In this document: one piece after another, positions 1-64,000 of the stretch | Position numbering within the stretch: position 1 is the stretch's first letter | Layout of the letters: the number at the start of each line of letters is the position of its first letter | Origin: Lepidostoma basale | Taxonomy: Eukaryota; Arthropoda; Insecta; Trichoptera; Lepidostomatidae | NCBI GenBank assembly: GCA_022606425.2 | Contig: JAHDVF020001024.1 | Location: 1,240,001 to 1,304,000, forward strand | Length of the DNA stretch: 64,000 nucleotides | Reading direction: 5' to 3' | The notes under the pieces: generated by a model | What the model saw: the letters and a program-made list of their open reading frames with translations, nothing else | What the model was told of the DNA's origin: nothing | Database searches by the model: none | Translations under genes and position numbers: made by a program

Positions 1-2
1 AG

Positions 3-320
3 GCCAACGGCCGTTTTGAAAGCAGTTTTATGGTAGATTTTATGAAAAACTTAACCCCTAGCCCCGAAGCCCAGGCCATGCTAGAGGCAGGCCTAAAGCT
101 ATGGCGCCTCTACTTCAGCACCTTATGCACCAGTGGCTTTGAAAAAAGCATTACCGAGGCCTACCGCCTCAACCGTGCCGATGTAGGCTACTACCAAATA
201 CGTAACGCCCTAAAAGATAAGCTGGGCGCCGTACCGCTAAAAGATAGCAAGCAAGCCTTTGATGCACTAAGTGCCAAGCTACGCCCCCAGGTTTACGAGT
301 TTGGCTTTTTAAGGGTGTAG
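3..320 (+). CDS. C-terminal end of an unrecognised protein (5' end outside window)
   Basis: The reading frame is open from base 3, before the first ATG at 30, so this is the last ~105 residues of a gene that starts upstream of the window. I do not recognise the family. The piece looks mostly helical, with an aromatic-rich stretch (LWRLYF) and a YYQIRNALK segment near the middle. It ends 9 bases before the RloC-like ATPase on the same strand, so the two are probably one operon. Codon and word usage resemble the restriction-modification gene at 43166-46339 more than the housekeeping genes. A restriction or defence role is only a guess from the neighbour. Confidence 0.5.
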   Translation, partial: ANGRFESSFMVDFMKNLTPSPEAQAMLEAGLKLWRLYFSTLCTSGFEKSITEAYRLNRADVGYYQIRNALKDKLGAVPLKDSKQAFDALSAKLRPQVYEFGFLRV

Positions 321-329
321 GGGGAGTAG

Positions 330-2615
330 ATGTTTACTAGCATAACCTTTGAAAAAGAGCATAAGCAGTTTAAAAAAGGTGTAAAAACGCCTAACGACCT
401 AAAAAAGTATAATATTTTTTATGGGATGAATGGTACAGGAAAATCGACCATTTCAAAATTATTTTACGGGCTTGAAAATGAAAATGACAATACCCCAGAT
501 GCTAATACCATTTTAAAGAGTACCCCTAACCCAAACGATAACGATGTTAAAGTAAGGGTTTTTAACCAAGACTTTATTAGACGTAATATTCATACCAGCC
601 CCAATGCGTTAGATGCTATTTACTATATTATTGGCGATGAAGCAAACGATATTCATGCTAAAATAGAAAAGCTTACAGATGAAAACAAGAAGTTAAAAAG
701 TGAAAGAGAGCAGTTGGTTCTACAGGATCTGGCTGAAAAAAATAGCAAAAAAGATCTAGAATTAGACTTCGCCTTAGATTGTAAAGCCAGAGAAATAAGA
801 CAAAAAATAAATGAACAAAATGCCACGACCTTTACAAAAAAACATTTAGAAAACCTGTTAACAATGGTAACTGCCGTTGATAAGTTATCGGAAAAGCAGG
901 TGCAAGAGAAAGAAAACCTAATCAATAAGGAAAGTGATTTTAAAAAGCAAGATTCCGTAAATATTCAACTTAATCATAATTTATTTCAACAGGTTAGTTA
1001 TTTATTAAATACAAAGGTTGAAATAGTTGCTATTGAATACTTAAACGATAGCCAACTAAGAAACTGGGTACTACAAGGGTACACTGCTTTTGTAAAAAAG
1101 AGTGTTGTTGAGCAATGCCCCTTTTGTAATCAAGCTATTGCACCTAGTTTTGTAGAAGAAATGGATAGATATTTTACCGATGCTGAAGTTGAGCTCCGTG
1201 CAAATATTGATAAGTGTATATTAACCCTTAAAAAAGCCAAAATAGCATACAGAAGGCTCCCTGAACGTTTGGAAATTAATCCAGATAATAGCGAAGACTA
1301 TGAATGGACTAAAAAAAATGTGGAGCAGATTGTAGATTACTATAATGAATGTCTGGATATTGCTACTAAGCAATTAGAGGATAAAAAGAATAGTATTAAT
1401 ACAACAATTCCCGTAGATGATCGTATTATTTATATGATCGAACCAGCAAATAGCAACAACCACATGCTTTTTATTGACAAATACGAAACTATTATTAAAA
1501 GTCATAATACGTGGTGCGATAATATTTGGGTACACAAAAAGCAAGCCGTAGAAGAGTTGAAAAAGCATTACGCTTGTGAGCTACAACAAAGTTATAACGC
1601 CTATATGGCAAAGCTGGAAGACTGTGATAAAAAAATAGCGAGTATCAAGCAGGCGATAGCCACTAAAGACGACCAATGCGAAAAGAACGAAGAACAAATA
1701 AAACAATATAGTAACGAACTTAGCAACACTAAACAACCATTAGAGGCTATTAATAAAGCCTTAACCAGCTACATGGGGCACAATACTATTCAGTTTACTT
1801 TTGATGACACCAGTAAAAAGTTTAAATTAGTACGTACCAACGGGCAAGAAAATGAGGGCAAGGTAACCTTAAGTGAAGGTGAAACAACCCTGGTAGCCTT
1901 TACCTACTACATGCATCAGCTTAAAAGCCAAACAGCAGGGCAGAAAAAGCAAAAATATATACTAGTAATTGATGACCCCATCTCTAGCATGGATACTAAC
2001 TACATCTACTATATTGTTGGCCAAATAGCTGATGTAGTACAACAAGACAGCAAGAAAAAGTTGAGTTTTGAACTAGAGCAGATAATTTTTTTAACCCATC
2101 ATTATCTATTTTTTAGAGAGCTTATGAAAATGGTTTATTTTGAAAGATCAAAGAAAAAAAATCTTAATACTAATGGCTACATGTTATCTAGAAAAAGTGA
2201 TGGTTTAGCCATTATAGCGTTACCATCCTTCTATGAAGAAAATGATAGCGAATATAGTTATCTATTTAGTACACTCCATCAGCATATTGAGGAAGACCAT
2301 ACTGAAAACTATGATCATAGATATCACCTTGCCACTACAGCACGTAAGGTACTAGAAAGTTTTATTAGCTTTAAATATGGTGGTAAAACTAATCTTTTCG
2401 AAGACAAACTAAAAGAATATGTCCTTGATAATGGGACACAGTCGTACCAAACATTAAAAAACTATTGTAATTTTGGTAGCCATCTAGATCGCTGGGATAA
2501 TCTTGTTGCAGACCACACGGCAATGGAAAATTTTCCAAAACAATTAATGAAAGCTATTGAGGCTATTGATAAAGAGCATTATGATGCTATGGTTGGTAAA
2601 ATAGGTCCAAAATAG
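330..2615 (+). CDS. RloC/PrrC-like AAA_13 ATPase, candidate anticodon nuclease
   Basis: 761-residue ABC/SMC-type ATPase. Walker A (GMNGTGKST) is at residues 32-40, the signature LSEGE at 514-518, Walker B (ILVIDDP) at 544-550 and an H-loop histidine near 590. Between the two ATPase halves lies a long charged coiled-coil region with a CPFC motif at 263-266, like the zinc hook of RloC. The C-terminal ~90 residues hold R672-x3-E676 and a later H718; PrrC and RloC anticodon nucleases use an Arg-x3-Glu...His triad. Length also fits RloC. Known family members cut tRNA in response to phage or DNA damage; that role is inferred here. Alternatives are other AAA_13 defence ATPases with a different effector. 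A short upstream gene is probably co-transcribed; tonB converges from the other side with a 5-base gap. Confidence 0.75.
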   Translation: MFTSITFEKEHKQFKKGVKTPNDLKKYNIFYGMNGTGKSTISKLFYGLENENDNTPDANTILKSTPNPNDNDVKVRVFNQDFIRRNIHTSPNALDAIYYIIGDEANDIHAKIEKLTDENKKLKSEREQLVLQDLAEKNSKKDLELDFALDCKAREIRQKINEQNATTFTKKHLENLLTMVTAVDKLSEKQVQEKENLINKESDFKKQDSVNIQLNHNLFQQVSYLLNTKVEIVAIEYLNDSQLRNWVLQGYTAFVKKSVVEQCPFCNQAIAPSFVEEMDRYFTDAEVELRANIDKCILTLKKAKIAYRRLPERLEINPDNSEDYEWTKKNVEQIVDYYNECLDIATKQLEDKKNSINTTIPVDDRIIYMIEPANSNNHMLFIDKYETIIKSHNTWCDNIWVHKKQAVEELKKHYACELQQSYNAYMAKLEDCDKKIASIKQAIATKDDQCEKNEEQIKQYSNELSNTKQPLEAINKALTSYMGHNTIQFTFDDTSKKFKLVRTNGQENEGKVTLSEGETTLVAFTYYMHQLKSQTAGQKKQKYILVIDDPISSMDTNYIYYIVGQIADVVQQDSKKKLSFELEQIIFLTHHYLFFRELMKMVYFERSKKKNLNTNGYMLSRKSDGLAIIALPSFYEENDSEYSYLFSTLHQHIEEDHTENYDHRYHLATTARKVLESFISFKYGGKTNLFEDKLKEYVLDNGTQSYQTLKNYCNFGSHLDRWDNLVADHTAMENFPKQLMKAIEAIDKEHYDAMVGKIGPK

Positions 2616-2620
2616 CTAAG

Positions 2621-3244
2621 CTACGTATACAGTACATACTTTATTGGCATTGCTACCGTGGGGCTTCCTTCTAAAGCAGGCCCCCTCCATTGCCAGCGTT
2701 GCTTTAGCTGCATAATGCTTTTGTCCAAAGCCGCCGCAAGCCGGCGGTCTAACACCCCTTTAACGGTAGTATCAATAATAAGGCCTTCAGGGTTTAGCGT
2801 AATGTACAAAATGGCTTCACCTTCAACCCCAGCTTTTCTGGCACTTAAGGGGTAGCTCTGGTGGCGCTCTACCTCGCGCCCAAGCTCGCCAATTAATTTG
2901 GTTAATGTATTGTTGGCTACCCCGGAGCTCTCATTATTAACGGCCACATCAGCGATAATGCTGTCGTATTCGTAGGCCTTACTACTGGCTAGATGATCAT
3001 TTGACATCAATATCTTCTTGATACTACTTTGTGGGGTTGAGCTATATTTTTTAAGTGTAAGACCTTTTTTTGCTATTGTTTGCTGATATGACGGAGAACT
3101 TTGGGCCGAAACTTGCTCAACATGGCTAATATTTTGGTGTAAAATGGTTATAAAAGGGATGAGTAGGGCTAAGTGAAGAGTTAGTGTTAGCGTGGCAGCA
3201 CGTTTGGGGGCACAACAGCAGCGATAGCAGCTATTCTTTAACAT
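2621..3244 (-). CDS. tonB: TonB energy transducer
   Basis: About 207 residues. One hydrophobic segment near residues 20-37 anchors it in the inner membrane; a variable periplasmic linker follows, and the last ~70 residues form a TonB C-terminal domain (GEAILYITLNPEG motif and a C-terminal strand ending KYVLYT). TonB passes the proton-motive energy collected by ExbB-ExbD to outer-membrane receptors, here most likely the receptor at 5769. I place the start at 3244 because GGGAGGA precedes it; an ATG at 3268 in the same frame lacks a good ribosome site. It overlaps the end of exbD by 14 bases, so exbB-exbD-tonB is one translationally linked operon. Confidence 0.85.
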   Translation of the reverse strand: MLKNSCYRCCCAPKRAATLTLTLHLALLIPFITILHQNISHVEQVSAQSSPSYQQTIAKKGLTLKKYSSTPQSSIKKILMSNDHLASSKAYEYDSIIADVAVNNESSGVANNTLTKLIGELGREVERHQSYPLSARKAGVEGEAILYITLNPEGLIIDTTVKGVLDRRLAAALDKSIMQLKQRWQWRGPALEGSPTVAMPIKYVLYT

Positions 3245-3620
3245 GGATGGCAAAATCCTCCCGATCATTTTTTTGAGCCTGCTCTAAGGCATAGATAAAG
3301 TATTCAAAGGAGCTCTTCTTATCGACACTAAATAGCAGGGGTCTGCCCTTGTCCAGGGCGAGTAGAGCGGCAAGATCACTCTTATCAACGGCTAGATCAT
3401 CCAAGAAAAGCTGTCCATCATGGGTAATGACGAGCGATTGAGGTCGCTCTTCATCACTGATAGAGGCCGTTTCGCTGATTGGCAAGGAGATATCTACTTT
3501 GAGGGTTTTTGAAAATGAGGCCGTCACGACAAAAAAAATGAGTAAAATAAAGATGATATCGAGTAAAGGGGTAAGATCAATGGCCACATCCAAGGCGTCA
3601 TCATTATAAGAAAACATCAT
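3231..3620 (-). CDS. exbD: ExbD/TolR biopolymer transport protein
   Basis: About 129 residues with a single N-terminal membrane helix containing the family's conserved Asp (DLTPLLDIIFILLIFF). A short periplasmic domain follows, as usual for ExbD. It forms the proton-driven motor with ExbB and TonB. The start at 3620 is chosen over an upstream GTG (3635) because GAGGAG sits right before the double ATG. It lies 7 bases after exbB. Confidence 0.88.
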   Translation of the reverse strand: MMFSYNDDALDVAIDLTPLLDIIFILLIFFVVTASFSKTLKVDISLPISETASISDEERPQSLVITHDGQLFLDDLAVDKSDLAALLALDKGRPLLFSVDKKSSFEYFIYALEQAQKNDREDFAIHVKE

Positions 3621-3627
3621 AGCTCCT

Positions 3628-4245
3628 CTATCCACGCATCGACTGACCTACACTCATGTGGGCTAGGCTGTGGGTTGTATATTCGATCGCCTCAATTTGG
3701 AGGCGCTTTATCCATAGCGTTAGGGCGAAAAAGAAGATAAGGGCTGGAACTGCAACAATAATCCCTGCAATCGTTGTGATTAATACCTCCCAAATACCCG
3801 AAGCCAGTAGAATGGCCAGATCGTCATTATTCCCTTCAGCAATATGCTGGAAAAGCTTGACAATACCTAGCAAGGTACCCAAAAAGCCTAACATAGGGGC
3901 AATAACAGAGATGAGGCGTAGCCAAGTAACATCACGCATGACCGAGGAAAAGTTGCGGTGAAAAAGAAATGATACCTCTCCCTTTAGATCGTTGAGGGGA
4001 GAGGTAAGATGACTTAATTCGATGATAATATCAACAAGAGGATTGACACCCCTAGGGGTTGTTGCAATAAAGTCTGCACAAGTAACCGCTCCTGTTTCAA
4101 TCATGGACATCTTTCTACTAAAATCACGGTTGACGACAAAAAGGAAGAAGCTTGTTTTGAGGCAGATAAAAAAAGAGATGACCGACAAGATAGCCAGTAA
4201 AATGCCTGCGAATCCTAAACTTTGCACAATACTATTGATATTCAT
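3628..4245 (-). CDS. exbB: ExbB/TolQ/MotA-type proton channel
   Basis: About 205 residues with three membrane segments: near the N-terminus, and a pair in the second half with the typical MotA/TolQ/ExbB stretch (APMLGFLGTLLGIVKLF, then GIWEVLITTIAGIIVAVPALIFF). It is the proton channel of the TonB motor. A TTG at 4281 would add 12 residues but lies inside the operator palindrome; ATG 4245 is more likely. The start codon sits inside a Fur-like box (4236-4250), which suggests iron control. Confidence 0.87.
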   Translation of the reverse strand: MNINSIVQSLGFAGILLAILSVISFFICLKTSFFLFVVNRDFSRKMSMIETGAVTCADFIATTPRGVNPLVDIIIELSHLTSPLNDLKGEVSFLFHRNFSSVMRDVTWLRLISVIAPMLGFLGTLLGIVKLFQHIAEGNNDDLAILLASGIWEVLITTIAGIIVAVPALIFFFALTLWIKRLQIEAIEYTTHSLAHMSVGQSMRG

Positions 4246-4250
4246 TATCA
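4236..4250. promoter_or_regulatory. Fur-like 7-1-7 box at exbB start
   Basis: The sequence TGATATTCATTATCA matches the 7-1-7 Fur core (TGATAAT-N-ATTATCA) at 13 of 14 arm positions. It lies downstream of the exbB promoter and covers the ATG. Binding by Fur is inferred from motif and gene content only; no Fur gene is in the window. Confidence 0.5.
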
Positions 4251-4254
4251 ATAG

Positions 4255-4281
4255 ACTATATCCTAATAGCTTTATTGTCAA
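4255..4281 (-). promoter_or_regulatory. exbB-exbD-tonB promoter
   Basis: On the minus strand TTGACA (4281-4276) is followed by TATAGT (4260-4255) with a 15-base spacer. The -35 box is formed by one end of the 36-bp palindrome. Confidence 0.5.
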
Positions 4282-4308
4282 CTATTATTGCAATAATAGT
4301 TGACAATA
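4273..4308. promoter_or_regulatory. Perfect 36-bp palindrome between divergent haem operons
   Basis: Every one of 18 base pairs matches around the centre between 4290 and 4291 (half-site TATTGTCAACTATTATTG). Each end supplies a TTGACA -35 box, one for the leftward exb operon and one for the rightward hutW operon. A protein bound here would block both. No poly-T tract follows, so it is not a terminator. Confidence 0.8.
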
Positions 4309-4329
4309 TTGATCACCATCAGATATAAT
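4300..4329 (+). promoter_or_regulatory. hutW operon promoter (consensus)
   Basis: TTGACA at 4300-4305 and TATAAT at 4324-4329 with an 18-base spacer: both hexamers are perfect consensus. Such a strong promoter is expected to need tight repression, consistent with the overlapping palindrome and the Fur-like box just downstream. Confidence 0.75.
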
Positions 4330-4335
4330 CGATAT

Positions 4336-4350
4336 TGATAATCAGTAGCA
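4336..4350. promoter_or_regulatory. Fur-like box at hutW transcription start
   Basis: TGATAATCAGTAGCA fits the 7-1-7 Fur pattern at 12 of 14 positions (perfect left half) and covers the expected transcription start of the hutW operon. Confidence 0.4.
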
Positions 4351-4402
4351 ATAGTGATGTACTCATGGCTATTGCTACGATCATTTATAGAAGGAGATCG
4401 TT

Positions 4403-5746
4403 ATGACATCAAAAAATTTTTTAGGCAAGCTTGAGGCATCGTGCGTGATCAATAACAATGCTGATAAGCCTTACAATATTTTTCCTAAAAAAGTCTCTAT
4501 TCATCCCTTTTCTGGTGCGATCCCTCACCTAGGTATTTTTGCCTCAGCACTCTATGCGGGTCAAATTCTACCATCGAAGGGTAAGGATAGTGAGGCTTTG
4601 CTCTATCTGCATATGCCGTATTGCAGCTCTAAATGTAGCTATTGTCCCTTTTTTGGCGGTACCTATACGGTGGAAAAGGGTAACCAATATACGCAGGCAA
4701 TCATTAAAGAGATAAAGGCCGAGCACAAGAGGATAAAAAATAAAAAAGCTATTAAAGCAGTATATTTTGGGGGAGGGACACCAACGGCCCTTTCACCTAA
4801 TAATTTAGTACTACTTCTAAAAACCATCAAAGAATATTTTACCATCTGTGATGATGCTGAAATAACCATTGAGGGACGTAATAGCGATCTTTCTCCCGAG
4901 CTTATTGAGCGTTGCCTTGCCGAGGGGGTTAATCGCTTTTCACTGGGTGTTCAAACATTCAATACGAAGCTTAGACGATCGATAGGGCGCTACTCTGATG
5001 AGGAAAAGGTAGTACGTGAAATAGAGATGCTGGCTAGTTATGGCTCTGCAGCCGTCATTATTGACCTTATTTATGGTATTCCAGAGCAGAGTCTTGAGGA
5101 TTGGAAGAGGGATCTTGCTAGACTCACGACTCTTCCTGTTGATGGTGTGGATCTCTACCAGATGAATCTTATTCCAGGATCACCCCTTGCCAAGCAGGTA
5201 CAAAATGGTACCGTGAATCTCCCTGCGATTGATCAGCGCTATGCTATGTTTGATGAGGCTCTAAGGTTTACAGAGCACAATAATTTCAAACGGCTATCGA
5301 TCAGCCATTGGGCTAAAAGTGATAAAGAACGTAATCTTTATAATTTTTTTCAAAAATCGAAAAACGATTGCTACTCCTACGGGAGCGGGGCGGGTGGAAG
5401 CTTTAATGGTATCTTTTATGCCAATACTAGAAATCCGGAAAGCTACCTCAAGACCATACACAAGGGTAAAAAACCCATTTTACTCGCAATGAAGAGCAGC
5501 TATGATGCGGTTACTCTTAGTCAATTACTGCGGCAACTAGAGACGCTTGAGGTTGATTTTGATAAGCTTCATCAATTATCGGGTAGAGATTATCTTAAAA
5601 AAAGAATGACGGTGGCCTTAGACTATCTTGCCGATGCTGGGCTCATCGGCTATACGGCAAAGGGCTTTAAAATTTTACCAGATGGCCAATTTTGGCAAAT
5701 GAATGTTACCCAAATTATTCTCAATGCATTAAAAAATCTATGTTAG
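4403..5746 (+). CDS. hutW: HutW/ChuW-type radical SAM haem-utilisation enzyme
   Basis: 447 residues of the HemN/HemW-like radical SAM class. The [4Fe-4S] motif is C74-x3-C78-x2-C81, followed by the SAM-binding GGGTPT segment. The N-terminal extension before the motif and the gene neighbours (TonB receptor, haem transporter, HutX) fit the HutW/ChuW subgroup, which opens the haem ring anaerobically by a radical methyl transfer and releases iron. Plain HemW or coproporphyrinogen dehydrogenase is less likely because of the cluster. It has a strong ribosome site (AAGGAGAT) and starts the rightward operon. Confidence 0.8.
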   Translation: MTSKNFLGKLEASCVINNNADKPYNIFPKKVSIHPFSGAIPHLGIFASALYAGQILPSKGKDSEALLYLHMPYCSSKCSYCPFFGGTYTVEKGNQYTQAIIKEIKAEHKRIKNKKAIKAVYFGGGTPTALSPNNLVLLLKTIKEYFTICDDAEITIEGRNSDLSPELIERCLAEGVNRFSLGVQTFNTKLRRSIGRYSDEEKVVREIEMLASYGSAAVIIDLIYGIPEQSLEDWKRDLARLTTLPVDGVDLYQMNLIPGSPLAKQVQNGTVNLPAIDQRYAMFDEALRFTEHNNFKRLSISHWAKSDKERNLYNFFQKSKNDCYSYGSGAGGSFNGIFYANTRNPESYLKTIHKGKKPILLAMKSSYDAVTLSQLLRQLETLEVDFDKLHQLSGRDYLKKRMTVALDYLADAGLIGYTAKGFKILPDGQFWQMNVTQIILNALKNLC

Positions 5747-5768
5747 CAGTGATACAAGAGGTACGAAA

Positions 5769-7823
5769 ATGAAAAACTTATTAATGGCTCTAGTAATGGT
5801 AGTGGCGGCTAAGCATCTTATCGCTCAAGAAATTAAGGGGGAGACCATCATTACAGGGGCAACCAATAGCAGCAGAGGTAGCACGGCCGTCGCTGTTACG
5901 GTAGATATCGTGGATCAAGAAAGCATTACGCATGATTCAAATGCCACACTAGCAGATATTCTCTCCTCTATCCCAGGTGTTGTTGTCGAGCAAAATGCTA
6001 ATATGGCAGGGCTTAATACTGTTTCAATCAGAGGAGAGGGAGGAAACCGTATTCTGATTCTTGTTGACGGCATTAAAATGGTTGAAAATAGTTCACCGAA
6101 TGGAGCTCCTTTTTTGGTTGACACCCAGCTTATTGAGCGTGTTGAGGTAATTAAGGGAGCTGCGGCCGTTGCTCTTTATGGCAGCGATGCGATTGGTGGT
6201 GTTATTAATATTATCACGAAGAGGGCGAAAGAGGGGAGGGTGATGGCCGGAGATAGCTCTCATCTTTTCAATTCGTCCAACAACGCCTATAGTGGCTCGA
6301 TTAATCTCTATGGGATGGCCGGTCATCTGGACTATAGGGCAGGATTTAGCTTAATTGAGGCCCAAAACCGAAAGCTGCCTGATGGAATTACCCTTGATAA
6401 GAGTGCCTACAGGAATATGGGCTGGAATGGGCTGATGGGCTACAACTGGGAGAGTGGGCGGATAGGACTTAGCTATGATGCCTACTACGCTAAGCCTGGT
6501 GTGCCAGATCTTATCACGGAGATGAGAGGGATGGCTATTACCGCCTCGACGACCCCCCATTACTGGAATCGTGATACGGTCAGCCTTAGCTATTTACAGA
6601 ATTTTGATGAAAAATATCTTACGAAGCTCTCTTCACGCCTCTACTATCAGCAGGTGGCCAAGCATGTCGATACCAGCTGGGTGATGGCTAGTGGAACCGA
6701 CTTTTTATTTAGTCAGATGAAAAATAGGCAGCACGGTTACGGAGCTAATTTCCAGGCCGATTTATCGCTGGGTGATCATCACTATTTTATTGCAGGAGTT
6801 GACTATACAGGAGACATGTTACTGGCTGACAATCGTGATAAGTCAATGGTAACGGGAAATCAATGGCGTAACTCGATCTTTAATGCGACAACTAATGATT
6901 GGGCTCTCTTTGTTCAAGATGAATGGCAGATAGCTAAGATGCTGGCTTTAACGACGGGGTTACGCTATAACATGGTTTTAACTGCGATTAACTCTATTAC
7001 CGAGTCAAGTAACTCCATGGAGGTAGGGAGTCGTTTTGACCAGCGGTTAACAGGCAATGTTGGCTTACTTTATGAGCCTGTTAAGGGTTTCAATATCCGT
7101 ATGAACTATGGACACGGATATCGAACTCCTACACTGAGTGAGAGTGTTGCAGGAAGTATTGGTCATGGTGGGCTCTATACGGTTGATCCTAATCCCTCTA
7201 TTAAGGCAGAGCAGAGTCACCAAACCGAGTTAGGTGTTCGCTACTTTGCCAATAATGTTGATCTTGACCTTGTTGGAGCCTACAGCTATGGCGTCAACTA
7301 TATTACACTGGTAAGCAACCCCTTAACGTTGGGGAAGACAATGATGTATGACAATGTTGACCGCTCTCATACGGCAACAGTTGAATTAACGGCTCGCTAT
7401 CTGATTCCGGCCATTTATCTTAGCCCTTACCTATCGGCTACCTATATTTACCGCTATTTTTATAATGATGGCTTTGGTACTAATGAAACGGGGCTAGTTC
7501 CATGGATGGGTCGAATAGGGCTCTCCTATCACCAGCACTACAGCGATACCATAGCATTAAGAGTTAATTTTTATAGTCAATTAGCTAGTCGATCACGCTA
7601 CAAAGAGGCAGCTGATCAAGTCAGTAGCATACGAGATGGCTACTATACCCTAAATATAGCCTTTGGCCTAGATTTTTTTAAGAACAATAACCTTAGTCTC
7701 GATTTTGGTATGAATAACCTGACCAATAGTCGTTACATGTTAGGCAATGATGGACGTGATCATGGTGTGGGTCAAGTGGCTGATGGGCGCCATTTTTATG
7801 CCAAGATTTCATCAAAATTTTAA
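5769..7823 (+). CDS. TonB-dependent outer-membrane receptor, probably for haem
   Basis: 684 residues. A signal peptide (about residues 1-19) is followed by a plug domain (ADILSSIPGVVVEQ, then SIRGEGGNRILILVDG and IERVEVIKG) and a C-terminal beta-barrel ending in aromatic F. Haem receptors carry FRAP and NPNL boxes flanking a histidine; here YRTP and NPSI flank a GHGG histidine in the right order, supporting haem as ligand. It lies 22 bases after hutW in the same operon. Another iron compound remains possible. Confidence 0.82.
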   Translation: MKNLLMALVMVVAAKHLIAQEIKGETIITGATNSSRGSTAVAVTVDIVDQESITHDSNATLADILSSIPGVVVEQNANMAGLNTVSIRGEGGNRILILVDGIKMVENSSPNGAPFLVDTQLIERVEVIKGAAAVALYGSDAIGGVINIITKRAKEGRVMAGDSSHLFNSSNNAYSGSINLYGMAGHLDYRAGFSLIEAQNRKLPDGITLDKSAYRNMGWNGLMGYNWESGRIGLSYDAYYAKPGVPDLITEMRGMAITASTTPHYWNRDTVSLSYLQNFDEKYLTKLSSRLYYQQVAKHVDTSWVMASGTDFLFSQMKNRQHGYGANFQADLSLGDHHYFIAGVDYTGDMLLADNRDKSMVTGNQWRNSIFNATTNDWALFVQDEWQIAKMLALTTGLRYNMVLTAINSITESSNSMEVGSRFDQRLTGNVGLLYEPVKGFNIRMNYGHGYRTPTLSESVAGSIGHGGLYTVDPNPSIKAEQSHQTELGVRYFANNVDLDLVGAYSYGVNYITLVSNPLTLGKTMMYDNVDRSHTATVELTARYLIPAIYLSPYLSATYIYRYFYNDGFGTNETGLVPWMGRIGLSYHQHYSDTIALRVNFYSQLASRSRYKEAADQVSSIRDGYYTLNIAFGLDFFKNNNLSLDFGMNNLTNSRYMLGNDGRDHGVGQVADGRHFYAKISSKF

Positions 7824-7841
7824 TTTTAACAAAGAGGGAGC

Positions 7842-8411
7842 TTGATGATGATGGTAAATAGTGTAAAGAAAAGGAGTCAACGATGGAGTGTTTCAGATTT
7901 TGTAACCATTGGCGTCTTCGCCACCATGATGAAGTGCACAAGTCTTATTGTGGCTTTATTGGGGGGAGGTCTTAACCCACTGACCCTGATGGCAAAAAAT
8001 GCTATCTATATTTTAATACTTATTACGGCTGTCTATAAGGTAGGAAAGGCGGGTAGCCTCATGCTTATGCTTCTGGTTGGCCAGTCCATCTCCATCTTAA
8101 TCATGGGAACAGGGGTAACTCAACTGCCTGCCATGATGGTGGCAGCCTTAATGGGTGAGCTGTTGATCTATCTGTTTGGGCGCTATCAAAAGCTAGGTGC
8201 TATTATTTTTAGTAGTATAGCGGTTGAAATGGTGATGAAATCGTGGGTTACCTTTGAGGCCTATCTACGTATCCGTAACACGCCCGAGCTAGTAACCGTC
8301 TTTACGGTGATGATTGTTATTGTTACCGTCGGATTAGTGGGCAGTTTTATTGGAGCACTGCTCTCTGTTCCCTTTATTAAGGAGCTGCGCCATGCCGGTA
8401 TCATTCGATAG
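7842..8411 (+). CDS. ECF transporter substrate-binding S component (MptD/YkoE-like)
   Basis: 189 residues with about six membrane segments and no soluble domain, typical of an S component. Its neighbours are the T (8392) and A (9143) components, so the three make a complete ECF importer. Context points to haem or a haem-derived tetrapyrrole as substrate, in the place where other haem loci carry an HmuTUV-type ABC system; that is inference. The ribosome site AGAGGGAG precedes a run of ATG codons; the last bases overlap the next gene. Confidence 0.7.
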   Translation: MMMMVNSVKKRSQRWSVSDFVTIGVFATMMKCTSLIVALLGGGLNPLTLMAKNAIYILILITAVYKVGKAGSLMLMLLVGQSISILIMGTGVTQLPAMMVAALMGELLIYLFGRYQKLGAIIFSSIAVEMVMKSWVTFEAYLRIRNTPELVTVFTVMIVIVTVGLVGSFIGALLSVPFIKELRHAGIIR

Positions 8412-9141
8412 ACTCCTTCACCCCTATAGCCAGCTGACAATATTGGTTTTATCCTCTGTCATGGCTCTCTACCTTAGCAACCCTGTGGCATTGATGACGA
8501 TGCTACTGGGGGTTGGCTTTTATGCTTGCCTCTTGGTCTCTCCCAAAGTGATGTTGAAGATTTATGGACTCCTTTTGTTACTCAATATGATGATGCTAGG
8601 ATCGATTAATTTTTTAGCATCATATATTCCAAACTATGTCACGGGCTCTTTCATTAATCAAAGTATTCCCTTTTTAAGAATGGCCATCACTATTAGTGCG
8701 TCGGTTGCCATTGCCTTTGGTACTCCTATTGACCACATGCTCTTGACTTTACGAAAAATGAGGCTACCTCGATGGATGACTCTTCCTTTGAGCGTGGCTA
8801 TTAGGTTTATTCCGACCTTCATCGATGATATTAAACAGTTAAGTGATATTAATTATATTCGTTTTAATGGGTTACACCCCATGTTATGGCCCCTTAAACC
8901 ATTTAAACTATGGCGTCGGTTCTGTGTTCCGCTGATTTTTAGAACATTTTACTCCTCTGATGCTTTAGCTATTTCGGCAGAGCTTAAGGGTTTTGGGCAA
9001 AGAGATATTGTAATGCGTAAGACGATGTTCAAAAGAGCCGACTATAGACTGCTATTACTCATCATCACGCTATCACTCTTATCGCTCTATCTTGAGCAAA
9101 AAATGGGGCCAGTTGCATCGATCCATGGGGGAAGGGGCTAG
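8392..9141 (+). CDS. ECF transporter transmembrane T component (CbiQ/EcfT family)
   Basis: About 249 residues with several membrane helices. Near the C-terminal third is AISAELKGFG, matching the A-x-x-x-R-G coupling motif of EcfT (Lys here for Arg), which docks on the ATPases. The start at 8392 has AAGGAG just upstream and overlaps the S component by 20 bases. Confidence 0.75.
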   Translation: MPVSFDRLLHPYSQLTILVLSSVMALYLSNPVALMTMLLGVGFYACLLVSPKVMLKIYGLLLLLNMMMLGSINFLASYIPNYVTGSFINQSIPFLRMAITISASVAIAFGTPIDHMLLTLRKMRLPRWMTLPLSVAIRFIPTFIDDIKQLSDINYIRFNGLHPMLWPLKPFKLWRRFCVPLIFRTFYSSDALAISAELKGFGQRDIVMRKTMFKRADYRLLLLIITLSLLSLYLEQKMGPVASIHGGRG

Positions 9142-9142
9142 G

Positions 9143-10528
9143 ATGGTTAATTTACACAATATAGGCTATAAATATCCCTGTAGTCCATCGAGAAGTTTGA
9201 ACAATATTAACTTTACAGCCGATAAGGGCACGATTAATGTTATTACGGGTGCTTCGGGCTGTGGTAAGAGCACGCTAGGGCGTCTACTGTGTGGGCTGGT
9301 TCCTCACTACTACAAGGGAGAGTTGACCGGGAGTGCAACCATCGCTGGGGTAGAGGTGCGAGAGAGCTCGCCTGCTAAATTGGCCTACATGGTAGGGTTT
9401 CTACCTCAGCGAGTAGAAAATGGATTTTTTTCTCTGAATGTCGGGGAAGAGCTTAGAATTATTCCTCAAGAGAGGGGTCAAAGCGAGGAGCTAACGCATC
9501 AAAAAATTGCTCAGGTAGCCTCTAAGCTAGGTATTGAAGCAATTCTTGAAGACAATCTAATGCAGCTTTCTGAAGGGCAAAAGCAGAAGGTTGCTTTAGC
9601 AGCTCTACTGATCGGCGGCTGTCGGCTGCTTGTACTGGATGAACCCAGTGCCAATCTTGATGAGCAGTCAGTCATTAATCTCGCTGCGATATTGAACGAT
9701 TTAAAGGATGAAGGCTACTGTATTATTATATTAGATCATCGATTATCGTGGCTGAGGCATGTTGCTGACTATGTTGCCATCATGAGTAATGGCTGTATCA
9801 AAGAGCATGGTGCCTACTCCATCCTTCGGGATCAGAGCATCAGGCATCACTATGCTCTACGTTCCTACGATTGCATGGAGCAGTCCCTCAACGAAGTTAG
9901 GGAGATCGGGCCTAGCGAGCATGGACCATTTAGCCTTAAAAATCTCTGTTTTAGCTATGATAAAAAAGGGAGTGATCTATTTTGCCATTATAGCATTACC
10001 CTACCTCAGGCAGTCATTGGCTTAACAGGGCGTAATGGGGTAGGCAAGACGGCCCTCGCACGCCTACTGGTGGGACTAGAAAAGCCACAGTCAGGAGAGG
10101 TAGCCTACGGCAACAAAAGAATGACCAGATCAAAGCTGGCTCAAGGTGCTTCAATGGTACTTCAAAACATGGATCATCAACTGCACTATAAAACGGTAGG
10201 AGAAGAGATTAACAATAGTTATAAAAAGAGGGTGAAGGAGGGGTGTGAATCTATTTTAGATGATTTTAATTTGGGGCATTTAATCAATCGCCACCCACAG
10301 TCACTGTCAGGGGGTGAAAAGCAACGCTTAGCGGTTGCCTCAGCAATGACAAGAGGAGGGAGAATAGTTGTCTTAGATGAACCTAGCAGTGGCCTTGATG
10401 AAAAAAATATGGATTGTATTGCACAAAACATAAAAAAAGCTCATCAAAGAGGAATAACGATCTTGGTCATCAGCCATGATCGTGATTTGATCGATCGATG
10501 TGCCCATTACAGAATAATGATCGGGTAA
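9143..10528 (+). CDS. ECF transporter ATPase with two fused nucleotide-binding domains
   Basis: About 461 residues holding two ABC ATPase domains. The first has Walker A GASGCGKST (36-44), the signature LSEGQ and Walker B LLVLDEP; the second has GRNGVGKT, LSGGE and IVVLDEP. One chain therefore provides both halves of the energising module that ECF systems often make from two proteins. The start at 9143 follows the stop of the T gene by one base and has GAAGGGG upstream. Confidence 0.85.
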   Translation: MVNLHNIGYKYPCSPSRSLNNINFTADKGTINVITGASGCGKSTLGRLLCGLVPHYYKGELTGSATIAGVEVRESSPAKLAYMVGFLPQRVENGFFSLNVGEELRIIPQERGQSEELTHQKIAQVASKLGIEAILEDNLMQLSEGQKQKVALAALLIGGCRLLVLDEPSANLDEQSVINLAAILNDLKDEGYCIIILDHRLSWLRHVADYVAIMSNGCIKEHGAYSILRDQSIRHHYALRSYDCMEQSLNEVREIGPSEHGPFSLKNLCFSYDKKGSDLFCHYSITLPQAVIGLTGRNGVGKTALARLLVGLEKPQSGEVAYGNKRMTRSKLAQGASMVLQNMDHQLHYKTVGEEINNSYKKRVKEGCESILDDFNLGHLINRHPQSLSGGEKQRLAVASAMTRGGRIVVLDEPSSGLDEKNMDCIAQNIKKAHQRGITILVISHDRDLIDRCAHYRIMIG

Positions 10529-10548
10529 AAATAAGTAAGGAGAAAATA

Positions 10549-11049
10549 ATGAATTTAGTAGAGAAGCTTGAACAAAAAATGGTAACTCATGAAAGTGAGC
10601 ATATCAGAAATCTTGCTAAAGAGTTTGATACCAGTGAACTAAAGATTGTAGAGAGCCTGGCTGGGCACTATAAGCGATTGGTTCCTGCATCAGATTTTGA
10701 AAAAATTTGGAAACTGGCAAGCCAATGGGAGCAAGCACTCTTTTTTATCGACAAAGAATTTAGCATTGTTGAGCTATCAGGGAGGCTACCTGAAGGTAAA
10801 ATGATGGGGCCAATGTTTAATATAGGCAGTGAGGGGAGTCTGCTCAATGCCCATATTATTGTCTCTAGTCTAGAGGTAATCTATCTTTTAAGAAAGCCTC
10901 TTTTTGGTAAAGAGAGCCTGTCGATCGCCTTTTACGCTAAAGATGGTAGTAATATGTTTAGCCTCTATACCGGTCGTGAGAAAGAGAGTAGGGCCATTAT
11001 CCCCTCCGTACAACAGGCTTATGAGGAGCTTTGGAGCAGCTATTCGTAA
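10549..11049 (+). CDS. hutX: HutX/ChuX-type cytoplasmic haem-handling protein
   Basis: About 166 residues. Overall pattern matches the HutX/ChuX haem-utilisation carrier family: an N-terminal helix region, then strands such as GKMMGPMFNIGSEG, followed by LNAHI and the FYAKDG segment. The protein would carry haem from the importer to HutW. Start at 10549 is chosen because AAGGAG lies 7 bases upstream; a GTG at 10498 in frame overlaps the ATPase gene. It is the last gene of the rightward operon. Confidence 0.75.
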   Translation: MNLVEKLEQKMVTHESEHIRNLAKEFDTSELKIVESLAGHYKRLVPASDFEKIWKLASQWEQALFFIDKEFSIVELSGRLPEGKMMGPMFNIGSEGSLLNAHIIVSSLEVIYLLRKPLFGKESLSIAFYAKDGSNMFSLYTGREKESRAIIPSVQQAYEELWSSYS

Positions 11050-11072
11050 GCAAAAATAGAGTGCTTTAATCT

Positions 11073-11112
11073 TAACCTGGCTAATCCTTTATTACATGGG
11101 TTAGCTAGGTTA
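11073..11112. repeat. Inverted repeat between convergent genes
   Basis: Arms 11073-11087 and 11098-11112 pair over 15 positions (two G-T wobbles) with a 10-base loop. It sits between hutX and a convergent pseudogene. No T-tract follows on either strand, so it is at best a weak terminator or an RNA-stabilising hairpin. Confidence 0.45.
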
Positions 11113-11131
11113 GTTAGAGCTTAAACTTAAA

Positions 11132-11745
11132 CTACTTCAGCAATAGCTCCACAATCGCCGTGCCATCTTTATCGCCATAGCCACTTTCTGCAGCCTCGGT
11201 ATAAAGTGCTAAAATATCCTCCATAATTTTTGTAGGAATAGATAGCGAGTTTGCTGTATCAATTGCTGTTAATGCTACATCCTTAAAACTATTAACCGAC
11301 GCCATCACTTGGTCATAATTTCTAGCATAAATGCCAGGCATCATGTACTCAACATAAGGCACAAACTGTGAAAGTTGCTGTGTAACTACCCCTTCCGATA
11401 CCTTTGGCTTGATGGCTATGGCCGATGAATAGGCAACAAGCATCCCCATAAACATCGATCCAATCAACATAGGGGCCTGGGCCTTAGCAACATCGTCAGC
11501 CTCGCCCACCCGTTGAATTGTACCAACGTCCTTTAAAACATCCTGCCAAAAAGTTTCAAGTGATGTGCTGCAACCTAGCAGAAAAGTGCCCTGATTTTCA
11601 CGTCGTTGATCGATCTCTACTTAAATTAATAAAACAGAGAAGGCTGATCCCTATCTTAAAACCTCTTAAGCCAGTTCAGCTGCTTCATGGATCGTTGTTG
11701 TCGATGCATTTAAGATATTTTTTCCGCTTAAAGCTTTAGCCATTT
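11132..11745 (-). pseudogene. Decayed NAD(P)-dependent dehydrogenase (6PGDH/imine reductase-like)
   Basis: The 3' part (minus strand from about 11600 down to 11132) reads as the helical C-terminal domain of the 6-phosphogluconate/3-hydroxyisobutyrate dehydrogenase superfamily and extends upstream of the annotated GTG at 11509. Further upstream another frame gives LSGKNILNAS followed by HEAAELA, matching the end of the Rossmann domain (L-x-GKTVVNLT, EARELA), but it then hits a stop near 11666 and needs a frame change. Most of the nucleotide-binding domain is missing. Stops, frame changes and deletion together indicate a dead gene; a short C-terminal peptide could still be made. Confidence 0.75.
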
Positions 11746-11751
11746 GTTCCT

Positions 11752-12151
11752 TTAGCAGTAGCTCTTTGACAGCCTTGCCATTCGAGCAGTAAAGTCAATT
11801 TTTAAAAGACCACTTTTCTGACCCTCTAGAAAAAATTGATCAATGGCCTGTGCATAGCTTGCCCAATATTCTTGTTCAACATGGGGTTGTGCACAAAAAA
11901 AAGCGTAACAACGCTCTATTTTTATAGTGAATATCAATAAGCTGCTTTAGAGCCATTGCATGACGGCCATTACTGTTTTTTGCAAAATTAATGATGGTTA
12001 GTGTTACCTCAATCGATTTTTCGATGAGTAAATGTTCAAGATTTTCTCTTGTACCGTAATAGCGATGCAGTGTTGCCTTGCTGATGCCAACTGCATCGGA
12101 TATCTCCTTCATTGTTGCTCTAGGGTAGTCTATCAAGGCGATAGCGAGCAT
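11752..12151 (-). pseudogene. Frameshifted TetR/AcrR-type regulator
   Basis: The first ~90 residues have a clear TetR helix-turn-helix (MKEISDAVGISKATLHRYYG). The frame breaks at a run of eight A (about 11894-11901); the matching C-terminal part continues in another frame (AQPHVEQEYWASYAQAID to 11752). The N-terminus also seems damaged: codons HQEELLK just upstream are in frame but follow a TGA. It lies next to the decayed dehydrogenase that it probably once controlled. Confidence 0.75.
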
Positions 12152-12224
12152 TTTTAATAATTCTTCTTGATGAGCTCATTGATCCTCATTGATTGGGTAG
12201 ATGGTGCTGATTTACAAAAAAGCC

Positions 12225-12253
12225 TAGACAACCCATTAAAAATGTGGTAGAGT
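12225..12253 (+). promoter_or_regulatory. tRNA-Arg promoter
   Basis: TAGACA (12225-12230) and TAGAGT (12248-12253) with a 17-base spacer, 16 bases before the tRNA. Confidence 0.5.
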
Positions 12254-12269
12254 AAAAATTCAAATAGAT

Positions 12270-12343
12270 GCTCCGGTAGCTCAGCTGGATAGAGCAGCCG
12301 CCTCCTAAGCGGCAGGTCGTACGTTCGAATCGTATTCGGGGCA
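12270..12343 (+). tRNA. tRNA-Arg (anticodon CCT)
   Basis: The cloverleaf folds completely: acceptor GCTCCGG pairs with TCGGGGC (two wobbles), the anticodon stem GCCGC/GCGGC encloses loop CTCCTAA, and the T-loop is TTCGAAT. The anticodon is CCT (reads AGG). CCA is not encoded. Confidence 0.95.
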
Positions 12344-12366
12344 TTTCTGTAGCTTATAGCACAAGG

Positions 12367-12395
12367 TTGAATATCATTGCTTTTTAGGTTATATT
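12367..12395 (+). promoter_or_regulatory. pgsA promoter abutting the start codon
   Basis: TTGAAT (12367-12372), 17-base spacer, TATATT (12390-12395). Transcription would begin about at ATG 12403. Confidence 0.5.
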
Positions 12396-12402
12396 GTTTA
12401 TT

Positions 12403-13014
12403 ATGACATTACCCAATAAAATAACCGTTTCACGTATTGTTGGCACGCCAATATTTTACATTATTTTTTTAGCCACCCAAAAAACAGTAGCAACCAACCC
12501 CAGTATAGCTCAGCTACTAGTAACTCTTTTAGCTATTATGTGGATTACGATGGAGGTTTCTGACCTTGTTGATGGACATCTTGCCCGAAAGCATAACCTA
12601 GTCAGTGATATGGGTAAACTACTTGATCCCTTTTCTGATGTGTTAAGCCGTATTACCTACTTTTTTTGTTTTGTGCAGATGGGCTTTATGCCGATGTGGC
12701 CGCTACTGGTTATTTTTTGGCGCGAGCTCTCGATTACCTTTATCCGTGCCGTGATGGCCATGGGTGGCGTCACCCTTGCGGCCAATAATGGCGGCAAAAC
12801 GAAGGCTGTTTTCTATTTTATAGTCAGCTTGATGGGTATGGCCTTGTTGGTTAGCTCGGTCTTTTCTATTATTCCTGAAACATGGGGGCATCCTCTTTAT
12901 CTTGTTGCCTATGCTATCTTTACAATGGCGGCTGTTGCTTCGGTTAGCTCATTTATGGGCTACATGAAACTTTTCTTAAAAACCGACTATGCCCAAAAGT
13001 TTTTAAAAGAGTAG
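12403..13014 (+). CDS. pgsA: CDP-diacylglycerol-glycerol-3-phosphate 3-phosphatidyltransferase
   Basis: About 203 residues with four or more membrane helices. The CDP-alcohol phosphatidyltransferase motif D-G-x2-A-R-x8-G-x3-D-x3-D is intact (DGHLARK, then GKLLDPFSD). The enzyme makes phosphatidylglycerol phosphate, the committed step to phosphatidylglycerol. ATG 12403 is preferred to TTG 12394. There is no Shine-Dalgarno; a -10-like TATATT ends 7 bases before the ATG, so the mRNA may be leaderless. Confidence 0.88.
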   Translation: MTLPNKITVSRIVGTPIFYIIFLATQKTVATNPSIAQLLVTLLAIMWITMEVSDLVDGHLARKHNLVSDMGKLLDPFSDVLSRITYFFCFVQMGFMPMWPLLVIFWRELSITFIRAVMAMGGVTLAANNGGKTKAVFYFIVSLMGMALLVSSVFSIIPETWGHPLYLVAYAIFTMAAVASVSSFMGYMKLFLKTDYAQKFLKE

Positions 13015-13031
13015 CCACAGGGCTACTCTTT
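13006..13031. terminator. Bidirectional terminator between pgsA and the DUF262 gene
   Basis: Perfect 11-bp stem (13006-13016 with 13021-13031) and ACAG loop; A-rich and T-rich flanks allow it to act on both strands. It overlaps the pgsA stop codon. Confidence 0.8.
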
Positions 13032-13044
13032 ATTCGTTAATAAT

Positions 13045-14820
13045 TTACCAAATAGCAATAATTTCTTGGGCTAACGCCTTGGTGCGGGCGTCGATGCGCT
13101 CTTCATCCCAGGTGCTCTGGCCAGCCTCGTAGGGCTCTATAATGTCATCCCGAGTAATTCTCAAATCAGTTGACTTTCTGATACCGTCATGCTTGCTATT
13201 ACCTTCCATTTTAGTTTTAAAATCATGGTTTTGTATTTTACTGTTGAGGGATTGAGTTAATAGGGTCATGTTACCCAGTTGGTAAATAGCATCATCACGC
13301 TCTTCTTTTGTAGTAATGCTTAAAGGCCAGTAGCTTTTCCATTTTTGTGGCATAATGTGCTCTAGCGAGTAGATGTAGGGTAGTTGGTCAACATCGGTTC
13401 GGCGTGCAAGTTCAATAAAAAACAGAAGAAGCCTCGCCTCTGGATTATCAAAATTTTTACTAACCACGCCACGCATTAGGTCGTCATCGCTAATTTTCTT
13501 TGAATAGTTATCAAGTAAAGTAGTCTCTTTTAAAAATTGAATGGCTAGTTTGTTATAGTTTTTTGAACTCTCCCCCGTAAGATAATGGCGTATATAGTAT
13601 GTGGATAGCTTATGATAAAGCTCATCCTTGTCTTTGCTACTCTTGTTTGTATCAATATATAGGTCAAGAATAAAGGGATGAAAAGTGGTAGTCTTTAGCT
13701 CTTTCAATATAAGTAGTAGCTGCTGCAGTTTGTCATCTTTTTTGATCATGTTATTGTTGTAAAACTCAATAAAAAGTTCATGATACTGGTTGGCACTGTG
13801 ACAAATTTTTTCTATTAGCCCCTCAATCTTTTCTTGCGTCTTACATTCTTTAATTTTTTCTTTGTAAAAATCGGCTAGCTTGCGTAGGTTTATTTCACCT
13901 TTGTTTTCGATCACCGCAAAGCAGTAGAAAAAGTTATCAATAAATGATATCCCTTTATTAACAATACCATCCCACGCATTTACGGTTGCTTTGTCGGCCT
14001 CAAAAGTTTTCTTCCATGTTGCATCATAAAAGCTAATGGTGTTATTGCCTGGTTTCTGATGTTTTTCAAAAAGGGCATTTTTTATAATATCGGCCGTGTT
14101 TAGCCTTACCCCTGTACTATTGATGGTATCAAAAATTTCTTGTGCATTATCATTTTCATCTAGCTCGATAAAAACTAAGGTTTGTGTGTCTGTAGGGCTA
14201 ATTAAAAAATCAATAAGACTTGTGATTTTTAGTACACCATCAGTTGGTTTTCCATCAGTTGGTTTTAAGCGCTCTTGTAGTCGTTCATAAAAGTACTGAT
14301 AACATCGATAGATAAGGGGCATGATATCTTTATCTTTCTTCTTCTGTTTAAAATCCTGCTTAGTAAAATGATCCTCTATTACTGCATTATACGAGGGGCT
14401 ATCAAGGTGTGAGTGCTGTATTTTAGTTACTTTATTATTAAAATTATTTGTATTAAAGGGGTCAATAAATAAAAGTTCACTAATTTTAACCTTGATAGAC
14501 AATGCTTGATTTGTGTTATTAATAGTTGTTGGTTCGTTCTCAATAAGATCAAGCAGTACCTTGACTAAAATAGAGAGGGTCGTAAGGCGCTGCTGGCCAT
14601 CAATAAGCTTAACGATGCGTTTATTAGCAGCACCGGTATTTTCTTGTTGGATAATGACCGAGCCCAAAAAATGGGTTTGGTTACCATCTTGCTCTAGAAG
14701 GTTTTCCAGCAAACGCTCCCATTGCTTCTCTCCCCAAACATATTGGCGTTGAAAAAATGGCACAACAATCTGTCCGCCAATCCTACTTAAATACATTAAT
14801 CCACTCGATTCTACCTTCAT
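13045..14820 (-). CDS. DUF262/DUF1524 (GmrSD-like) putative nuclease
   Basis: 591 residues. The N-terminal DUF262 domain (ParB-like fold) shows QRQYVW at 24-29 and DGQQR at 74-78. The C-terminal DUF1524 domain has the HNH-type EHIMPQKW motif and a GNMTLL segment. Proteins with both parts include GmrSD, which cuts modified phage DNA, and other single-gene defence systems. Here both domains are in one chain. Substrate is unknown. It stands alone between pgsA and a DUF1801 gene; AT-rich base use contrasts with neighbours, hinting at transfer. Confidence 0.8.
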   Translation of the reverse strand: MKVESSGLMYLSRIGGQIVVPFFQRQYVWGEKQWERLLENLLEQDGNQTHFLGSVIIQQENTGAANKRIVKLIDGQQRLTTLSILVKVLLDLIENEPTTINNTNQALSIKVKISELLFIDPFNTNNFNNKVTKIQHSHLDSPSYNAVIEDHFTKQDFKQKKKDKDIMPLIYRCYQYFYERLQERLKPTDGKPTDGVLKITSLIDFLISPTDTQTLVFIELDENDNAQEIFDTINSTGVRLNTADIIKNALFEKHQKPGNNTISFYDATWKKTFEADKATVNAWDGIVNKGISFIDNFFYCFAVIENKGEINLRKLADFYKEKIKECKTQEKIEGLIEKICHSANQYHELFIEFYNNNMIKKDDKLQQLLLILKELKTTTFHPFILDLYIDTNKSSKDKDELYHKLSTYYIRHYLTGESSKNYNKLAIQFLKETTLLDNYSKKISDDDLMRGVVSKNFDNPEARLLLFFIELARRTDVDQLPYIYSLEHIMPQKWKSYWPLSITTKEERDDAIYQLGNMTLLTQSLNSKIQNHDFKTKMEGNSKHDGIRKSTDLRITRDDIIEPYEAGQSTWDEERIDARTKALAQEIIAIW

Positions 14821-14895
14821 CGTAACCTGCTTTTATTGTTTTTGTTTATTGTAAGTTATTTATTAACAATAAGCAACTGCTGATCTTTTATATTT

Positions 14896-15267
14896 TTATT
14901 TACGCCAAAAGGTTTTACACTCTTTTTTATCCATCATGTTAAAGGCTATTATCTGCTCTAGTAATTCAAAATTAACTGACTCACTCCATTTAATTTTAAA
15001 TAAATTACTGGTTTGTTGGTAGCCTGCTTGGGTAATAGCATCAGTAAAATGTGTCATAGTAATAGGCTCAGGAGCTACTGCTAAATGGGCTTTGGCCATA
15101 CTGAATCCTATAATAAAGGTGCCATGATCGCTAAACATGGGTTGATTCCAGGCAATTTTGGGCTCTAAAGTGGTAAAGGTAGTGGCTACCCAGGCCACAA
15201 TCTCCTCAACTCGGCTGCGATGTTGCGGGTTACCTATCGCCTGCAGATAGTCGTCAAAGCAGTGCAT
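14896..15267 (-). CDS. DUF1801 / YdhG-like protein
   Basis: 123 residues matching the DUF1801 (YdhG, Fra-like) fold: IAWNQPMFSDHGTFIIGFSMAKAHLAVAP is the conserved core (conserved W, then F-x-x-G-F). Some relatives have been called iron chaperones, but the role is poorly established. A good ribosome site (GAGAGGTGG) precedes the ATG at 15267. Confidence 0.7.
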   Translation of the reverse strand: MHCFDDYLQAIGNPQHRSRVEEIVAWVATTFTTLEPKIAWNQPMFSDHGTFIIGFSMAKAHLAVAPEPITMTHFTDAITQAGYQQTSNLFKIKWSESVNFELLEQIIAFNMMDKKECKTFWRK

Positions 15268-15338
15268 TCATCCACCTCTCTTTTAGGTAGAAGAGTAAGA
15301 TATAGTCATTATTGTGTCAATAGTTGCTATGTAACACC

Positions 15339-15367
15339 TTGCTATCCTATAGGTTTTGATCTATACT
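15339..15367 (+). promoter_or_regulatory. prfB promoter abutting the start codon
   Basis: TTGCTA (15339-15344), 17-base spacer, TATACT (15362-15367). The ATG at 15374 lies where transcription should start, so the mRNA may be leaderless. Confidence 0.5.
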
Positions 15368-15373
15368 TCATGC

Positions 15374-16481
15374 ATGTTAGCAGAGTTAAGTAGTAGAATA
15401 AAAAAGATAGAGAAAGAGATTAACGATGCTAGGGGGTCGCTTTGACCCCACAGCCTTAATAAACCAAGTAGCCGAGCTTGAAAAAGAGAGCGGTGACCCC
15501 ACTTTTTGGAACAACCGTACTAAGGCGGAGCAGACCTTAAGCCGTATAAGCGCATTAAAAGGGCGCTATGAGCCTTGGAATTTATTGTTTAGTAATCTGG
15601 ATGAATTAACCGAACTTTACGGTATGGCTTTAGAGGCAGAGGATGAAAGCCTTGAGGGTGAGATTACTGAGCTTATTTGCACTATAGAAAAAGAGTTTAC
15701 CCGTCTTAGCACGTTAGAAATGCTACGAGAGGAGACCGACCCCCTCAACTGCTTTTTAACCGTTCATGCTGGGGCCGGTGGTACAGAAAGCTGCGACTGG
15801 ACACGCATGCTCTACCGTATGTACAGCAGATGGTGCAGTAAAAAAGGCTTTAGCATCGAAATTGTTGATGAGCAGGAGGATGAGGGGGGCTATAAATCGG
15901 TCTCCCTGCAGATCATCGGTGCCTATGCCTATGGCTTTTTAAAGGGAGAGACCGGGGTTCATCGGTTGGTTCGTATTTCGCCCTTTGACTCAGCTGCCCG
16001 TCGTCACACCACCTTTGCTTCGGTTTATGTTAGCCCTGTGCTTGATGATACGATTACCGTTGAGATCAAGAGCGATGATCTACGGGTAGATACCTACCGT
16101 GCCAGTGGTGCGGGTGGCCAAAAAGTTAATAAAACCAGCAGTGCCGTACGGCTAACCCACCTAGAAACCAATATTGTTGTTCAATGCCAAAACGAGCGTA
16201 GCCAGCATCGCAACAAAGAGATTGCCATGGAGATGCTTAAAAGCCGACTATATGACTTTTATAAAAATCAACGTGATAGCGAAAGGGCACTGACAGCAGC
16301 CGAAAAGAGCGAGATAGGCTTTGGACATCAAATAAGATCCTATGTTTTCCAACCCTATAGCATGGTTAAAGATGCACGAACAAAAATAGAGACGGGCAAT
16401 GTTGCATCGGTGATGGATGGCGATATTGACCAATTTATTGATGGATATTTACGTGCAGCTTGGGCAAAAAGTATTAAATAA
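15374..16481 (+). CDS. prfB: Peptide chain release factor 2, programmed +1 frameshift
   Basis: The gene starts at ATG 15374, not at the later ATG 15426. The first 23 codons end in CTT-TGA (stop 15443-15445); ribosomes shift +1 at CTTTGAC and continue at GAC 15444, giving about 368 residues. An internal AGGGGG Shine-Dalgarno-like run sits 3 bases before CTT, as in the classic prfB site. Domain motifs are intact: SPF (stop-codon recognition) and GGQ (peptide release, SGAGGQKVNK). RF2 reads UGA and UAA; low RF2 favours the shift, giving autoregulation. Confidence 0.95.
15431..15446 (+). promoter_or_regulatory. prfB +1 frameshift signal
   Basis: AGGGGG (15431-15436), three bases, then CTT TGA C (15440-15446). 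This is the same order and spacing as in the well-studied prfB recoding site. Confidence 0.93.
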
Positions 16482-16496
16482 TGATAGGATAATAAA

Positions 16497-18851
16497 ATGC
16501 AAGTAAAAGAGCTAATGATAGAAGAGATTGACTACTCCATTGATATGAGCACAATTAATTTAGATGAAATAGCGACCGAAACCACTGAGGCCATCGGTCA
16601 AGAGCGTGCGGTACTCGCCCTTAGCATGGGACTTGAGATGAAGGCCCAAGGCTATAATATCTTTGTAACAGGTGCAAAGGGAACCGGCAGGCATCGTGCC
16701 ATCGAGAGGGTTTTAGAGCGCTACAAGCAGAAAGATCGACCATTACATGATATCGCCTTTGTTTACAACTATCGACAAGAAGATAGGCCCTTTAGCCTAC
16801 AGTTTGAAGAGGGTGAGGCCACTAAATTTAAGGAGGCGATGAAGGCTTTTATTGTCGATGTTAAAGAGCTTGTCAAGAGGGAGCTGAGCAGCGACAATTT
16901 TAAGCATGAAAGGGATGGTTTGCTTAAAAAATTAGAGCAAAAAGAGCGCCTAAGCTTGAGCAGTTTTGAAAAAAAGATCGAGAGTAAAGGCTTTAGTATT
17001 GTGGGGCAGGATGGCGATGATGAGCAGAGTACCGATCTGCAGCCGCTATTTGAGGGAGAGGTTGTAACCTTTGATGTACTGCGGCAGATGATTGATAAAG
17101 GTAGGCTAACAGAGGAGCAGTGGTTAGAGCTTCGTCAGCAATATTACAGCTATATGGATGAAATGAAGTCAATTTTTGCAGAGCTGCGGATAGAAAGCCG
17201 AAACCTAGAGAATCAACTTGCCGAGCTTGGTAGGCAAAGTGTTAAAAATCATCTTATTAATCTTATCGCACAGCTCAAGAAAAGTTTTACAGGATCGGAT
17301 GTAGCACTCTATTTAGAGCATACGACCAATGATATTTTGATGCTCTTACCGCTGTTCAGTGATGAAGAGGAGAGTGATGATGATGAAGAGGAGAGCCCCT
17401 ATAGCCTTGATCGGTATGGTGTTAATATTATTATCGATCATTCTAGTAGCCAAGAACGCCCTATCATTATTGAAAATAATCCTACTTGGGCCAATCTTTT
17501 TGGGGCGATTGAGGGTAAGGGTGATGATGCTGACTTTATGGATCTTAGGGCGGGCTCTTTGGTTAAGGCGCATGGCGGCTTCTTGGTGCTACGTCTTGAG
17601 GATCTTCTGACAGAGGATGATGTTTGGCTGCATTTAAAGAGGGCTTTACAGAGTGGACAGGCGATCATTCAAAGTCAACCATCACCCCTAATGGCACCGA
17701 TGAGCCTTAAGGGTGAGGCTATTGCCATTAATACTAAGGTGATTTTAACGGGTTCAGAGGCACTCTATGAGCAACTGTACCTGCAAGATGGTGAGTTTCA
17801 AAAGCTGTTTAAGGTTATTGCTGAGTTTGATAGCACGATGGTTAAAAATAGTCAAACTATTTTACAGTATAGCCAATTTTGTAAGGCTCTCGTTGTAAAG
17901 GAGTCTCTTCTACCTCTCGAAAAGAGTGGCCTCGCCTCTATTTTATCTTATGCCATTAAACTAAGTGAGCATCAGCAACGCTTTACGGCACAGCTTTCTC
18001 TTGTAGCCGACATCATTAGAGAGAGTAGTTACTGGGCCGATAAGCTAGGTGCTAAAGTCATCAATAAGGAGGCCGTTGATAAGGCGTTGCAGATGAGGTA
18101 CTATTTTAATAGCCTTCTCCAAGAGACGATTCATCGAGAGATTATTGAAAAGATATTGATCATCAATATCAAGGGTAAAGCGATCGGTAAAATAAATGCA
18201 CTGGTGGTGTTAGAGCGTGGTAATGATAGCTTTGGCTTTCCGGCTTTGATTACAGCCCAGGCAGCAGCGGGTAAAGATGGGCTGATTAATATCGAAAAAG
18301 AGGTAGGTCTTTCTGGTGAGCTGCACGACAAAGGAGTAATGATTTTAGATGGCTTTTTACGTAGCCGTTTTGGGCGCCAAAATCCCTTAAGTATTACCAT
18401 GAGTCTTTGCTTTGAGCAGAGCTATGATGGGGTTGAAGGAGACAGTGCAACGCTTGCAGAGACCTGTGTCCTGCTTTCATCGATTGCTCAGGTTGCTTTA
18501 CGGCAAGATATTGCTATTACAGGTAGCATGAATCAGTTTGGTGAAGTACAGCCGGTGGGGGGCGTTAGCGATAAGGTTGAGGGCTTTTTTAAAATATGCC
18601 AAATTGAGGGCTTAAGCGGTGAGCAAGGGGTCATCATTCCCTATCGTAATAAAGGCAATCTTTTTTTAAGTGCTGAGACTCTCTCGGCGATCGAGGCGGG
18701 TAACTTTCATCTGTGGCCTGTTCATTCGGTTGAGGAGGCACTCTTTCTGCTAACCGATCACTCTATTGCCCAAGTTAATAAAAAAGGGCAGTACCAAAAA
18801 GGAACCTTCTTTGCTAAGGTTGAGCTTGAACTAGCGAAAATGGGCAATTAA
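16497..18851 (+). CDS. Lon-family ATP-dependent protease (AAA_32 / LonB-like)
   Basis: 784 residues. The N-terminal half has a degenerate P-loop (GAKGTGRHR) after IGQERAVLALSMG. The C-terminal half is a Lon (S16) protease domain with the catalytic dyad S650 (GDSATLAE) and K693 (VSDKVEGF), 43 residues apart as in Lon. It lacks the N-terminal substrate domain of classic Lon and belongs to the shorter Lon-like group. An acidic stretch (alternating E/D and S) sits near residues 287-300. It follows prfB by 15 bases. Substrates are unknown. Confidence 0.8.
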   Translation: MQVKELMIEEIDYSIDMSTINLDEIATETTEAIGQERAVLALSMGLEMKAQGYNIFVTGAKGTGRHRAIERVLERYKQKDRPLHDIAFVYNYRQEDRPFSLQFEEGEATKFKEAMKAFIVDVKELVKRELSSDNFKHERDGLLKKLEQKERLSLSSFEKKIESKGFSIVGQDGDDEQSTDLQPLFEGEVVTFDVLRQMIDKGRLTEEQWLELRQQYYSYMDEMKSIFAELRIESRNLENQLAELGRQSVKNHLINLIAQLKKSFTGSDVALYLEHTTNDILMLLPLFSDEEESDDDEEESPYSLDRYGVNIIIDHSSSQERPIIIENNPTWANLFGAIEGKGDDADFMDLRAGSLVKAHGGFLVLRLEDLLTEDDVWLHLKRALQSGQAIIQSQPSPLMAPMSLKGEAIAINTKVILTGSEALYEQLYLQDGEFQKLFKVIAEFDSTMVKNSQTILQYSQFCKALVVKESLLPLEKSGLASILSYAIKLSEHQQRFTAQLSLVADIIRESSYWADKLGAKVINKEAVDKALQMRYYFNSLLQETIHREIIEKILIINIKGKAIGKINALVVLERGNDSFGFPALITAQAAAGKDGLINIEKEVGLSGELHDKGVMILDGFLRSRFGRQNPLSITMSLCFEQSYDGVEGDSATLAETCVLLSSIAQVALRQDIAITGSMNQFGEVQPVGGVSDKVEGFFKICQIEGLSGEQGVIIPYRNKGNLFLSAETLSAIEAGNFHLWPVHSVEEALFLLTDHSIAQVNKKGQYQKGTFFAKVELELAKMGN

Positions 18852-18876
18852 AAGCAGCTAATTATTGCTAGAGCCC

Positions 18877-18905
18877 TTGACTATAAAAGCTTTATCCTGT
18901 ATTGT
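18877..18905 (+). promoter_or_regulatory. tRNA-fMet promoter
   Basis: TTGACT (18877-18882), 17-base spacer, TATTGT (18900-18905). Confidence 0.5.
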
Positions 18906-18915
18906 ATAGATACAC

Positions 18916-18988
18916 CGCAGGATGGAGCAGTTGGCAGCTCGTCGGGCTCATAACCCGAAGGCCGGAGGTTCGAGTCCTTCTCCTGCTA
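18916..18988 (+). tRNA. Initiator tRNA-fMet (anticodon CAT)
   Basis: Anticodon loop CTCATAA on a stem with three G-C pairs (GGG/CCC), and an unpaired 1-72 position (C against T); both mark an initiator tRNA rather than elongator Met. T-loop TTCGAGT. CCA is not encoded. Confidence 0.93.
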
Positions 18989-18991
18989 AAT

Positions 18992-19024
18992 AAAAAACCT
19001 TCTATCATCGATAGAAGGTTTTTT
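18992..19024. terminator. Bidirectional terminator between tRNA-fMet and tyrS
   Basis: A 15-bp perfect stem (18992-19006 with 19010-19024) whose outer ends are A6 and T6, so it works for both converging units. Confidence 0.9.
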
Positions 19025-19028
19025 ATTA

Positions 19029-20255
19029 CTACTTAAATATAATCTTACAAAACTTTTTTTTACCTGCCTTTAGCATGATTGCATCCTCTTTTATATCGGC
19101 TGGTGTTAACACGATGCTATCGTCAGTGACATTTTTATCGTTAACTGATGCCCCACCTTGATTAATAAGACGCCGTGCCTCGCTTTTACTACTGCATAGC
19201 TTGCAATCAAATAGAAGATTAACCAGGCTTATTCCCTCTTTAAGGCTAGCTAAAGGGGTGATGCTACTGGGAACCATCGTGATATCACCTTGACCACTAA
19301 AGAGCACACGGGCTGCATGCCTAGCCCTATTGGCTTCATCTTCACCATGAATAATTTTGACATATTCATAGGCAAGGCGCTCTTTGCTAGCATTAAGGGC
19401 TTCATGCTTAAGACTGCTTAGCTCTTTCACCTCATCCATCGGCAAAAAGGTGTAGAGTGCTAAAAAGCGGCCAACATCGGCATCGGCGATGTTACGCCAG
19501 TACTGAAACATGTCGTAAGGGGAGGTGAGATTTTTATCTAAAAAAATGGCACCTTTTTCGCTTTTACCCATTTTAGCACCATCTGAGCGCGTAATAAGGG
19601 GGCAGGTTAGGCCAAATGAGTGGCTACCCCCCATGCGGCGAATTAAATCGGTGCCTGCAGTAATGTTGCCCCACTGGTCATCTCCACCAATTTGTAGGCG
19701 AGCATTGAGCTCCTTATTTAAAATGTAGAAGTCGTAGCTTTGCAAAATTTGGTAGTTGAACTCGATAAAGCTTAGCCCACTCTCCATCCGTTTTTTGTAG
19801 GCTTCGTAGCTGAGCATTTTGTTGACACTGAAGTGGCTACCAATATCACGTAGAAAATCGATGTAGTTTAAATTAGCTAACCAGTCGGCGTTGTTAGAGA
19901 GATGGACCCTCTCGCTTGTAAAGTCTAAAAGACCGCCAAGCTGAGCCTTGATTGCCTTAACATTGTCATCAATATCGGCATAGCTAAGCATTTTACGCAT
20001 TTCAGTTTTGCCACTAGGGTCGCCAATACGGCCTGTTCCACCGCCCATCAGAGGGATAACATGATGGCCTGCATTGTACAAATGGCGCATCATAAAAACG
20101 GGAGTTAAGTGGCCGATATGCAGGCTATGGTAGGTAGGGTCGATGCCAAGATAGAGGCTAATAGGCCCTTGATCCATCAGGCTACTAAGGGCGGTAAGAT
20201 CGGTACACTGGGCAATAAAGCCACGCTCTTTTAGGGTTTGTAAAGCACTATTCAT
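19029..20255 (-). CDS. tyrS: Tyrosyl-tRNA synthetase
   Basis: 408 residues, normal length for bacterial TyrRS. Class I signatures: HIGH at 46-49 and KMGKS (a KMSKS variant) at 228-232; GGDDQWGN in the tyrosine pocket; a C-terminal S4 RNA-binding domain (SKSEARRLINQGGASVND). Charges tRNA-Tyr. The start has AAGGA upstream. A ~125-base leader follows its promoter; I see no T-box motif in it. Confidence 0.95.
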   Translation of the reverse strand: MNSALQTLKERGFIAQCTDLTALSSLMDQGPISLYLGIDPTYHSLHIGHLTPVFMMRHLYNAGHHVIPLMGGGTGRIGDPSGKTEMRKMLSYADIDDNVKAIKAQLGGLLDFTSERVHLSNNADWLANLNYIDFLRDIGSHFSVNKMLSYEAYKKRMESGLSFIEFNYQILQSYDFYILNKELNARLQIGGDDQWGNITAGTDLIRRMGGSHSFGLTCPLITRSDGAKMGKSEKGAIFLDKNLTSPYDMFQYWRNIADADVGRFLALYTFLPMDEVKELSSLKHEALNASKERLAYEYVKIIHGEDEANRARHAARVLFSGQGDITMVPSSITPLASLKEGISLVNLLFDCKLCSSKSEARRLINQGGASVNDKNVTDDSIVLTPADIKEDAIMLKAGKKKFCKIIFK

Positions 20256-20386
20256 GATAGAGAATCCTTATTATTAAATATGGTGGAATTTAGCTAAAAA
20301 CAGGCATAAGATATTAATTAACCCCCCATGGGGTAGCTAAGATAGAAGGTGTAGGGTTTAAAAAGGGTTGTATTAAACATAGCGCT

Positions 20387-20415
20387 AGTTTAACAAAGGA
20401 TGGGCTTTTTGTAAA
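20387..20415 (-). promoter_or_regulatory. tyrS promoter and leader
   Basis: On the minus strand TTTACA (20415-20410), 17-base spacer, TAAACT (20392-20387). The leader to 20256 includes a CCCC-AT-GGGG palindrome (20324-20333). The region 20256-20507 holds no gene. Confidence 0.45.
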
Positions 20416-20452
20416 GTATTGATGATCTCTTTAGAGCGATTAGGTGATATTA

Positions 20453-20481
20453 TTGTTTATATTTTAATTTAGTGATAGTCT
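20453..20481 (+). promoter_or_regulatory. nanE promoter
   Basis: TTGTTT (20453-20458), 17-base spacer, TAGTCT (20476-20481), 27 bases before the nanE ATG, which has an AAAGGAG ribosome site. Confidence 0.35.
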
Positions 20482-20507
20482 GTAGTAATTAATTTCAAAG
20501 GAGTAAA

Positions 20508-21224
20508 ATGCAGGTGAAGAGAGATGATTTACTGGCCTACTTGAAGAATGGCCTCGTTGTATCGTGCCAAGCTTTAGCTAACGAACCACTGCACAGTTCA
20601 TTAATTATGAGTAAAATGGCGCTGGCTGCCAAGTTGGGGGGGGCCGTTGCTATTAGGGCTAACGGGGTAGACGATATTACAGCCATTAAAAAAGAGGTGT
20701 CACTCCCTATTGTGGCTATTGTTAAAAGAGACTACCCCGATAGTGCTATATATATAACCCCCACCATGAAAGAGGTTGAAGAATTAGCTAGCTTAAAGGT
20801 TGAGATTATTGCCATTGATGCGACACGAAGGCCAAGGCCAAAGGGTCTACAGCTAGATGATATGGTGGCGCAGTGCCGTGCTACCTACCCCAATATTTTA
20901 CTGATGGCCGACTGTGCTACCTATGATGAGGCGGTTAATGCCGAAAAGATAGGTTTTGATCTTATTGCTACCACGCTTGTAGGCTATACTGATGAGAGTA
21001 AAGGGGTAACCCTTGCCCAAAATGACTACGCCATGCTAAAAAAGATGGTATCAACCCTAAAAGCACCTATTATCGCCGAAGGTGGCCTACATACACCAAA
21101 AGATGCAAGAAAAGTAGTTGAACTGGGTGCCCATGCGGTGGTCGTTGGTGGTGCTATTACTCGCCCTATGCAAATTACCGAACGCTTTATTAAGGAGATG
21201 AAGGAGATCGATCACCATGATTAA
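20508..21224 (+). CDS. nanE: N-acetylmannosamine-6-phosphate 2-epimerase
   Basis: 238 residues, typical NanE (TIM barrel). Conserved parts include VSCQALANEPLHS, GGAVAIRANGV, PIVAIVKRDYPDS, the catalytic-region KRDY lysine, and LMADCATYDEA. It converts ManNAc-6-P to GlcNAc-6-P. It overlaps the following PTS gene by 8 bases, so the pair likely imports and isomerises an amino sugar such as ManNAc. No sialate lyase (nanA) or kinase is present here. Confidence 0.92.
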   Translation: MQVKRDDLLAYLKNGLVVSCQALANEPLHSSLIMSKMALAAKLGGAVAIRANGVDDITAIKKEVSLPIVAIVKRDYPDSAIYITPTMKEVEELASLKVEIIAIDATRRPRPKGLQLDDMVAQCRATYPNILLMADCATYDEAVNAEKIGFDLIATTLVGYTDESKGVTLAQNDYAMLKKMVSTLKAPIIAEGGLHTPKDARKVVELGAHAVVVGGAITRPMQITERFIKEMKEIDHHD

Positions 21225-22758
21225 AGAACTATTTAGCCCCTTGCAGCGCCTGGGCAAGGCCTTTATGCTGCCAATTGCGGTCTTACCCGCTGCAGGACTT
21301 CTTTTAGGTATTGGCGGCGCCTTATCTAACCCGAACAGCCTTGAGGCATACCCCTTCTTGAATGGTGCTTTTTTACAGGCTGTTTTTACTGTTATGGCTG
21401 CCGCAGGCAGTATTGTTTTTGCCAATTTAGCCTTGCTGTTTGCTGTTGGTGTGGCGGTTGGGTTAGCTAAAGGTGATAAAGGTACAGCGGCTTTAGCTGC
21501 CGTCGTTGGCTTTTTAGTAATGAATGCAACAATGAGTGCTATTTTATCTATAAGGGGCCAGCTAGCCCTTGAAAACCTTGGGGCAGTTGGGCAGGGCATG
21601 GTGCTAGGTATACAAACCTTAGAAACGGGTGTTTTTGGTGGTATCTTGATGGGTGCCATTACCTCTAGCCTTCATGGACGCTACAATAAAATTGTGTTAC
21701 CTCAGGTGCTGGGTTTTTTTGGTGGTTCACGCTTTGTTCCTATTGTATGTGCTTTTTCAGCTATTATTGTTGGTATGCTTCTTTATATTATTTGGCCTCC
21801 TTTGCAGAGAGCCATCGGCCATGCTGGATCTATTGTAACAGCGACAGGCTATGTAGGCACCTTTTTTTATGGCATGTTTTTAAGACTTTTAGGGCCTTTG
21901 GGTTTACATCATATTTTTTACCTGCCATTTTGGACCACGGCATTGGGCGGTAGCCTTGAGGTTAATGGAGTGATGGTAGAGGGAACTCAAAAAATATTTT
22001 TTGCTCAACTGGCCGACCCATCAACAGTCAAATACTATGAAGGGGTATCACGCTTTATGAGTGGCCGCTTTATTACCATGATGTTTGGTCTACCGGGAGC
22101 GGCTTTAGCCCTTTACCATTGTGCCAAGATCGAAAACAGAGCCAAGGTGTTTGGTTTGCTATTGTCGGCCGCCCTTACTAGTTTTTTAACAGGCATTACC
22201 GAGCCCTTGGAGTTTGCCTTTCTTTTTGCAGCCCCCGTGCTTTATGGAGTACATGCTTTTTTTGATGGCCTAGCCTTTATGCTAGCCAACATATTTAGTA
22301 TCACTGTAGGCCAAACATTTTCCGGTGGTTTTATCGACTTTATTCTTTTTGGTGTATTACAGGGTAATGCCAAGACGAACTATCTAATGATTCCTCTTGT
22401 TGGTGCAGGATGGTTTTTCCTTTATTACTTTAGTTTTAAGTTTTTAATTATGCATTATAGTTTTAAAACACTTGGGCGAGAGGATGAGGCTAGAGTTGAC
22501 GAGGTTGAAGAGTCTGCTAATGAGCAACTGGCTCTTTTTATCGAGCGTCTGGGTGGAAAGGATAATATTATTGATATTGATTGCTGCGCAACGCGTTTGC
22601 GGCTAACCGTGGTTGATCCCACTAAGCTCCATATTGAAGGTCTTAAAGCTTTAGGTAGCAAGGGCACTTTAGTAAGCGGGCAGGGTGTGCAAATTATTTA
22701 TGGCCCTCAAGTAACTGTTTTAAAAAACCAGCTAGAGGAGCTGTTACAACTCGAGTAG
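21217..22758 (+). CDS. PTS sugar permease EIICB, glucose/GlcNAc family
   Basis: 513 residues: an EIIC domain with ~10 membrane segments (residues 1 to ~400, GITEPLEFAFLFAAP motif) and a C-terminal EIIB domain (about 430-513) with the phosphorylated cysteine in DCCATRLRL. No EIIA domain is fused, so a separate EIIA must serve it. Translational coupling to nanE points to N-acetylmannosamine or a related amino sugar; GlcNAc or MurNAc are alternatives. Confidence 0.85.
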   Translation: MIKELFSPLQRLGKAFMLPIAVLPAAGLLLGIGGALSNPNSLEAYPFLNGAFLQAVFTVMAAAGSIVFANLALLFAVGVAVGLAKGDKGTAALAAVVGFLVMNATMSAILSIRGQLALENLGAVGQGMVLGIQTLETGVFGGILMGAITSSLHGRYNKIVLPQVLGFFGGSRFVPIVCAFSAIIVGMLLYIIWPPLQRAIGHAGSIVTATGYVGTFFYGMFLRLLGPLGLHHIFYLPFWTTALGGSLEVNGVMVEGTQKIFFAQLADPSTVKYYEGVSRFMSGRFITMMFGLPGAALALYHCAKIENRAKVFGLLLSAALTSFLTGITEPLEFAFLFAAPVLYGVHAFFDGLAFMLANIFSITVGQTFSGGFIDFILFGVLQGNAKTNYLMIPLVGAGWFFLYYFSFKFLIMHYSFKTLGREDEARVDEVEESANEQLALFIERLGGKDNIIDIDCCATRLRLTVVDPTKLHIEGLKALGSKGTLVSGQGVQIIYGPQVTVLKNQLEELLQLE

Positions 22759-22786
22759 TGAAAGTTTAAAAAATGACTTAATCTAG

Positions 22787-22815
22787 TTGACACTCAAGAG
22801 GCAATCAGCTATAAT
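22787..22815 (+). promoter_or_regulatory. tRNA-Gly promoter (perfect consensus)
   Basis: TTGACA (22787-22792), 17-base spacer, TATAAT (22810-22815), 13 bases before the tRNA. Confidence 0.8.
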
Positions 22816-22828
22816 TAGGTTATTAAAT

Positions 22829-22901
22829 GCGTGGGTAGCTCAGCTGGTAGAGTCCTACCTTGCCAAGGTAACTGTCGCGGGTTCGAATCCCGTCCCACGC
22901 T
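22829..22901 (+). tRNA. tRNA-Gly (anticodon GCC)
   Basis: Acceptor GCGTGGG pairs with CCCACGC; anticodon loop TTGCCAA on stem TACC/GGTA; T-loop TTCGAAT; discriminator T. CCA not encoded. Confidence 0.95.
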
Positions 22902-22985
22902 CTAAAACCACTAAACTAGTGGTAGGAAAACTTTTTTATATGCAATGTCAGCATCCTTATTAATTTGAAATAAGGAGTTGTTATT

Positions 22986-24200
22986 GTGAAAAAATCAGCA
23001 AAATCATTACTAGCTCTGCAGCATCTACTGGCCATGTTTGGTGCTACGGTGCTCGTGCCCTTTTTAACGGGCATGAATGCTAGCATTGCATTACTGTGTG
23101 CAGGGTTAGGTACACTCATCTTTCATCTTGTTACGAAGGGGCAAGTCCCGGTCTTTTTAGGCTCTAGCTTTGCCTTTATTGGGGTTATTAATCATACAGT
23201 GGAGCATTTTACCTTGGCTGAGGTAAAGGGCGGAGCCATTGCTGCTAGCTTGGTCTATCTATTACTGAGTATCATTGTTAAAACAGGTGGGCTTCGTAGG
23301 GTTGAAAAGTTTTTTCCCCCTGTTGTCGTGGGTCCTATCATTATTGCTATTGGGTTACGCTTAGCCCCTACTGCGCTGAGTATGGCCGGCCTTGATCAGG
23401 GAAGATGGGATGGTAACAGTGCCATTATTACCTTTACGGTTATGGCCATTGTTGTCTTTTTATCGGTCATGGGCCAATCATTTTTTAGGTTGATGCCTAT
23501 TTTAGTGGCGATTATGGGGGGCTATTTTTTATCATTTATCTTAGGGATGGTGGAGCCATCGGCGATAAAAACAGCCAGCTGGATTGGGTTGGATCGCTCT
23601 GCCCGCGAGGCTTTGATGGCTATTCCCCGCTTTAATCTAGGGGTATCATTAAGCTTTATGATGGTTTCCTTGGTTGTTTTTATGGAGCATATTGGCGATA
23701 TGAGCACGAGCAGTGCGATTGTAGGTAAAAATTTTTTAGTCAATCCTGGTTTGCATCGTACTCTTTTAGGTGATGGCTTAGCCACGGCTATGGCAGGGCT
23801 ACTAGGAGGGCCACCCAATACGACCTATGGAGAAAATACGGGTGTTTTGGCCATTACAAAGGTCTATGATCCATCGGTGCTTAGGTTAGCTGCCCTTTAC
23901 GCTATTGTGTTGGCCTTTATTGGTAAGTTTGGTGCTTTTCTCCAGACTATTCCTCAAGCGGTTATGGGTGCTATTTCTATTGTTCTTTTTGGTATGATTG
24001 CCGCTAGTGGCATAAGGGTTTTACTTCAGAGCGAGCTTGACTTTAGCCACAGCCGTAATTTGATGATTACGGCTGTTATTTTAACGTTAGCCATTGGTGT
24101 AGGTGAGCTATCCATTGGTCAAAACTTTAGCCTTTCTGGCTTAACACTGGCCGCGATGATCGGTATTATTCTTAACGCCATTTTACCCCAAGAGATATAG
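22986..24200 (+). CDS. Uracil/xanthine permease (NCS2 family, UraA-like)
   Basis: 404 residues with about 14 membrane segments. The N-terminus (LLALQHLLAMFGATVLVPFLTGM) and the substrate-region GGPPNTTYGENTGVLAITKV are NCS2 hallmarks and fit the uracil permease branch. Proton-coupled nucleobase import. GTG start at 22986 preceded by AAGGAG. Monocistronic, with a strong terminator after it. Confidence 0.9.
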   Translation: MKKSAKSLLALQHLLAMFGATVLVPFLTGMNASIALLCAGLGTLIFHLVTKGQVPVFLGSSFAFIGVINHTVEHFTLAEVKGGAIAASLVYLLLSIIVKTGGLRRVEKFFPPVVVGPIIIAIGLRLAPTALSMAGLDQGRWDGNSAIITFTVMAIVVFLSVMGQSFFRLMPILVAIMGGYFLSFILGMVEPSAIKTASWIGLDRSAREALMAIPRFNLGVSLSFMMVSLVVFMEHIGDMSTSSAIVGKNFLVNPGLHRTLLGDGLATAMAGLLGGPPNTTYGENTGVLAITKVYDPSVLRLAALYAIVLAFIGKFGAFLQTIPQAVMGAISIVLFGMIAASGIRVLLQSELDFSHSRNLMITAVILTLAIGVGELSIGQNFSLSGLTLAAMIGIILNAILPQEI

Positions 24201-24221
24201 TAGTAGCTATGACTCTCCCTC

Positions 24222-24260
24222 ACTAATTGATCTATTTATATCTAAAATAGATCAATTAGT
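24222..24260 (+). terminator. Terminator after the uracil permease
   Basis: A 16-bp perfect stem (24222-24237 with 24245-24260), 7-base loop, then TTTTTATATT. It insulates the next gene from permease transcription. Confidence 0.88.
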
Positions 24261-24282
24261 TTTTATATTAAAATAATATATT

Positions 24283-24299
24283 AATTATTGACAATAATT
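24283..24299. promoter_or_regulatory. 8-1-8 palindrome over the -35 box of the GPH symporter gene
   Basis: AATTATTG-A-CAATAATT is a perfect 17-bp palindrome overlapping TTGACA (24288-24293). Possible operator for the ROK regulator of the nearby sulfoquinovose operon. The extended sequence to 24305 also resembles a Fur box (reverse strand AATGAGAATTATTGTCAA), so iron control cannot be excluded. Confidence 0.5.
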
Positions 24300-24316
24300 C
24301 TCATTCGTATTAGAGT
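24288..24316 (+). promoter_or_regulatory. GPH symporter promoter abutting the start codon
   Basis: TTGACA (24288-24293), 17-base spacer, TAGAGT (24311-24316); the ATG is at 24323 with no ribosome site, so the transcript may be leaderless. Confidence 0.45.
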
Positions 24317-24322
24317 TACTCT

Positions 24323-25657
24323 ATGAAAGAAGATTGTGCAATAAAAAAAAGTGATGGCTTTAATGTTAAAAACATTGTGGCCATATCAACAATGGGGTTG
24401 GCTCAAGCGATGGCTGGGGGCTTTGTAGGGGTCTATATTGCGGTTTTTTATACCGATGTGATGGGCATCAGTGCAGCATCGATGGCTCTATTGTTACTGC
24501 TTGCGAGGCTATGGGATGCGATTAATGACCCTCTGGTTGCTATCTACATGGATAACAGCCCGCAAACTAAAATAGGTAAGTATAAGCCGTTTCTCCTTAT
24601 AGGTAATGTACTGGTAACTATTTTCACTATACTAATGTTTACCGTACCAAATCTTAGCGGTGGTGGTAAGTTGCTCTATGCTTACGTTACCTATTTCAGT
24701 TGGTCACTGGCCTATACGCTTTTTCCTGTTGCACCGATTATTTCGGCCATCACGAGGAGCCCCTTAGAGCGCTCAACGGCCGCCACGGCTCAACGCATTG
24801 TGGTCTTGGTGGTGGGCTTTAGCGCCGCAGCCTTTATGCCTTTAACCGAGAAGCTGGGAGGAGGTGCGGTAGGATTTCATCAGTCGATCATGATTTTTAT
24901 GATTCCACTGATGCTTATTTCACTGGGTGGTAGTGTGCTTGTAAAGGAGCCTCCGATCGTGGCTCAAAAGGGTGATAAGGTTGTTTTTAAAGATCTCATC
25001 CTTCTTTTTGTTGAAAATCGTGCCATGGCTATTTTTGCACTCTACATCTTTGTCAATGGTATGGTAATGCCATTTATGAATGCTGCCTTAGTTTATTATG
25101 TTAAATATAGCTATGGCGTTGACAAAATGCTTTATATTATGCCTCTAGCCATGGGGGGATTTTTAGTAGGGGTAACATTAACTGGCATTATTTTGCGCTT
25201 TATTAGCCGTAAAAAACTACTGATCATAGCCTATGTGCTTCAGGCTACGGTTTTCTTTTTGCTGTTTGCCTTACAGTCGATTCCCTTTGGGCTCGCCTTT
25301 ATTCTGATTGGCTTGGCCGACCTTGCGATGGGCTTAACGGTTACCCCGCAAACAACGATGACGATGGAGATTATGGACTACAATCAGGTTCATCGGGGCA
25401 AACGCATGGCCGCCGTTATTGCCGCGATGGAGCTCTTTTTAAGCAAGCTTCAGGGGGCACTAGCGGGTGCTGCCGTCGGTCTCACCCTTGCGGTGGTAGG
25501 ATTTGTTGCTAATGAAGAGATGAGCCCATCAGTTTTTCGAGGACTGACGGTGATAGGCTTTTTGATTCCTGCCCTCTTTGCCCTGCTTTCGGTTGTTGTT
25601 CTTTTCTTCTATCCGATTAATGAGGAGGATGCCATTGAGCTCGCATCGCAGCTATAG
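24323..25657 (+). CDS. GPH-family sugar:cation symporter (MFS_2), candidate sulfoquinovoside importer
   Basis: 444 residues with about 12 membrane segments. It has the GPH/MelB pattern: ARLWDAINDPLVAIYMDNS followed by KIGKYKPFLLIGN. E. coli YihO and YihP, which import sulfoquinovose glycosides, belong to this family. Together with the downstream beta-barrel gene this recalls the E. coli ompL-yihO pairing, and the sulfoglycolysis operon begins 1.4 kb downstream. Substrate is therefore inferred as sulfoquinovose or its glyceride. Another glycoside is possible, since the operon also carries an SSS symporter. Confidence 0.75.
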   Translation: MKEDCAIKKSDGFNVKNIVAISTMGLAQAMAGGFVGVYIAVFYTDVMGISAASMALLLLLARLWDAINDPLVAIYMDNSPQTKIGKYKPFLLIGNVLVTIFTILMFTVPNLSGGGKLLYAYVTYFSWSLAYTLFPVAPIISAITRSPLERSTAATAQRIVVLVVGFSAAAFMPLTEKLGGGAVGFHQSIMIFMIPLMLISLGGSVLVKEPPIVAQKGDKVVFKDLILLFVENRAMAIFALYIFVNGMVMPFMNAALVYYVKYSYGVDKMLYIMPLAMGGFLVGVTLTGIILRFISRKKLLIIAYVLQATVFFLLFALQSIPFGLAFILIGLADLAMGLTVTPQTTMTMEIMDYNQVHRGKRMAAVIAAMELFLSKLQGALAGAAVGLTLAVVGFVANEEMSPSVFRGLTVIGFLIPALFALLSVVVLFFYPINEEDAIELASQL

Positions 25658-26939
25658 AACAATGCAACTGATTATTTTGATGCTAATGGTTTTTAACCCC
25701 TTTAACATTTTATCACAAGAGGTCGATATCGATCGAGAGAGAGAGCAAATTGAGCATGCTCGTGGTGAGAAAGAGGCCTCTTCATCAAAAATTATTTTTA
25801 ACGGCATGCTCTATATGATGGGCTGGGTGGGGAAGGAGACTAACTATGCCTATATCTATGATAATGACAGCTATATTGGATTAGGCTATAACTTTAGCAG
25901 ATATTCTAAGGTATTTTTAGATATCAAGTTGGCAGATATTTTGAAGCCAAGTAATGGGTGGGCCGATAGCGAAATGTATGGGGAGGTTGACTTTTTAGCC
26001 GAAGCGAATATTGAGGGCTATAGCCTTATCCTTAAACTGGGTAAATTTAATAGTAAAAATAGCTACTTTGGTGAGTATGCGATGGGCATTGGTAAAGATT
26101 TTATTGCCGACAAGAGAGCTAACTTGGATATGATGAATGGGAAGTTAACCTTTAGGGTAAATAGGCCAAAACTACCACTGGAGCTGAGCTTCATGAGTGA
26201 TTTAGACTTTGGACAGCGTCCATCACCTAGCACTGATGCGGTAACCGACTGGAATAACAAAGGACTTTCATTGATAGGTGATGCTAAAGTTACGGCATTG
26301 CCATTGAGTAAACAGCTTTTTTTGAGCCTAGACCTTTTTTATAATGATCAATTTTATCTTAATGAAAAAAAAGGCGATTTTACGGCTAATAATGGCAACT
26401 ATATCGATACTAATAACCGCACAACCTATTTAGGCGGATCAACTAGACTCCTTTTTAATCAATCTCAGGTAATTAGCTACTCGGTTGGTACAGGTGCTAA
26501 ATATTTTGATGTTAAAAAAGATGGTCGTAAAACAGTTACCCTTGCTGATCAATCAACAAGTTATGAAGCATTTAGTAGTAGAGAGCGAGGTACAGACTTT
26601 GATGTAGGCTTATGGCTAGGTAACTATCACTTTATTGATGGGCGTATAGCATTTCAGCAAATTAATGAAGGGCAAAAAGCAGCCCAGCGTACGATTGGTA
26701 TTGAAACAAATCTCTATATGATTCCTCAAGTAACCATTTATGGCGGGGTTGCCGTAGCCTTAGAGGAGCATCTTATTAATTATGGTCATAGCCTGGATGA
26801 GGGGAAGGCACGTTATGGGTGGGATATAGGCATGATCTACCGTCCCGTTAGTGGGGTGCTACTTACAGGAGGATGGCAAAAAATGGTTAGGTTTGATGAC
26901 ATGGGCTATTTCTATATTAAGGCTACCTATTGGTGGTAG
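25629..26939 (+). CDS. Outer-membrane beta-barrel protein, possible porin
   Basis: About 436 residues: basic n-region and hydrophobic signal (MQLIILMLMVFNPF, then NILSQ), then alternating amphipathic strands with many aromatic ends, finishing in TYWW. This is the composition of an outer-membrane barrel; I cannot assign a named family. I start at 25629 so the signal peptide has a basic n-region; 25620 and 25662 are alternatives. The start overlaps the symporter gene, so the two are coupled. By analogy with OmpL of the E. coli sulfoquinovose cluster it may let the sugar through the outer membrane. Confidence 0.65.
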   Translation: MPLSSHRSYRTMQLIILMLMVFNPFNILSQEVDIDREREQIEHARGEKEASSSKIIFNGMLYMMGWVGKETNYAYIYDNDSYIGLGYNFSRYSKVFLDIKLADILKPSNGWADSEMYGEVDFLAEANIEGYSLILKLGKFNSKNSYFGEYAMGIGKDFIADKRANLDMMNGKLTFRVNRPKLPLELSFMSDLDFGQRPSPSTDAVTDWNNKGLSLIGDAKVTALPLSKQLFLSLDLFYNDQFYLNEKKGDFTANNGNYIDTNNRTTYLGGSTRLLFNQSQVISYSVGTGAKYFDVKKDGRKTVTLADQSTSYEAFSSRERGTDFDVGLWLGNYHFIDGRIAFQQINEGQKAAQRTIGIETNLYMIPQVTIYGGVAVALEEHLINYGHSLDEGKARYGWDIGMIYRPVSGVLLTGGWQKMVRFDDMGYFYIKATYWW

Positions 26940-26964
26940 CCCTAGGATAAAAGATAAAAGAGCT

Positions 26965-27006
26965 ATAATCGTCAAATTTAATATTTATAAAAAATTTGAC
27001 GATTAT
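26965..27006. promoter_or_regulatory. 15-bp inverted repeat over the transaldolase promoter -35 box
   Basis: Perfect 15-bp arms (26965-26979 and 26992-27006) with a 12-base centre. The right arm contains the -35 box TTGACG. No T-tract follows, so an operator is more likely than a terminator. Confidence 0.6.
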
Positions 27007-27024
27007 TAAAAAGCGTGTTACCAT
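26996..27024 (+). promoter_or_regulatory. Sulfoquinovose operon promoter
   Basis: TTGACG (26996-27001), 17-base spacer, TACCAT (27019-27024). The first palindrome overlaps the -35 and the second overlaps the -10, a typical repressor arrangement. Confidence 0.55.
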
Positions 27025-27051
27025 TAATTAATTTAATAAATTAATTAATGG
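27021..27051. promoter_or_regulatory. 31-bp palindrome before the transaldolase gene (ROK operator candidate)
   Basis: Perfect 15-1-15 palindrome (half-site CCATTAATTAATTTA) ending 9 bases before the ATG. ROK-family repressors such as NagC/Mlc bind AT-rich palindromes of this kind; a ROK regulator ends this operon. Confidence 0.7.
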
Positions 27052-27060
27052 GGGCTTGTA

Positions 27061-27744
27061 ATGAAATATTTTTTAGACAGTGCTAAACTAGAGGAGATTA
27101 AGGAAGCCTACGGTAGCTTTGGAATCAATGGGGTAACCACTAACCCACGCCATATTATGAGCAGTGGTAAATCGTTTATCACCGTTATTACCGAGTTAGC
27201 CCAATGGGTTAAGGATGAGCACATCGAGGGCTTTGAAAGGTTTCCTATTTCGGTTGAAATCAATCCACATCTAGGTGAGGCATCGTTAATGGTGCAAGAG
27301 GCTAAAAAAATTGCCGCTATCAGCAGTAACTTTGTCATTAAAATTCCCTGTACCGAGCAGGGTATTATTGCTGCACGCCTGCTAGAGCAGCAGTCGATTC
27401 GTACCAATGTTACGCTCGTTTTTTCAGCCGCCCAAGCACTGTGGCCTGCTAGGTCAAATTCACTTTTTGTCTCACCCTTTATTGGCTGGAAAGAGGCCAA
27501 TGGTGAGGATTGTAAAGACTATATCAGCAACATTGTCTCCTGCTATAAAAATTATGGCTTTTATGGTCAAACCCAAATTATTTGTGCGGCTGTACGCAGT
27601 GCCAAGCAGATCATCGACTGTGCGGTAGCGGGAGCCGATATCGTTACAACGGGGTTAGATATCTATAAAGAGAGCATAAAGCATCCCTATACTAACCAAG
27701 GGCTATCTATTTTTTGTGATGCTTGGGATAACACGGCAAAGTAG
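27061..27744 (+). CDS. Transaldolase family, candidate 6-deoxy-6-sulfofructose transaldolase
   Basis: 227 residues, TalC/fructose-6-P aldolase-type fold. Catalytic Schiff-base lysine K94 (VIKIPC), with D6 and N28 (TTNPR) in the usual places. In the sulfo-TAL pathway a transaldolase of this class moves the dihydroxyacetone unit of sulfofructose onto glyceraldehyde-3-P, giving fructose-6-P and 3-sulfolactaldehyde (SLA). Association with a sulfoquinovosidase supports this over a housekeeping transaldolase. First gene of the operon. Confidence 0.82.
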   Translation: MKYFLDSAKLEEIKEAYGSFGINGVTTNPRHIMSSGKSFITVITELAQWVKDEHIEGFERFPISVEINPHLGEASLMVQEAKKIAAISSNFVIKIPCTEQGIIAARLLEQQSIRTNVTLVFSAAQALWPARSNSLFVSPFIGWKEANGEDCKDYISNIVSCYKNYGFYGQTQIICAAVRSAKQIIDCAVAGADIVTTGLDIYKESIKHPYTNQGLSIFCDAWDNTAK

Positions 27745-27777
27745 GATGATAAAGCAATAAAAAGAGAGGGGGAGACA

Positions 27778-28638
27778 ATGACGATAGGATTTATTGGGCT
27801 CGGCATCATGGGAGAGCCGATGAGCCAAAATATTCTTAAAAAACATAATGATCGGCTTTATGTTTATGACCTTGTTAAGGCTAATGTTGATCAACTGGTG
27901 CTCCATGGTGCCGTTGCTGGGAAAAGTGCTGTTGATGTAGCCACCAAGGCAGATATTATTATTAGCATGGTGCCCAAGTCTGAGCACAGCTTGGCTCTTT
28001 ATGGCGATATTTTAGATTGCCTTGATCAGTCTAAAATATGTATTGATATGAGCACGATTGATCCTGATGTTTCGATGAGGATTGCATCGATGGTTAAAGC
28101 GACAGGGGCAGATTTTTTTGATGCCCCTGTGGTTAAGTCAAAGCCGGCCGCCATTAGTGCAACACTAGGCATCTATATTGGTGGTGATAGCAAAAACATT
28201 GAAACGATTAGGCCTATTTTGGCCTACATGGGAAGTAATATTATTCATATGGGTGATAACGGCCAAGGACTTGCCATGAAGATTTGTCATAATGCCTTGG
28301 TATCACAGATACAGAATGGGGTGAATGAGACCTTGGCTTTGGCCTCTTATTATAGCATCAATATTGATCAATTTGTAACCGCTGTTTCCTATGGTGGGGG
28401 GCAAAATTTCTATTTAGATGCTAAAGCACAGGCGATTAAGAGCAGTAACTTTAGCCCAGCCTTTTCGGTAGAGAATATGGATAAAGATATTAAGATCTGC
28501 CTTGAGATGGCTTCACGGGTGGGACTTCCGATGAGATCTCAAGAGCAGGTGGCACAGGTTTACCAAAAAGCCATCGAGCGGGGCTATGCTCAAGAAGATT
28601 TTTCTGCCACGATTAAGGTTGTTAAAGAGCATGATTAA
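27778..28638 (+). CDS. 3-hydroxyisobutyrate dehydrogenase-family reductase, candidate SLA reductase
   Basis: 286 residues with an N-terminal Rossmann motif (GLGIMG, 7-12) and the catalytic lysine K168 in GQGLAMKICHN. E. coli YihU, which reduces sulfolactaldehyde to 2,3-dihydroxypropane-1-sulfonate (DHPS), is in this same family. It directly follows the transaldolase that would make SLA. Tartronate semialdehyde reductase is the usual alternative name but does not fit the neighbours. Confidence 0.82.
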   Translation: MTIGFIGLGIMGEPMSQNILKKHNDRLYVYDLVKANVDQLVLHGAVAGKSAVDVATKADIIISMVPKSEHSLALYGDILDCLDQSKICIDMSTIDPDVSMRIASMVKATGADFFDAPVVKSKPAAISATLGIYIGGDSKNIETIRPILAYMGSNIIHMGDNGQGLAMKICHNALVSQIQNGVNETLALASYYSINIDQFVTAVSYGGGQNFYLDAKAQAIKSSNFSPAFSVENMDKDIKICLEMASRVGLPMRSQEQVAQVYQKAIERGYAQEDFSATIKVVKEHD

Positions 28639-29302
28639 GCTACTTAGCGAGCTTAATAGCTATCCAATCAACAATGTTAATGATTGTAAAAAATTTAAAC
28701 TCTACGGAAAAGTAATAGATGGCTACAATTTTAGTGGAATTGTTGACTACATGGTTAATAACACGACGATTCCTGATGAGGGAAATATCTACCTTGCATC
28801 GGTTGATGAGATGGAGGCCTACCCCATTAAGGAGCAGCTTTCTCAGGGGCTATATGGCGGTATGCCTATCCAGATAGGCTACTGCAATGGTAGAAATAGT
28901 ACATACAATGGCTTTGAATATCATAAGGGTAGTGAAATAAATATTGCCGTTACAAGCTTTGTAATGGCTTTAGGCCACCAATGGGATATTACAGGTAACC
29001 ATTACCATGTTGACCAGGCCGAGCTTTTTTTTGTTGAACAGGGCAGTGCGATTGAGCTTTATCAAACCACCTTGCATCTAGCCCCCCTGCGTGTGAGCCA
29101 TGCAGGCTTTAAAAATATTGTCGTTTTACCACAAAACACTAATAGCCCACTAAGCTACATCAAGGAGATTACAACGGAGGAGGATCGACTACTTCTCCAG
29201 ACCAATAAGTGGGTCATAGCCCACCCGACGAGGGAACCACTCATTAAACAGGGTGCCTTTGCAGGGTTATTGGGAGAAAACAGGGAGTTTTACTATCAGT
29301 AG
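28631..29302 (+). CDS. DUF4867-like cupin protein, possible sugar isomerase
   Basis: About 223 residues. I recognise the DUF4867 pattern: YGGMPIQIGYCNG, then YHKGSEINIAVT and ELYQTTLHLAP. The second half looks like a cupin with a possible metal site (GNHYHVDQAELFFVEQG: two His and a Glu). Similar genes occur in sulfo-TAL clusters of Firmicutes as far as I recall; a role in sulfoquinovose isomerisation or mutarotation is inference. The start at 28631 (ATG inside the last codons of the reductase) gives an 8-base overlap. Confidence 0.7.
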   Translation: MIKLLSELNSYPINNVNDCKKFKLYGKVIDGYNFSGIVDYMVNNTTIPDEGNIYLASVDEMEAYPIKEQLSQGLYGGMPIQIGYCNGRNSTYNGFEYHKGSEINIAVTSFVMALGHQWDITGNHYHVDQAELFFVEQGSAIELYQTTLHLAPLRVSHAGFKNIVVLPQNTNSPLSYIKEITTEEDRLLLQTNKWVIAHPTREPLIKQGAFAGLLGENREFYYQ

Positions 29303-29339
29303 TAAAACATTATAGAAGATTTTTACAAGGAGAAAAAAA

Positions 29340-31097
29340 GTGATACACTTAGGCTTTACATTTTTTACCTTTGTTTTTTTTACAGCACTTGTTGCGATCA
29401 TCTCAATAAAAATAGTTAAAAATAGTGATAACCAAATAACAACTAAAGGCTACTTTTTGGCAGGTAATGGCCTAGGTGGTTTTTTTATTGCCGGCTCGAT
29501 GCTGCTAACAAATATTTCGGCTGAAAACCTTGTTGGGCTAGCAGGGCAATCCTACCGAGCCAATATGAGTGGCATGGCATGGGAGTCTACGGCGGTTATA
29601 TCCACTGTGGTGATGGCTTTTGTTTTTCTACCTGTCTACCTACGTAAAGGCTATACTACCCTATCAGAGTTTATGGAAGAGCGATATGGTATTTTTATTC
29701 GCCGTATGGTATCAATTCTATTTTTAGTCGGCTACTTGCTGGTGGGTATTCCCGTCTCCCTTTATGCGGGGGCGATCGCTTTTAATCAAATTTTTAATCT
29801 TCATGAGGTACTTGGGATAGGTATCCATAGCTCTTTAACTCTTTTAATTGTACTATGTGGCCTTATTGGGGCCTTGTATGCTGTCCTTGGCGGCATGAAG
29901 GCGGTGGCGGTCTCCGATACCGTTAATGGTGTTCTTCTTGTGATAGGCTCTACGATTGTTATTGTCTTTGGCTTTATTGCCTTAGGTAAAACATTGGGTG
30001 GTGGCTTTATGATGGGGGTGGAGGATGTTTTTAGGAACAACCCAGAAAAACTTAATGCCATTGGTGGTAAAAATGACCCTGTTCCTTTTGGGACTATTTT
30101 TACTGGGCTGATGCTTGCTAACCTATTCTATTGGGGTACCAACCAAGTACTGATTCAAAGAGCTTTAGGTGCTAAAAATTTAAAAGAGGGCCAAAAAGGG
30201 GTTTTACTTTCTGGCTTTTTGAAAATGATGGTGCCGATGTTACTGGTATTTCCGGGCCTGATTGCAGCACGCCTTGTACCAGGACTACCTATTAGTGATT
30301 TTGCCTATCCCTCTCTTGTCGCAGCCGCTTTACCATGGCCTGTAGTGGGGCTTTTTTGTGCGGCGTTGTTTGGAGCCATTATATCTACCTATAACTCATT
30401 TTTGAATGCAGCGAGTACAGTTTTTATGGTTGATATATATAAGCCAATTTTTAATAAAAATATTTCCGAACGTGATACGGTTACGATGGCTAAAAAAGTC
30501 GGCTGGCTTTTTGCAATTTTTTCAATTGCCTTTACACCATTTTTAAATGTGCTAGGTTCAGGCCTCTATGACTTTGGTCGTAGTTTTACCGGCTTTTATA
30601 ATATTCCTATTATTACCCTGGTACTTGTTGGTATGTTTTCTAAGACAGGTTCAACACTGGGTGCTATTTGTGCCACAGCGTTTCATATTTTCTTTTATTC
30701 AGGCTTTAAATTTTGGTTTCAACACATCGACTCAGCCTTTACCCATATGATCACCCAAATTCACTTTGCCCATATTTATGGTATATCCTTCATCATCATG
30801 CTCATTATTATTTTTATCTGTAGTAAAATATCACCTAACACCAAAGAGTTTAATAAAGAGAGCCGTACGGTTAATGCCAATTACGATATGACGCCCTGGC
30901 AGCATAAGAATGTTGTAGCGATTTGGCTGATCTCCTTTCTATTTTATCAATATTTTATCTTCTCACCAGCGGGTATTGCAACTAGTAATCCCAATAATGG
31001 CTTAATCGCCCTCGTAACCATGGCACTTGTGCTAGAGACGATCGTGCTAGTGATGGTAAGCAAGAAGGGTAGAAATGTTAAGATGGAGGTAGTATAG
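29340..31097 (+). CDS. SSS-family sodium:solute symporter
   Basis: 585 residues with about 13-14 membrane segments; the SLC5/SSS core is clear (LTNISAENLVGLAGQSYRANMSG near residue 60, and GALYAVLGGMKAVAVSDTVNG). Likely imports sulfoquinovose or sulfoquinovosyl glycerol with sodium. GTG start with AAGGAG upstream; the stop is directly followed by the sulfoquinovosidase ATG. Confidence 0.8.
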   Translation: MIHLGFTFFTFVFFTALVAIISIKIVKNSDNQITTKGYFLAGNGLGGFFIAGSMLLTNISAENLVGLAGQSYRANMSGMAWESTAVISTVVMAFVFLPVYLRKGYTTLSEFMEERYGIFIRRMVSILFLVGYLLVGIPVSLYAGAIAFNQIFNLHEVLGIGIHSSLTLLIVLCGLIGALYAVLGGMKAVAVSDTVNGVLLVIGSTIVIVFGFIALGKTLGGGFMMGVEDVFRNNPEKLNAIGGKNDPVPFGTIFTGLMLANLFYWGTNQVLIQRALGAKNLKEGQKGVLLSGFLKMMVPMLLVFPGLIAARLVPGLPISDFAYPSLVAAALPWPVVGLFCAALFGAIISTYNSFLNAASTVFMVDIYKPIFNKNISERDTVTMAKKVGWLFAIFSIAFTPFLNVLGSGLYDFGRSFTGFYNIPIITLVLVGMFSKTGSTLGAICATAFHIFFYSGFKFWFQHIDSAFTHMITQIHFAHIYGISFIIMLIIIFICSKISPNTKEFNKESRTVNANYDMTPWQHKNVVAIWLISFLFYQYFIFSPAGIATSNPNNGLIALVTMALVLETIVLVMVSKKGRNVKMEVV

Positions 31098-33101
31098 ATG
31101 AATTTACATGTAACGGAGAGAGGATTTATCCTTTTAAAGGATGGAGAGGCGATACTAGAGCATAGCCCGCAACAGCCGTTAATCTACCTTGGATTGGGAA
31201 CCGAAGATGTGCAGATGTATAGAGGTAACTTTAACATTAGCGACTATGTTGAGCAACGTTACCCCCTACAGATGAGTAACATTGAGGTAGTAGAGGGTGG
31301 CTATCAAATTGATTTTGAGGGAAAGCTTGGGCTTGAGCTATTAGTAAGCGGAGAACAGGCACTGTTAAATTTTAAGGCAGCCGATGAGCTTGCTAACCGC
31401 TTTTGGATACGGCTTTGTGCCACGAAGGAGGAGAGGTGTTACGGCTGTGGTGAGCAGATGTCTTACCTTAACTTACGGGGGAGAAATTTTCCCTTATGGA
31501 CATCTGAGCCTGGGGTTGGCCGCGATAAAAGCAGCTACATAACGTGGCGCTCTGATGTTGAAAACAAGGCGGGGGGTGATTATTATAATACTAACTTTCC
31601 ACAACCTACCTTTATATCAAGTAAACATTACTACATGCATCTTGAGACGACGGCCTACGCTGATTTTGATTTTAGAAATGACTCTTTTCATGAGCTTCAA
31701 AGCTGGGAGATTCCAAAACAGATTCGTATAGAGACGGCACCTACCTATAGAGAACTTTTAACCAAACTTACCCATTTTTTAGGGCGCCAAGGCGAGCTAC
31801 CCTCATGGGTTTATAATGGCCTTATCATGGGTGTCCAGGGGGGAGGTGAGCGCTCTTTTAAACTTCTTGATGAATCAATTAATCAAGGGCTCAAAATAGC
31901 CGCCGTTTGGTGTCAGGACTGGGCAGGCAAGAGAGTTACCTCTTTTGGTAAAAGGCTGCAGTGGGACTGGCACTATAACCCAGAGATGTATCCTGAGCTA
32001 CCCCAAAAAATTAAAGAGCTTAAAAAGCGAGCTATCCGTTTTTTAGGCTATGTCAATCCCTACTTGGTGAATGATGGGGTGCTGTATAAAGAGGGCAAAG
32101 AAAAAGGTTTTTTTGCTACTAAAGCTGATGGCAGCGACTATTTAGTCGATTTTGGTGAGTTTTACTGTGGTGTTGTCGATTTAACTAACCCCTCTGCCTA
32201 CAGCTGGTTTAAGGGGGTTATTCAGCAGTATAGCATCGATATTGGTATTGATGGTTGGATGGCTGATTTTGGTGAATATCTGCCTACGGACGACATTGTT
32301 TTACATAGCGGGATTAGTGCCATGAAAGAGCATAACCACTGGCCTCTACTATGGGCTCAGTGTAACTACGATGCGGTGGCTGAGAAGGGCAAAACAGATG
32401 AGATTCTCTATTTTATGAGGGCAGGTGGAGCCCGAATCGCGGGCTATTGTCCTTTACTTTGGGCTGGTGACCAGTCGGTCGACTTTTCGCTCCATGATGG
32501 CCTAGCCTCTACCATTTGTGGTGCCTTAAGTGCTGGTATGAGCGGTGTAGGTATCAGCCATAGCGATATAGGTGGCTATACCTCACTATTTGAGAACATC
32601 AGAAGCCGAGAACTTTTTTTACGCTGGGCCGAGATGGCCATGTTTACCCCAGTGATGCGAAGCCATGAAGGTAATCGTCCCGATACTAATTTTCAATATT
32701 ATAATGACCCTAAGGATATTAAGGCCTTAGCACGATTGGTTGATATTTATGTCATGCTTAAACCTTATATGCAGCATGTCGTTAAGGAAAATAGCTTGGA
32801 GGGTATACCGGCTCAGCGCCCTCTTTTTCTTCATTACGAGGATGATGAGGCTACCTATCATATTCAGTATCAATATCTTTTGGGTGAGGATCTGCTTGTT
32901 GCTCCGGTCTACCTCGAGAATCAAAATCGCTGGAGCCTCTACCTGCCGGAGGATGAGTGGGTTCATCTTTGGAGTGGGCAAAACTATCGTGGAGGTAGTA
33001 TCAGTGTGGAGGCACCCTTGGGCTACACTCCTGCGTTTTATCGAAAAAAATCGAACTATGCCGATCTTTTTAGGCAAGTAAAAGAGTGCTATGGATCGTA
33101 G
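31098..33101 (+). CDS. Sulfoquinovosidase (GH31, YihQ-type)
   Basis: 667 residues. It follows E. coli YihQ closely. Nucleophile D390 (GWMADFGEYLP) and acid/base D458 (WAGDQ) are present. The residues that hold the sulfonate in YihQ (Q288, R301, W304, Y508) align with Q273 (WCQDW), R286 and W289 (FGKRLQW) and Y494 (SDIGGYT). The enzyme cleaves sulfoquinovosyl glycerol to sulfoquinovose and glycerol; without a signal peptide it acts in the cytoplasm. These residues separate it from ordinary alpha-glucosidases of the family. Confidence 0.92.
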   Translation: MNLHVTERGFILLKDGEAILEHSPQQPLIYLGLGTEDVQMYRGNFNISDYVEQRYPLQMSNIEVVEGGYQIDFEGKLGLELLVSGEQALLNFKAADELANRFWIRLCATKEERCYGCGEQMSYLNLRGRNFPLWTSEPGVGRDKSSYITWRSDVENKAGGDYYNTNFPQPTFISSKHYYMHLETTAYADFDFRNDSFHELQSWEIPKQIRIETAPTYRELLTKLTHFLGRQGELPSWVYNGLIMGVQGGGERSFKLLDESINQGLKIAAVWCQDWAGKRVTSFGKRLQWDWHYNPEMYPELPQKIKELKKRAIRFLGYVNPYLVNDGVLYKEGKEKGFFATKADGSDYLVDFGEFYCGVVDLTNPSAYSWFKGVIQQYSIDIGIDGWMADFGEYLPTDDIVLHSGISAMKEHNHWPLLWAQCNYDAVAEKGKTDEILYFMRAGGARIAGYCPLLWAGDQSVDFSLHDGLASTICGALSAGMSGVGISHSDIGGYTSLFENIRSRELFLRWAEMAMFTPVMRSHEGNRPDTNFQYYNDPKDIKALARLVDIYVMLKPYMQHVVKENSLEGIPAQRPLFLHYEDDEATYHIQYQYLLGEDLLVAPVYLENQNRWSLYLPEDEWVHLWSGQNYRGGSISVEAPLGYTPAFYRKKSNYADLFRQVKECYGS

Positions 33102-33112
33102 GGTAAGAGAGA

Positions 33113-33850
33113 ATGACTTTATCTCTGTTAGCTTTTTATTTGGTTATTTTTTTCTCTAACATTATACAGGCTATTACAGGCTTTGCCGGTACACTTTTGG
33201 CCATGCCACCAAGCCTGATGCTTGTTGGTTATGGGGTAGCTAAACCTGTTTTGAACCTCCTAGGGCTATTGGCAGGGGTGGCCATTTGTATAGGCTCCTA
33301 TCGCTATGTTGATTGGCTATACCTAACAAAGGCGATGGTAGGCACCACGCTGGGGGTCGCCTTGGGCTTTATACTGAAACCCTATGCGATGGGCTATCAA
33401 GAGATGCTTTTAACACTGTTAGCGATCATGATTCTGTTTTTATCACTAAAGGGGCTTATCTCTGCGGGGAGGCTACCTCAAGAGATCAAGAGGCAATCAG
33501 AGGTTAAGGGCTATCTTTTATTAATACTAGCGGGTATTGTCCATAGCTTTTTTGTTGTAGGTGGGCCACTGGTGGTTAGCTATTTTTCGAGCCGTATTAG
33601 CGATAAAAGAGCCTTTAGGGCAACAATATCGGTTGTTTGGATTTTTTTAAACTCAATTATTTTGGCACAAGAGGTAGTGGGTGGGCAGTGGAGTATGAAT
33701 CTTTTAAAAACACTGCTCATTGCACTTCCCTTTTGGTGGGGTGGCATGGTGGTCGGTAGGTGGCTCTACTCTAAGATAGATCAAAAAATATTTACACTAT
33801 TAACCTACCTGTTACTCTTTATTTCTAGTATTTTTTTACTCATCAAATAA
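33113..33850 (+). CDS. TauE/SafE-family exporter, candidate DHPS exporter
   Basis: 245 residues, about eight membrane segments. The TauE/SafE (DUF81) pattern is visible: an N-terminal NIIQAITGFAGTLLAMP and a repeat in the second half (GIVHSFFVVGGPLVV). Members export sulfonates; in sulfo-TAL clusters a protein of this family is taken to release the C3 sulfonate end product. Confidence 0.8.
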   Translation: MTLSLLAFYLVIFFSNIIQAITGFAGTLLAMPPSLMLVGYGVAKPVLNLLGLLAGVAICIGSYRYVDWLYLTKAMVGTTLGVALGFILKPYAMGYQEMLLTLLAIMILFLSLKGLISAGRLPQEIKRQSEVKGYLLLILAGIVHSFFVVGGPLVVSYFSSRISDKRAFRATISVVWIFLNSIILAQEVVGGQWSMNLLKTLLIALPFWWGGMVVGRWLYSKIDQKIFTLLTYLLLFISSIFLLIK

Positions 33851-33875
33851 TATAAGGTAAAAGAGGAGAATTTTT

Positions 33876-35024
33876 ATGAGAAAAGCATTTATTAGTCCAA
33901 GCAAATATGTGCAGGGCGAAAATGAGTTGGTAAATTTAGGCTATTTTGTTAAAACTTTTGGGCAATCAGCACTCTTAATTGCCCATCCTAGTGATATTGA
34001 GCGTGTTAAAAGCCAACTCAATGCAACAGCTGAGGCATTTTCGGTAACTTTTATCGAGAGTAATTTTGGTGGTGAATGCTCACGAAGTGAGGTAGAGCGC
34101 CTTAAAAAAATTGCTAAAGAGCATCAGTGTGGCTGTACCATTGGCCTAGGGGGAGGCAAGGCGATTGATACAGCCAAGTGTGTTGCTGAGGGTGAGGCCT
34201 TAATAATTGTACCAACCATTGCCTCAACAGATGCACCTACGAGCCATTCGGCCGTTCTTTATAAGGAGGATGGCTCTTTTGATGACTATGCCTACTTTAA
34301 ACAAAGTCCTAGCGTTGTTTTGGTCGATAGCACGATTATTGCCCATGCTCCAAGCCGTTTCTTGGTTGCGGGGATGGGTGATGCCCTCTCCACCTATTTT
34401 GAGGCTCGAGCCAATGATCGTTCCTATAGCCCTGTTAATGCCGGTTTACCATGTGGCTACCGAGAAAAGAGGTGTGATGCTGCTATAGCCACCAAAGCAG
34501 CGATGGCTTTAGCGACGTTGTGCTATGAAACACTCTTGGCAGATGGTTATAAGGCCTTGGTTGCGTGTGATGCTAATGTCGTCAATCAATCGCTTGAAAA
34601 TATTATTGAGGCCAATATACTGCTGTCTGGGTTAGGCTTTGAAAGTGGAGGGCTTGCGGCAGCCCATGCGATTCATAATGGACTAACCATTTTAGAGCAG
34701 AGCCATCATTACTATCATGGTGAAAAGGTTGCCTTTGGTACCTTGGTTCAGCTTGTTTTAGAAAATGCCCCGATGGATGAAATTAATAGGGTGTTGACCT
34801 TTTGTACGATGGTAGGTCTACCCATCTGTTTGGAGGATATTGGTGTTAAAAGTATCAGCGATGAGCAGCTTGCAGAGGTTGCTAAAAAGGCATCACTAGA
34901 GGGAGAATCTATTCATGCGATGCCATTTAAGGTGACAGCAACGATGGTGATGGCGGCGATTAAAAGTGCTGATCGAATAGGGATGGATCACAAAAAGGCA
35001 TCAAACAGTAGGAGCAATCAATAG
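33876..35024 (+). CDS. Glycerol dehydrogenase (GldA family)
   Basis: 382 residues, iron-type alcohol dehydrogenase family. NAD site GLGGGKAIDTAKC, and the metal-binding region with histidines (GGLAAAHAIHNGL and YYHGEKVAFG). It oxidises glycerol to dihydroxyacetone. In this operon glycerol would come from sulfoquinovosyl glycerol, and the next gene phosphorylates dihydroxyacetone. Glycerol-1-P dehydrogenase is less likely. The stop overlaps the next GTG by one base. Confidence 0.85.
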   Translation: MRKAFISPSKYVQGENELVNLGYFVKTFGQSALLIAHPSDIERVKSQLNATAEAFSVTFIESNFGGECSRSEVERLKKIAKEHQCGCTIGLGGGKAIDTAKCVAEGEALIIVPTIASTDAPTSHSAVLYKEDGSFDDYAYFKQSPSVVLVDSTIIAHAPSRFLVAGMGDALSTYFEARANDRSYSPVNAGLPCGYREKRCDAAIATKAAMALATLCYETLLADGYKALVACDANVVNQSLENIIEANILLSGLGFESGGLAAAHAIHNGLTILEQSHHYYHGEKVAFGTLVQLVLENAPMDEINRVLTFCTMVGLPICLEDIGVKSISDEQLAEVAKKASLEGESIHAMPFKVTATMVMAAIKSADRIGMDHKKASNSRSNQ

Positions 35025-36769
35025 TGAAAAAATTAATTAATAACGTAGAAAATATTGTTGATGAAATGTGCCGTGGTATGGCTTTAGCCCATCCATCGCT
35101 GATGCTTATTGACCAGTATCGTATCTTAATAAAGAAAACGCTGCAGTCAGATAAGGTAACCCTGATCAGTGGTGGGGGCAGTGGGCATGAACCGGCCCAT
35201 GCCGGCTTTATCGGTGATGGATTGCTTGATGTTGCTATTTGTGGCGATGTATTTGCCTCCCCCTCTCAAGTACAAGTCTACCAGGCGATTAAAAAGAGTG
35301 CCTCAACCAAAGGGACATTGCTGATTATTAAAAATTATAGTGGCGATATCATGAATTTTAAAAATGGGGCAGTGATGGCCCGTGAAGAGGGGATAGAGGT
35401 TGACTATGTTAAGGTTGATGACGACATTGCCGTGCAAGATAGTCTCTATACGGTGGGGAGAAGAGGGGTAGCGGGTACGGTTTTTGTTCATAAAATAGCG
35501 GGGGCGGCGGCCGAAGGGGGTGCGAGCCTCGTAGAGGTTAAAGCCTTGGCCCAGAAGGCGATTGACCATGTAAAGTCGATTGGTTTTGCCTATAGCTCTT
35601 GTACCGTACCGGCGAAGGGTAGCCCTACCTTTAGCCTTAATGACAACGAGATGGAGTATGGTGTTGGCATTCATGGCGAGCCTGGCATCAGCAAGGAGAG
35701 CGTTGTTTCGGCTACAGAGCTGGCCCACAAGATGGTTGGTGCATTGAGCAGCGAACTGGCCTTAACCCAAGGCAGTGATATTGCCTTGCTGATTAATGGC
35801 TTTGGAGCAACCCCTTTGATGGAGCTTTATCTCTTTAATAATGCTGTTCGCTATGAACTAGAGCAACGAGGTATTACTACCTACCGAAGTTTTGTTGGTA
35901 ATTATATGACTAGTATCGATATGGCTGGAGCCTCACTCTCGTTCTTAAAGCTTGATGATGAACTTAAGTCTCTTCTTGATGCCCCATGCAGCAGCCCTGC
36001 TTTTCATGTAGAGGGCCGAGTAGAGCCGACAAACTACAGCGATGATCAAAGGGGGGCTTCATGGGCATCAAACAATTCTAGTGCGGTGCTGCCTGGTAGC
36101 TATGGAGTTATTGAAGATAATAGCTTAACTCTGCATAATTTTTTCTTTATGGTTGATCAAATGGCCCAAATCATTTTTAAAAATGAGCAAGCTTTTTGTG
36201 AACTTGATGCGGTAGCAGGTGATGGTGATTTTGGCATGAGCGTTGCCAAAGGCTTTAGAGAGCTAAAGGAGCAGTGGCCTCTACTGGTAGAGGAGTTATC
36301 AATAGGCTCTTTTTTAAATAGCTGTGCTCTTATTATTATGGAGCACTGTGGTGGTGCTTCAGGACCTATTTGGGGTAGTGCCTTTAGAGGTGCGGCTCAA
36401 AGTGTTGGACACAAAGAGATGATTAACCTAGAAGAGTTTAGCATCATGATGGATAGTGCCACGAAGGCTGTTCAACAGATGGGTGAACGGTCATTTGGTC
36501 GGGGGGCACAGGTAGGCGATAAAACATTGATTGATGCCTTAATACCTGCGGTAGAGTCACTAAAAAAAGAGCCTGCTAATAACAGCAGTATTAAAAAAGC
36601 CTTGGTTGTTAGTGCAGAGGCAGCCGTTAAGGGGGCTAAAACAACCGAAAAATTTGTAGCACGGCTAGGTCGAGCAGGCACGGTGGGGGAGCGTAGTTTG
36701 GGCCACCCTGATGCAGGAGCTCACGCGTTAGGGGTGATTTTTACCGAAATAGCAGCGGCGATGCAATAA
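35024..36769 (+). CDS. ATP-type dihydroxyacetone kinase (DhaK-DhaL fusion)
   Basis: 581 residues: DhaK domain (1 to ~330; GGGSGHEPAHAGF, and GIHGEPG with the histidine that binds dihydroxyacetone) and DhaL domain (~365-581; AGDGDFG with the magnesium-binding Asp residues). The fused form uses ATP rather than PEP. It gives DHAP, feeding the glycerol part of the sulfolipid headgroup into glycolysis. GTG start shares a base with the gldA-like stop. Confidence 0.9.
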   Translation: MKKLINNVENIVDEMCRGMALAHPSLMLIDQYRILIKKTLQSDKVTLISGGGSGHEPAHAGFIGDGLLDVAICGDVFASPSQVQVYQAIKKSASTKGTLLIIKNYSGDIMNFKNGAVMAREEGIEVDYVKVDDDIAVQDSLYTVGRRGVAGTVFVHKIAGAAAEGGASLVEVKALAQKAIDHVKSIGFAYSSCTVPAKGSPTFSLNDNEMEYGVGIHGEPGISKESVVSATELAHKMVGALSSELALTQGSDIALLINGFGATPLMELYLFNNAVRYELEQRGITTYRSFVGNYMTSIDMAGASLSFLKLDDELKSLLDAPCSSPAFHVEGRVEPTNYSDDQRGASWASNNSSAVLPGSYGVIEDNSLTLHNFFFMVDQMAQIIFKNEQAFCELDAVAGDGDFGMSVAKGFRELKEQWPLLVEELSIGSFLNSCALIIMEHCGGASGPIWGSAFRGAAQSVGHKEMINLEEFSIMMDSATKAVQQMGERSFGRGAQVGDKTLIDALIPAVESLKKEPANNSSIKKALVVSAEAAVKGAKTTEKFVARLGRAGTVGERSLGHPDAGAHALGVIFTEIAAAMQ

Positions 36770-36795
36770 CTAATTTAATGATAGAGGACAATAAA

Positions 36796-38136
36796 ATGAA
36801 CAATTTTCAAGTGGCCTATGTGCCTATTGGGGTAGCAACCTTTGATCTTGATGCGGCAGGGGCTCTTTTTTATGAATCGATTAAGCTACTTCAATCGATT
36901 CATGACGATGTTGTCTCTCCTGAGCACATGCTTTTAACGATGAGTGATTTAAAGGACTATATGGGCTCTATTAACCCAACACTACTTATTGTACAAAATA
37001 TTACATTTGCTAATGCTGCCTACATCGGTGAAATTGTTAGGAGAAGTGGGGCACCTATTGTACTATGGACGCTAAGAGAGCCTATTGTTGATGGGGGTAG
37101 ATTAAGACTTAATTCATTAACCGGGGCCTACTCCGCAGCCAATGCCCTACTAACATTAAGAGGTGGCTCCTTTAGCTATATCTTGGGAATGCCTGATGAG
37201 AGCTCTGTAGCTAAAAAGATAGAGGCTAACATCAAGGCAGCAGAGATTAAAAATAGGCTGAGCGAGATAACCATCGCATCAATTGGCCATACCCCCGAAG
37301 GATTTGGATTTGGCCGAGCACTGGATATCGATTTACTGCATTTTTTTGGTGTCAACTTTGAGTCGATAGAGGCCCGTCAGTTAATGGAGAGTGCCAGGGG
37401 CTATAGTGAGGAGGAGGTAAAAGACTATCTTCGTGAGATGAACCAAAAAACTGTAGGGCTTGAGGCGATTAATGATCGAAATGTTCTTGATGCTGCCAGG
37501 CTCTACAAGGCCTATGCGAGCTATGTTAAGGAGAAAAACATTGCAGCTATAGCATCACGCTGTTGGCCAGATTTTTTTACCAGCTTTGGTACACCCGTTT
37601 GTGCTATCCTGGGGATGCTGAATGAGATGGGGGTTGCCGCTAGCTGTGAGGCTGATGTCTATGGTGCTCTATCAATGTATATTGCCATGCAACTATCTCA
37701 TAAGGCCGTGTTTTTTGGCGATCCCGTCTCGATTAACGAGGATGACAATAGTATTACCTACTGGCATTGTGGTACGGCTGCCTGTAGCTTGGCCCACCCC
37801 GCTACAGGAGCTCAAATGGGGCTTCATCCTAACCGTAAAATTGGTCCTGTGATGGATTTTGGCTGCTACCCTAGCGAGGAGGTGACAATATTTAGAATAG
37901 GACGTAAAGCTAATGGAGGCTTTAGAGTCTTCTTAATGAAGGGCAAGGCTTTAGATCGAGCGAAGCAGTTTACAGGGACGACGGCCGTGGTACAGATCGA
38001 GAGGCCCATCGGTACGATGGTGGAGGAGAGCATCAAAGATGGCTGGGAGCCCCACTTTGTTGTTATCTATAGTGATGAGGTTGAGTCGATCAAAGTATTC
38101 TCTCAGATGCTAGATTTGGAGCTATGTATTTATTAG
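36796..38136 (+). CDS. L-fucose/L-arabinose isomerase-family protein, candidate sulfoquinovose isomerase
   Basis: About 446 residues with the fucose isomerase-like fold (N-terminal Rossmann-like half; ALSMYIAMQLS and the metal-region CEADVYGAL; C-terminal HCGTAACSLAHP). Its aldose-ketose isomerase class suits the missing step from sulfoquinovose to sulfofructose, which no other recognisable enzyme here covers except the DUF4867 cupin. Start 36796 is chosen over 36778 because AGAGGA lies at the right distance. Confidence 0.75.
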   Translation: MNNFQVAYVPIGVATFDLDAAGALFYESIKLLQSIHDDVVSPEHMLLTMSDLKDYMGSINPTLLIVQNITFANAAYIGEIVRRSGAPIVLWTLREPIVDGGRLRLNSLTGAYSAANALLTLRGGSFSYILGMPDESSVAKKIEANIKAAEIKNRLSEITIASIGHTPEGFGFGRALDIDLLHFFGVNFESIEARQLMESARGYSEEEVKDYLREMNQKTVGLEAINDRNVLDAARLYKAYASYVKEKNIAAIASRCWPDFFTSFGTPVCAILGMLNEMGVAASCEADVYGALSMYIAMQLSHKAVFFGDPVSINEDDNSITYWHCGTAACSLAHPATGAQMGLHPNRKIGPVMDFGCYPSEEVTIFRIGRKANGGFRVFLMKGKALDRAKQFTGTTAVVQIERPIGTMVEESIKDGWEPHFVVIYSDEVESIKVFSQMLDLELCIY

Positions 38137-38180
38137 GGCTAATAGTCTATACTTCACCCACGAGATAACAGAGAGGGGTG

Positions 38181-39413
38181 ATGCACCGATTGAGCGGAAA
38201 GGAAGTAGTTAAAAAGAGCACCGCAGACGATATTTTGGCCTTGCTTTATGCTAAGGGGGCAATGTCCAGAAAAGATATTGCCTCAGTCCTTAATTTAAGC
38301 CGAGCAACACTTACGGTGCTATCGAGTAGACTAATAGAGCAGGGTTTACTGATTGAGAAAGGGAAAAAAGCTCAAGAAAATGGTGCTGGTAGAAGAGAGA
38401 TATTACTTGATATTAATGTCTGCTATCAATATGTTATGGCTGTTACCATCGAAAGCAGCCAGGCAGTGATTACTGTGTGTAATCTTAAGGCCTCTCCTAT
38501 CGACCAAAACAAAATTTTACTGACAAATAATCTAAAGCCCAAGGAGCTACTTAGCTTAATTGCCCATCAGTGTCAAAGGATGTTAAAGCACCATGATATT
38601 GCTCTTAGCCAGTTACTAGGGCTAGGTTTTTCTTTGCCGGGCTTCGTTAACCGACAGAGGGGTACCAGCATGCACTGCCACGCTCTTTGGCAGGATGAAG
38701 TCGATGTTAGGGGGGTGATGGAGGATCTCATGGGATGCTCAGTAATCATTGAAAACAACATCAAGTCCTTTGCTGAAGGCGAGTTGCTTTATGGATTAGG
38801 GAGGACGGCAAGCAATATTCTCTTTATAAAATGGGGCCCTGGGGTGGGGGCAACGATGGTCGTTAATGGTAGGCTCTATGAAGGAGGCTATTCTAAGACG
38901 ATGGATCTTGCCCACTATATTGTTGATGATAGGGAAAATAGTTGTTGGTGCGGGCGTATTGGCTGCCTAGAGGCTTTAGTATCGGTTGATACACTTTTTA
39001 CTAAAATACGTGGGCTCTATAGTGAGCAAAAAACCCCCTATCTCTTTAGACAAAGCGGTGGGAATATTAATAGTTTGACCAATGATTTTCTTCATGATTG
39101 GCTAGGTGCCCTAGAGGAGACTCCCCTGGATCAATTAGACCCCTCAATTCATCTGCTTTTAAAGCAAAGCATTGCCTACCTAGCCTTAGTAGCGGTTAAT
39201 AGTGCAACGATGTTAGCCTCTAGCCATATCATTTTACTGGGTAGCATGTTGCAAAATAGAGGGATACGCACCAGCTTTATTGAACATTTCCAGCTTATTA
39301 ACCAGGGCTATTATTTAGGATTAATCGAGCAGTCGCCACTGAATAACCAGCGTCTTTATATTGGTGGTGTGGCGATTATTGTCCGTGAATATTTTTTAAA
39401 GTTAGGCTTGTAA
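38181..39413 (+). CDS. ROK-family transcriptional regulator
   Basis: About 410 residues. N-terminal winged helix-turn-helix (MSRKDIASVLNLSRATLTVLSS), then a ROK domain with the zinc motif CWCGRIGC and a phosphate-binding GPGVGATMV. Sensing a sugar or sugar phosphate is typical. As the last gene of the sulfoquinovose operon it is the natural candidate to bind the palindromes at 26965-27051. GTG at 38178 is an alternative start. Confidence 0.85.
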   Translation: MHRLSGKEVVKKSTADDILALLYAKGAMSRKDIASVLNLSRATLTVLSSRLIEQGLLIEKGKKAQENGAGRREILLDINVCYQYVMAVTIESSQAVITVCNLKASPIDQNKILLTNNLKPKELLSLIAHQCQRMLKHHDIALSQLLGLGFSLPGFVNRQRGTSMHCHALWQDEVDVRGVMEDLMGCSVIIENNIKSFAEGELLYGLGRTASNILFIKWGPGVGATMVVNGRLYEGGYSKTMDLAHYIVDDRENSCWCGRIGCLEALVSVDTLFTKIRGLYSEQKTPYLFRQSGGNINSLTNDFLHDWLGALEETPLDQLDPSIHLLLKQSIAYLALVAVNSATMLASSHIILLGSMLQNRGIRTSFIEHFQLINQGYYLGLIEQSPLNNQRLYIGGVAIIVREYFLKLGL

Positions 39414-39423
39414 AAATCTTCTC

Positions 39424-41217
39424 TTAATAGTCAAGCCTCATCGCTTTACTGACTACCCCAGAGCGATTTTGAATGGCAAGCTCTAAAGAATCAAAGCGAT
39501 TTTTCTGAGGTAAGGCTATAGTAATATGTTGATTGGCCATGGTTTTGTTACGGCCTACCACCGCTAGCGTTGTTGATTGCTTCCCTGCTACCCCAGAGAT
39601 AAGATAAAACCGGCTATTATTAGTCGTAGGGTCATTAAAAGTGATGGTTATCTGATTGTTTTCTACAGTTGTTTCTATCTGAAGGGGAAGAGTCGTCGGC
39701 TGCTTGGTAAGCCAAGGCATGGCTGGTACAAGGGCTTTACTACTTAAATAGTCATTTTTTAGTAGCTTGATCTGCTGGTTTTGAGCCGTTATGGCTGGAC
39801 TATTGCTAGGGTTATCGCTTGCAACAATATTACTATAGCCAAAAAAAGCTGATCCCTTTATTTGGGGGTAGTTTTGATTATAGCGTCGTTGGTTAGCAAT
39901 TTCTTCATAGTTAAGCCAACTTTGAGCCCATGGAGCATTGAGATGCTTGTAGCTTGCATGGCCAATATAGAGGTGGGTACGGCTTTTTTTTAAACTTTTT
40001 TGCCACCAGCTTACAAGCTCGCCATAGGGGGCGGCTTTTTGGCTAAACTCCCAATAGATCTGGGGGATAATATAGTCAATCAATTCACTCTGTGACCATT
40101 TTAGCGTATCGGCGTAGACACCACTAAGCGATGAGGTTGAGCTGAGGGGGGTTTTAGAGCCTTTAGGGTTATTTTTCTTGTGCTCCCAAATACCAAAAGG
40201 GCTAATACCTAGGGCAACGGAACGTTTTGTTTGGTGGTTGTGTTGATCGATGACCTTTCTAAGCTCTGCAATCATAAGGTCGTTGTTATTGATACGCCAA
40301 AGATCAACATTCTTGTTATACTGGCCTAAACTCTCTGGGCTACTGATATCATCAATAAATTTAAATGATCGGCGGTAGGTGCGAAAGGTCTCACGGTCGA
40401 GTAGTTGCTCTTTAAACCGTAGAGGAGCGGAGCCTGCCAGGCGGATATCGTAGGGGTAAAAGTAGTCATCGAGATGAATGGCATCGGCATCATATTTAGA
40501 TAAAAATTCGCTAATGACATCACTAATATGCTCTAGAACAAGCGGATGGCCTGGATCTAGAAAGAGTTTTTCAGCAAAGAGGTAGACCGTTTGAGGATTT
40601 TTTCTAGCAAAATTATCGATGCTGAGCATCGCAAGCTCATCGTCAATGCTACCACTGGCCTGCCTACGGTGGGTAACCCGATAGGGGTTAAACCATGCAT
40701 GAAACTCTAGGCCCCTTAGGTGGCTTTGGTCAATCATCCATGCAATTAAATCAAATGAGTCGGCCCATGCAGGGGCTAATCCTTGGGTAGAACTTATAAA
40801 CTGTGACCATGGCCGATGGCTTGATGGGTAGAATGCATCAAGCATCGGGCTTACCTGAAAAATGACTGTATTAAGGTTTAAATTAGTCAATTCATCTAAA
40901 ATAGCAATCCACTCTTTCTTTAATGACTCAAGGGTGGCTTCTTGCCCATGAGGTGGCTTAGAGGGATAGTGAATGTTATTAATGGTGCCTACCCACGTTG
41001 CTCTAAACTCAGTTTTTTGATTAATGTAGAGTGAGGGAAGGCGAATAGGCCTACCCTTTGAGCTACTCCCCGAGATCCGTATTCTATTATTATTATAGGT
41101 AGCGATGCCATCGTCATCGAGGCCATTAAATTCATAAAGGTAGTCAGAGCTTTTAGCAACCTGAAGAGTGCATAATAGCATCAGAAGGGGAAGTAGAAAA
41201 AAATTAATTTTGATCAC
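39424..41217 (-). CDS. Family 10-like glycosyl hydrolase (GHL10, YddW type)
   Basis: 597 residues. Signal peptide of about 22 residues (MIKINFFLLPLLMLLC), so exported. The GHL10 barrel is marked by EFRATWVGTINNI, NTVIFQVSPMLDAFY, FHAWFNPYR and GISPFGIWEH. A short beta domain follows at the C-terminus. Members are thought to act on peptidoglycan or other glycans; substrate here is unknown. It converges on the ROK gene with a 10-base gap. Confidence 0.82.
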   Translation of the reverse strand: MIKINFFLLPLLMLLCTLQVAKSSDYLYEFNGLDDDGIATYNNNRIRISGSSSKGRPIRLPSLYINQKTEFRATWVGTINNIHYPSKPPHGQEATLESLKKEWIAILDELTNLNLNTVIFQVSPMLDAFYPSSHRPWSQFISSTQGLAPAWADSFDLIAWMIDQSHLRGLEFHAWFNPYRVTHRRQASGSIDDELAMLSIDNFARKNPQTVYLFAEKLFLDPGHPLVLEHISDVISEFLSKYDADAIHLDDYFYPYDIRLAGSAPLRFKEQLLDRETFRTYRRSFKFIDDISSPESLGQYNKNVDLWRINNNDLMIAELRKVIDQHNHQTKRSVALGISPFGIWEHKKNNPKGSKTPLSSTSSLSGVYADTLKWSQSELIDYIIPQIYWEFSQKAAPYGELVSWWQKSLKKSRTHLYIGHASYKHLNAPWAQSWLNYEEIANQRRYNQNYPQIKGSAFFGYSNIVASDNPSNSPAITAQNQQIKLLKNDYLSSKALVPAMPWLTKQPTTLPLQIETTVENNQITITFNDPTTNNSRFYLISGVAGKQSTTLAVVGRNKTMANQHITIALPQKNRFDSLELAIQNRSGVVSKAMRLDY

Positions 41218-41257
41218 TCTATTTTACCCTCTTTATATGTGGTAACGTCACTAATTG

Positions 41258-42301
41258 TTACTCATAATAATGACTATTGGCATAGCGTACAAGGCTCAAC
41301 ATAATAGGTACCTCTACTAAAACACCTACCACAGTGGTGAGGGTAGCACCACTGTGGAGGCCAAAGAGGGTGATCGATACAGCAACTGCTAGTTCAAAAA
41401 AATTACTAGCGCCAATCATGCCACTAGGGGTTGCAATATTATGGGGCAGACCACTTTTTCTAGCCCAAAAGAAGGTAGTAAAAAAGATAAAATAGGTTTG
41501 AAGGGTTAAAGGTATGGCAATAAGTAAAATATTTAAAGGCTGGGCTATAATTTGCTGACCTTGAAAACTAAATAGAATGACCAAGGTTAAAAGGAGGGCA
41601 ACAATGGTTAGTGAGCTAAAGCGTGCTATTACCTTATTGTTCAGATAGTCTAATCCAAAATGGTAGGTAATAGCCTTACGAGCAATAATTGCTGCTATAA
41701 GTGGTATAATAATAAAGATTAAAACTGAAAAAAGAAGAGTAGATAGAGGGATAATGATATTTGATAAATTAAGTAAGAACATGACGATAGGGGCATAAAG
41801 AATGAGGACAAGTAGATCGTTAAGAATAACCTGCACAAGGGTATAGCCGGGTGAGCCATTGGTTAATGCCGACCAGACAAAAACCATGGCTGTGCATGGT
41901 GCTGCTCCTAAAAGGACTGCTCCTGCGACATATTGATAGGCCAAGGATGGATCAATGATCTTTTTGTAAAAAACAATAAAAAACAGATAGGCAAAGCCAT
42001 ACATGGTTACAGGCTTAACAAGCCAGTTGATGATAAGTGTAATAGCAATGCCCTTTTTCTGACTCTTGATAGCACGAATAGCAGCCCAGTCGATTTTTAG
42101 CATCATAGGGAAGATCATCAGCCAAATTAAAAGAGCGACAGGGATAGAGACTCCGTGGTAGTCAAATCGAGTTAAAAACAGGGGGATGGCTGGTGCCCAT
42201 TGGGCAATCGCTAGGCCTAACATCATGCAGAATAGCACCCACAGGCTAAGATGACGTTCAAAAAATGATATACCGGAGTTAATTTTTTTTACCATTACCA
42301 T
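41258..42301 (-). CDS. ACR3-family arsenite efflux permease
   Basis: About 347 residues with ten membrane segments. The ACR3 signature is present: GAAPCTAMVFVWS (the conserved Cys) and NDLLVLILYAP. It expels arsenite using the proton gradient. Start 42301 has AGAAGGA 5 bases upstream; ATG 42331 would add ten residues without such a site. No arsR or arsC gene is close. Confidence 0.85.
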   Translation of the reverse strand: MVMVKKINSGISFFERHLSLWVLFCMMLGLAIAQWAPAIPLFLTRFDYHGVSIPVALLIWLMIFPMMLKIDWAAIRAIKSQKKGIAITLIINWLVKPVTMYGFAYLFFIVFYKKIIDPSLAYQYVAGAVLLGAAPCTAMVFVWSALTNGSPGYTLVQVILNDLLVLILYAPIVMFLLNLSNIIIPLSTLLFSVLIFIIIPLIAAIIARKAITYHFGLDYLNNKVIARFSSLTIVALLLTLVILFSFQGQQIIAQPLNILLIAIPLTLQTYFIFFTTFFWARKSGLPHNIATPSGMIGASNFFELAVAVSITLFGLHSGATLTTVVGVLVEVPIMLSLVRYANSHYYE

Positions 42302-42360
42302 AAGAATCCTTCTAGCAGGTGTCAAGAGCATAGGCTTAAGTCACTGTTTTAATTATATTT

Positions 42361-42380
42361 CTTATTATATATATAATAAG
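42361..42380. promoter_or_regulatory. 20-bp perfect palindrome between divergent acr3 and desulfidase-like genes
   Basis: CTTATTATATATATAATAAG is fully self-complementary and sits 60 bases before the acr3 start and 86 before the gene at 42466. Operator for a regulator encoded elsewhere is likely; pure AT-richness could also explain it. Confidence 0.45.
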
Positions 42381-42465
42381 ATAGAACAATGTCAATAGGG
42401 CTTTATCGAACTTTATTTATGGAGTAAATAATGCTATAATAGGAGTTGTAAGGGGGATTTTATCA

Positions 42466-43164
42466 TTGATGTTTAACCCAGACGACTATCAAGACTATAT
42501 AGCAATACCCAACGAAGAGCTACTACCTGCTCTAGGCTGTACAGAGCCTATTGCCGTCGCCTATGGTGCGGCATTAGTGTGCGAATTACTACCAACATTT
42601 CCAACTAAAATAGCTATCGAGGCCAGTGGTAATATTTTAAAAAATGCTAAGAGCGTTGTTGTACCCAACACGGGTGGCCTTAAAGGCATGCAGGCATCGC
42701 TACTAGCGGGGATGGTTGGGGGCAATAGCCTGCTTGGGCTGGAGGTGCTTTCACAGCTGAGTGCTGACCATGTCGTAACCATTGCAGGCCTTATGAATAG
42801 TGGCTTAGTGACGATTACGGAACTGCAGAGCCCATCGACATTGCACATGATTATTAGAGCCCAGACGTTGGAGCATGAGGCTGTAGTTGAGATAAAAAAT
42901 CAGCATACCAATGTGGTACGGCTAACACTTGATGGCCTTGATAGGCTGACTAAGGAGAGTTGCCCTAGTAAAATAGCCAGTGGCATCGAGGCGGCCTTTC
43001 AAGGGCTGCATTTAGCAACCGATGGCAAGGTCTATAGCCATGGCTGTGGTATTGTTGAGCACGATGTGGAGGCCACCATTGCCAATGTTGGACGCCTTGG
43101 GCGTGAGGGGATGAGCGGTACCGATAAAGTGGTGCTTGATATTATGACCCACATCAGTAATTAG
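42466..43164 (+). pseudogene. L-cysteine desulfidase-like (UPF0597, YhaM/CyuA) with internal deletion
   Basis: 232 residues against about 430 in the family. The N-terminal ~160 residues match (LPALGCTEPIAVAYGAA; VVPNTGGLKGM) and so does the C-terminus (GIVEHDVEATIANVGRLGREGM). About 200 central residues, which carry most iron-sulfur ligands, are missing. The junction lies near KESCPSKIASG, and the frame stays open across it. The product probably cannot hold its cluster. A compact new variant is the alternative. SD AAGGGGG precedes the ATG. Confidence 0.75.
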
Positions 43165-43165
43165 T

Positions 43166-46100
43166 TTACTGCTCTTCCTCCTCTAACGGGTGGGTGGCTA
43201 TTTGCTCTATAAGCTCCTGGGTCTGTAGCGATAGGTAAATAACCCGCCCTAGGGCCTCAATACATTCTTGCTTAGCATCGGCATAGCGGTAGGGCTGGTA
43301 GCCATGCTCTTTGTAGAGGGGGCTGTAGGGGTTGGCAATATCGCCGTTGTCTGGGCTGATGCTTTTTTCTTTGTAACCCTCTAACACCCAGTCAATGGCA
43401 CTGCGGTTACCTAGCCGGTAAGCCCATGCCTGCTCAGGTATGTTACTTAAGGTGGTGTGGTTGTCTAACACAATGGTGCCCTTGGTGGGGTAGCTCTTTA
43501 GCTTGGGGGTTAGGGCGGCTCCTTCGGTGGTGGTTAGCTCCGCAGGGTAGGGGGGGCAGGTGCTAAAGCCTAGGTGCAGTTGGGCTAACTGTTGCCCTAG
43601 GGCACTTAGGGCACTAAAAGCCGGGCTTATAGGCACACGGGGTAGGCTTTGGGCAAGGTCAACAGCGTAGCTGGTACGGTAGGCAGGGTGGTGCAGCAGG
43701 GCGTAAATGTAGTAAAATAGCTCATTGTCAGTAACGGTAGGGCCAAACTGGCCACGGTAGGCCGGGCTAAGGTTACTGCTTTGTTGGCCACTGGCACTGT
43801 AGCGGTACAACGGAAAACATTGTCCCCCACCACGTCCAAAGTAGTCCATTGAGAGTATAATATTAGAAATATAGCAATCAAAAGGAAGTTGGGGGGAGTG
43901 TGCAATAATAATCACTAAGTTCTCCCCTTGCTTACCAGTAGGAAAAATGCTAGGCATCTGGTAGGTACAGTTAAGGTAGTTGCCTTCATAGTACAGTTTC
44001 CTCAAGGTAAAGGGGCGGTAGAGGCTAGTAACTATTTTTTCTTTATTAAAAGGCACCTTAATGCCACGGGTCATTACCTTTTTTAGCTCTCGCTCCCACT
44101 TAATACGGGTATCAACAAAATCATCCAGGTATTGCTCCTTCTGCCACGCCGCTTGCCCTTTTTCTTCGGGGGCAATTGCCTGCCAGCGGTCAAGCTCGCT
44201 ATTATAAACATCAATAAAGTATTTTACCTTGCGCTCTAGCTCTTTGGCACTATGGCCTAGCATCCAGCCGTCACGGGCAGTTATTACCCCTAGGCTGTAC
44301 AAACTAAAAATGGCGGGGGCATCGGCTTTGCCCTTTAGCTTTTTATCGCCCAGTGGCACCAAGCCAGGCCAGTTGCTTGTGCTTTGGTTAAGCCAGGTGT
44401 GGGCGGTGTTGGGCTCTATTAGCTGCCATGCATGGTCGCTATGCTCTATGTTACTGTGGTGCTTTAGCCAGTAAAGCTTATCGTCGCCACTATCGGCAGG
44501 GCTAAAGGGGTTAAGGTAGCGTACACCGCCATGGCGTTTATTGCTTTTAATAAAAAAGGTAATGGCCACCCCTGTCATAATATTAAAAACATTGCCCCCC
44601 ATGCCACCACGGCGGATGTCTCCCCCTAGGTCTATGCTGTATATATGGCTATATTCGCCTGCCACGGCATATCTAAAGCCGTCAAAGCCAAAGGCATCTA
44701 AAAAGCTACGGTTGGTTATAAAGGCTAGCATACCGCCATCGGCACTGTTTAGGCGGTCGCTGGCCCAGCGTATAAAGCGTACATACATGTCGGTTAGTTT
44801 ACGCTTTTGGGCGTTACTGTTTTGGCTGTAGGTGTCGCCTACCCGGCTATCTACGGCGGCGTAGCGCCGATTTTTATTATTTTGGTTTTCATTTTTTTGG
44901 TTGGCGTTGTAGGGCGGGTTACCTATTATTAGCCTAATGGTGGCCTCATTTTGGCGTTTTACCCGCCGGGCGTTCTCTTCGGTAATTGCCCCTAGGTCTA
45001 GCAGGCGCTCTTGCTTTATGGCTTTATCGCTGGCTTTGTGGCTGGCAAAGTCGTTATCTAGCGTGTCTACATAGCACATGTGGTCAAACTCGCCAAACAG
45101 CCCACCGCTAAGCTCTTTATATTGCAACTCTATATGCACATTGCCAATGTAGTAGGCCAAAATGCTTAGCTCGTTAGCATGTAGCTCGTTCATAAATTTG
45201 TACTCAAGCTCGCCCTTGGCATGGGTGGCAATGTAGCTTAAAATGGCCACAATAAAGCTGCCGGTACCGGTGCAGGGGTCTAAAATCTCTACCCCTTTAC
45301 TGTAGATATGCTTGCCAAAGTGCTCATACAGCAGGCTATCGGCCATGTTAACCATGTAGGCTACAATGTCGGATGGGGTATAGACAATGCCATAGGTATC
45401 GGCATTTTTGCTATCGTAGGCTTGGTAAAATGTTTCGTAAAAGATGCGTAGTGCCTCGATGCTATAGTGAAGTGCCCCCATCTTTTTAATATTTTCGGCC
45501 AGTGCTTGGTAGTAGGGCTTAATTTTAGCACTAATATTGTGGTCAAACTCCCGCCCTAGGTCGGCTTTTAGGCTGTCGAGTGTTTTGGCGATGGTGTTAA
45601 AGTTACGGTAGTCGTCGCTGCCCAAAATCTCATGAAAAAGGTCGGCGGTTAAAATATGTTGAATCAGCATCTCAATAACATCGCCATGGCTTAGGCTGTC
45701 GCCAATGGTTTTTTTTAGGCTGATGCTGTAGTCGTCAAAATTATATTGAAACTTTTTATTGGTGCCATAGGCTAGCTCAATATCAAGCCTTATTTGGTCG
45801 GCCAACACCGGCACACTGCTTTTAAATAGCTCTAGGCGTTCATTAAAGCCCCGTGCCCCCTTAGGTACATAGCTTAAAAACCGATGCACAAGCTGGTCGA
45901 AGGCATCTAAATCGGCCTTGGCATCATAATATTTTTTAATCAGCGGGCTTTGGCTTGCCATGTAAATAGCCTCTGCTACCTTAACACCATCTTGGTACAG
46001 CCACGCCTCGTAGCCATTTTCAAAAATAATATTATCAAAACTATAAAGCGACTCCTTTTTAGATGCCACCTCTTTGTCAAAATTATCGCCTGCATCTTTA

Positions 46101-46339
46101 TTCTCAACAAAGCCCCAAGGCAAGCCACCCTCATTAAGCAGCATCATATCGTAATAGATATGGCGCCCCGCTGTGGTGCGTTGGGTAGGCTCTACCTTTG
46201 TATAGAAGCCTTTGGGTTTAATCTCTTCCATTAATTCATGAAAAGCCCCGCGGATGGCAGTCTCTTTAAATTGATCTCGGCTTTCATGGATGCGGCGTTT
46301 GGCTAAAAAGGTCTTAAGTGCCTTAGGATAATGGGTCAT
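43166..46339 (-). CDS. Single-chain type II (IIG-like) restriction-modification enzyme
   Basis: 1057 residues. An N-terminal nuclease of PD-(D/E)xK type is indicated by D64 and E79-x-K81. A helical linker is followed by an N6-adenine methyltransferase with motif I DPCTGTG (354-360) and motif IV NPPY (474-477). The rest (about 650-1057) would be the DNA-specificity part. It resembles type ISP enzymes but lacks their helicase domain, so IIG-like is the better label. No separate partner is needed. Stands alone, two bases from a convergent gene. Confidence 0.85.
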   Translation of the reverse strand: MTHYPKALKTFLAKRRIHESRDQFKETAIRGAFHELMEEIKPKGFYTKVEPTQRTTAGRHIYYDMMLLNEGGLPWGFVENKDAGDNFDKEVASKKESLYSFDNIIFENGYEAWLYQDGVKVAEAIYMASQSPLIKKYYDAKADLDAFDQLVHRFLSYVPKGARGFNERLELFKSSVPVLADQIRLDIELAYGTNKKFQYNFDDYSISLKKTIGDSLSHGDVIEMLIQHILTADLFHEILGSDDYRNFNTIAKTLDSLKADLGREFDHNISAKIKPYYQALAENIKKMGALHYSIEALRIFYETFYQAYDSKNADTYGIVYTPSDIVAYMVNMADSLLYEHFGKHIYSKGVEILDPCTGTGSFIVAILSYIATHAKGELEYKFMNELHANELSILAYYIGNVHIELQYKELSGGLFGEFDHMCYVDTLDNDFASHKASDKAIKQERLLDLGAITEENARRVKRQNEATIRLIIGNPPYNANQKNENQNNKNRRYAAVDSRVGDTYSQNSNAQKRKLTDMYVRFIRWASDRLNSADGGMLAFITNRSFLDAFGFDGFRYAVAGEYSHIYSIDLGGDIRRGGMGGNVFNIMTGVAITFFIKSNKRHGGVRYLNPFSPADSGDDKLYWLKHHSNIEHSDHAWQLIEPNTAHTWLNQSTSNWPGLVPLGDKKLKGKADAPAIFSLYSLGVITARDGWMLGHSAKELERKVKYFIDVYNSELDRWQAIAPEEKGQAAWQKEQYLDDFVDTRIKWERELKKVMTRGIKVPFNKEKIVTSLYRPFTLRKLYYEGNYLNCTYQMPSIFPTGKQGENLVIIIAHSPQLPFDCYISNIILSMDYFGRGGGQCFPLYRYSASGQQSSNLSPAYRGQFGPTVTDNELFYYIYALLHHPAYRTSYAVDLAQSLPRVPISPAFSALSALGQQLAQLHLGFSTCPPYPAELTTTEGAALTPKLKSYPTKGTIVLDNHTTLSNIPEQAWAYRLGNRSAIDWVLEGYKEKSISPDNGDIANPYSPLYKEHGYQPYRYADAKQECIEALGRVIYLSLQTQELIEQIATHPLEEEEQ

Positions 46340-46416
46340 AAAACTAGTTTACTATTAATGGGTGATCTTAATCAAGTAAAATGAAGCATAGCTAGATGTT
46401 ATCAGGAGGATCATAG

Positions 46417-46445
46417 TTGACACTGATTATCAATAGTAGTAGGAT
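46417..46445 (+). promoter_or_regulatory. Iron ABC operon promoter with Fur-like half-site
   Basis: TTGACA (46417-46422), 17-base spacer, TAGGAT (46440-46445). The spacer holds ATTATCA, a perfect right half of a Fur box (left half TGACACT is poor). Confidence 0.55.
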
Positions 46446-46464
46446 GTGGCTTTAAAGGAGCTAA

Positions 46465-47487
46465 ATGATGAAAAAATCTATAACAATTGTAGCCCTCAGT
46501 GTGGTGATGGTGGGCTGTGGCTTCGCTGGTGATCGTAACACTGTTAATATCTATGCTCAACGCAACTACGATGTCGATCAATTACTCTATCAACGTTTTA
46601 CTCAAGAGACCGGGATAAAGGTTAATATCATCAAGGCCGGGGGTGATGAGCTGGTGCAGCGTCTTAAAATGGAGGGAGCTAATACAGAGGCAGACCTTAT
46701 TTTTACCACCGATGTAGCTATTTTAAATCAAGCCAAAAAAAATAGTCTGCTTAAGCCCATTACAACGGTAGAAAGCATCAATAATGTTAAAGAGTCGCTA
46801 AGGGAGCCTGAAGGTTACTGGCTACCCGTAACCTACCGTGCCCGTATTTTGGCCTATAATGCCGATAAAACCGATATAAGTAGCATCAAAAACTACAGCG
46901 ATTTAGCGAACCCTCGCTGGAGGGGAAAAATTTTAAGTAGGTCTGCAAGTAATAGTTATAACCAATCACTGATCGCCTCATTCATTCTCAATAATGGAGT
47001 GCAGGCGACGGAGGAGTGGATCAAAGGCCTTGTAGCAAACTTTGCCCGAGAGCCTAAGGGTAATGATCGTGATCAAGTGAAGGCCATCGCCTCTGGGGTA
47101 GGAGAGGTTGCACTGATGAATAGCTACTACATGGGGAAGATGATCTACTCGGTGGAGAGGGAAGAGGCCGAGGCTGCCCAAAAGATGAGCCTCTTTTTTC
47201 CTAATCAGGATAGTCAGGGTACCCATATTAATGTTAGTGGTGTCGCGATAACGGCCCACTCTAGGCATAGTGATAATGCTGAAAAATTGATTCTTTTCTT
47301 AACGCAGCCCTATGCACAAACTATTTTTGCTAATGAAAACTTTGAGTACCCCACTAACCCCACCATTGAACCGCACCCCCTTGTAAAGAGCTGGGGAGAC
47401 TTTAAGGCCGATGAAAAGGCTCTGTTTCAACTAGATGACTATCAAGTTGAGGGGCAACTCATGGCTGATCGCCTAGGATGGAGGTAG
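46465..47487 (+). CDS. Iron(III) ABC transporter substrate-binding lipoprotein (FbpA-like)
   Basis: 340 residues. The lipobox ending VGCG makes it a lipoprotein in the periplasm. The body is a family 1 periplasmic binding protein: NIYAQRNYDVDQLLYQRF at the N-terminus and NSYYMGKM with the adjacent tyrosines that coordinate ferric iron in FbpA/FutA. First gene of a three-gene operon; SD AAAGGAG. Confidence 0.88.
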   Translation: MMKKSITIVALSVVMVGCGFAGDRNTVNIYAQRNYDVDQLLYQRFTQETGIKVNIIKAGGDELVQRLKMEGANTEADLIFTTDVAILNQAKKNSLLKPITTVESINNVKESLREPEGYWLPVTYRARILAYNADKTDISSIKNYSDLANPRWRGKILSRSASNSYNQSLIASFILNNGVQATEEWIKGLVANFAREPKGNDRDQVKAIASGVGEVALMNSYYMGKMIYSVEREEAEAAQKMSLFFPNQDSQGTHINVSGVAITAHSRHSDNAEKLILFLTQPYAQTIFANENFEYPTNPTIEPHPLVKSWGDFKADEKALFQLDDYQVEGQLMADRLGWR

Positions 47488-47488
47488 C

Positions 47489-49099
47489 TTGAAGTTTCCT
47501 ATGCAGCTACAAGGATGGGGCTATTTAGCCCTTATCCTTGTAGCTTTTTTAAGTGCTCCTATTTTTATTGTTTTGATTGATCTGTTAAGTAAAAGTAGCC
47601 CCTATTTTGACCATATAAAAAATACGCTACTTTTAAGCTACATCACCCATAGCCTCTTTTTAGTGACGGTATCGGTGCTGTTATCACTTGTTTTAGGTGT
47701 GTCGTCGGCTTGGTTTGTTAGCCAGTACCGGCTAAAAACAGGACACTTTTTTTCGTGGGCCTTAATATTACCTTTGGCGATTCCAGCCTATGTGGGTGGC
47801 TATGTCTATAGCTCGATTCTATCCTATGGTGGGTGGATTTACAACATTTTGTCTGGGCTAACAGGCCTAACAACGATTGATATAATGAATCCTTTAGGAG
47901 CAGCCATTCTTTTCTCTTTTTTTCTTTTTCCCTATGTCTTTATTGCTAGCAAAACATTTTTTAGCTACCACCTTGGTAATATTTTAGAGAGTGCTTCGGT
48001 GCTGGGTTTAAGTCGAGCTGAAAGTTTTTTTAAGCTTGTTTTACCCTTGGGTAGAAGAGTCTTCGTAGCATCGGCATTTTTAGTGGCACTGGAGGTTTTA
48101 AATGACTATGGATTGGTGAGCTATTTTGGGCTTCCCACCTTTAGTGTCGGTATTTTTAAGCTTTGGTTTTCTTACCATGACTTAGATGGAGCCATTAGGC
48201 TAGCCTTTCACATGATCTTGATGGTTATTGTCCTCCTTATTTTACAGCACTTTAGCCAAGGGCGGAAAAATTTTGCTCCTACGAGTAGTAAACTACGCCC
48301 AACGAAGATCGTCAAAGGATCCATCGCCATGGATATTTGGCTAGCACTTATTTTTTTGTTAACCTTTATTATTCCTGTTGGACAGTTAATTTACTGGGCT
48401 GTTTTAAGCATTAATAGCTTTAATATCAATCAACTTCTTTTAGCATCCGTGCACTCGGTATCACTGTCGATTGCATCATCGTTGATCATTTTAATGATCG
48501 CCTTGGTCATCGCTAATGTTACTCGGCTGTATCAAGGCAGGCTAAGTGGGCTCTTATCCCATGTGAGTAGCTTGGGCTATTCAATTCCTGGGGCGGTTGT
48601 TGCTATTGGGATGATGAGCCTCTTTATCTCCTTAGACAAAATTTTTCTACCACTTTATAAACAGATGGGCTTAGCAACTAACTTATTATTGGGTAGCTCT
48701 ATCGTGATGATGCTTTTTGCCTATAGTGTACGGTTTTTAGCGGTAGCTCTCTCTCAAATAGAGGCTAGCCAACAGCGTATCGGCCTTAAGTTTCATCAAG
48801 TAGCACGTACATTAGGCTTTAATATTACCCAAACCTTTTTTAGGCTTGATCTGCATTTAATTAAATCGGCCTGCCTTGCGGCGATGCTGTTAGTCTTTGT
48901 TGAGGTTATTAAGGAGCTTCCCGTTACAATGATTTTACGGCCCTTTAACTTTAATACCTTGGCAACATTGGCGAGCCAATATGCTGAAGATGAGATGGTT
49001 CAACAAAGTGCTATTCCCTCATTAGTACTTATCATATTAGCCCTTGTCGCTATTATTAGCCTAACAAAAATCTTTAATAAAAGGAGAGTTAATCGTTAA
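47489..49099 (+). CDS. Iron(III) ABC transporter permease (FbpB-like, two fused halves)
   Basis: 536 residues and about 12 membrane segments, with two BPD_transp_1 EAA-type motifs (SASVLGLSRAESFFKLVLP and ARTLGFNITQTFFRLDL). The TTG start at 47489 is preferred because GGAGG lies 4 bases upstream; ATG 47501 is the alternative. One base separates it from the substrate-binding gene. Confidence 0.87.
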   Translation: MKFPMQLQGWGYLALILVAFLSAPIFIVLIDLLSKSSPYFDHIKNTLLLSYITHSLFLVTVSVLLSLVLGVSSAWFVSQYRLKTGHFFSWALILPLAIPAYVGGYVYSSILSYGGWIYNILSGLTGLTTIDIMNPLGAAILFSFFLFPYVFIASKTFFSYHLGNILESASVLGLSRAESFFKLVLPLGRRVFVASAFLVALEVLNDYGLVSYFGLPTFSVGIFKLWFSYHDLDGAIRLAFHMILMVIVLLILQHFSQGRKNFAPTSSKLRPTKIVKGSIAMDIWLALIFLLTFIIPVGQLIYWAVLSINSFNINQLLLASVHSVSLSIASSLIILMIALVIANVTRLYQGRLSGLLSHVSSLGYSIPGAVVAIGMMSLFISLDKIFLPLYKQMGLATNLLLGSSIVMMLFAYSVRFLAVALSQIEASQQRIGLKFHQVARTLGFNITQTFFRLDLHLIKSACLAAMLLVFVEVIKELPVTMILRPFNFNTLATLASQYAEDEMVQQSAIPSLVLIILALVAIISLTKIFNKRRVNR

Positions 49100-49100
49100 G

Positions 49101-49760
49101 ATGGCAACAATTGAATTGACTAATATTTCGTTCTATTATTCTACCTCCCCTGGCCATAAGATATTAAATAATGTAAATATTAATATTGATCATGGTCAAA
49201 TAGTGGCTCTTATCGGCCAGTCTGGTAGCGGTAAGTCGACATTACTACGCCTGATTGCTGGCTTTGAAGATCCTACCGAAGGGACAATAGTAATTAATAA
49301 CCGGGTAATCTTTAATGAGAAAATAAAGATAGCAACTGAAAAGCGTCATATAGGAATGATTTTTCAAGACTACTCACTCTTTCCTCATCTGAGCGTTGCT
49401 CAAAATATTGGCTTTGGCCTCAATAAGCTCACGAAGAGTCAACGAAGCAGCGAGGTTACCCAGTTACTAAAGCTTATTCAACTCGACAACTTAGGAGATC
49501 GCTATCCCTACGAAATATCAGGTGGGCAACAGCAGAGGGTAGCAATCGCCCGTGCTTTAGCGACGAAGCCAGCTATTTTACTACTTGACGAGCCTTTTTC
49601 TAACCTTGACCCCGATTTACGTATTGAACTACGCCACGATGTCAAGCTAATTTTAAAGGAGAGCCAGACCACCACCCTCTTTGTTACCCACGACACCGAT
49701 GAGGCTAAGGAGATGGGTGATGAGTTGCTCGTTCTTAGCAACGGCCAGCTGCTTCGTTAA
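49101..49760 (+). CDS. Iron(III) ABC transporter ATPase (FbpC-like)
   Basis: 219 residues: Walker A GQSGSGKST, signature ISGGQQQRVAIARAL, Walker B LLLLDEPFSNLD. It is shorter than usual FbpC (~350) and lacks the C-terminal regulatory domain. It ends 4 bases into the convergent gene at 49757. Confidence 0.88.
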   Translation: MATIELTNISFYYSTSPGHKILNNVNINIDHGQIVALIGQSGSGKSTLLRLIAGFEDPTEGTIVINNRVIFNEKIKIATEKRHIGMIFQDYSLFPHLSVAQNIGFGLNKLTKSQRSSEVTQLLKLIQLDNLGDRYPYEISGGQQQRVAIARALATKPAILLLDEPFSNLDPDLRIELRHDVKLILKESQTTTLFVTHDTDEAKEMGDELLVLSNGQLLR

Positions 49761-50512
49761 AGGGGAGGGTCATCCTCACAGTTCCATTGTGAACGCATGA
49801 GGCTATTACAGGCGAAAATGGCACCATCTTGCTCCTTAATGGCATTAAGAGAGAGATCTTGTGGGTGTTGATAGATAAGGCGGATATTGTCATGGTCGGC
49901 TACTTTATGGCGCAGGTAAAAATTCATTGCCCTCTCCTCATTCTCTTTCTCTTGTGGTAAATCGTTGTGCTCGTAATAGAGTATGATAATAGATGCCAAC
50001 TTCCAAGCCTGTTTGTAGCCCACTTGATGGCGATGACTTATCTCTTTAGCAAGTTGATCCATCGTAGGAAGGGTTTTTAGTTGAGAGGTGTAGTATTTAA
50101 TGATCTCCTCCTCCTCAAGCTCTTGCTGAATCTCTTTGATTACTTGAGCAAGTCTACGGCGATGCTTCCCTGCCTTACCCTTAATCGTCATCGATTGCCC
50201 TTTTTTATCAATCAGGTGGACGATATCTTCTTTAAATGCCTTGCCTGTCGCTCCTTCAAATGGCCATAGGCAGGAGGCTGTATAGAGGTAGAGAGAGTAG
50301 AGGTCGCTATCGGCCACATGGGTAAAGCTAGATTTTAGCTCCCTAAAAAGGTTTTTAAAGCTATCGGTAAAGAGAAGATGGGTGGTTTGTGTATTGCATG
50401 ACTGCTGACAAATGGCATTACAAAGGTGACTATGCATCTTTTTATGATGCTGATTATCATAGGAGAGCTGCTGTCTGAGGTAATTACTTGAATAGAAAAC
50501 ATAATCTGGCAT
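49757..50512 (-). CDS. Unrecognised protein, 251 residues
   Basis: I do not recognise the family. It is soluble, rich in His and Lys, with a clustered His/Cys segment near residues 22-43 (HHKKMHSHLCNAICQQSC) and a strongly acidic run (QQELEEEEI) in a helical middle. No signal peptide. It overlaps the end of the iron ABC ATPase tail to tail by 4 bases and lies 23 bases after the next unrecognised gene, so the two probably share an operon. Confidence 0.6.
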   Translation of the reverse strand: MPDYVFYSSNYLRQQLSYDNQHHKKMHSHLCNAICQQSCNTQTTHLLFTDSFKNLFRELKSSFTHVADSDLYSLYLYTASCLWPFEGATGKAFKEDIVHLIDKKGQSMTIKGKAGKHRRRLAQVIKEIQQELEEEEIIKYYTSQLKTLPTMDQLAKEISHRHQVGYKQAWKLASIIILYYEHNDLPQEKENEERAMNFYLRHKVADHDNIRLIYQHPQDLSLNAIKEQDGAIFACNSLMRSQWNCEDDPPL

Positions 50513-50535
50513 TTAAAAAGCTCCTTCTATAAAAG

Positions 50536-51117
50536 TTAAATAGTAAGAATAAATTTTTGTTGCTCCTCTGGTGAAAGCTTCAGTGATGGAAGTGTTAGAA
50601 GCCATTTAAGTTGTTGCTGATCAATGGTTTTGATAAGGTAGAGGCAACGTTCTTTGTGGTAGCTTAATGATGGTCGCTCAAAAAGAATAAGATCATCAAC
50701 GAGTAGAAAAGGTAGTTTAAAGGCTGATGACTCAAATGCATCAAAATGCTTCTCTGCTGTTGCGTCAATACTATTAATATAGGGGCTAGCATGCTTAATT
50801 TTATTAAAGTAGGAGGCAAATGTAATATTTTTAGCCTGACTGTATCTGAGGCAATTAAGAAGATGATGGCGATTTTCTTCATCCAGGGGAGGGAAATCAA
50901 GAGCCCAAAGCAGGCGTTTTTGTGCATGGGTTACTAAGGATCCTAGCCGATTAGCCCATTTTGGTGCTTTAAGATAGAAGGGTTTTGGCTTGAAGGTCGT
51001 GGTGAGGTGTTGATAGGCATCTGCCCATTTTGGGTAGATAGAGGGAGCAATAATTTGCTCATAATGATCGAGGTAGTGTTGCTGTGATGTAAAGTCTTGT
51101 TGACCTAAATTAGTCAT
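50536..51117 (-). CDS. Unrecognised protein, 193 residues
   Basis: No family recognised. Soluble, with many aromatic residues and His; starts MTNLGQQDF; SD AAGGAGCT upstream of the ATG at 51117. Probably the first gene of a pair with 49757-50512. A Fur-like sequence lies ~115 bases upstream (51231-51249), so a link to iron is possible but weak. Confidence 0.6.
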   Translation of the reverse strand: MTNLGQQDFTSQQHYLDHYEQIIAPSIYPKWADAYQHLTTTFKPKPFYLKAPKWANRLGSLVTHAQKRLLWALDFPPLDEENRHHLLNCLRYSQAKNITFASYFNKIKHASPYINSIDATAEKHFDAFESSAFKLPFLLVDDLILFERPSLSYHKERCLYLIKTIDQQQLKWLLTLPSLKLSPEEQQKFILTI

Positions 51118-51230
51118 GAAAAGCTCCTTAGCTTATGATAGCTTATCAATCGCCACAAAATAAGGAAATAGTTAATGTAATTATATTCAAATTAAAGATT
51201 TATATTAAGACAAGGCTCTTAGCTGGATAG

Positions 51231-51249
51231 GATAATGATTTTATCATTC
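51231..51249. promoter_or_regulatory. Weak Fur-like sequence in a 266-base gene-free region
   Basis: GATAATGATTTTATCATTC has a perfect left half (GATAATGAT) and a partly inverted right half. The stretch 51118-51383 holds no other feature that I see. Confidence 0.3.
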
Positions 51250-51383
51250 TAAGAGATTAGTTGAGTTTTTATTATTAAAAAAGATTGCTGTGTATCATGG
51301 ATCTTTTCGAGCTAGCCGATTGGATCAATCGAATTGTCGTGATGGTAAGGTTTATTTAATCATACAGATGAAAAAATAAAAAT

Positions 51384-51455
51384 AGCCGAAAGTGGGAATT
51401 GAACCCACGACCTACTCATTACGAGTGAGTTGCTCTACCCCTGAGCTATTTCGGC
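51384..51455 (-). tRNA. tRNA-Thr (anticodon CGT)
   Basis: On the minus strand acceptor GCCGAAA pairs with TTTCGGC; anticodon loop CTCGTAA between ACTCA/TGAGT; T-loop TTCAATT. CCA not encoded. Confidence 0.95.
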
Positions 51456-51471
51456 AATCATATTGTTAACC

Positions 51472-51500
51472 ATACTATCATGCTTCACTACAATGATCAA
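51472..51500 (-). promoter_or_regulatory. tRNA-Thr promoter
   Basis: Minus strand TTGATC (51500-51495), 17-base spacer, TAGTAT (51477-51472). Confidence 0.55.
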
Positions 51501-51519
51501 CTGTCCTTAGGTGTAAAAA

Positions 51520-53250
51520 ATGATTAAGTTGAGAACGATTATGTTCGATAAATTAGAAGTGGCTTTACCGATGATTAGTATAAAAAATAGTGCAAAAAGC
51601 TATCCTGGATATCTAAAGCGTCGTAAAAGAGGTAGCCGTAAGGCTTCTGTAGCCGTAGCATCCATTTTACTGCTTATTGTTATTACCTTTGCCCAAGGCA
51701 ATCAAGTAACCCATAAGGTAAAAGAGAATGAGACGCTCTACAGTTTAAGCCGGCATTATGGCATCTCTGTTAGCCAAATTAGGCTGGCTAATGGTTTAAA
51801 TAGCCTAGGGGTTATAAAAACAGGGCAAAATCTCGTGATACCGGTTCATTTCTATATCGTTGAAGAGGGAGACTCACTCGCCTTTATTGCTCAAAAATTA
51901 GCAATCGATGAAAAAAAACTTGTACAACTTAATAAAATTGGCACTCAGTCACTTAAGGCAGGCGATCTTTTAACCATCCCCCAGAAGCCCTTGCAGGGGC
52001 AATATTATATTGTCCAGAAGGGCGATAGCCTAAGCCTCATTAGCATGAGGTTTGATATTTCACAGACCTCTATTATTCGATACAACGACCTTGATAGTCC
52101 CCATTTGGTTCCAGGGCAGAAGCTACAGCTAACGGGTAATCGTCCTCAAAGTTACCGGGTTCAAGAAAACGACACGCTTTATAGCCTATCACGCCGCTAC
52201 AATATCAGTGTGGATCAGCTGGTGCAGTATAATGCCTTAAATGGGGTTGAGATTAAGATTGGTCAGGAGTTGCTGATGTTTAGCCCTACCTACAGCACCT
52301 TTGATGAAGATATATGGCAACCTAACAGTATGATTAAGATAGCACAAAGTCCTACGGTGATGAAGCCCTCTCAAGGTAGTAACATTGATAGGGTCGCTGC
52401 ACTGCCTCCGGCCGTGGCTCCTTTAACGGCTCTACCCAAAACAAGAGAGAGCCTTCCCTTTGAAAACCAGCCTAGCCTATCCTATGAAAGCTACGTTGAC
52501 GAAAGGCACACGACGGCCAATTATAAAAAAGCAGTCGAGCTTTTAGCCAAGGTTGCAAGCGAGGCTCGAGCTCAGCCCTTAAGTAATAAATTAGAGGGCT
52601 ATCACATTGTTCTCGATAGTGGCCATGGGGGTAACGACCCTGGGGCGGTCGTTGAGCAAAAAATCAATGGAAGGTCGATGTTTTTTGTTGAAAGTAAATA
52701 CAACTACGATGTAACGATGAGGCTCTACCAAATTTTACAGCGCCATGGGGCAACGGTAAGCATGACTAATATCTCTCCCGATCATAGCATTCGCAATAAT
52801 GATATTAACCATGCCTTTATCAACCGAAAAACTGAGGTAGCGAACGATGCAACAAAGAGCACGCGGCTTAAAGGGGGTAGTGAGGCTTTACTCTATCGTA
52901 GAAAGCTTGTTGGTGAGTTATTAAGGGGTAGTGACCACGATAAGTCACTTTTTTTATCTATTCATATGGATTCAAGCCCAGACACGGTGCTGGGGTTGGT
53001 GGCGGTAACCAGTAACCCAACGAAAGAGAGCATCGCTTTGGCCAATAGTATTATTAAAAGTAATGGGAGGGGTAGCATCGTTAAGGCACCCTATATTATG
53101 ATTACAGACAATAGTGCTATCGCTGCCGTGCTTGTTGAGGTGCGTAATTTAAGGCAAGAAAGTGCCTCTACCTTTAATGACTATCGGGTTCGTCAGAGTG
53201 ATGCCCAAAAAATAGCCGATGCTATTATTAACTATGCAACAAATCTATAG
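51520..53250 (+). CDS. N-acetylmuramoyl-L-alanine amidase with four LysM repeats
   Basis: 576 residues. A basic N-terminus and one membrane anchor (about 43-58) precede four LysM repeats (about 65-108, 110-153, 163-207, 211-256; each with a G/N-D/E-T/S-L start). The C-terminal ~215 residues form an Amidase_3 domain: zinc His in LDSGHGGNDPGA, later SIHMDSS. It cuts the peptide from the glycan of peptidoglycan during cell separation. The region between repeats and enzyme is low-complexity. Confidence 0.9.
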   Translation: MIKLRTIMFDKLEVALPMISIKNSAKSYPGYLKRRKRGSRKASVAVASILLLIVITFAQGNQVTHKVKENETLYSLSRHYGISVSQIRLANGLNSLGVIKTGQNLVIPVHFYIVEEGDSLAFIAQKLAIDEKKLVQLNKIGTQSLKAGDLLTIPQKPLQGQYYIVQKGDSLSLISMRFDISQTSIIRYNDLDSPHLVPGQKLQLTGNRPQSYRVQENDTLYSLSRRYNISVDQLVQYNALNGVEIKIGQELLMFSPTYSTFDEDIWQPNSMIKIAQSPTVMKPSQGSNIDRVAALPPAVAPLTALPKTRESLPFENQPSLSYESYVDERHTTANYKKAVELLAKVASEARAQPLSNKLEGYHIVLDSGHGGNDPGAVVEQKINGRSMFFVESKYNYDVTMRLYQILQRHGATVSMTNISPDHSIRNNDINHAFINRKTEVANDATKSTRLKGGSEALLYRRKLVGELLRGSDHDKSLFLSIHMDSSPDTVLGLVAVTSNPTKESIALANSIIKSNGRGSIVKAPYIMITDNSAIAAVLVEVRNLRQESASTFNDYRVRQSDAQKIADAIINYATNL

Positions 53251-53270
53251 GTAGCAGTAAGGAGAAGAGA

Positions 53271-53603
53271 ATGGCTGATCATGATATTCTAAGCAAAATT
53301 CCGTCTGAAGGCTTTATTAAGGTTGTCAAGCCCTCTAAAAACATTGCCGTGAGCTCTAGTGAAAAGGCGACCCTTATCAGAAAAGGAAACAGGCTTTTTA
53401 ACGATGGTGACATTAACTTAGCCGCAAAAATTTTTTTTACATTAAACTATACTGATGGCATGATTAGAGTAGGAGACTACCTCTATAATAAAAATGACTA
53501 TGTTGAGGCTTTAGCCATCTTTAAAAGTGTTGGTGATGAGGGAAGAATAGTAAAAACATCTGAAAAGATGGCTAAAATTTTAAGAAGCTGGCTTGATGAA
53601 TAG
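53271..53603 (+). CDS. Small protein after the amidase, TPR-like
   Basis: 110 residues, not recognised by name. The second half (about 38-108) reads as helical repeats of TPR style (RKGNRLFNDGDINLAAKIFFTL, in two overlapping pieces, then YLYNKNDYVEALAIF). Cytosolic. SD AAGGAGAAG, 20 bases after the amidase stop, so co-transcribed. Confidence 0.7.
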   Translation: MADHDILSKIPSEGFIKVVKPSKNIAVSSSEKATLIRKGNRLFNDGDINLAAKIFFTLNYTDGMIRVGDYLYNKNDYVEALAIFKSVGDEGRIVKTSEKMAKILRSWLDE

Positions 53604-53604
53604 G

Positions 53605-54345
53605 CTAGCTAAAGCGATCAAAAAGATGCTTCAATCGCTGATAGTCGCCATCGCTTAACATAGATGGAATGAGACCGGTTTGATTGATACTAGGCGGTAT
53701 AAGAATAAATTTTTTTAGTGCCTCTTCAAAAAATTGCTGGTAACGAGGCAGTGGTAGGGTGCTATTGATATAGCACTGGTGGCGTTGCCAGAGGTTGGGA
53801 TAGTCATCAAAAAGAGCCGTCAGTTTAGGGTCAAGGATGACGCTACGCCGATGAATAAAGCGTAGAGTGCTGCGGGCAATAAAGGCGGGGATGATATGGC
53901 TAGAGGGTAGGGTGCTCTTACTCAACACAATAGTAAGCTGTGAGAAAGGGATACTAGGTAAAAAAATATGAACATCGGCAAAAAGGTAGTCGTAAAGAGG
54001 TCTTAAATAGCATACATCACCGCTAGCCCATGGCTCAACGGCAGCATGGAGAAGGCTGGTAATCTCCTTTTCTTCATAACTATAAAGGGCAAGGTTGTAG
54101 TGAGGATAGCTTTTTTCTAGCTCTTTTTTTAAGCGGTTATGCCATAGGTTAGGATAGGCCATGGTAAGGCCTTGATCGATAGGGTTTTTAAGGGCTAGGC
54201 CAAAGTTAGTGGGTCGATGACCCATGGTTGCCCTAGCATTAAGCATATAAAGATCGAGGTAGCGGTGGCCATCATTACTATAAAGAAAGCATCCTGAAGC
54301 TCGTTTAATGGGGGGTAGCAGCTTGAGGTTATGGCAGTCACTCAT
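53605..54345 (-). CDS. Short protein with class III aminotransferase-like N-terminus
   Basis: 246 residues. The start (GCFLYSNDGHRYLDLYMLNA, then GHRPTNFGLALKN) recalls the N-terminal part of PLP class III aminotransferases such as glutamate-1-semialdehyde aminomutase, which are ~430 residues. The PLP lysine domain is not visible. The reading frame is intact, so it may be a repurposed remnant rather than a fresh pseudogene. It overlaps the channel gene by 4 bases (ATGA). Confidence 0.55.
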   Translation of the reverse strand: MSDCHNLKLLPPIKRASGCFLYSNDGHRYLDLYMLNARATMGHRPTNFGLALKNPIDQGLTMAYPNLWHNRLKKELEKSYPHYNLALYSYEEKEITSLLHAAVEPWASGDVCYLRPLYDYLFADVHIFLPSIPFSQLTIVLSKSTLPSSHIIPAFIARSTLRFIHRRSVILDPKLTALFDDYPNLWQRHQCYINSTLPLPRYQQFFEEALKKFILIPPSINQTGLIPSMLSDGDYQRLKHLFDRFS

Positions 54346-55121
54346 GACTCTTTATGACTTTTTACATAGAGAAAATAGTAGACTAAAGGAATAAAGAGGC
54401 CTCCCGATAGGCCATTACCCAGGGTTGCTGCTAAAAGAGGTAAAACCATCGCTGAAGCACTATAGTTGGCCCCCATAAAAATGCCTAGGGTAAAGATAAA
54501 CATATTGGCGACGACATGCTGAAAACCGACGAGGGCAAAGAGCATGATAGGAAACCAGATGGCCCATATCTTGCCGGCACCATCATTCATGGCATTAGCC
54601 ATCCATACACCGAGTGAGACTAAAATATTACAAAAAAAGGCTGAAACTAAAATATTACTAAAGGGCATGGTAATTTTAGTGATGGTAGCAGTAAGGGCTG
54701 TTGAGGCGATCTCATCGGTATAAAAACCTGCATAAGAGATTAAATAGGCCGTCATCACCGCACCTAAAAAGTTGCCAATCCAAACAAAAAGCCAGTTGAT
54801 GGCCACTTGGCTAAGCTTTATTTTTTTATCCAAGTAGGCTAAGCTAACAAGGGCGTTACCGGTAAAAAGATCGCCACCAATAAAGACAACCAGCATGAGG
54901 CCGACAGGGAAAACGGTGGCACCCAAAAGGCGGGCTAGGCCGCTGTCAATGTGAATCAGTGATGCCGTGACGACATGGTAGCCCATATAGCCTAGGGCAA
55001 CAAACATCGCACCCATAAAGCCCTGTATCATGGTACGGTAGTAGGGGGTGTTAGCCTTTTTAATGCCAAGTTGAACCACTGCTTTGGCTGTGTCGTAATT
55101 GTTAAGAACTGTTGTGGGCAT
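54342..55121 (-). CDS. Formate/nitrite transporter family channel (FocA-like)
   Basis: 259 residues with six membrane segments of the FNT family (MIQGFMGAMFVALGYMGY; GGDLFTGNALVSLAYLDKK; the central VANMFIFTLG with conserved Asn). Probably exports formate made by fermentation; nitrite or hydrosulfide are alternatives. SD AAGG upstream. Confidence 0.87.
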   Translation of the reverse strand: MPTTVLNNYDTAKAVVQLGIKKANTPYYRTMIQGFMGAMFVALGYMGYHVVTASLIHIDSGLARLLGATVFPVGLMLVVFIGGDLFTGNALVSLAYLDKKIKLSQVAINWLFVWIGNFLGAVMTAYLISYAGFYTDEIASTALTATITKITMPFSNILVSAFFCNILVSLGVWMANAMNDGAGKIWAIWFPIMLFALVGFQHVVANMFIFTLGIFMGANYSASAMVLPLLAATLGNGLSGGLFIPLVYYFLYVKSHKES

Positions 55122-55239
55122 ATAAATAACCTTAGTTTAGATATCAAGTTTTTACTACACAGAGCAGCAATTTAGCTAATTTAGCACTATTTTGACGACT
55201 GTGTAAAGAGATATTTCAATTTTTTACTAAGGCGATCTC

Positions 55240-55269
55240 TTGCGATAGTGAGCTAGAATATGTTATGAT
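55240..55269 (+). promoter_or_regulatory. gatC promoter abutting the start codon
   Basis: TTGCGA (55240-55245), 18-base spacer, TATGAT (55264-55269). ATG is at 55278 and no ribosome site is seen, so the mRNA may be leaderless. Confidence 0.5.
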
Positions 55270-55277
55270 GGCGAGTA

Positions 55278-55586
55278 ATGAAAAAAATTGACCATCAGAT
55301 GCTTCAAACACTCTTTGCACTCAGCCGTTTTGAACTTAAAGATAGTGAAAAAGAGATGTGGTGTGATGACTTAAATCACTGGATTGAATTTTTTAGCATG
55401 GAAGCAGAAGAAAGCCCGATCAATAGCTATCGGCCACCATGCACGGGTGAGGATCGTAGCCTGAGGGAGGACACCGTTAGTGCAAGCCTAGAGATCAAGG
55501 TGATTAAAAGCTTCTGCCCACGCTTTCTCGATGGCTTTATTGCTCTACCCCAAAAGGCTGGTAAGGAGGAGTTTAATGGAAATTAA
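55278..55586 (+). CDS. gatC: Asp/Glu-tRNA amidotransferase subunit C
   Basis: 102 residues with the usual GatC outline: N-terminal helix (LQTLFALSRFELKDSE), then a region with RPPCTGEDRSLREDTV (GatC usually has a similar R-D-D segment) and C-terminal FI-A-LPQ. It stabilises GatA-GatB in making Asn- or Gln-tRNA. gatB is not in the window. Confidence 0.85.
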   Translation: MKKIDHQMLQTLFALSRFELKDSEKEMWCDDLNHWIEFFSMEAEESPINSYRPPCTGEDRSLREDTVSASLEIKVIKSFCPRFLDGFIALPQKAGKEEFNGN

Positions 55587-57006
55587 TCAGTTAACCATCA
55601 AGCAGATACATGAAGCCTACAGAGATGGCTCCTTACGCCCAACAGATCTGGTCAAGGCCTATCGTCGGGCCTACGAAGAGCGGCTAGATATTAATGCCTA
55701 CCTAGAGTTCTTTGCCGATGCTGAACAGAGGGCCATCGCACTAGAGAGGGATGGATTTGATGAAAAAAATATTCTATGGGCAATTCCTGGAGCTATTAAA
55801 GACAACTTTTCGATGATGGGCCGAAAGATGAGCTGTGCGAGCCATATGCTCGATAACTACATCAGCCCCTATAACGCTGTTGTGATTGACCGCTTGAACG
55901 AGAGCCAGTTTATTAACCTAGGGCGCCTTAATATGGATGAGCTAGCGATGGGTGCTACCGGCCGCTACTCATATTACGGAGCGACGCTTAATCCTCTTAA
56001 TGTTGAACGGCTTGTGGGAGGATCATCGTCTGGCTCAGCCGCAGCTGTGGCCGGAGGCATGGCAACCTTTGCCTTGGGATCCGACACGGGGGGCTCTTCA
56101 CGGCTGCCTGCTAGCTATGCAGGTATCTGTGGCTTTAAACCGACCTATGGGGCAATTGCTAGAAGTGGGCTTGCAGCCTTTGCACCAAGCCTTGATGCAC
56201 CTGGCATCCTTGCCAGAAGCCCAGCCGATGTAGGCTATGTTTTTAATGCGATTGCAGGGGCTAGTTGCATGGATGAGTCGTCCATTGATGTTAGTAAAGA
56301 GGGACTCGCTGACTGCACTCCTTTTGAGCTAAAGGGTGTTAAGGTAGCACTTTTTGGATCACTCTTGGCTCAGGCGAGCGACCCTGTTGTGGAGGCCTTT
56401 AATAGCGCAAAGGAGTGGCTAGTAAGGCAAGGGGCTGTTGTTGTTGATATCAACTTTGCCATGAATGACTTTCTACTTAAAAGTTATTATGCTACGGCCT
56501 GTAGTGAGGCGGCAAGTAGTTTGTCGCGGTTGGATGGTGTTCGGTATGGAGCTCAAGTGGAAGCGAACGATATTGATGAGCTATTTATTAAAACACGCCA
56601 TAATTTCTTGGGAAAAGAGGTGCATCGGCGAATCTTGCTAGGCAATTACTTTCTAAAAGAGGAAAACTATTCTCAATGGTATGATAAAGCCTCTCATGTT
56701 AGGGCTGCCTTGCGTGACACCGTTACATCCTTGCAAGAGAGTGGCTTCGAGTTTTTTCTTCTGCCAGGCTTTGGTGAGGCACCACCCATTGATACTCCCG
56801 AGGAGGATAGCTATGCCAGCGACTTAGTGGGGGTTTTTGCTAACCTCTACGGGGGACCTGCGATAGCTGTACCTGCACTTTATGGGCCCAGTAGTTTGCC
56901 GGTAAGTTTTCAGCTGTTGGCTCCATGGGGGGGCGATGCAACGATTATCAGGGTGGCACAGATGTGGTATGAATATTTTTTAGCAAAAATTAAAAAAAGC
57001 AACTAA
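55576..57006 (+). CDS. gatA: Asp/Glu-tRNA amidotransferase subunit A
   Basis: About 476 residues, amidase signature family. The triad K75 (AIKDN), S150 (GGSSSGSAAAVA) and S174 (SDTGGSSRLPAS) matches GatA spacing exactly. It frees ammonia from glutamine for transamidation of misacylated tRNA. The start at 55576 has GGAGGAG upstream and overlaps gatC by 11 bases. Confidence 0.92.
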   Translation: MEINQLTIKQIHEAYRDGSLRPTDLVKAYRRAYEERLDINAYLEFFADAEQRAIALERDGFDEKNILWAIPGAIKDNFSMMGRKMSCASHMLDNYISPYNAVVIDRLNESQFINLGRLNMDELAMGATGRYSYYGATLNPLNVERLVGGSSSGSAAAVAGGMATFALGSDTGGSSRLPASYAGICGFKPTYGAIARSGLAAFAPSLDAPGILARSPADVGYVFNAIAGASCMDESSIDVSKEGLADCTPFELKGVKVALFGSLLAQASDPVVEAFNSAKEWLVRQGAVVVDINFAMNDFLLKSYYATACSEAASSLSRLDGVRYGAQVEANDIDELFIKTRHNFLGKEVHRRILLGNYFLKEENYSQWYDKASHVRAALRDTVTSLQESGFEFFLLPGFGEAPPIDTPEEDSYASDLVGVFANLYGGPAIAVPALYGPSSLPVSFQLLAPWGGDATIIRVAQMWYEYFLAKIKKSN

Positions 57007-57030
57007 AAAAATATTTTTAGCCGGAACTAC

Positions 57031-57059
57031 TTGATCAGTTAATAAAATAGGTGTATAGT
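57031..57059 (+). promoter_or_regulatory. tuf-S10 operon promoter
   Basis: TTGATC (57031-57036), 17-base spacer, TATAGT (57054-57059). Confidence 0.5.
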
Positions 57060-57062
57060 AGC

Positions 57063-57380
57063 TACTAAATAGTTTAATGGCTTGTATAAGTTGCTATTTA
57101 GTAAATGGAATGCTTGTTCTTTGACCTTGTTCAAAATAAGCCTCTACCGAAGATATGTTCTTTAGCGTGGATTTTTTTAAAGACGGAACCAGCTTTTTGA
57201 GTTAGGCCTCTTTGATTGACTATTTCATGCAATTAGCCCATCCTTTCTTTGTAAGAGTCTTTTAAGCTAGCGATGTTAGTTGAATAATTGAAGCAGTATT
57301 TTTTATTTATATAGACTTTGGGCACTGTATGGGGCTGAAGTGATAAATTTTGATTAAATACATTGAGGAGGGATTGATCA
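57063..57380 (+). promoter_or_regulatory. Long untranslated leader of the tuf-S10 operon
   Basis: About 315 bases without a plausible gene between promoter and tuf. A stem of 10 bp (57063-57072 with 57094-57103, 21-base loop) would sit at the very 5' end of the RNA. Two similar words (AAGCCTCTACCG near 57140, TAGGCCTCTTTG near 57203) occur further on. I cannot assign a known ribosomal-protein leader family. Confidence 0.4.
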
Positions 57381-58568
57381 ATGGCAAAGGAAAAGTTCGT
57401 TAGAACTAAACCCCACATAAATGTGGGTACTATCGGCCATGTTGACCATGGTAAGACTACATTAACCGCTGCTATCTCTAGCTACTGTTCTGTTAAGCAG
57501 GGTGGTAAAAAGATGGGATATGATGATATCGATAATGCTCCAGAAGAGAAGGCACGTGGTATTACGATTAATACTCGTCATATTGAGTACGAGTCTGATC
57601 ATCGGCATTATGCTCATGTGGATTGTCCCGGCCATGCTGACTATGTTAAGAATATGATTACGGGTGCCGCTCAGATGGATGGTGCCGTTTTGTTGGTTGC
57701 TGCTGATAGCGGTGTTGAGCCTCAAACGCGTGAGCATATCTTACTTGCACGTCAAGTGGGTGTTCCTAATATGATCGTCTTCTTGAATAAGATGGATCTT
57801 GCTGATCCTGAACTTGTCGAGATGGTTGAGGAAGAGGTTCGTGAACTTTTGACTAAGTATGGTTTTCCAGGAGACGAAGTTCCTATTATTCGCGGCTCTG
57901 CCTTTAAGGCGATGAGTGAGCCTGATGACCCTGAAAGCACGAAGTGTATTGAAGAGTTGTTGAGTGCAATGGACACCTATTTTCCTCTACCAATGAGGGA
58001 AGTTGATAAGCCTTTCTTGATGCCGGTTGAAGATGTTTTCTCTATTGCAGGACGTGGTACTGTTGTAACGGGTCGTATTGAGCAAGGTCTTATTAAGGTT
58101 GGAGAAGAGGTTGAGATTGTTGGTATCACCGATACAAAGAAGACAACGGTAACGGGTGTTGAAATGTTTCAGAAGACGCTGGATCAAGGTCAAGCTGGTG
58201 ATAACGTAGGTCTACTTCTTCGTGGTATCCAGAAGGATGATGTTGAGCGTGGGCAAGTTATGGCTAAGACGGGATCAATTACACCTCATAAGAAGTTTAA
58301 GGCAACTATTTATTGCTTAACCAAGGATGAGGGCGGACGCCAGAATCCATTCTTTAGTGGCTATCGGCCTCAGTTTTATTTCCGTACAACCGACATTACT
58401 GGTACCGTAACGTTACCTGAAGGTCGCGAAATGGTAATGCCTGGTGATAATACTGAGATTATCGTTGAACTTATACATCCTATTGCGATGGATAAGGGGT
58501 TGCGTTTATCTATCCGTGAAGGTGGCCGTACGGTTGCTTCTGGACAGGTAATCGAGATTATTGAATAG
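57381..58568 (+). CDS. tuf: Elongation factor Tu
   Basis: 395 residues. G1 GHVDHGKT (19-26), G3 DCPGH, G4 NKMD and G5 (GSA) are all intact. Delivers aminoacyl-tRNA to the ribosome. SD GAGGAGGG upstream. First gene of the operon. Confidence 0.98.
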
Positions 58569-58618
58569 GAAACAGTGGCCCTGATTGGTGATCTGGTCGG
58601 GGCTGTCTTGGGGGAAAA

Positions 58619-58933
58619 ATGGTTAACAAGATACGGGTGAGGCTAAGAGGTTTTGATGTTGCTTTGGTTGATCAAAGTGCTAAAGCTATTACCCAAACCG
58701 TACAGAAGTTTGGAACAAAGGTAGCGGGACCGATCCCATTGCCGACAAGAATTAATAAGTTTACGGTTTTGCGTTCGCCGTTTGTGAATAAGAAATCACG
58801 TGAACAATTTGAGATGCGTACGCATAAACGCCTGATTGACATCATTGAGCCTACGCCTGATGTGATGGATGCGCTAATGAAACAGGAACTGCCGGCCGGC
58901 GTTGACGTCGTGATCAAGCAGTCTAAGTCTTAA
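58619..58933 (+). CDS. rpsJ: 30S ribosomal protein S10
   Basis: 104 residues, complete S10 ([44 protein letters not shown], in pieces). Also the NusE antitermination partner. SD GGGGGA. Confidence 0.97.
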
Positions 58934-58963
58934 GAAAGAATATCGGGTCCGGAGTAAGATCGA

Positions 58964-59587
58964 ATGATTGGGCTTATAGGTAAAAAAGTGGGAATGACAC
59001 AAGTATTTGATGATACCGGTGTTTTAACCCCAGTAACTGTTATTAAAGTAGAGGCCAATGTGGCTATTGCTTGTAAAACAGAAGATAGAGATGGATATAA
59101 AGCTGTGGTGTTGGGTTCTGTTGATATTAAAAGCAGCCGTGCAACAAAGCCTTATTTAGGACAATTCAAGGAAAATATACCTGCCAAAAAGGCACTGGTT
59201 GAGTTTCGTGGTTTTGATAAAGATTATAAGGTCGGTGATGCTTTTGGTGCTGAACTCTTTGAAGATATCCGTTTTGTGGATGTTGTCGGAGATAGTAAGG
59301 GTAAGGGATTTGCCGGTGTTATGAAGCGTCATAACTTTGGTGGCGGTCGTGCCACGCATGGTTCGGATTTTCATCGAGAACCTGGGTCGACAGGTAACAA
59401 TACGACACCTGCAAATACGAAAAAAGGCCGAAAGATGCCTGGACGTATGGGTAATGATCGTGTAACTGTTCAGAATTTAAGAGTAGTTAAAGTTGATCCA
59501 ACTAACGGCGTTATTTTAGTTAAGGGTGCAGTACCTGGTGCTAATAATAGTTTTGTGGTCGTGCGTCAAGCCAAGAAGAGGGGTTAA
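58964..59587 (+). CDS. rplC: 50S ribosomal protein L3
   Basis: 207 residues with the L3 core (IGKKVGMTQVF; GKGFAGVMKRHNF; GSTGNNTTPANTKKGRKMPGRMG region). Nucleates 23S folding. Confidence 0.97.
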   Translation: MIGLIGKKVGMTQVFDDTGVLTPVTVIKVEANVAIACKTEDRDGYKAVVLGSVDIKSSRATKPYLGQFKENIPAKKALVEFRGFDKDYKVGDAFGAELFEDIRFVDVVGDSKGKGFAGVMKRHNFGGGRATHGSDFHREPGSTGNNTTPANTKKGRKMPGRMGNDRVTVQNLRVVKVDPTNGVILVKGAVPGANNSFVVVRQAKKRG

Positions 59588-59591
59588 GGGA

Positions 59592-60218
59592 ATGGAAAGA
59601 AAGATCTATTCAATTGATGGCAAGGAAAAAGGTGTTGTAACGTTATCGGACAGTGTTTTTGCTCGTGAAGTAAGCACAGGATCGATTTACCATGCAATCC
59701 GTAACGAATTGGCTAATCGGCGTGTTGGAACAGCTTCTACAAAAACCCGTAGCGAGGTTAACACAAATCACCAAAAACCTTGGCGTCAGAAGGGTACGGG
59801 TCGTGCTCGTGCTGGTAGGCGTAATAGCCCAATTTGGGTAGGTGGTGGCGTAGCGTTTGGTCCTAGGCCACGAGACTACTCTTATAGCTTGCCGAAAAAA
59901 ATTAAGCGCTTGGCTTTTAAGAGTATCTTGGCATTGAAGGCGTCAAATGGCGAATCAATGAAAATTGTAGAAGATTTCACTATAGAGACGGGTAAGACAA
60001 GGGATTTGAGAAATATATTGAAGAACTTTATTGCTAATGAGCGTACTGTTGTGATATTGAAAGATGATGACCAGCTATTACGTCGTGCGGGTAGGAATAT
60101 CCCTAATGTGAAATTCTTGGCCTATAATCGCCTTGAAGCACATGAATTATTTTATGCTAAAAAAACTTTAGTTTTGGAGACCGCCGCGAAGAATCTTGGC
60201 GAGTTTTACGGAGAGTAA
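59592..60218 (+). CDS. rplD: 50S ribosomal protein L4
   Basis: About 208 residues from ATG 59592 (MERKIYSIDG), 4 bases after rplC. Typical L4 centre: KPWRQKGTGRARAG. In enterobacteria L4 represses its own operon; whether the long tuf leader plays that part here is unknown. Confidence 0.96.
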   Translation: MERKIYSIDGKEKGVVTLSDSVFAREVSTGSIYHAIRNELANRRVGTASTKTRSEVNTNHQKPWRQKGTGRARAGRRNSPIWVGGGVAFGPRPRDYSYSLPKKIKRLAFKSILALKASNGESMKIVEDFTIETGKTRDLRNILKNFIANERTVVILKDDDQLLRRAGRNIPNVKFLAYNRLEAHELFYAKKTLVLETAAKNLGEFYGE

Positions 60219-60222
60219 TGGA

Positions 60223-60531
60223 ATGAATGCAAATGAAGTGATCATTAAACCTGTACTTACCGAAAAATCAAGCCTATTGCGCGAGGCTGACAAAAAAACA
60301 TATGTTTTTAAGGTGTCGAAGTCTGCCAATAAGATTGAGGTAATGAAGGCTGTTAATGAGATTTTTTCAATTAAGCCTGAGTCTTGTACAATTTTGAATG
60401 TTAGAGGTAAAAAGAAGGCTAATGTTCCCTATAAGGGTAGTGTAACGCGAGGTTTTGGCCGAACGGCAAGCTGGAAAAAGGCCTATGTAACCTTACCTAA
60501 GGGTAAAACCATTGCTGAGTTGGAGGCCTAG
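60223..60531 (+). CDS. rplW: 50S ribosomal protein L23
   Basis: About 102 residues from ATG 60223 (MNANEVIIKPVLTEKS), GGAG upstream. L23 lies at the exit tunnel and docks trigger factor and SRP. Confidence 0.95.
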   Translation: MNANEVIIKPVLTEKSSLLREADKKTYVFKVSKSANKIEVMKAVNEIFSIKPESCTILNVRGKKKANVPYKGSVTRGFGRTASWKKAYVTLPKGKTIAELEA

Positions 60532-60537
60532 AAGTAG

Positions 60538-61359
60538 ATGGGTGTAAAAACTTATAATCCGACCAGTAGTGGTCAACGTAATCGCCAGAGTTTAACCTTT
60601 AGTGAGCTGACGACGAGTCGCCCTGAAAAAAGTTTGACAGTGGGTAAGAGCGAAAAGGCTGGACGTAGCCATGGGCGTATTAGTGTTCGCCGTCGTGGTG
60701 CGGGCCATAAGGTTTCGTATCGAATTATTGATTTCAAGAGAAACAAACTAGACATACCCGGAAAGGTTGTCAGTATAGAGTATGATCCTAATCGTTCTGC
60801 TTTTATTTCACTGATCAACTATGCTGATGGTGAGAAGCGCTACATTTTGTGGCCACGCGGTCTGCAGGTGGGTGCAACGATTATTTCTGGCTCTAATTCG
60901 CCTATAGAGGTGGGTAATGCTTTGCCGTTAGAGAATATTCCTGTTGGTCGTCAAGTCCATAACATCGAGTTACATCTTGGGAAAGGTGGACAAATGGCTC
61001 GTACTGCAGGTGCTAGTGCAACTTTAGCAGGCTTTGATAAAGAATATGCTATTTTAAGGCTCCCTTCGGGAGAGCAGCGTTACGTGCATAAGCGTTGTAC
61101 CGCGACGCTTGGGTTGGTGGGTAATGAAGACCATATGAATGTTAAGCTGGGTAAAGCGGGACGTAGTCGCTGGATGGGTAATCGGCCCAAAGTGCGTGGT
61201 GTTGTCATGAATCCTGTTGACCATCCTCATGGTGGTGGTGAGGGTAAGACCTCTGGTGGGCGGCATCCTGTGACTCCTTGGGGTCAACCAACACGTGGTT
61301 ATAAAACACGCAAGAAGAAAAATAAGACAGATCGTTTTATTATCAAGAGAAGGAAATAG
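60538..61359 (+). CDS. rplB: 50S ribosomal protein L2
   Basis: 273 residues, full L2: [17 protein letters not shown], and the conserved [16 protein letters not shown] with the peptidyl-transferase-region histidine. Confidence 0.98.
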
Positions 61360-61368
61360 GAGCGGGTC

Positions 61369-61650
61369 ATGTCGAGATCGATTAAAAAGGGTCCATTTAT
61401 TGCTGCCAGTCTTTATAAAAGAATTGATGCAGCAACTAAAGATGCTAAGCTTAAAAAAGACATCAAAACCTATTCTCGTTGCTCAACTATTATTCCGGAG
61501 ATGGTTGGTTTGACCATAGGCGTTCATAATGGAAAGAATTTTATTCCGGTTTATGTAACTGAAAACTTGGTTGGACATAAGCTTGGTGAATTTTCACCAA
61601 CAAGGCTGTTTCGTGGTCACGCCGGTAGTGATAAAAAGGGTAAGAGATAG
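61369..61650 (+). CDS. rpsS: 30S ribosomal protein S19
   Basis: 93 residues: [19 protein letters not shown] start and [11 protein letters not shown] near the end. Stop is directly followed by rplV. Confidence 0.97.
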
Positions 61651-62016
61651 ATGAGAGATGTAACAAGGGTTGGGGGGTATCGTGCTGAAGCTAAGTACCT
61701 TCCTGTTTCAGCCATGAAAATTCGTCCAGTGGCTGATTTAATTAGGTTAAAGCCTTATGAAAAAGCGATGGCGATTCTTGATGCTATGCCACAAAAGGGA
61801 GCCTCTTTTTTGAAGAAGGTTTTAAAAAGTGCTGCATCAAATGCAATGGATCGAAATGCTGGACTGGACGAAAGTTTGTTGGTCGTCAGCCATTTGATGG
61901 TTAACGAAGGTCCTCAGCAGAAACGACTATGGGCACGTAGTCATGGTAAAGCAGATCGATTGATTAAGCGATCTGCACATATTGTTGTCGTAGTTGACGA
62001 GAAGGGGGCTAAGTAA
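61651..62016 (+). CDS. rplV: 50S ribosomal protein L22
   Basis: 121 residues with AKYLPVSAMKIRPVADLI and the C-terminal RSHGKADRLIKRSAH of the tunnel-lining loop family. Stop overlaps rpsC by one base. Confidence 0.96.
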   Translation: MRDVTRVGGYRAEAKYLPVSAMKIRPVADLIRLKPYEKAMAILDAMPQKGASFLKKVLKSAASNAMDRNAGLDESLLVVSHLMVNEGPQQKRLWARSHGKADRLIKRSAHIVVVVDEKGAK

Positions 62017-62717
62017 TGGGTCAAAAAGTTCATCCCTATAGCCTGCGCTTGGGTATTAATAAGACGTGGAAAAGTTGTTGGTTTGTTGAACCAAAAGACT
62101 ATGTTGAAACGTTACATGAAGATTTGAATCTAAGGAAAGTGTTGCTCAGTTATGCGGAATGTAAAAATGCTGATATCTCGGATGTCGAGATTGTTCGCCA
62201 GCCCAATAAGATTACGATGGTTATCCATACAGCACGTCCTGGGGTTTTAATCGGGACGAAGGGTGCGACGATTGAAAAAATCAATGAAAACCTGCAGAAA
62301 CTTACTGAGAAGGCGTTAAAGGTAAAGGTTAAAGAGTTACGCCGACCTGAAGTTGAAGCACAGGTTATTGCTATGAATGTTGCACGTCAGCTAAAGGGGA
62401 GGAACCCTTTTAGAAAGGTTTTGAAGCAGTCGGTTATTGCAGCTATGAAGGCTGGAGCTCTAGGTATTAAGATTAAAATTTCTGGTCGACTCGGTGGTGC
62501 TGAGATGGCACGTGATTTTGAGCAGAAAGAGGGTCGAGTGCCTCTTCATACCATTCGTGCCGATATTGATTACGGTTTTTCTGAAGCATTTACAACTTTT
62601 GGCGCCATAGGTGTTAAGGTTTGGGTTTTCAAGGGTGAAATTCTGGGTACCGATCAAAAAGATGATGCGGGATCTTTGCTCAAAAAACGCGATTCAAAGG
62701 AGAAGGCAGATGCTTAG
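62016..62717 (+). CDS. rpsC: 30S ribosomal protein S3
   Basis: 233 residues: [14 protein letters not shown] start, KH domain ([14 protein letters not shown]) and [10 protein letters not shown]. Overlaps rplP by 8 bases. Confidence 0.97.
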
Positions 62718-63135
62718 TCCTAAAAGAGTTAAACATAGAAAAGTTCAGCGAGGCCGAATGAAAGGTGAGGCGACTAGTTGCAATACGGTGGTTTTTGGTG
62801 ACTTTGCGTTGGTTAGTATGGGACTTAGTTGGATTACGGCTCGCCAGATAGAGGCTGCTCGTATTGCCATGACACGTCACATTAAGAGAGGTGGTCAGGT
62901 ATGGATTCGTATTTTTCCTGATATTCCTTATACGAAGAAACCAGCTGAAACTCGTATGGGTAAAGGCAAGGGTAGTCCTGAAAAGTGGGTTACAATTGTA
63001 AAGCCTGGGACAGTTATGTTTGAGATGGATGGTGTAGAGGTATCAGTTGCTAAGAGAGCTATGGAGCTTGCTGGAGCTAAGTTGCCTATTCATACTAAAT
63101 TTGTAGAGCGTCGTGTTGTAGAGGTGCTGGAGTAA
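62710..63135 (+). CDS. rplP: 50S ribosomal protein L16
   Basis: About 141 residues from ATG 62710 ([19 protein letters not shown]), AAAGGAG upstream. [15 protein letters not shown] is the L16 hallmark. Stop shares a base with rpmC. Confidence 0.96.
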
Positions 63136-63335
63136 TGGCTGTTGAAAAGTTTACTGAGCTCTCTGTAGAGGAGAAATCCCAAAAGAGAGATGAGTTGATA
63201 AAAAAGTTGCGGGAATACCGTTTTACTGCTGTAATGGGAAAGATTGAAAATGTGATGGAAAACCGTACTTTACGTCGTTCGATTGCACGTCTTAATACGC
63301 TCATCCATCAGCATAAATTGGGTAAGAGGTCGTAG
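63135..63335 (+). CDS. rpmC: 50S ribosomal protein L29
   Basis: 66 residues, helical hairpin typical of L29 ([21 protein letters not shown] in pieces; [13 protein letters not shown]). Confidence 0.94.
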
Positions 63336-63337
63336 AG

Positions 63338-63607
63338 ATGGAAAAAACGACAAAGAAAGTTGTTAACAAGAAAACCTTTGAAGGTTTAGTAACCAGCGAC
63401 AAGATGGACAAAACCATTGTTGTGACGGTAGAGGGGAAAGTTTTGCATCCTCTGTATAAAAAGTATGTTGTTCGCAGTAAAAAGTACAAGGCACATGATG
63501 AAAAGAATGAAGCACAAATGGGTGATAAGGTCTCAATTCAAGAATGTCGGCCTGTATCAAAGGACAAATATTTTAGGTTGGTTAATATTATCGAGAAGGC
63601 CCGTTAA
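63338..63607 (+). CDS. rpsQ: 30S ribosomal protein S17
   Basis: 89 residues: [17 protein letters not shown] and [20 protein letters not shown] are standard S17 elements. Confidence 0.96.
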
Positions 63608-63623
63608 GGAAGGAGAGCATTAG

Positions 63624-63995
63624 ATGATTCAATTGCTTACTGTGATGACCGTGGCGGATAATTCGGGTGCTAAGCTTGCTCGCTGTATTAAAGTTCTCGG
63701 TGGTAGTAAAAAACGGTACGCTCGTATAGGTGACACGGTTGTTGTCTCTATTCGTGAGGTTACGCCTAATACGCCGGTTAAAAAGGGCGTTGTGCGCAAG
63801 GCTGTTGTTGTGCGTGTTAGTAAAGAATATAAGAGACCTGATGGCACATATGTGCGGTTTGATGACAATGCTTGTGTTTTACTGGATAATAATCAAAACC
63901 CAGTGGGCAAGCGTATCTTTGGGCCTGTGGCAAGAGAGCTTCGTGAAAAATCAAATTTCATGAAAATAATTTCACTTGCTCCTGAAGTTCTTTAG
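63624..63995 (+). CDS. rplN: 50S ribosomal protein L14
   Basis: 123 residues, complete: [17 protein letters not shown] start, and [11 protein letters not shown] near the end. The operon very likely continues with rplX beyond the window. Confidence 0.97.
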
Positions 63996-64000
63996 GAAGT

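Follow-up and report, generated by a model that had tools for sequence, protein, structure and literature searches.

Positions 24323-39413 of the window (the whole stretch of DNA analysed, 64,000 nucleotides) carry what we hold, at a probability of about 90%, to be a horizontally acquired, probably inducible operon for transaldolase-type sulfoglycolysis in an Entomospira-lineage spirochaete living with a larger organism. Sulfoquinovose (SQ) is the sulfur sugar of plants and algae. The stretch comprises 12 genes, all on the + strand and all with intact reading frames. Ten of these, at 27061-39413, form a sulfofructose-transaldolase (sulfo-TAL) cassette in the order SftT, reductase, SftX, sodium:solute symporter (SSS), GH31, TauE, glycerol dehydrogenase (GldA), dihydroxyacetone kinase (DhaKL), SftI and ROK regulator. 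The interpretation is based on protein families and solved relatives, active-site residues, the gene order shared with two Clostridia loci (L003 and L007), a shared palindrome, ribosomal protein RpsC and the 12 intact frames. The gene set adjacent to SftT recurs in other genomes, twice in identical order, so that a chance assembly is excluded. Sequence comparison confirmed a complete predicted gene set for SQ fermentation in a spirochaete, as originally proposed: SftT, SftI, SftX and the sulfoquinovosidase (SQase) belong to sulfo-TAL families, the reductase and TauE recur at SftT loci, and RpsC groups with Entomospira.

Enzymes, transporters and regulator of the cassette

SftT (27061..27744), the predicted sulfofructose transaldolase (SftT/SqvA type), shares 62% identity with the structurally solved BmSF-TAL of Bacillus (8bc3) and 27% with E. 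coli FsaA. The closest solved structure is 8bc3, at 284 bits; the next family, 1vpx, reaches 138 bits. Lysine K94 is kept, and F140, W143 and A177 match BmSF-TAL at positions where FsaA has Y, R and S. The FSA-type transaldolase of the original prediction was thus borne out by comparison with a characterised enzyme, and assignment to the housekeeping type was rejected on the basis of these scores, residues and identities. SftI (36778..38136), an L-fucose-isomerase-related protein and the predicted SQ isomerase (SftI/SqvD), accounts for the isomerase class noted previously: it matches model NF048012 over its entire length at 411 bits (cut-off 700), and five homologues from clusters score 360-423 bits, likewise below the cut-off. 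Its match to Pfam Fucose_iso_C (23 bits) also lies below cut-off, and no solved structure was related to it at E<=0.001. SftX (28631..29302; SftX/SqvB), a DUF4867 cupin metalloprotein of sulfoglycolytic clusters with a putative role, matches PF16161 at 246 bits and the solved relative 9gyy at 231 bits.

The GH31 protein (31098..33101) is identical to E. coli YihQ at 335 of 663 aligned residues. What we take to be the catalytic pair of YihQ (D405, D472) and its sulfonate-recognition residues (Q288, R301, W304, Y508) are all conserved, as D390, D458, Q273, R286, W289 and Y494, just as had been claimed. Among solved structures, the protein is closest to 6pnr (1109 bits; "Alpha-glucosidase" to its depositors), 8r56 (936 bits; "Glycosyl hydrolase, family 31") and YihQ itself (5aed, 784 bits), as compared to 156 bits for the best chain outside this YihQ-like group. 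Model NF007746 (PRK10426, named alpha-glucosidase) is matched at 964 bits (cut-off 553). An ordinary alpha-glucosidase was rejected in view of the lead of the YihQ-like structures and the retention of the sulfonate residues. No signal peptide was seen by eye.

The SSS symporter (29340..31097; PF00474; NF007790 at 650 bits, cut-off 401) is the best candidate for import of SQ or SQ-glycerol. Homologues occur in 2 of 80 SftT loci, L003 and L007, at the same position and with 72% identity. The TauE/SafE-family permease (33113..33850; PF01925, 61 bits), a gene type already recognised in the original prediction, has homologues in 42 of the 80 loci and is a candidate DHPS exporter. GldA (33876..35024) matches NF006941 at 515 bits (cut-off 336) and the solved relative 6csj at 356 bits. 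It is followed by a single-chain dihydroxyacetone kinase (DhaK-DhaL; 35024..36769) with matches to PF02733, PF02734 and NF011049 (702 bits, cut-off 492). Homologues of both were found in two loci out of 80, L001 and L040 (70% identity for GldA, 59% for the kinase). The original prediction had half of the substrate fermented; the sulfo-TAL fermentation reading is supported, but glycerol salvage by GldA-DhaKL had been omitted.

The ROK-family (NagC/Mlc-type) regulator (38178..39413) matches PF00480 at 87 bits, shows N-terminal winged-helix matches and scores 118 bits against the NagC model (cut-off 650). Upstream of sftT (26996..27051, + strand) lie a promoter-like site, TTGACG-17-TACCAT (9/12), of a kind whose frequency in the region does not exceed that in shuffled sequence (43 versus 34.8, sd 6.5), and a perfect palindrome with 15-bp arms (27021-27051), a candidate ROK operator. 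Of the 80 upstream regions scored with a motif derived from this palindrome (the window plus 79 loci), 24 reached p<=0.05, where about 4 would be expected; L001, L040, L052 and L055 were not among the better-scoring regions. Repression of the operon by the ROK protein, bound at this palindrome, is probable. Every gene named previously was found as an intact frame within 24323-39413; SftX, GldA, the kinase, the cassette's SSS symporter, the ROK regulator and an outer-membrane-type protein (see below) were not on that list.

Unit boundary, end product and lineage

The cassette is preceded by two genes. One encodes a GPH/MelB-type MFS sugar:cation symporter (24323..25657; PF13347, 207 bits; TIGR00792, 237 bits, cut-off 231), showing about 25% identity to both YihO (108/429) and YihP (107/433) of E. 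coli. The other (25662..26939) encodes a lineage-restricted outer-membrane-type protein, a candidate porin with a signal-peptide-like start and an aromatic C-terminal end (by eye); it had no Pfam match (tested from 25758 on), and an AlphaFold model from two sequences was unusable (pLDDT 28). Its one relative at E<=0.001 among 3767 candidates (P0241, 47% identical) sits on a 1,987,311-base contig, and the RpsC relative P0122 (84%) comes from a contig of equal length. There is an even chance that this pair (24323-26939) is an independent neighbouring sugar-uptake unit of the lineage and that the SQ unit consists of 27061-39413 alone. A 121-base gap with inverted repeats, the promoter-like site and the palindrome separates pair from cassette, the full palindrome occurs only before sftT, and in L003 and L007 the cassette begins with SftT. 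Moreover, P0241 and the sister RpsC come from contigs of equal length, but no SftT from a contig of 1,987,311 bases appears among the best 120 of 4116. Against a separate unit, the E. coli yih region likewise includes symporters of the GPH type and ompL, which encodes a porin; SQ-glycerol must pass the outer membrane of a Gram-negative cell; and two of the next-best palindrome sites in the window (24255 and 24263; 7 mismatches) lie just 5' of the MFS gene, albeit in an A+T-rich stretch. The cassette part of the locus as originally delimited stands, but the pair may not belong to it, and the MFS gene may not encode the importer, since the cassette has an SSS symporter of its own.

The identity of the end product depends on the reductase (27778..28638; PF03446, PF14833), a beta-hydroxyacid dehydrogenase previously assigned to the YihU family. 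The superfamily holds (31% identity to E. coli YihU, 87/285, with K168 kept), but the YihU substrate pocket does not: R123, N174 and S178, presumably the substrate residues, are replaced by K120, H171 and V175. The score against the sulfolactaldehyde reductase model NF012005 is 163 bits (cut-off 348). Such replacements, at this level of identity, would fit a product other than DHPS, or passage of sulfolactaldehyde to another enzyme. We regard this as improbable, since 68 of 80 SftT loci have a reductase homologue, with K120 in 66/66 and H171 in 65/66 of the homologues kept, and since one report describes reduction to DHPS in Clostridium symbiosum and Eubacterium rectale (PMC11489063). The protein belongs to the subtype found at other SftT loci (Firmicutes-cluster type) and is a candidate sulfolactaldehyde reductase. 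As to the organism, RpsC from the same window falls in the Entomospira clade with support 100/99 (one protein; 37 of the 120 listed matches used), in line with the spirochaete origin first suggested. The contig (1.64 Mb) is part of a 769 Mb, apparently eukaryotic assembly, and its last 5 kb had no overlap with its first 10 kb that would indicate circularity. The best-matching named SftT loci are from Firmicutes, as a misjoining of Firmicutes DNA into the contig would predict; even so, a chimera is very unlikely. G+C content is 43.1% in the operon and 42.4% in the remaining window, which is without N; the gene combination is unlike all 80 loci; identities per protein (21-73%) are not those of a recent contaminant; and a lineage-restricted outer-membrane-type gene adjoins the cassette.

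Proposed pathway

In the sulfo-TAL operon as we read it, SQ-glycerol or SQ would pass the inner membrane via the SSS or GPH symporter after crossing the outer one, perhaps by way of the porin-like protein. Cytoplasmic GH31 would split SQ-glycerol into SQ and glycerol, and SftI, putatively assisted by SftX, would convert SQ to sulfofructose. SftT would then transfer the dihydroxyacetone unit of sulfofructose to glyceraldehyde-3-phosphate, yielding fructose-6-phosphate and sulfolactaldehyde; the latter would be reduced to DHPS by the reductase and exported by TauE. Oxidation of glycerol by GldA, with NADH formed, and subsequent phosphorylation by DhaKL could cover the NADH needs of the reductase and refill triose phosphate. 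Binding of the ROK protein before sftT would keep the operon repressed.

A broader scenario, which we advance tentatively and with some doubt, has a host-associated spirochaete using as a substrate the headgroups of sulfolipids in the plant or algal food of its host. SQ-glycerol might be fermented as one substrate in a redox-closed manner, NADH from GldA paying for sulfolactaldehyde reduction, with a lineage-specific porin serving uptake and DHPS passing to the host or to its sulfidogenic microbes. If true, this would be the first sulfo-TAL pathway described in spirochaetes and in such an association. The locus suggests that the microbiota of the co-sequenced organism uses sulfolipids, and its compact operon is a place to test what SftX and the glycerol pair do.

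Related loci and origin of the cassette

Clusters of the sulfo-TAL (sulfo-SFT) type in anaerobic Firmicutes (L003 of [Clostridium] citroniae, L007, Eubacterium rectale, Enterococcus gilvus) share SftT, reductase, SftX, SQase, TauE, SftI and ROK with the window. L003 and L007 also have the SSS symporter and the same gene order, lacking only the glycerol pair. The window differs in coming from a spirochaete with an outer membrane, in having GldA-DhaKL between TauE and SftI, and in the MFS-porin pair in front. Epulopiscium L040 and Anaerotalea L001 carry GldA and DhaKL beside SftT, SftI and SQase, as the window does, but in a different order and with no SSS symporter match in their stretch. SftT, reductase and SQase are all found in three MAG loci labelled as spirochaete (L052, L055, L057) and in spirochaete genome G322; SftX is present in L052, L057 and G322, and SftI in L052 and G322. 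The L055 and L057 loci are cut by contig ends, and their genomes hold SftX and SftI on other contigs. SQases of this group are 37-44% identical to the window's, those of L052 and L055 falling in a different clade, and no GldA, DhaKL, SSS or porin match was found on the four contigs.

The cassette was probably acquired from Firmicutes, and most of the trees favour more than a single transfer, a matter that SftT alone does not settle. A single spirochaete acquisition (window, L052, L055 and L057 together) was not rejected with SftT (AU p 0.41). Trees joining the window to L052, or to L003 and L007, surpassed the free quick SftT tree by 19 log units (p 0.753) and 2.8 units (p 0.538), respectively; the quick tree is therefore not trusted in detail. 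In a later, careful SftT tree, L052 and L055 fall apart from the window (99/95, although the bootstrap had not settled). The SQase tree separates the window from L052 with support 100, and the four-protein tree rejects the two as a clade (p 0.005). The latter tree joins the window to L001 (97/96), a join of two long branches that is not relied on. The pathway being known so far mainly from Firmicutes, the Entomospira-lineage case widens its described reach to another phylum, and a complete version with a glycerol branch suggests movement of the cassette from phylum to phylum, more than once.

The original remark that such a locus was not known to be described in spirochaetes holds in part: a sulfo-TAL description was not found in the literature searched, but public spirochaete MAGs contain sulfo-TAL loci and sulfoglycolysis via sulfo-TK has been reported in spirochaetes, Sphaerochaetaceae among them (PMC12890257, PMC13219744). 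As outlined there, sulfo-TK has SQ isomerase and SQ fermentation in common with the window and differs in using transketolase in place of transaldolase and in yielding isethionate or sulfoacetate in place of DHPS. No family match to transketolase (SqwGH) was found among the 12 genes of the locus. The sulfo-EMP region of E. coli (yih) resembles the window in its YihQ-type SQase, beta-hydroxyacid dehydrogenase reductase, GPH symporters and porin gene, but has a kinase and a sulfofructose-phosphate aldolase where the window has a transaldolase, another isomerase and a different reductase pocket.

Gene content and enzyme assignments

Open-frame calling and family scans of the window identified twelve intact genes on the + strand between positions 24323 and 39413, in the order MFS/GPH symporter, outer-membrane-type protein (candidate porin), SftT, beta-hydroxyacid dehydrogenase, DUF4867 protein (SftX), SSS symporter, GH31 protein, TauE, glycerol dehydrogenase (GldA), dihydroxyacetone kinase (DhaKL), SftI and ROK regulator. 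The genes named in the original prediction are all present, the list being correct but incomplete. The porin (25662-26939) has a single homologue in a set of 5.8 billion proteins and, by this comparison, appears to be nearly an orphan.

SftT shares 61.8% identity with the sulfofructose transaldolase solved from Bacillus and 26.8% with E. coli FsaA; against solved structures, it scores 284 bits for the former and 138 bits for the next family. K94, which we take to be the Schiff-base lysine, is retained at the lysine position, and three positions separating the Bacillus enzyme from FsaA read as in the Bacillus enzyme. These data support the proposal of an FSA-type transaldolase in a sulfo-TAL role. 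Likewise, alignment of the GH31 protein to YihQ confirmed that the two aspartates (presumably catalytic) and residues Q288, R301, W304 and Y508 (presumably involved in sulfonate recognition) are all conserved, as had been claimed.

Assignment of the reductase to the YihU family needs qualification. The protein is 31% identical to YihU and scores 163 bits on the NCBI sulfolactaldehyde (SLA) reductase model, whose cut-off is 348. Residues R123, N174 and S178 of YihU, which we presume to contact the substrate, are replaced, with K120 and H171 occupying the positions of R123 and N174. Of the 68 homologues from SftT loci, 66 are at least 241 residues long and more than 45% identical; K120 is found in all 66 of these and H171 in 65. 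We take the enzyme, from these alignments, to be the SLA reductase type that accompanies SftT in Firmicutes, not E. coli YihU. SftI matches the NCBI sulfoquinovose (SQ) isomerase model over its full length with 411 bits, which is less than the model's cut-off (700). Homologues from five other clusters (four from Firmicutes, one from the spirochaete-labelled locus L052) score 360-423 bits, so this cut-off excludes these controls too. For SftX, the match among solved structures is the DUF4867 protein 9gyy; this is presumably SqvB from B. megaterium (PMC11968277), a protein of unproven function.

For each SQ-glycerol, GldA would yield one NADH and the reductase would consume one, while two ATP would be spent, by phosphofructokinase and DhaKL, and two triose phosphates obtained. 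A precedent for the glycerol branch is provided by Faecalicatena, where, according to the portion of PMC11659671 available, glycerol dehydrogenase and dihydroxyacetone kinase are induced by SQ.

Related loci and a candidate operator

Scanning genome contigs with an 18-sequence SftT alignment yielded 578 confirmed stretches, the best 80 of which were searched by tblastn. In these loci, selected by SftT and often on contigs that end early, homologues were found of SftT (80/80), the reductase (68/80), the GH31 sulfoquinovosidase (SQase; 60/80), SftI (60/80), ROK (44/80), SftX, TauE and MFS (42/80 each), and GldA, DhaKL and SSS (2/80 each); for the porin, no homologue was found in the 80. Loci L003 ([Clostridium] citroniae) and L007 are arranged SftT-reductase-SftX-SSS-SQase-TauE-SftI-ROK, the same order as in the window minus GldA-DhaKL, with identities of 35-73%.

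The stretch between the porin gene and sftT contains a perfect palindrome (27021-27051) and a site resembling a promoter. The palindrome motif, which is A+T-rich and was chosen from the window, was scored in the upstream regions of the window and 79 loci, L036 having too little upstream sequence. Compared with dinucleotide shuffles, 24 of these 80 regions, from loci related to one another, scored at p≤0.05, where about 4 were expected; L003, L007, L013, L031, L062 and L065 are among them. The 22 regions scoring ≥14 do not include L001 (Anaerotalea), L040 (Epulopiscium) or the spirochaete-labelled loci L052 and L055. The excess over expectation supports the palindrome as a candidate ROK operator travelling with the cassette.

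The probable spirochaete chromosome and the possible origin of the cassette

The RpsC gene, about 23 kb beyond the operon end, falls inside the Entomospira clade with support of 100/99 (tree of 38 rows). Its nearest species-named relatives among the matches listed are Entomospira (73-74%), with MAG and other proteins reaching 84%. The window spans bases 1240001-1304000 of contig C102 (1,639,099 bases), a 1.64 Mb bacterial contig in an apparently eukaryotic assembly of 768.8 Mb and 1572 contigs, which is classed as intron-bearing. Coding density is 0.65-0.95 in all 25 other stretches taken from C102 and 0.06 in one stretch of another contig (C1); scanning the 25 stretches and the window revealed no rRNA gene. 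We infer that C102 is a spirochaete chromosome co-assembled with a eukaryote; its length is near the 1.67-1.78 Mb given for Entomospira genomes in the available part of PMC11636382.

As far as their accessible text goes, a review assigns sulfo-TAL to Firmicutes, Thermotogae and Chloroflexi and puts spirochaetes under sulfo-TK (PMC12890257); sulfo-TK genes are reported to be transcribed in rumen Sphaerochaetaceae (PMC13219744), and sulfo-SMO clusters are reported from Spirochaetota (PMC13372026). In line with the surmise that no such locus had been described in spirochaetes, no title or abstract opening among the listed papers on sulfoquinovose and spirochaetes, Treponema or insects concerns sulfo-TAL in a spirochaete (the 2020 discovery papers may say more); nor did word searches in selected SQ papers find a spirochaete named beside sulfo-TAL.

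Three of the best 80 of the 578 loci (L052, L055 and L057) are labelled as spirochaete MAGs, and a single origin of the cassette in spirochaetes was weighed against separate acquisitions. SftT trees place the window amid Firmicutes sequences with no resolved sister, its closest proteins among the matches listed being 74-78% identical. For SftT alone a single spirochaete origin is not rejected (p 0.41), and in a quick tree forcing the window and L052 together gave a better fit than the free tree; a careful tree, whose bootstrap had not settled, separates the window from L052 and L055 (99/95). In a quick SQase tree (57 rows: 55 of 60 locus rows, the window and YihQ, five rows of ≤500 residues being left out), the window pairs with L040 from Epulopiscium (SH-aLRT 98) within the YihQ/L003 clade, and L052 and L055 stand apart from that clade with support of 100. 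In a four-protein tree, built from the window and the 36 of 80 loci in which each of the four proteins was long enough to use, grouping of the window with L052 is rejected (AU p 0.005). Altogether, these trees lend moderate support to at least two transfers from Firmicutes.

Spirochaete genomes and other frames in the window

Among 392 species genomes from the phylum of G001, the genome carrying L052, SftT was found at E≤1e-60 in nine, SftI at E≤1e-40 in six (identity 51-54% in four of them and 25-27% in the other two) and GH31 at E≤1e-80 in 61. At these thresholds, SftT, SftI and SQase coincide in two genomes, G001 and G322 (contig L123); four more (G008, G091, G143 and G165) have SftT and GH31 without an SftI match. 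Identity is 55-61% for the seven SftT matches that come from neither G001 nor G322. The loci around these seven are short and show part of the gene set at most: TauE and ROK in G165, the reductase in G008, SQase in G091 and G143, DhaKL in G204, and no further cassette gene in G210 and G219. YihQ-like GH31 matches, many of the weaker of which may be other GH31 enzymes, are far commoner than SftT or SftI, so SQ pathways of other types may be common in spirochaetes. G389 and G243, each with SftI (51-52%), two SQase-like GH31 matches and no SftT at E≤1e-60, are candidates for sulfo-TK or sulfo-EMP2. G002 has two DUF4867 genes on two contigs (L083 and L086), each adjoining reductase, TauE and SftI genes; either the cassette is duplicated there or the bin is mixed.

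Elsewhere in the window, a 232-aa frame with a TTG start (42466-43164) matches only the C-terminal part of serine dehydratase alpha (profile positions 181-259 of 260) and is presumably shortened relative to full-length relatives. Inspection by eye revealed a 1057-aa frame (43166-46339) resembling a combined restriction-modification protein, with a methylase-like NPPY motif; a 761-aa frame (330-2615) that begins close to a P-loop (GMNGTGKST) and may encode an ATPase involved in defence or repair; and a possible cofactor-uptake island (2621-11049), where TonB/ExbB/ExbD-like genes adjoin those of an ECF-type transporter and of a protein resembling TonB-dependent receptors.
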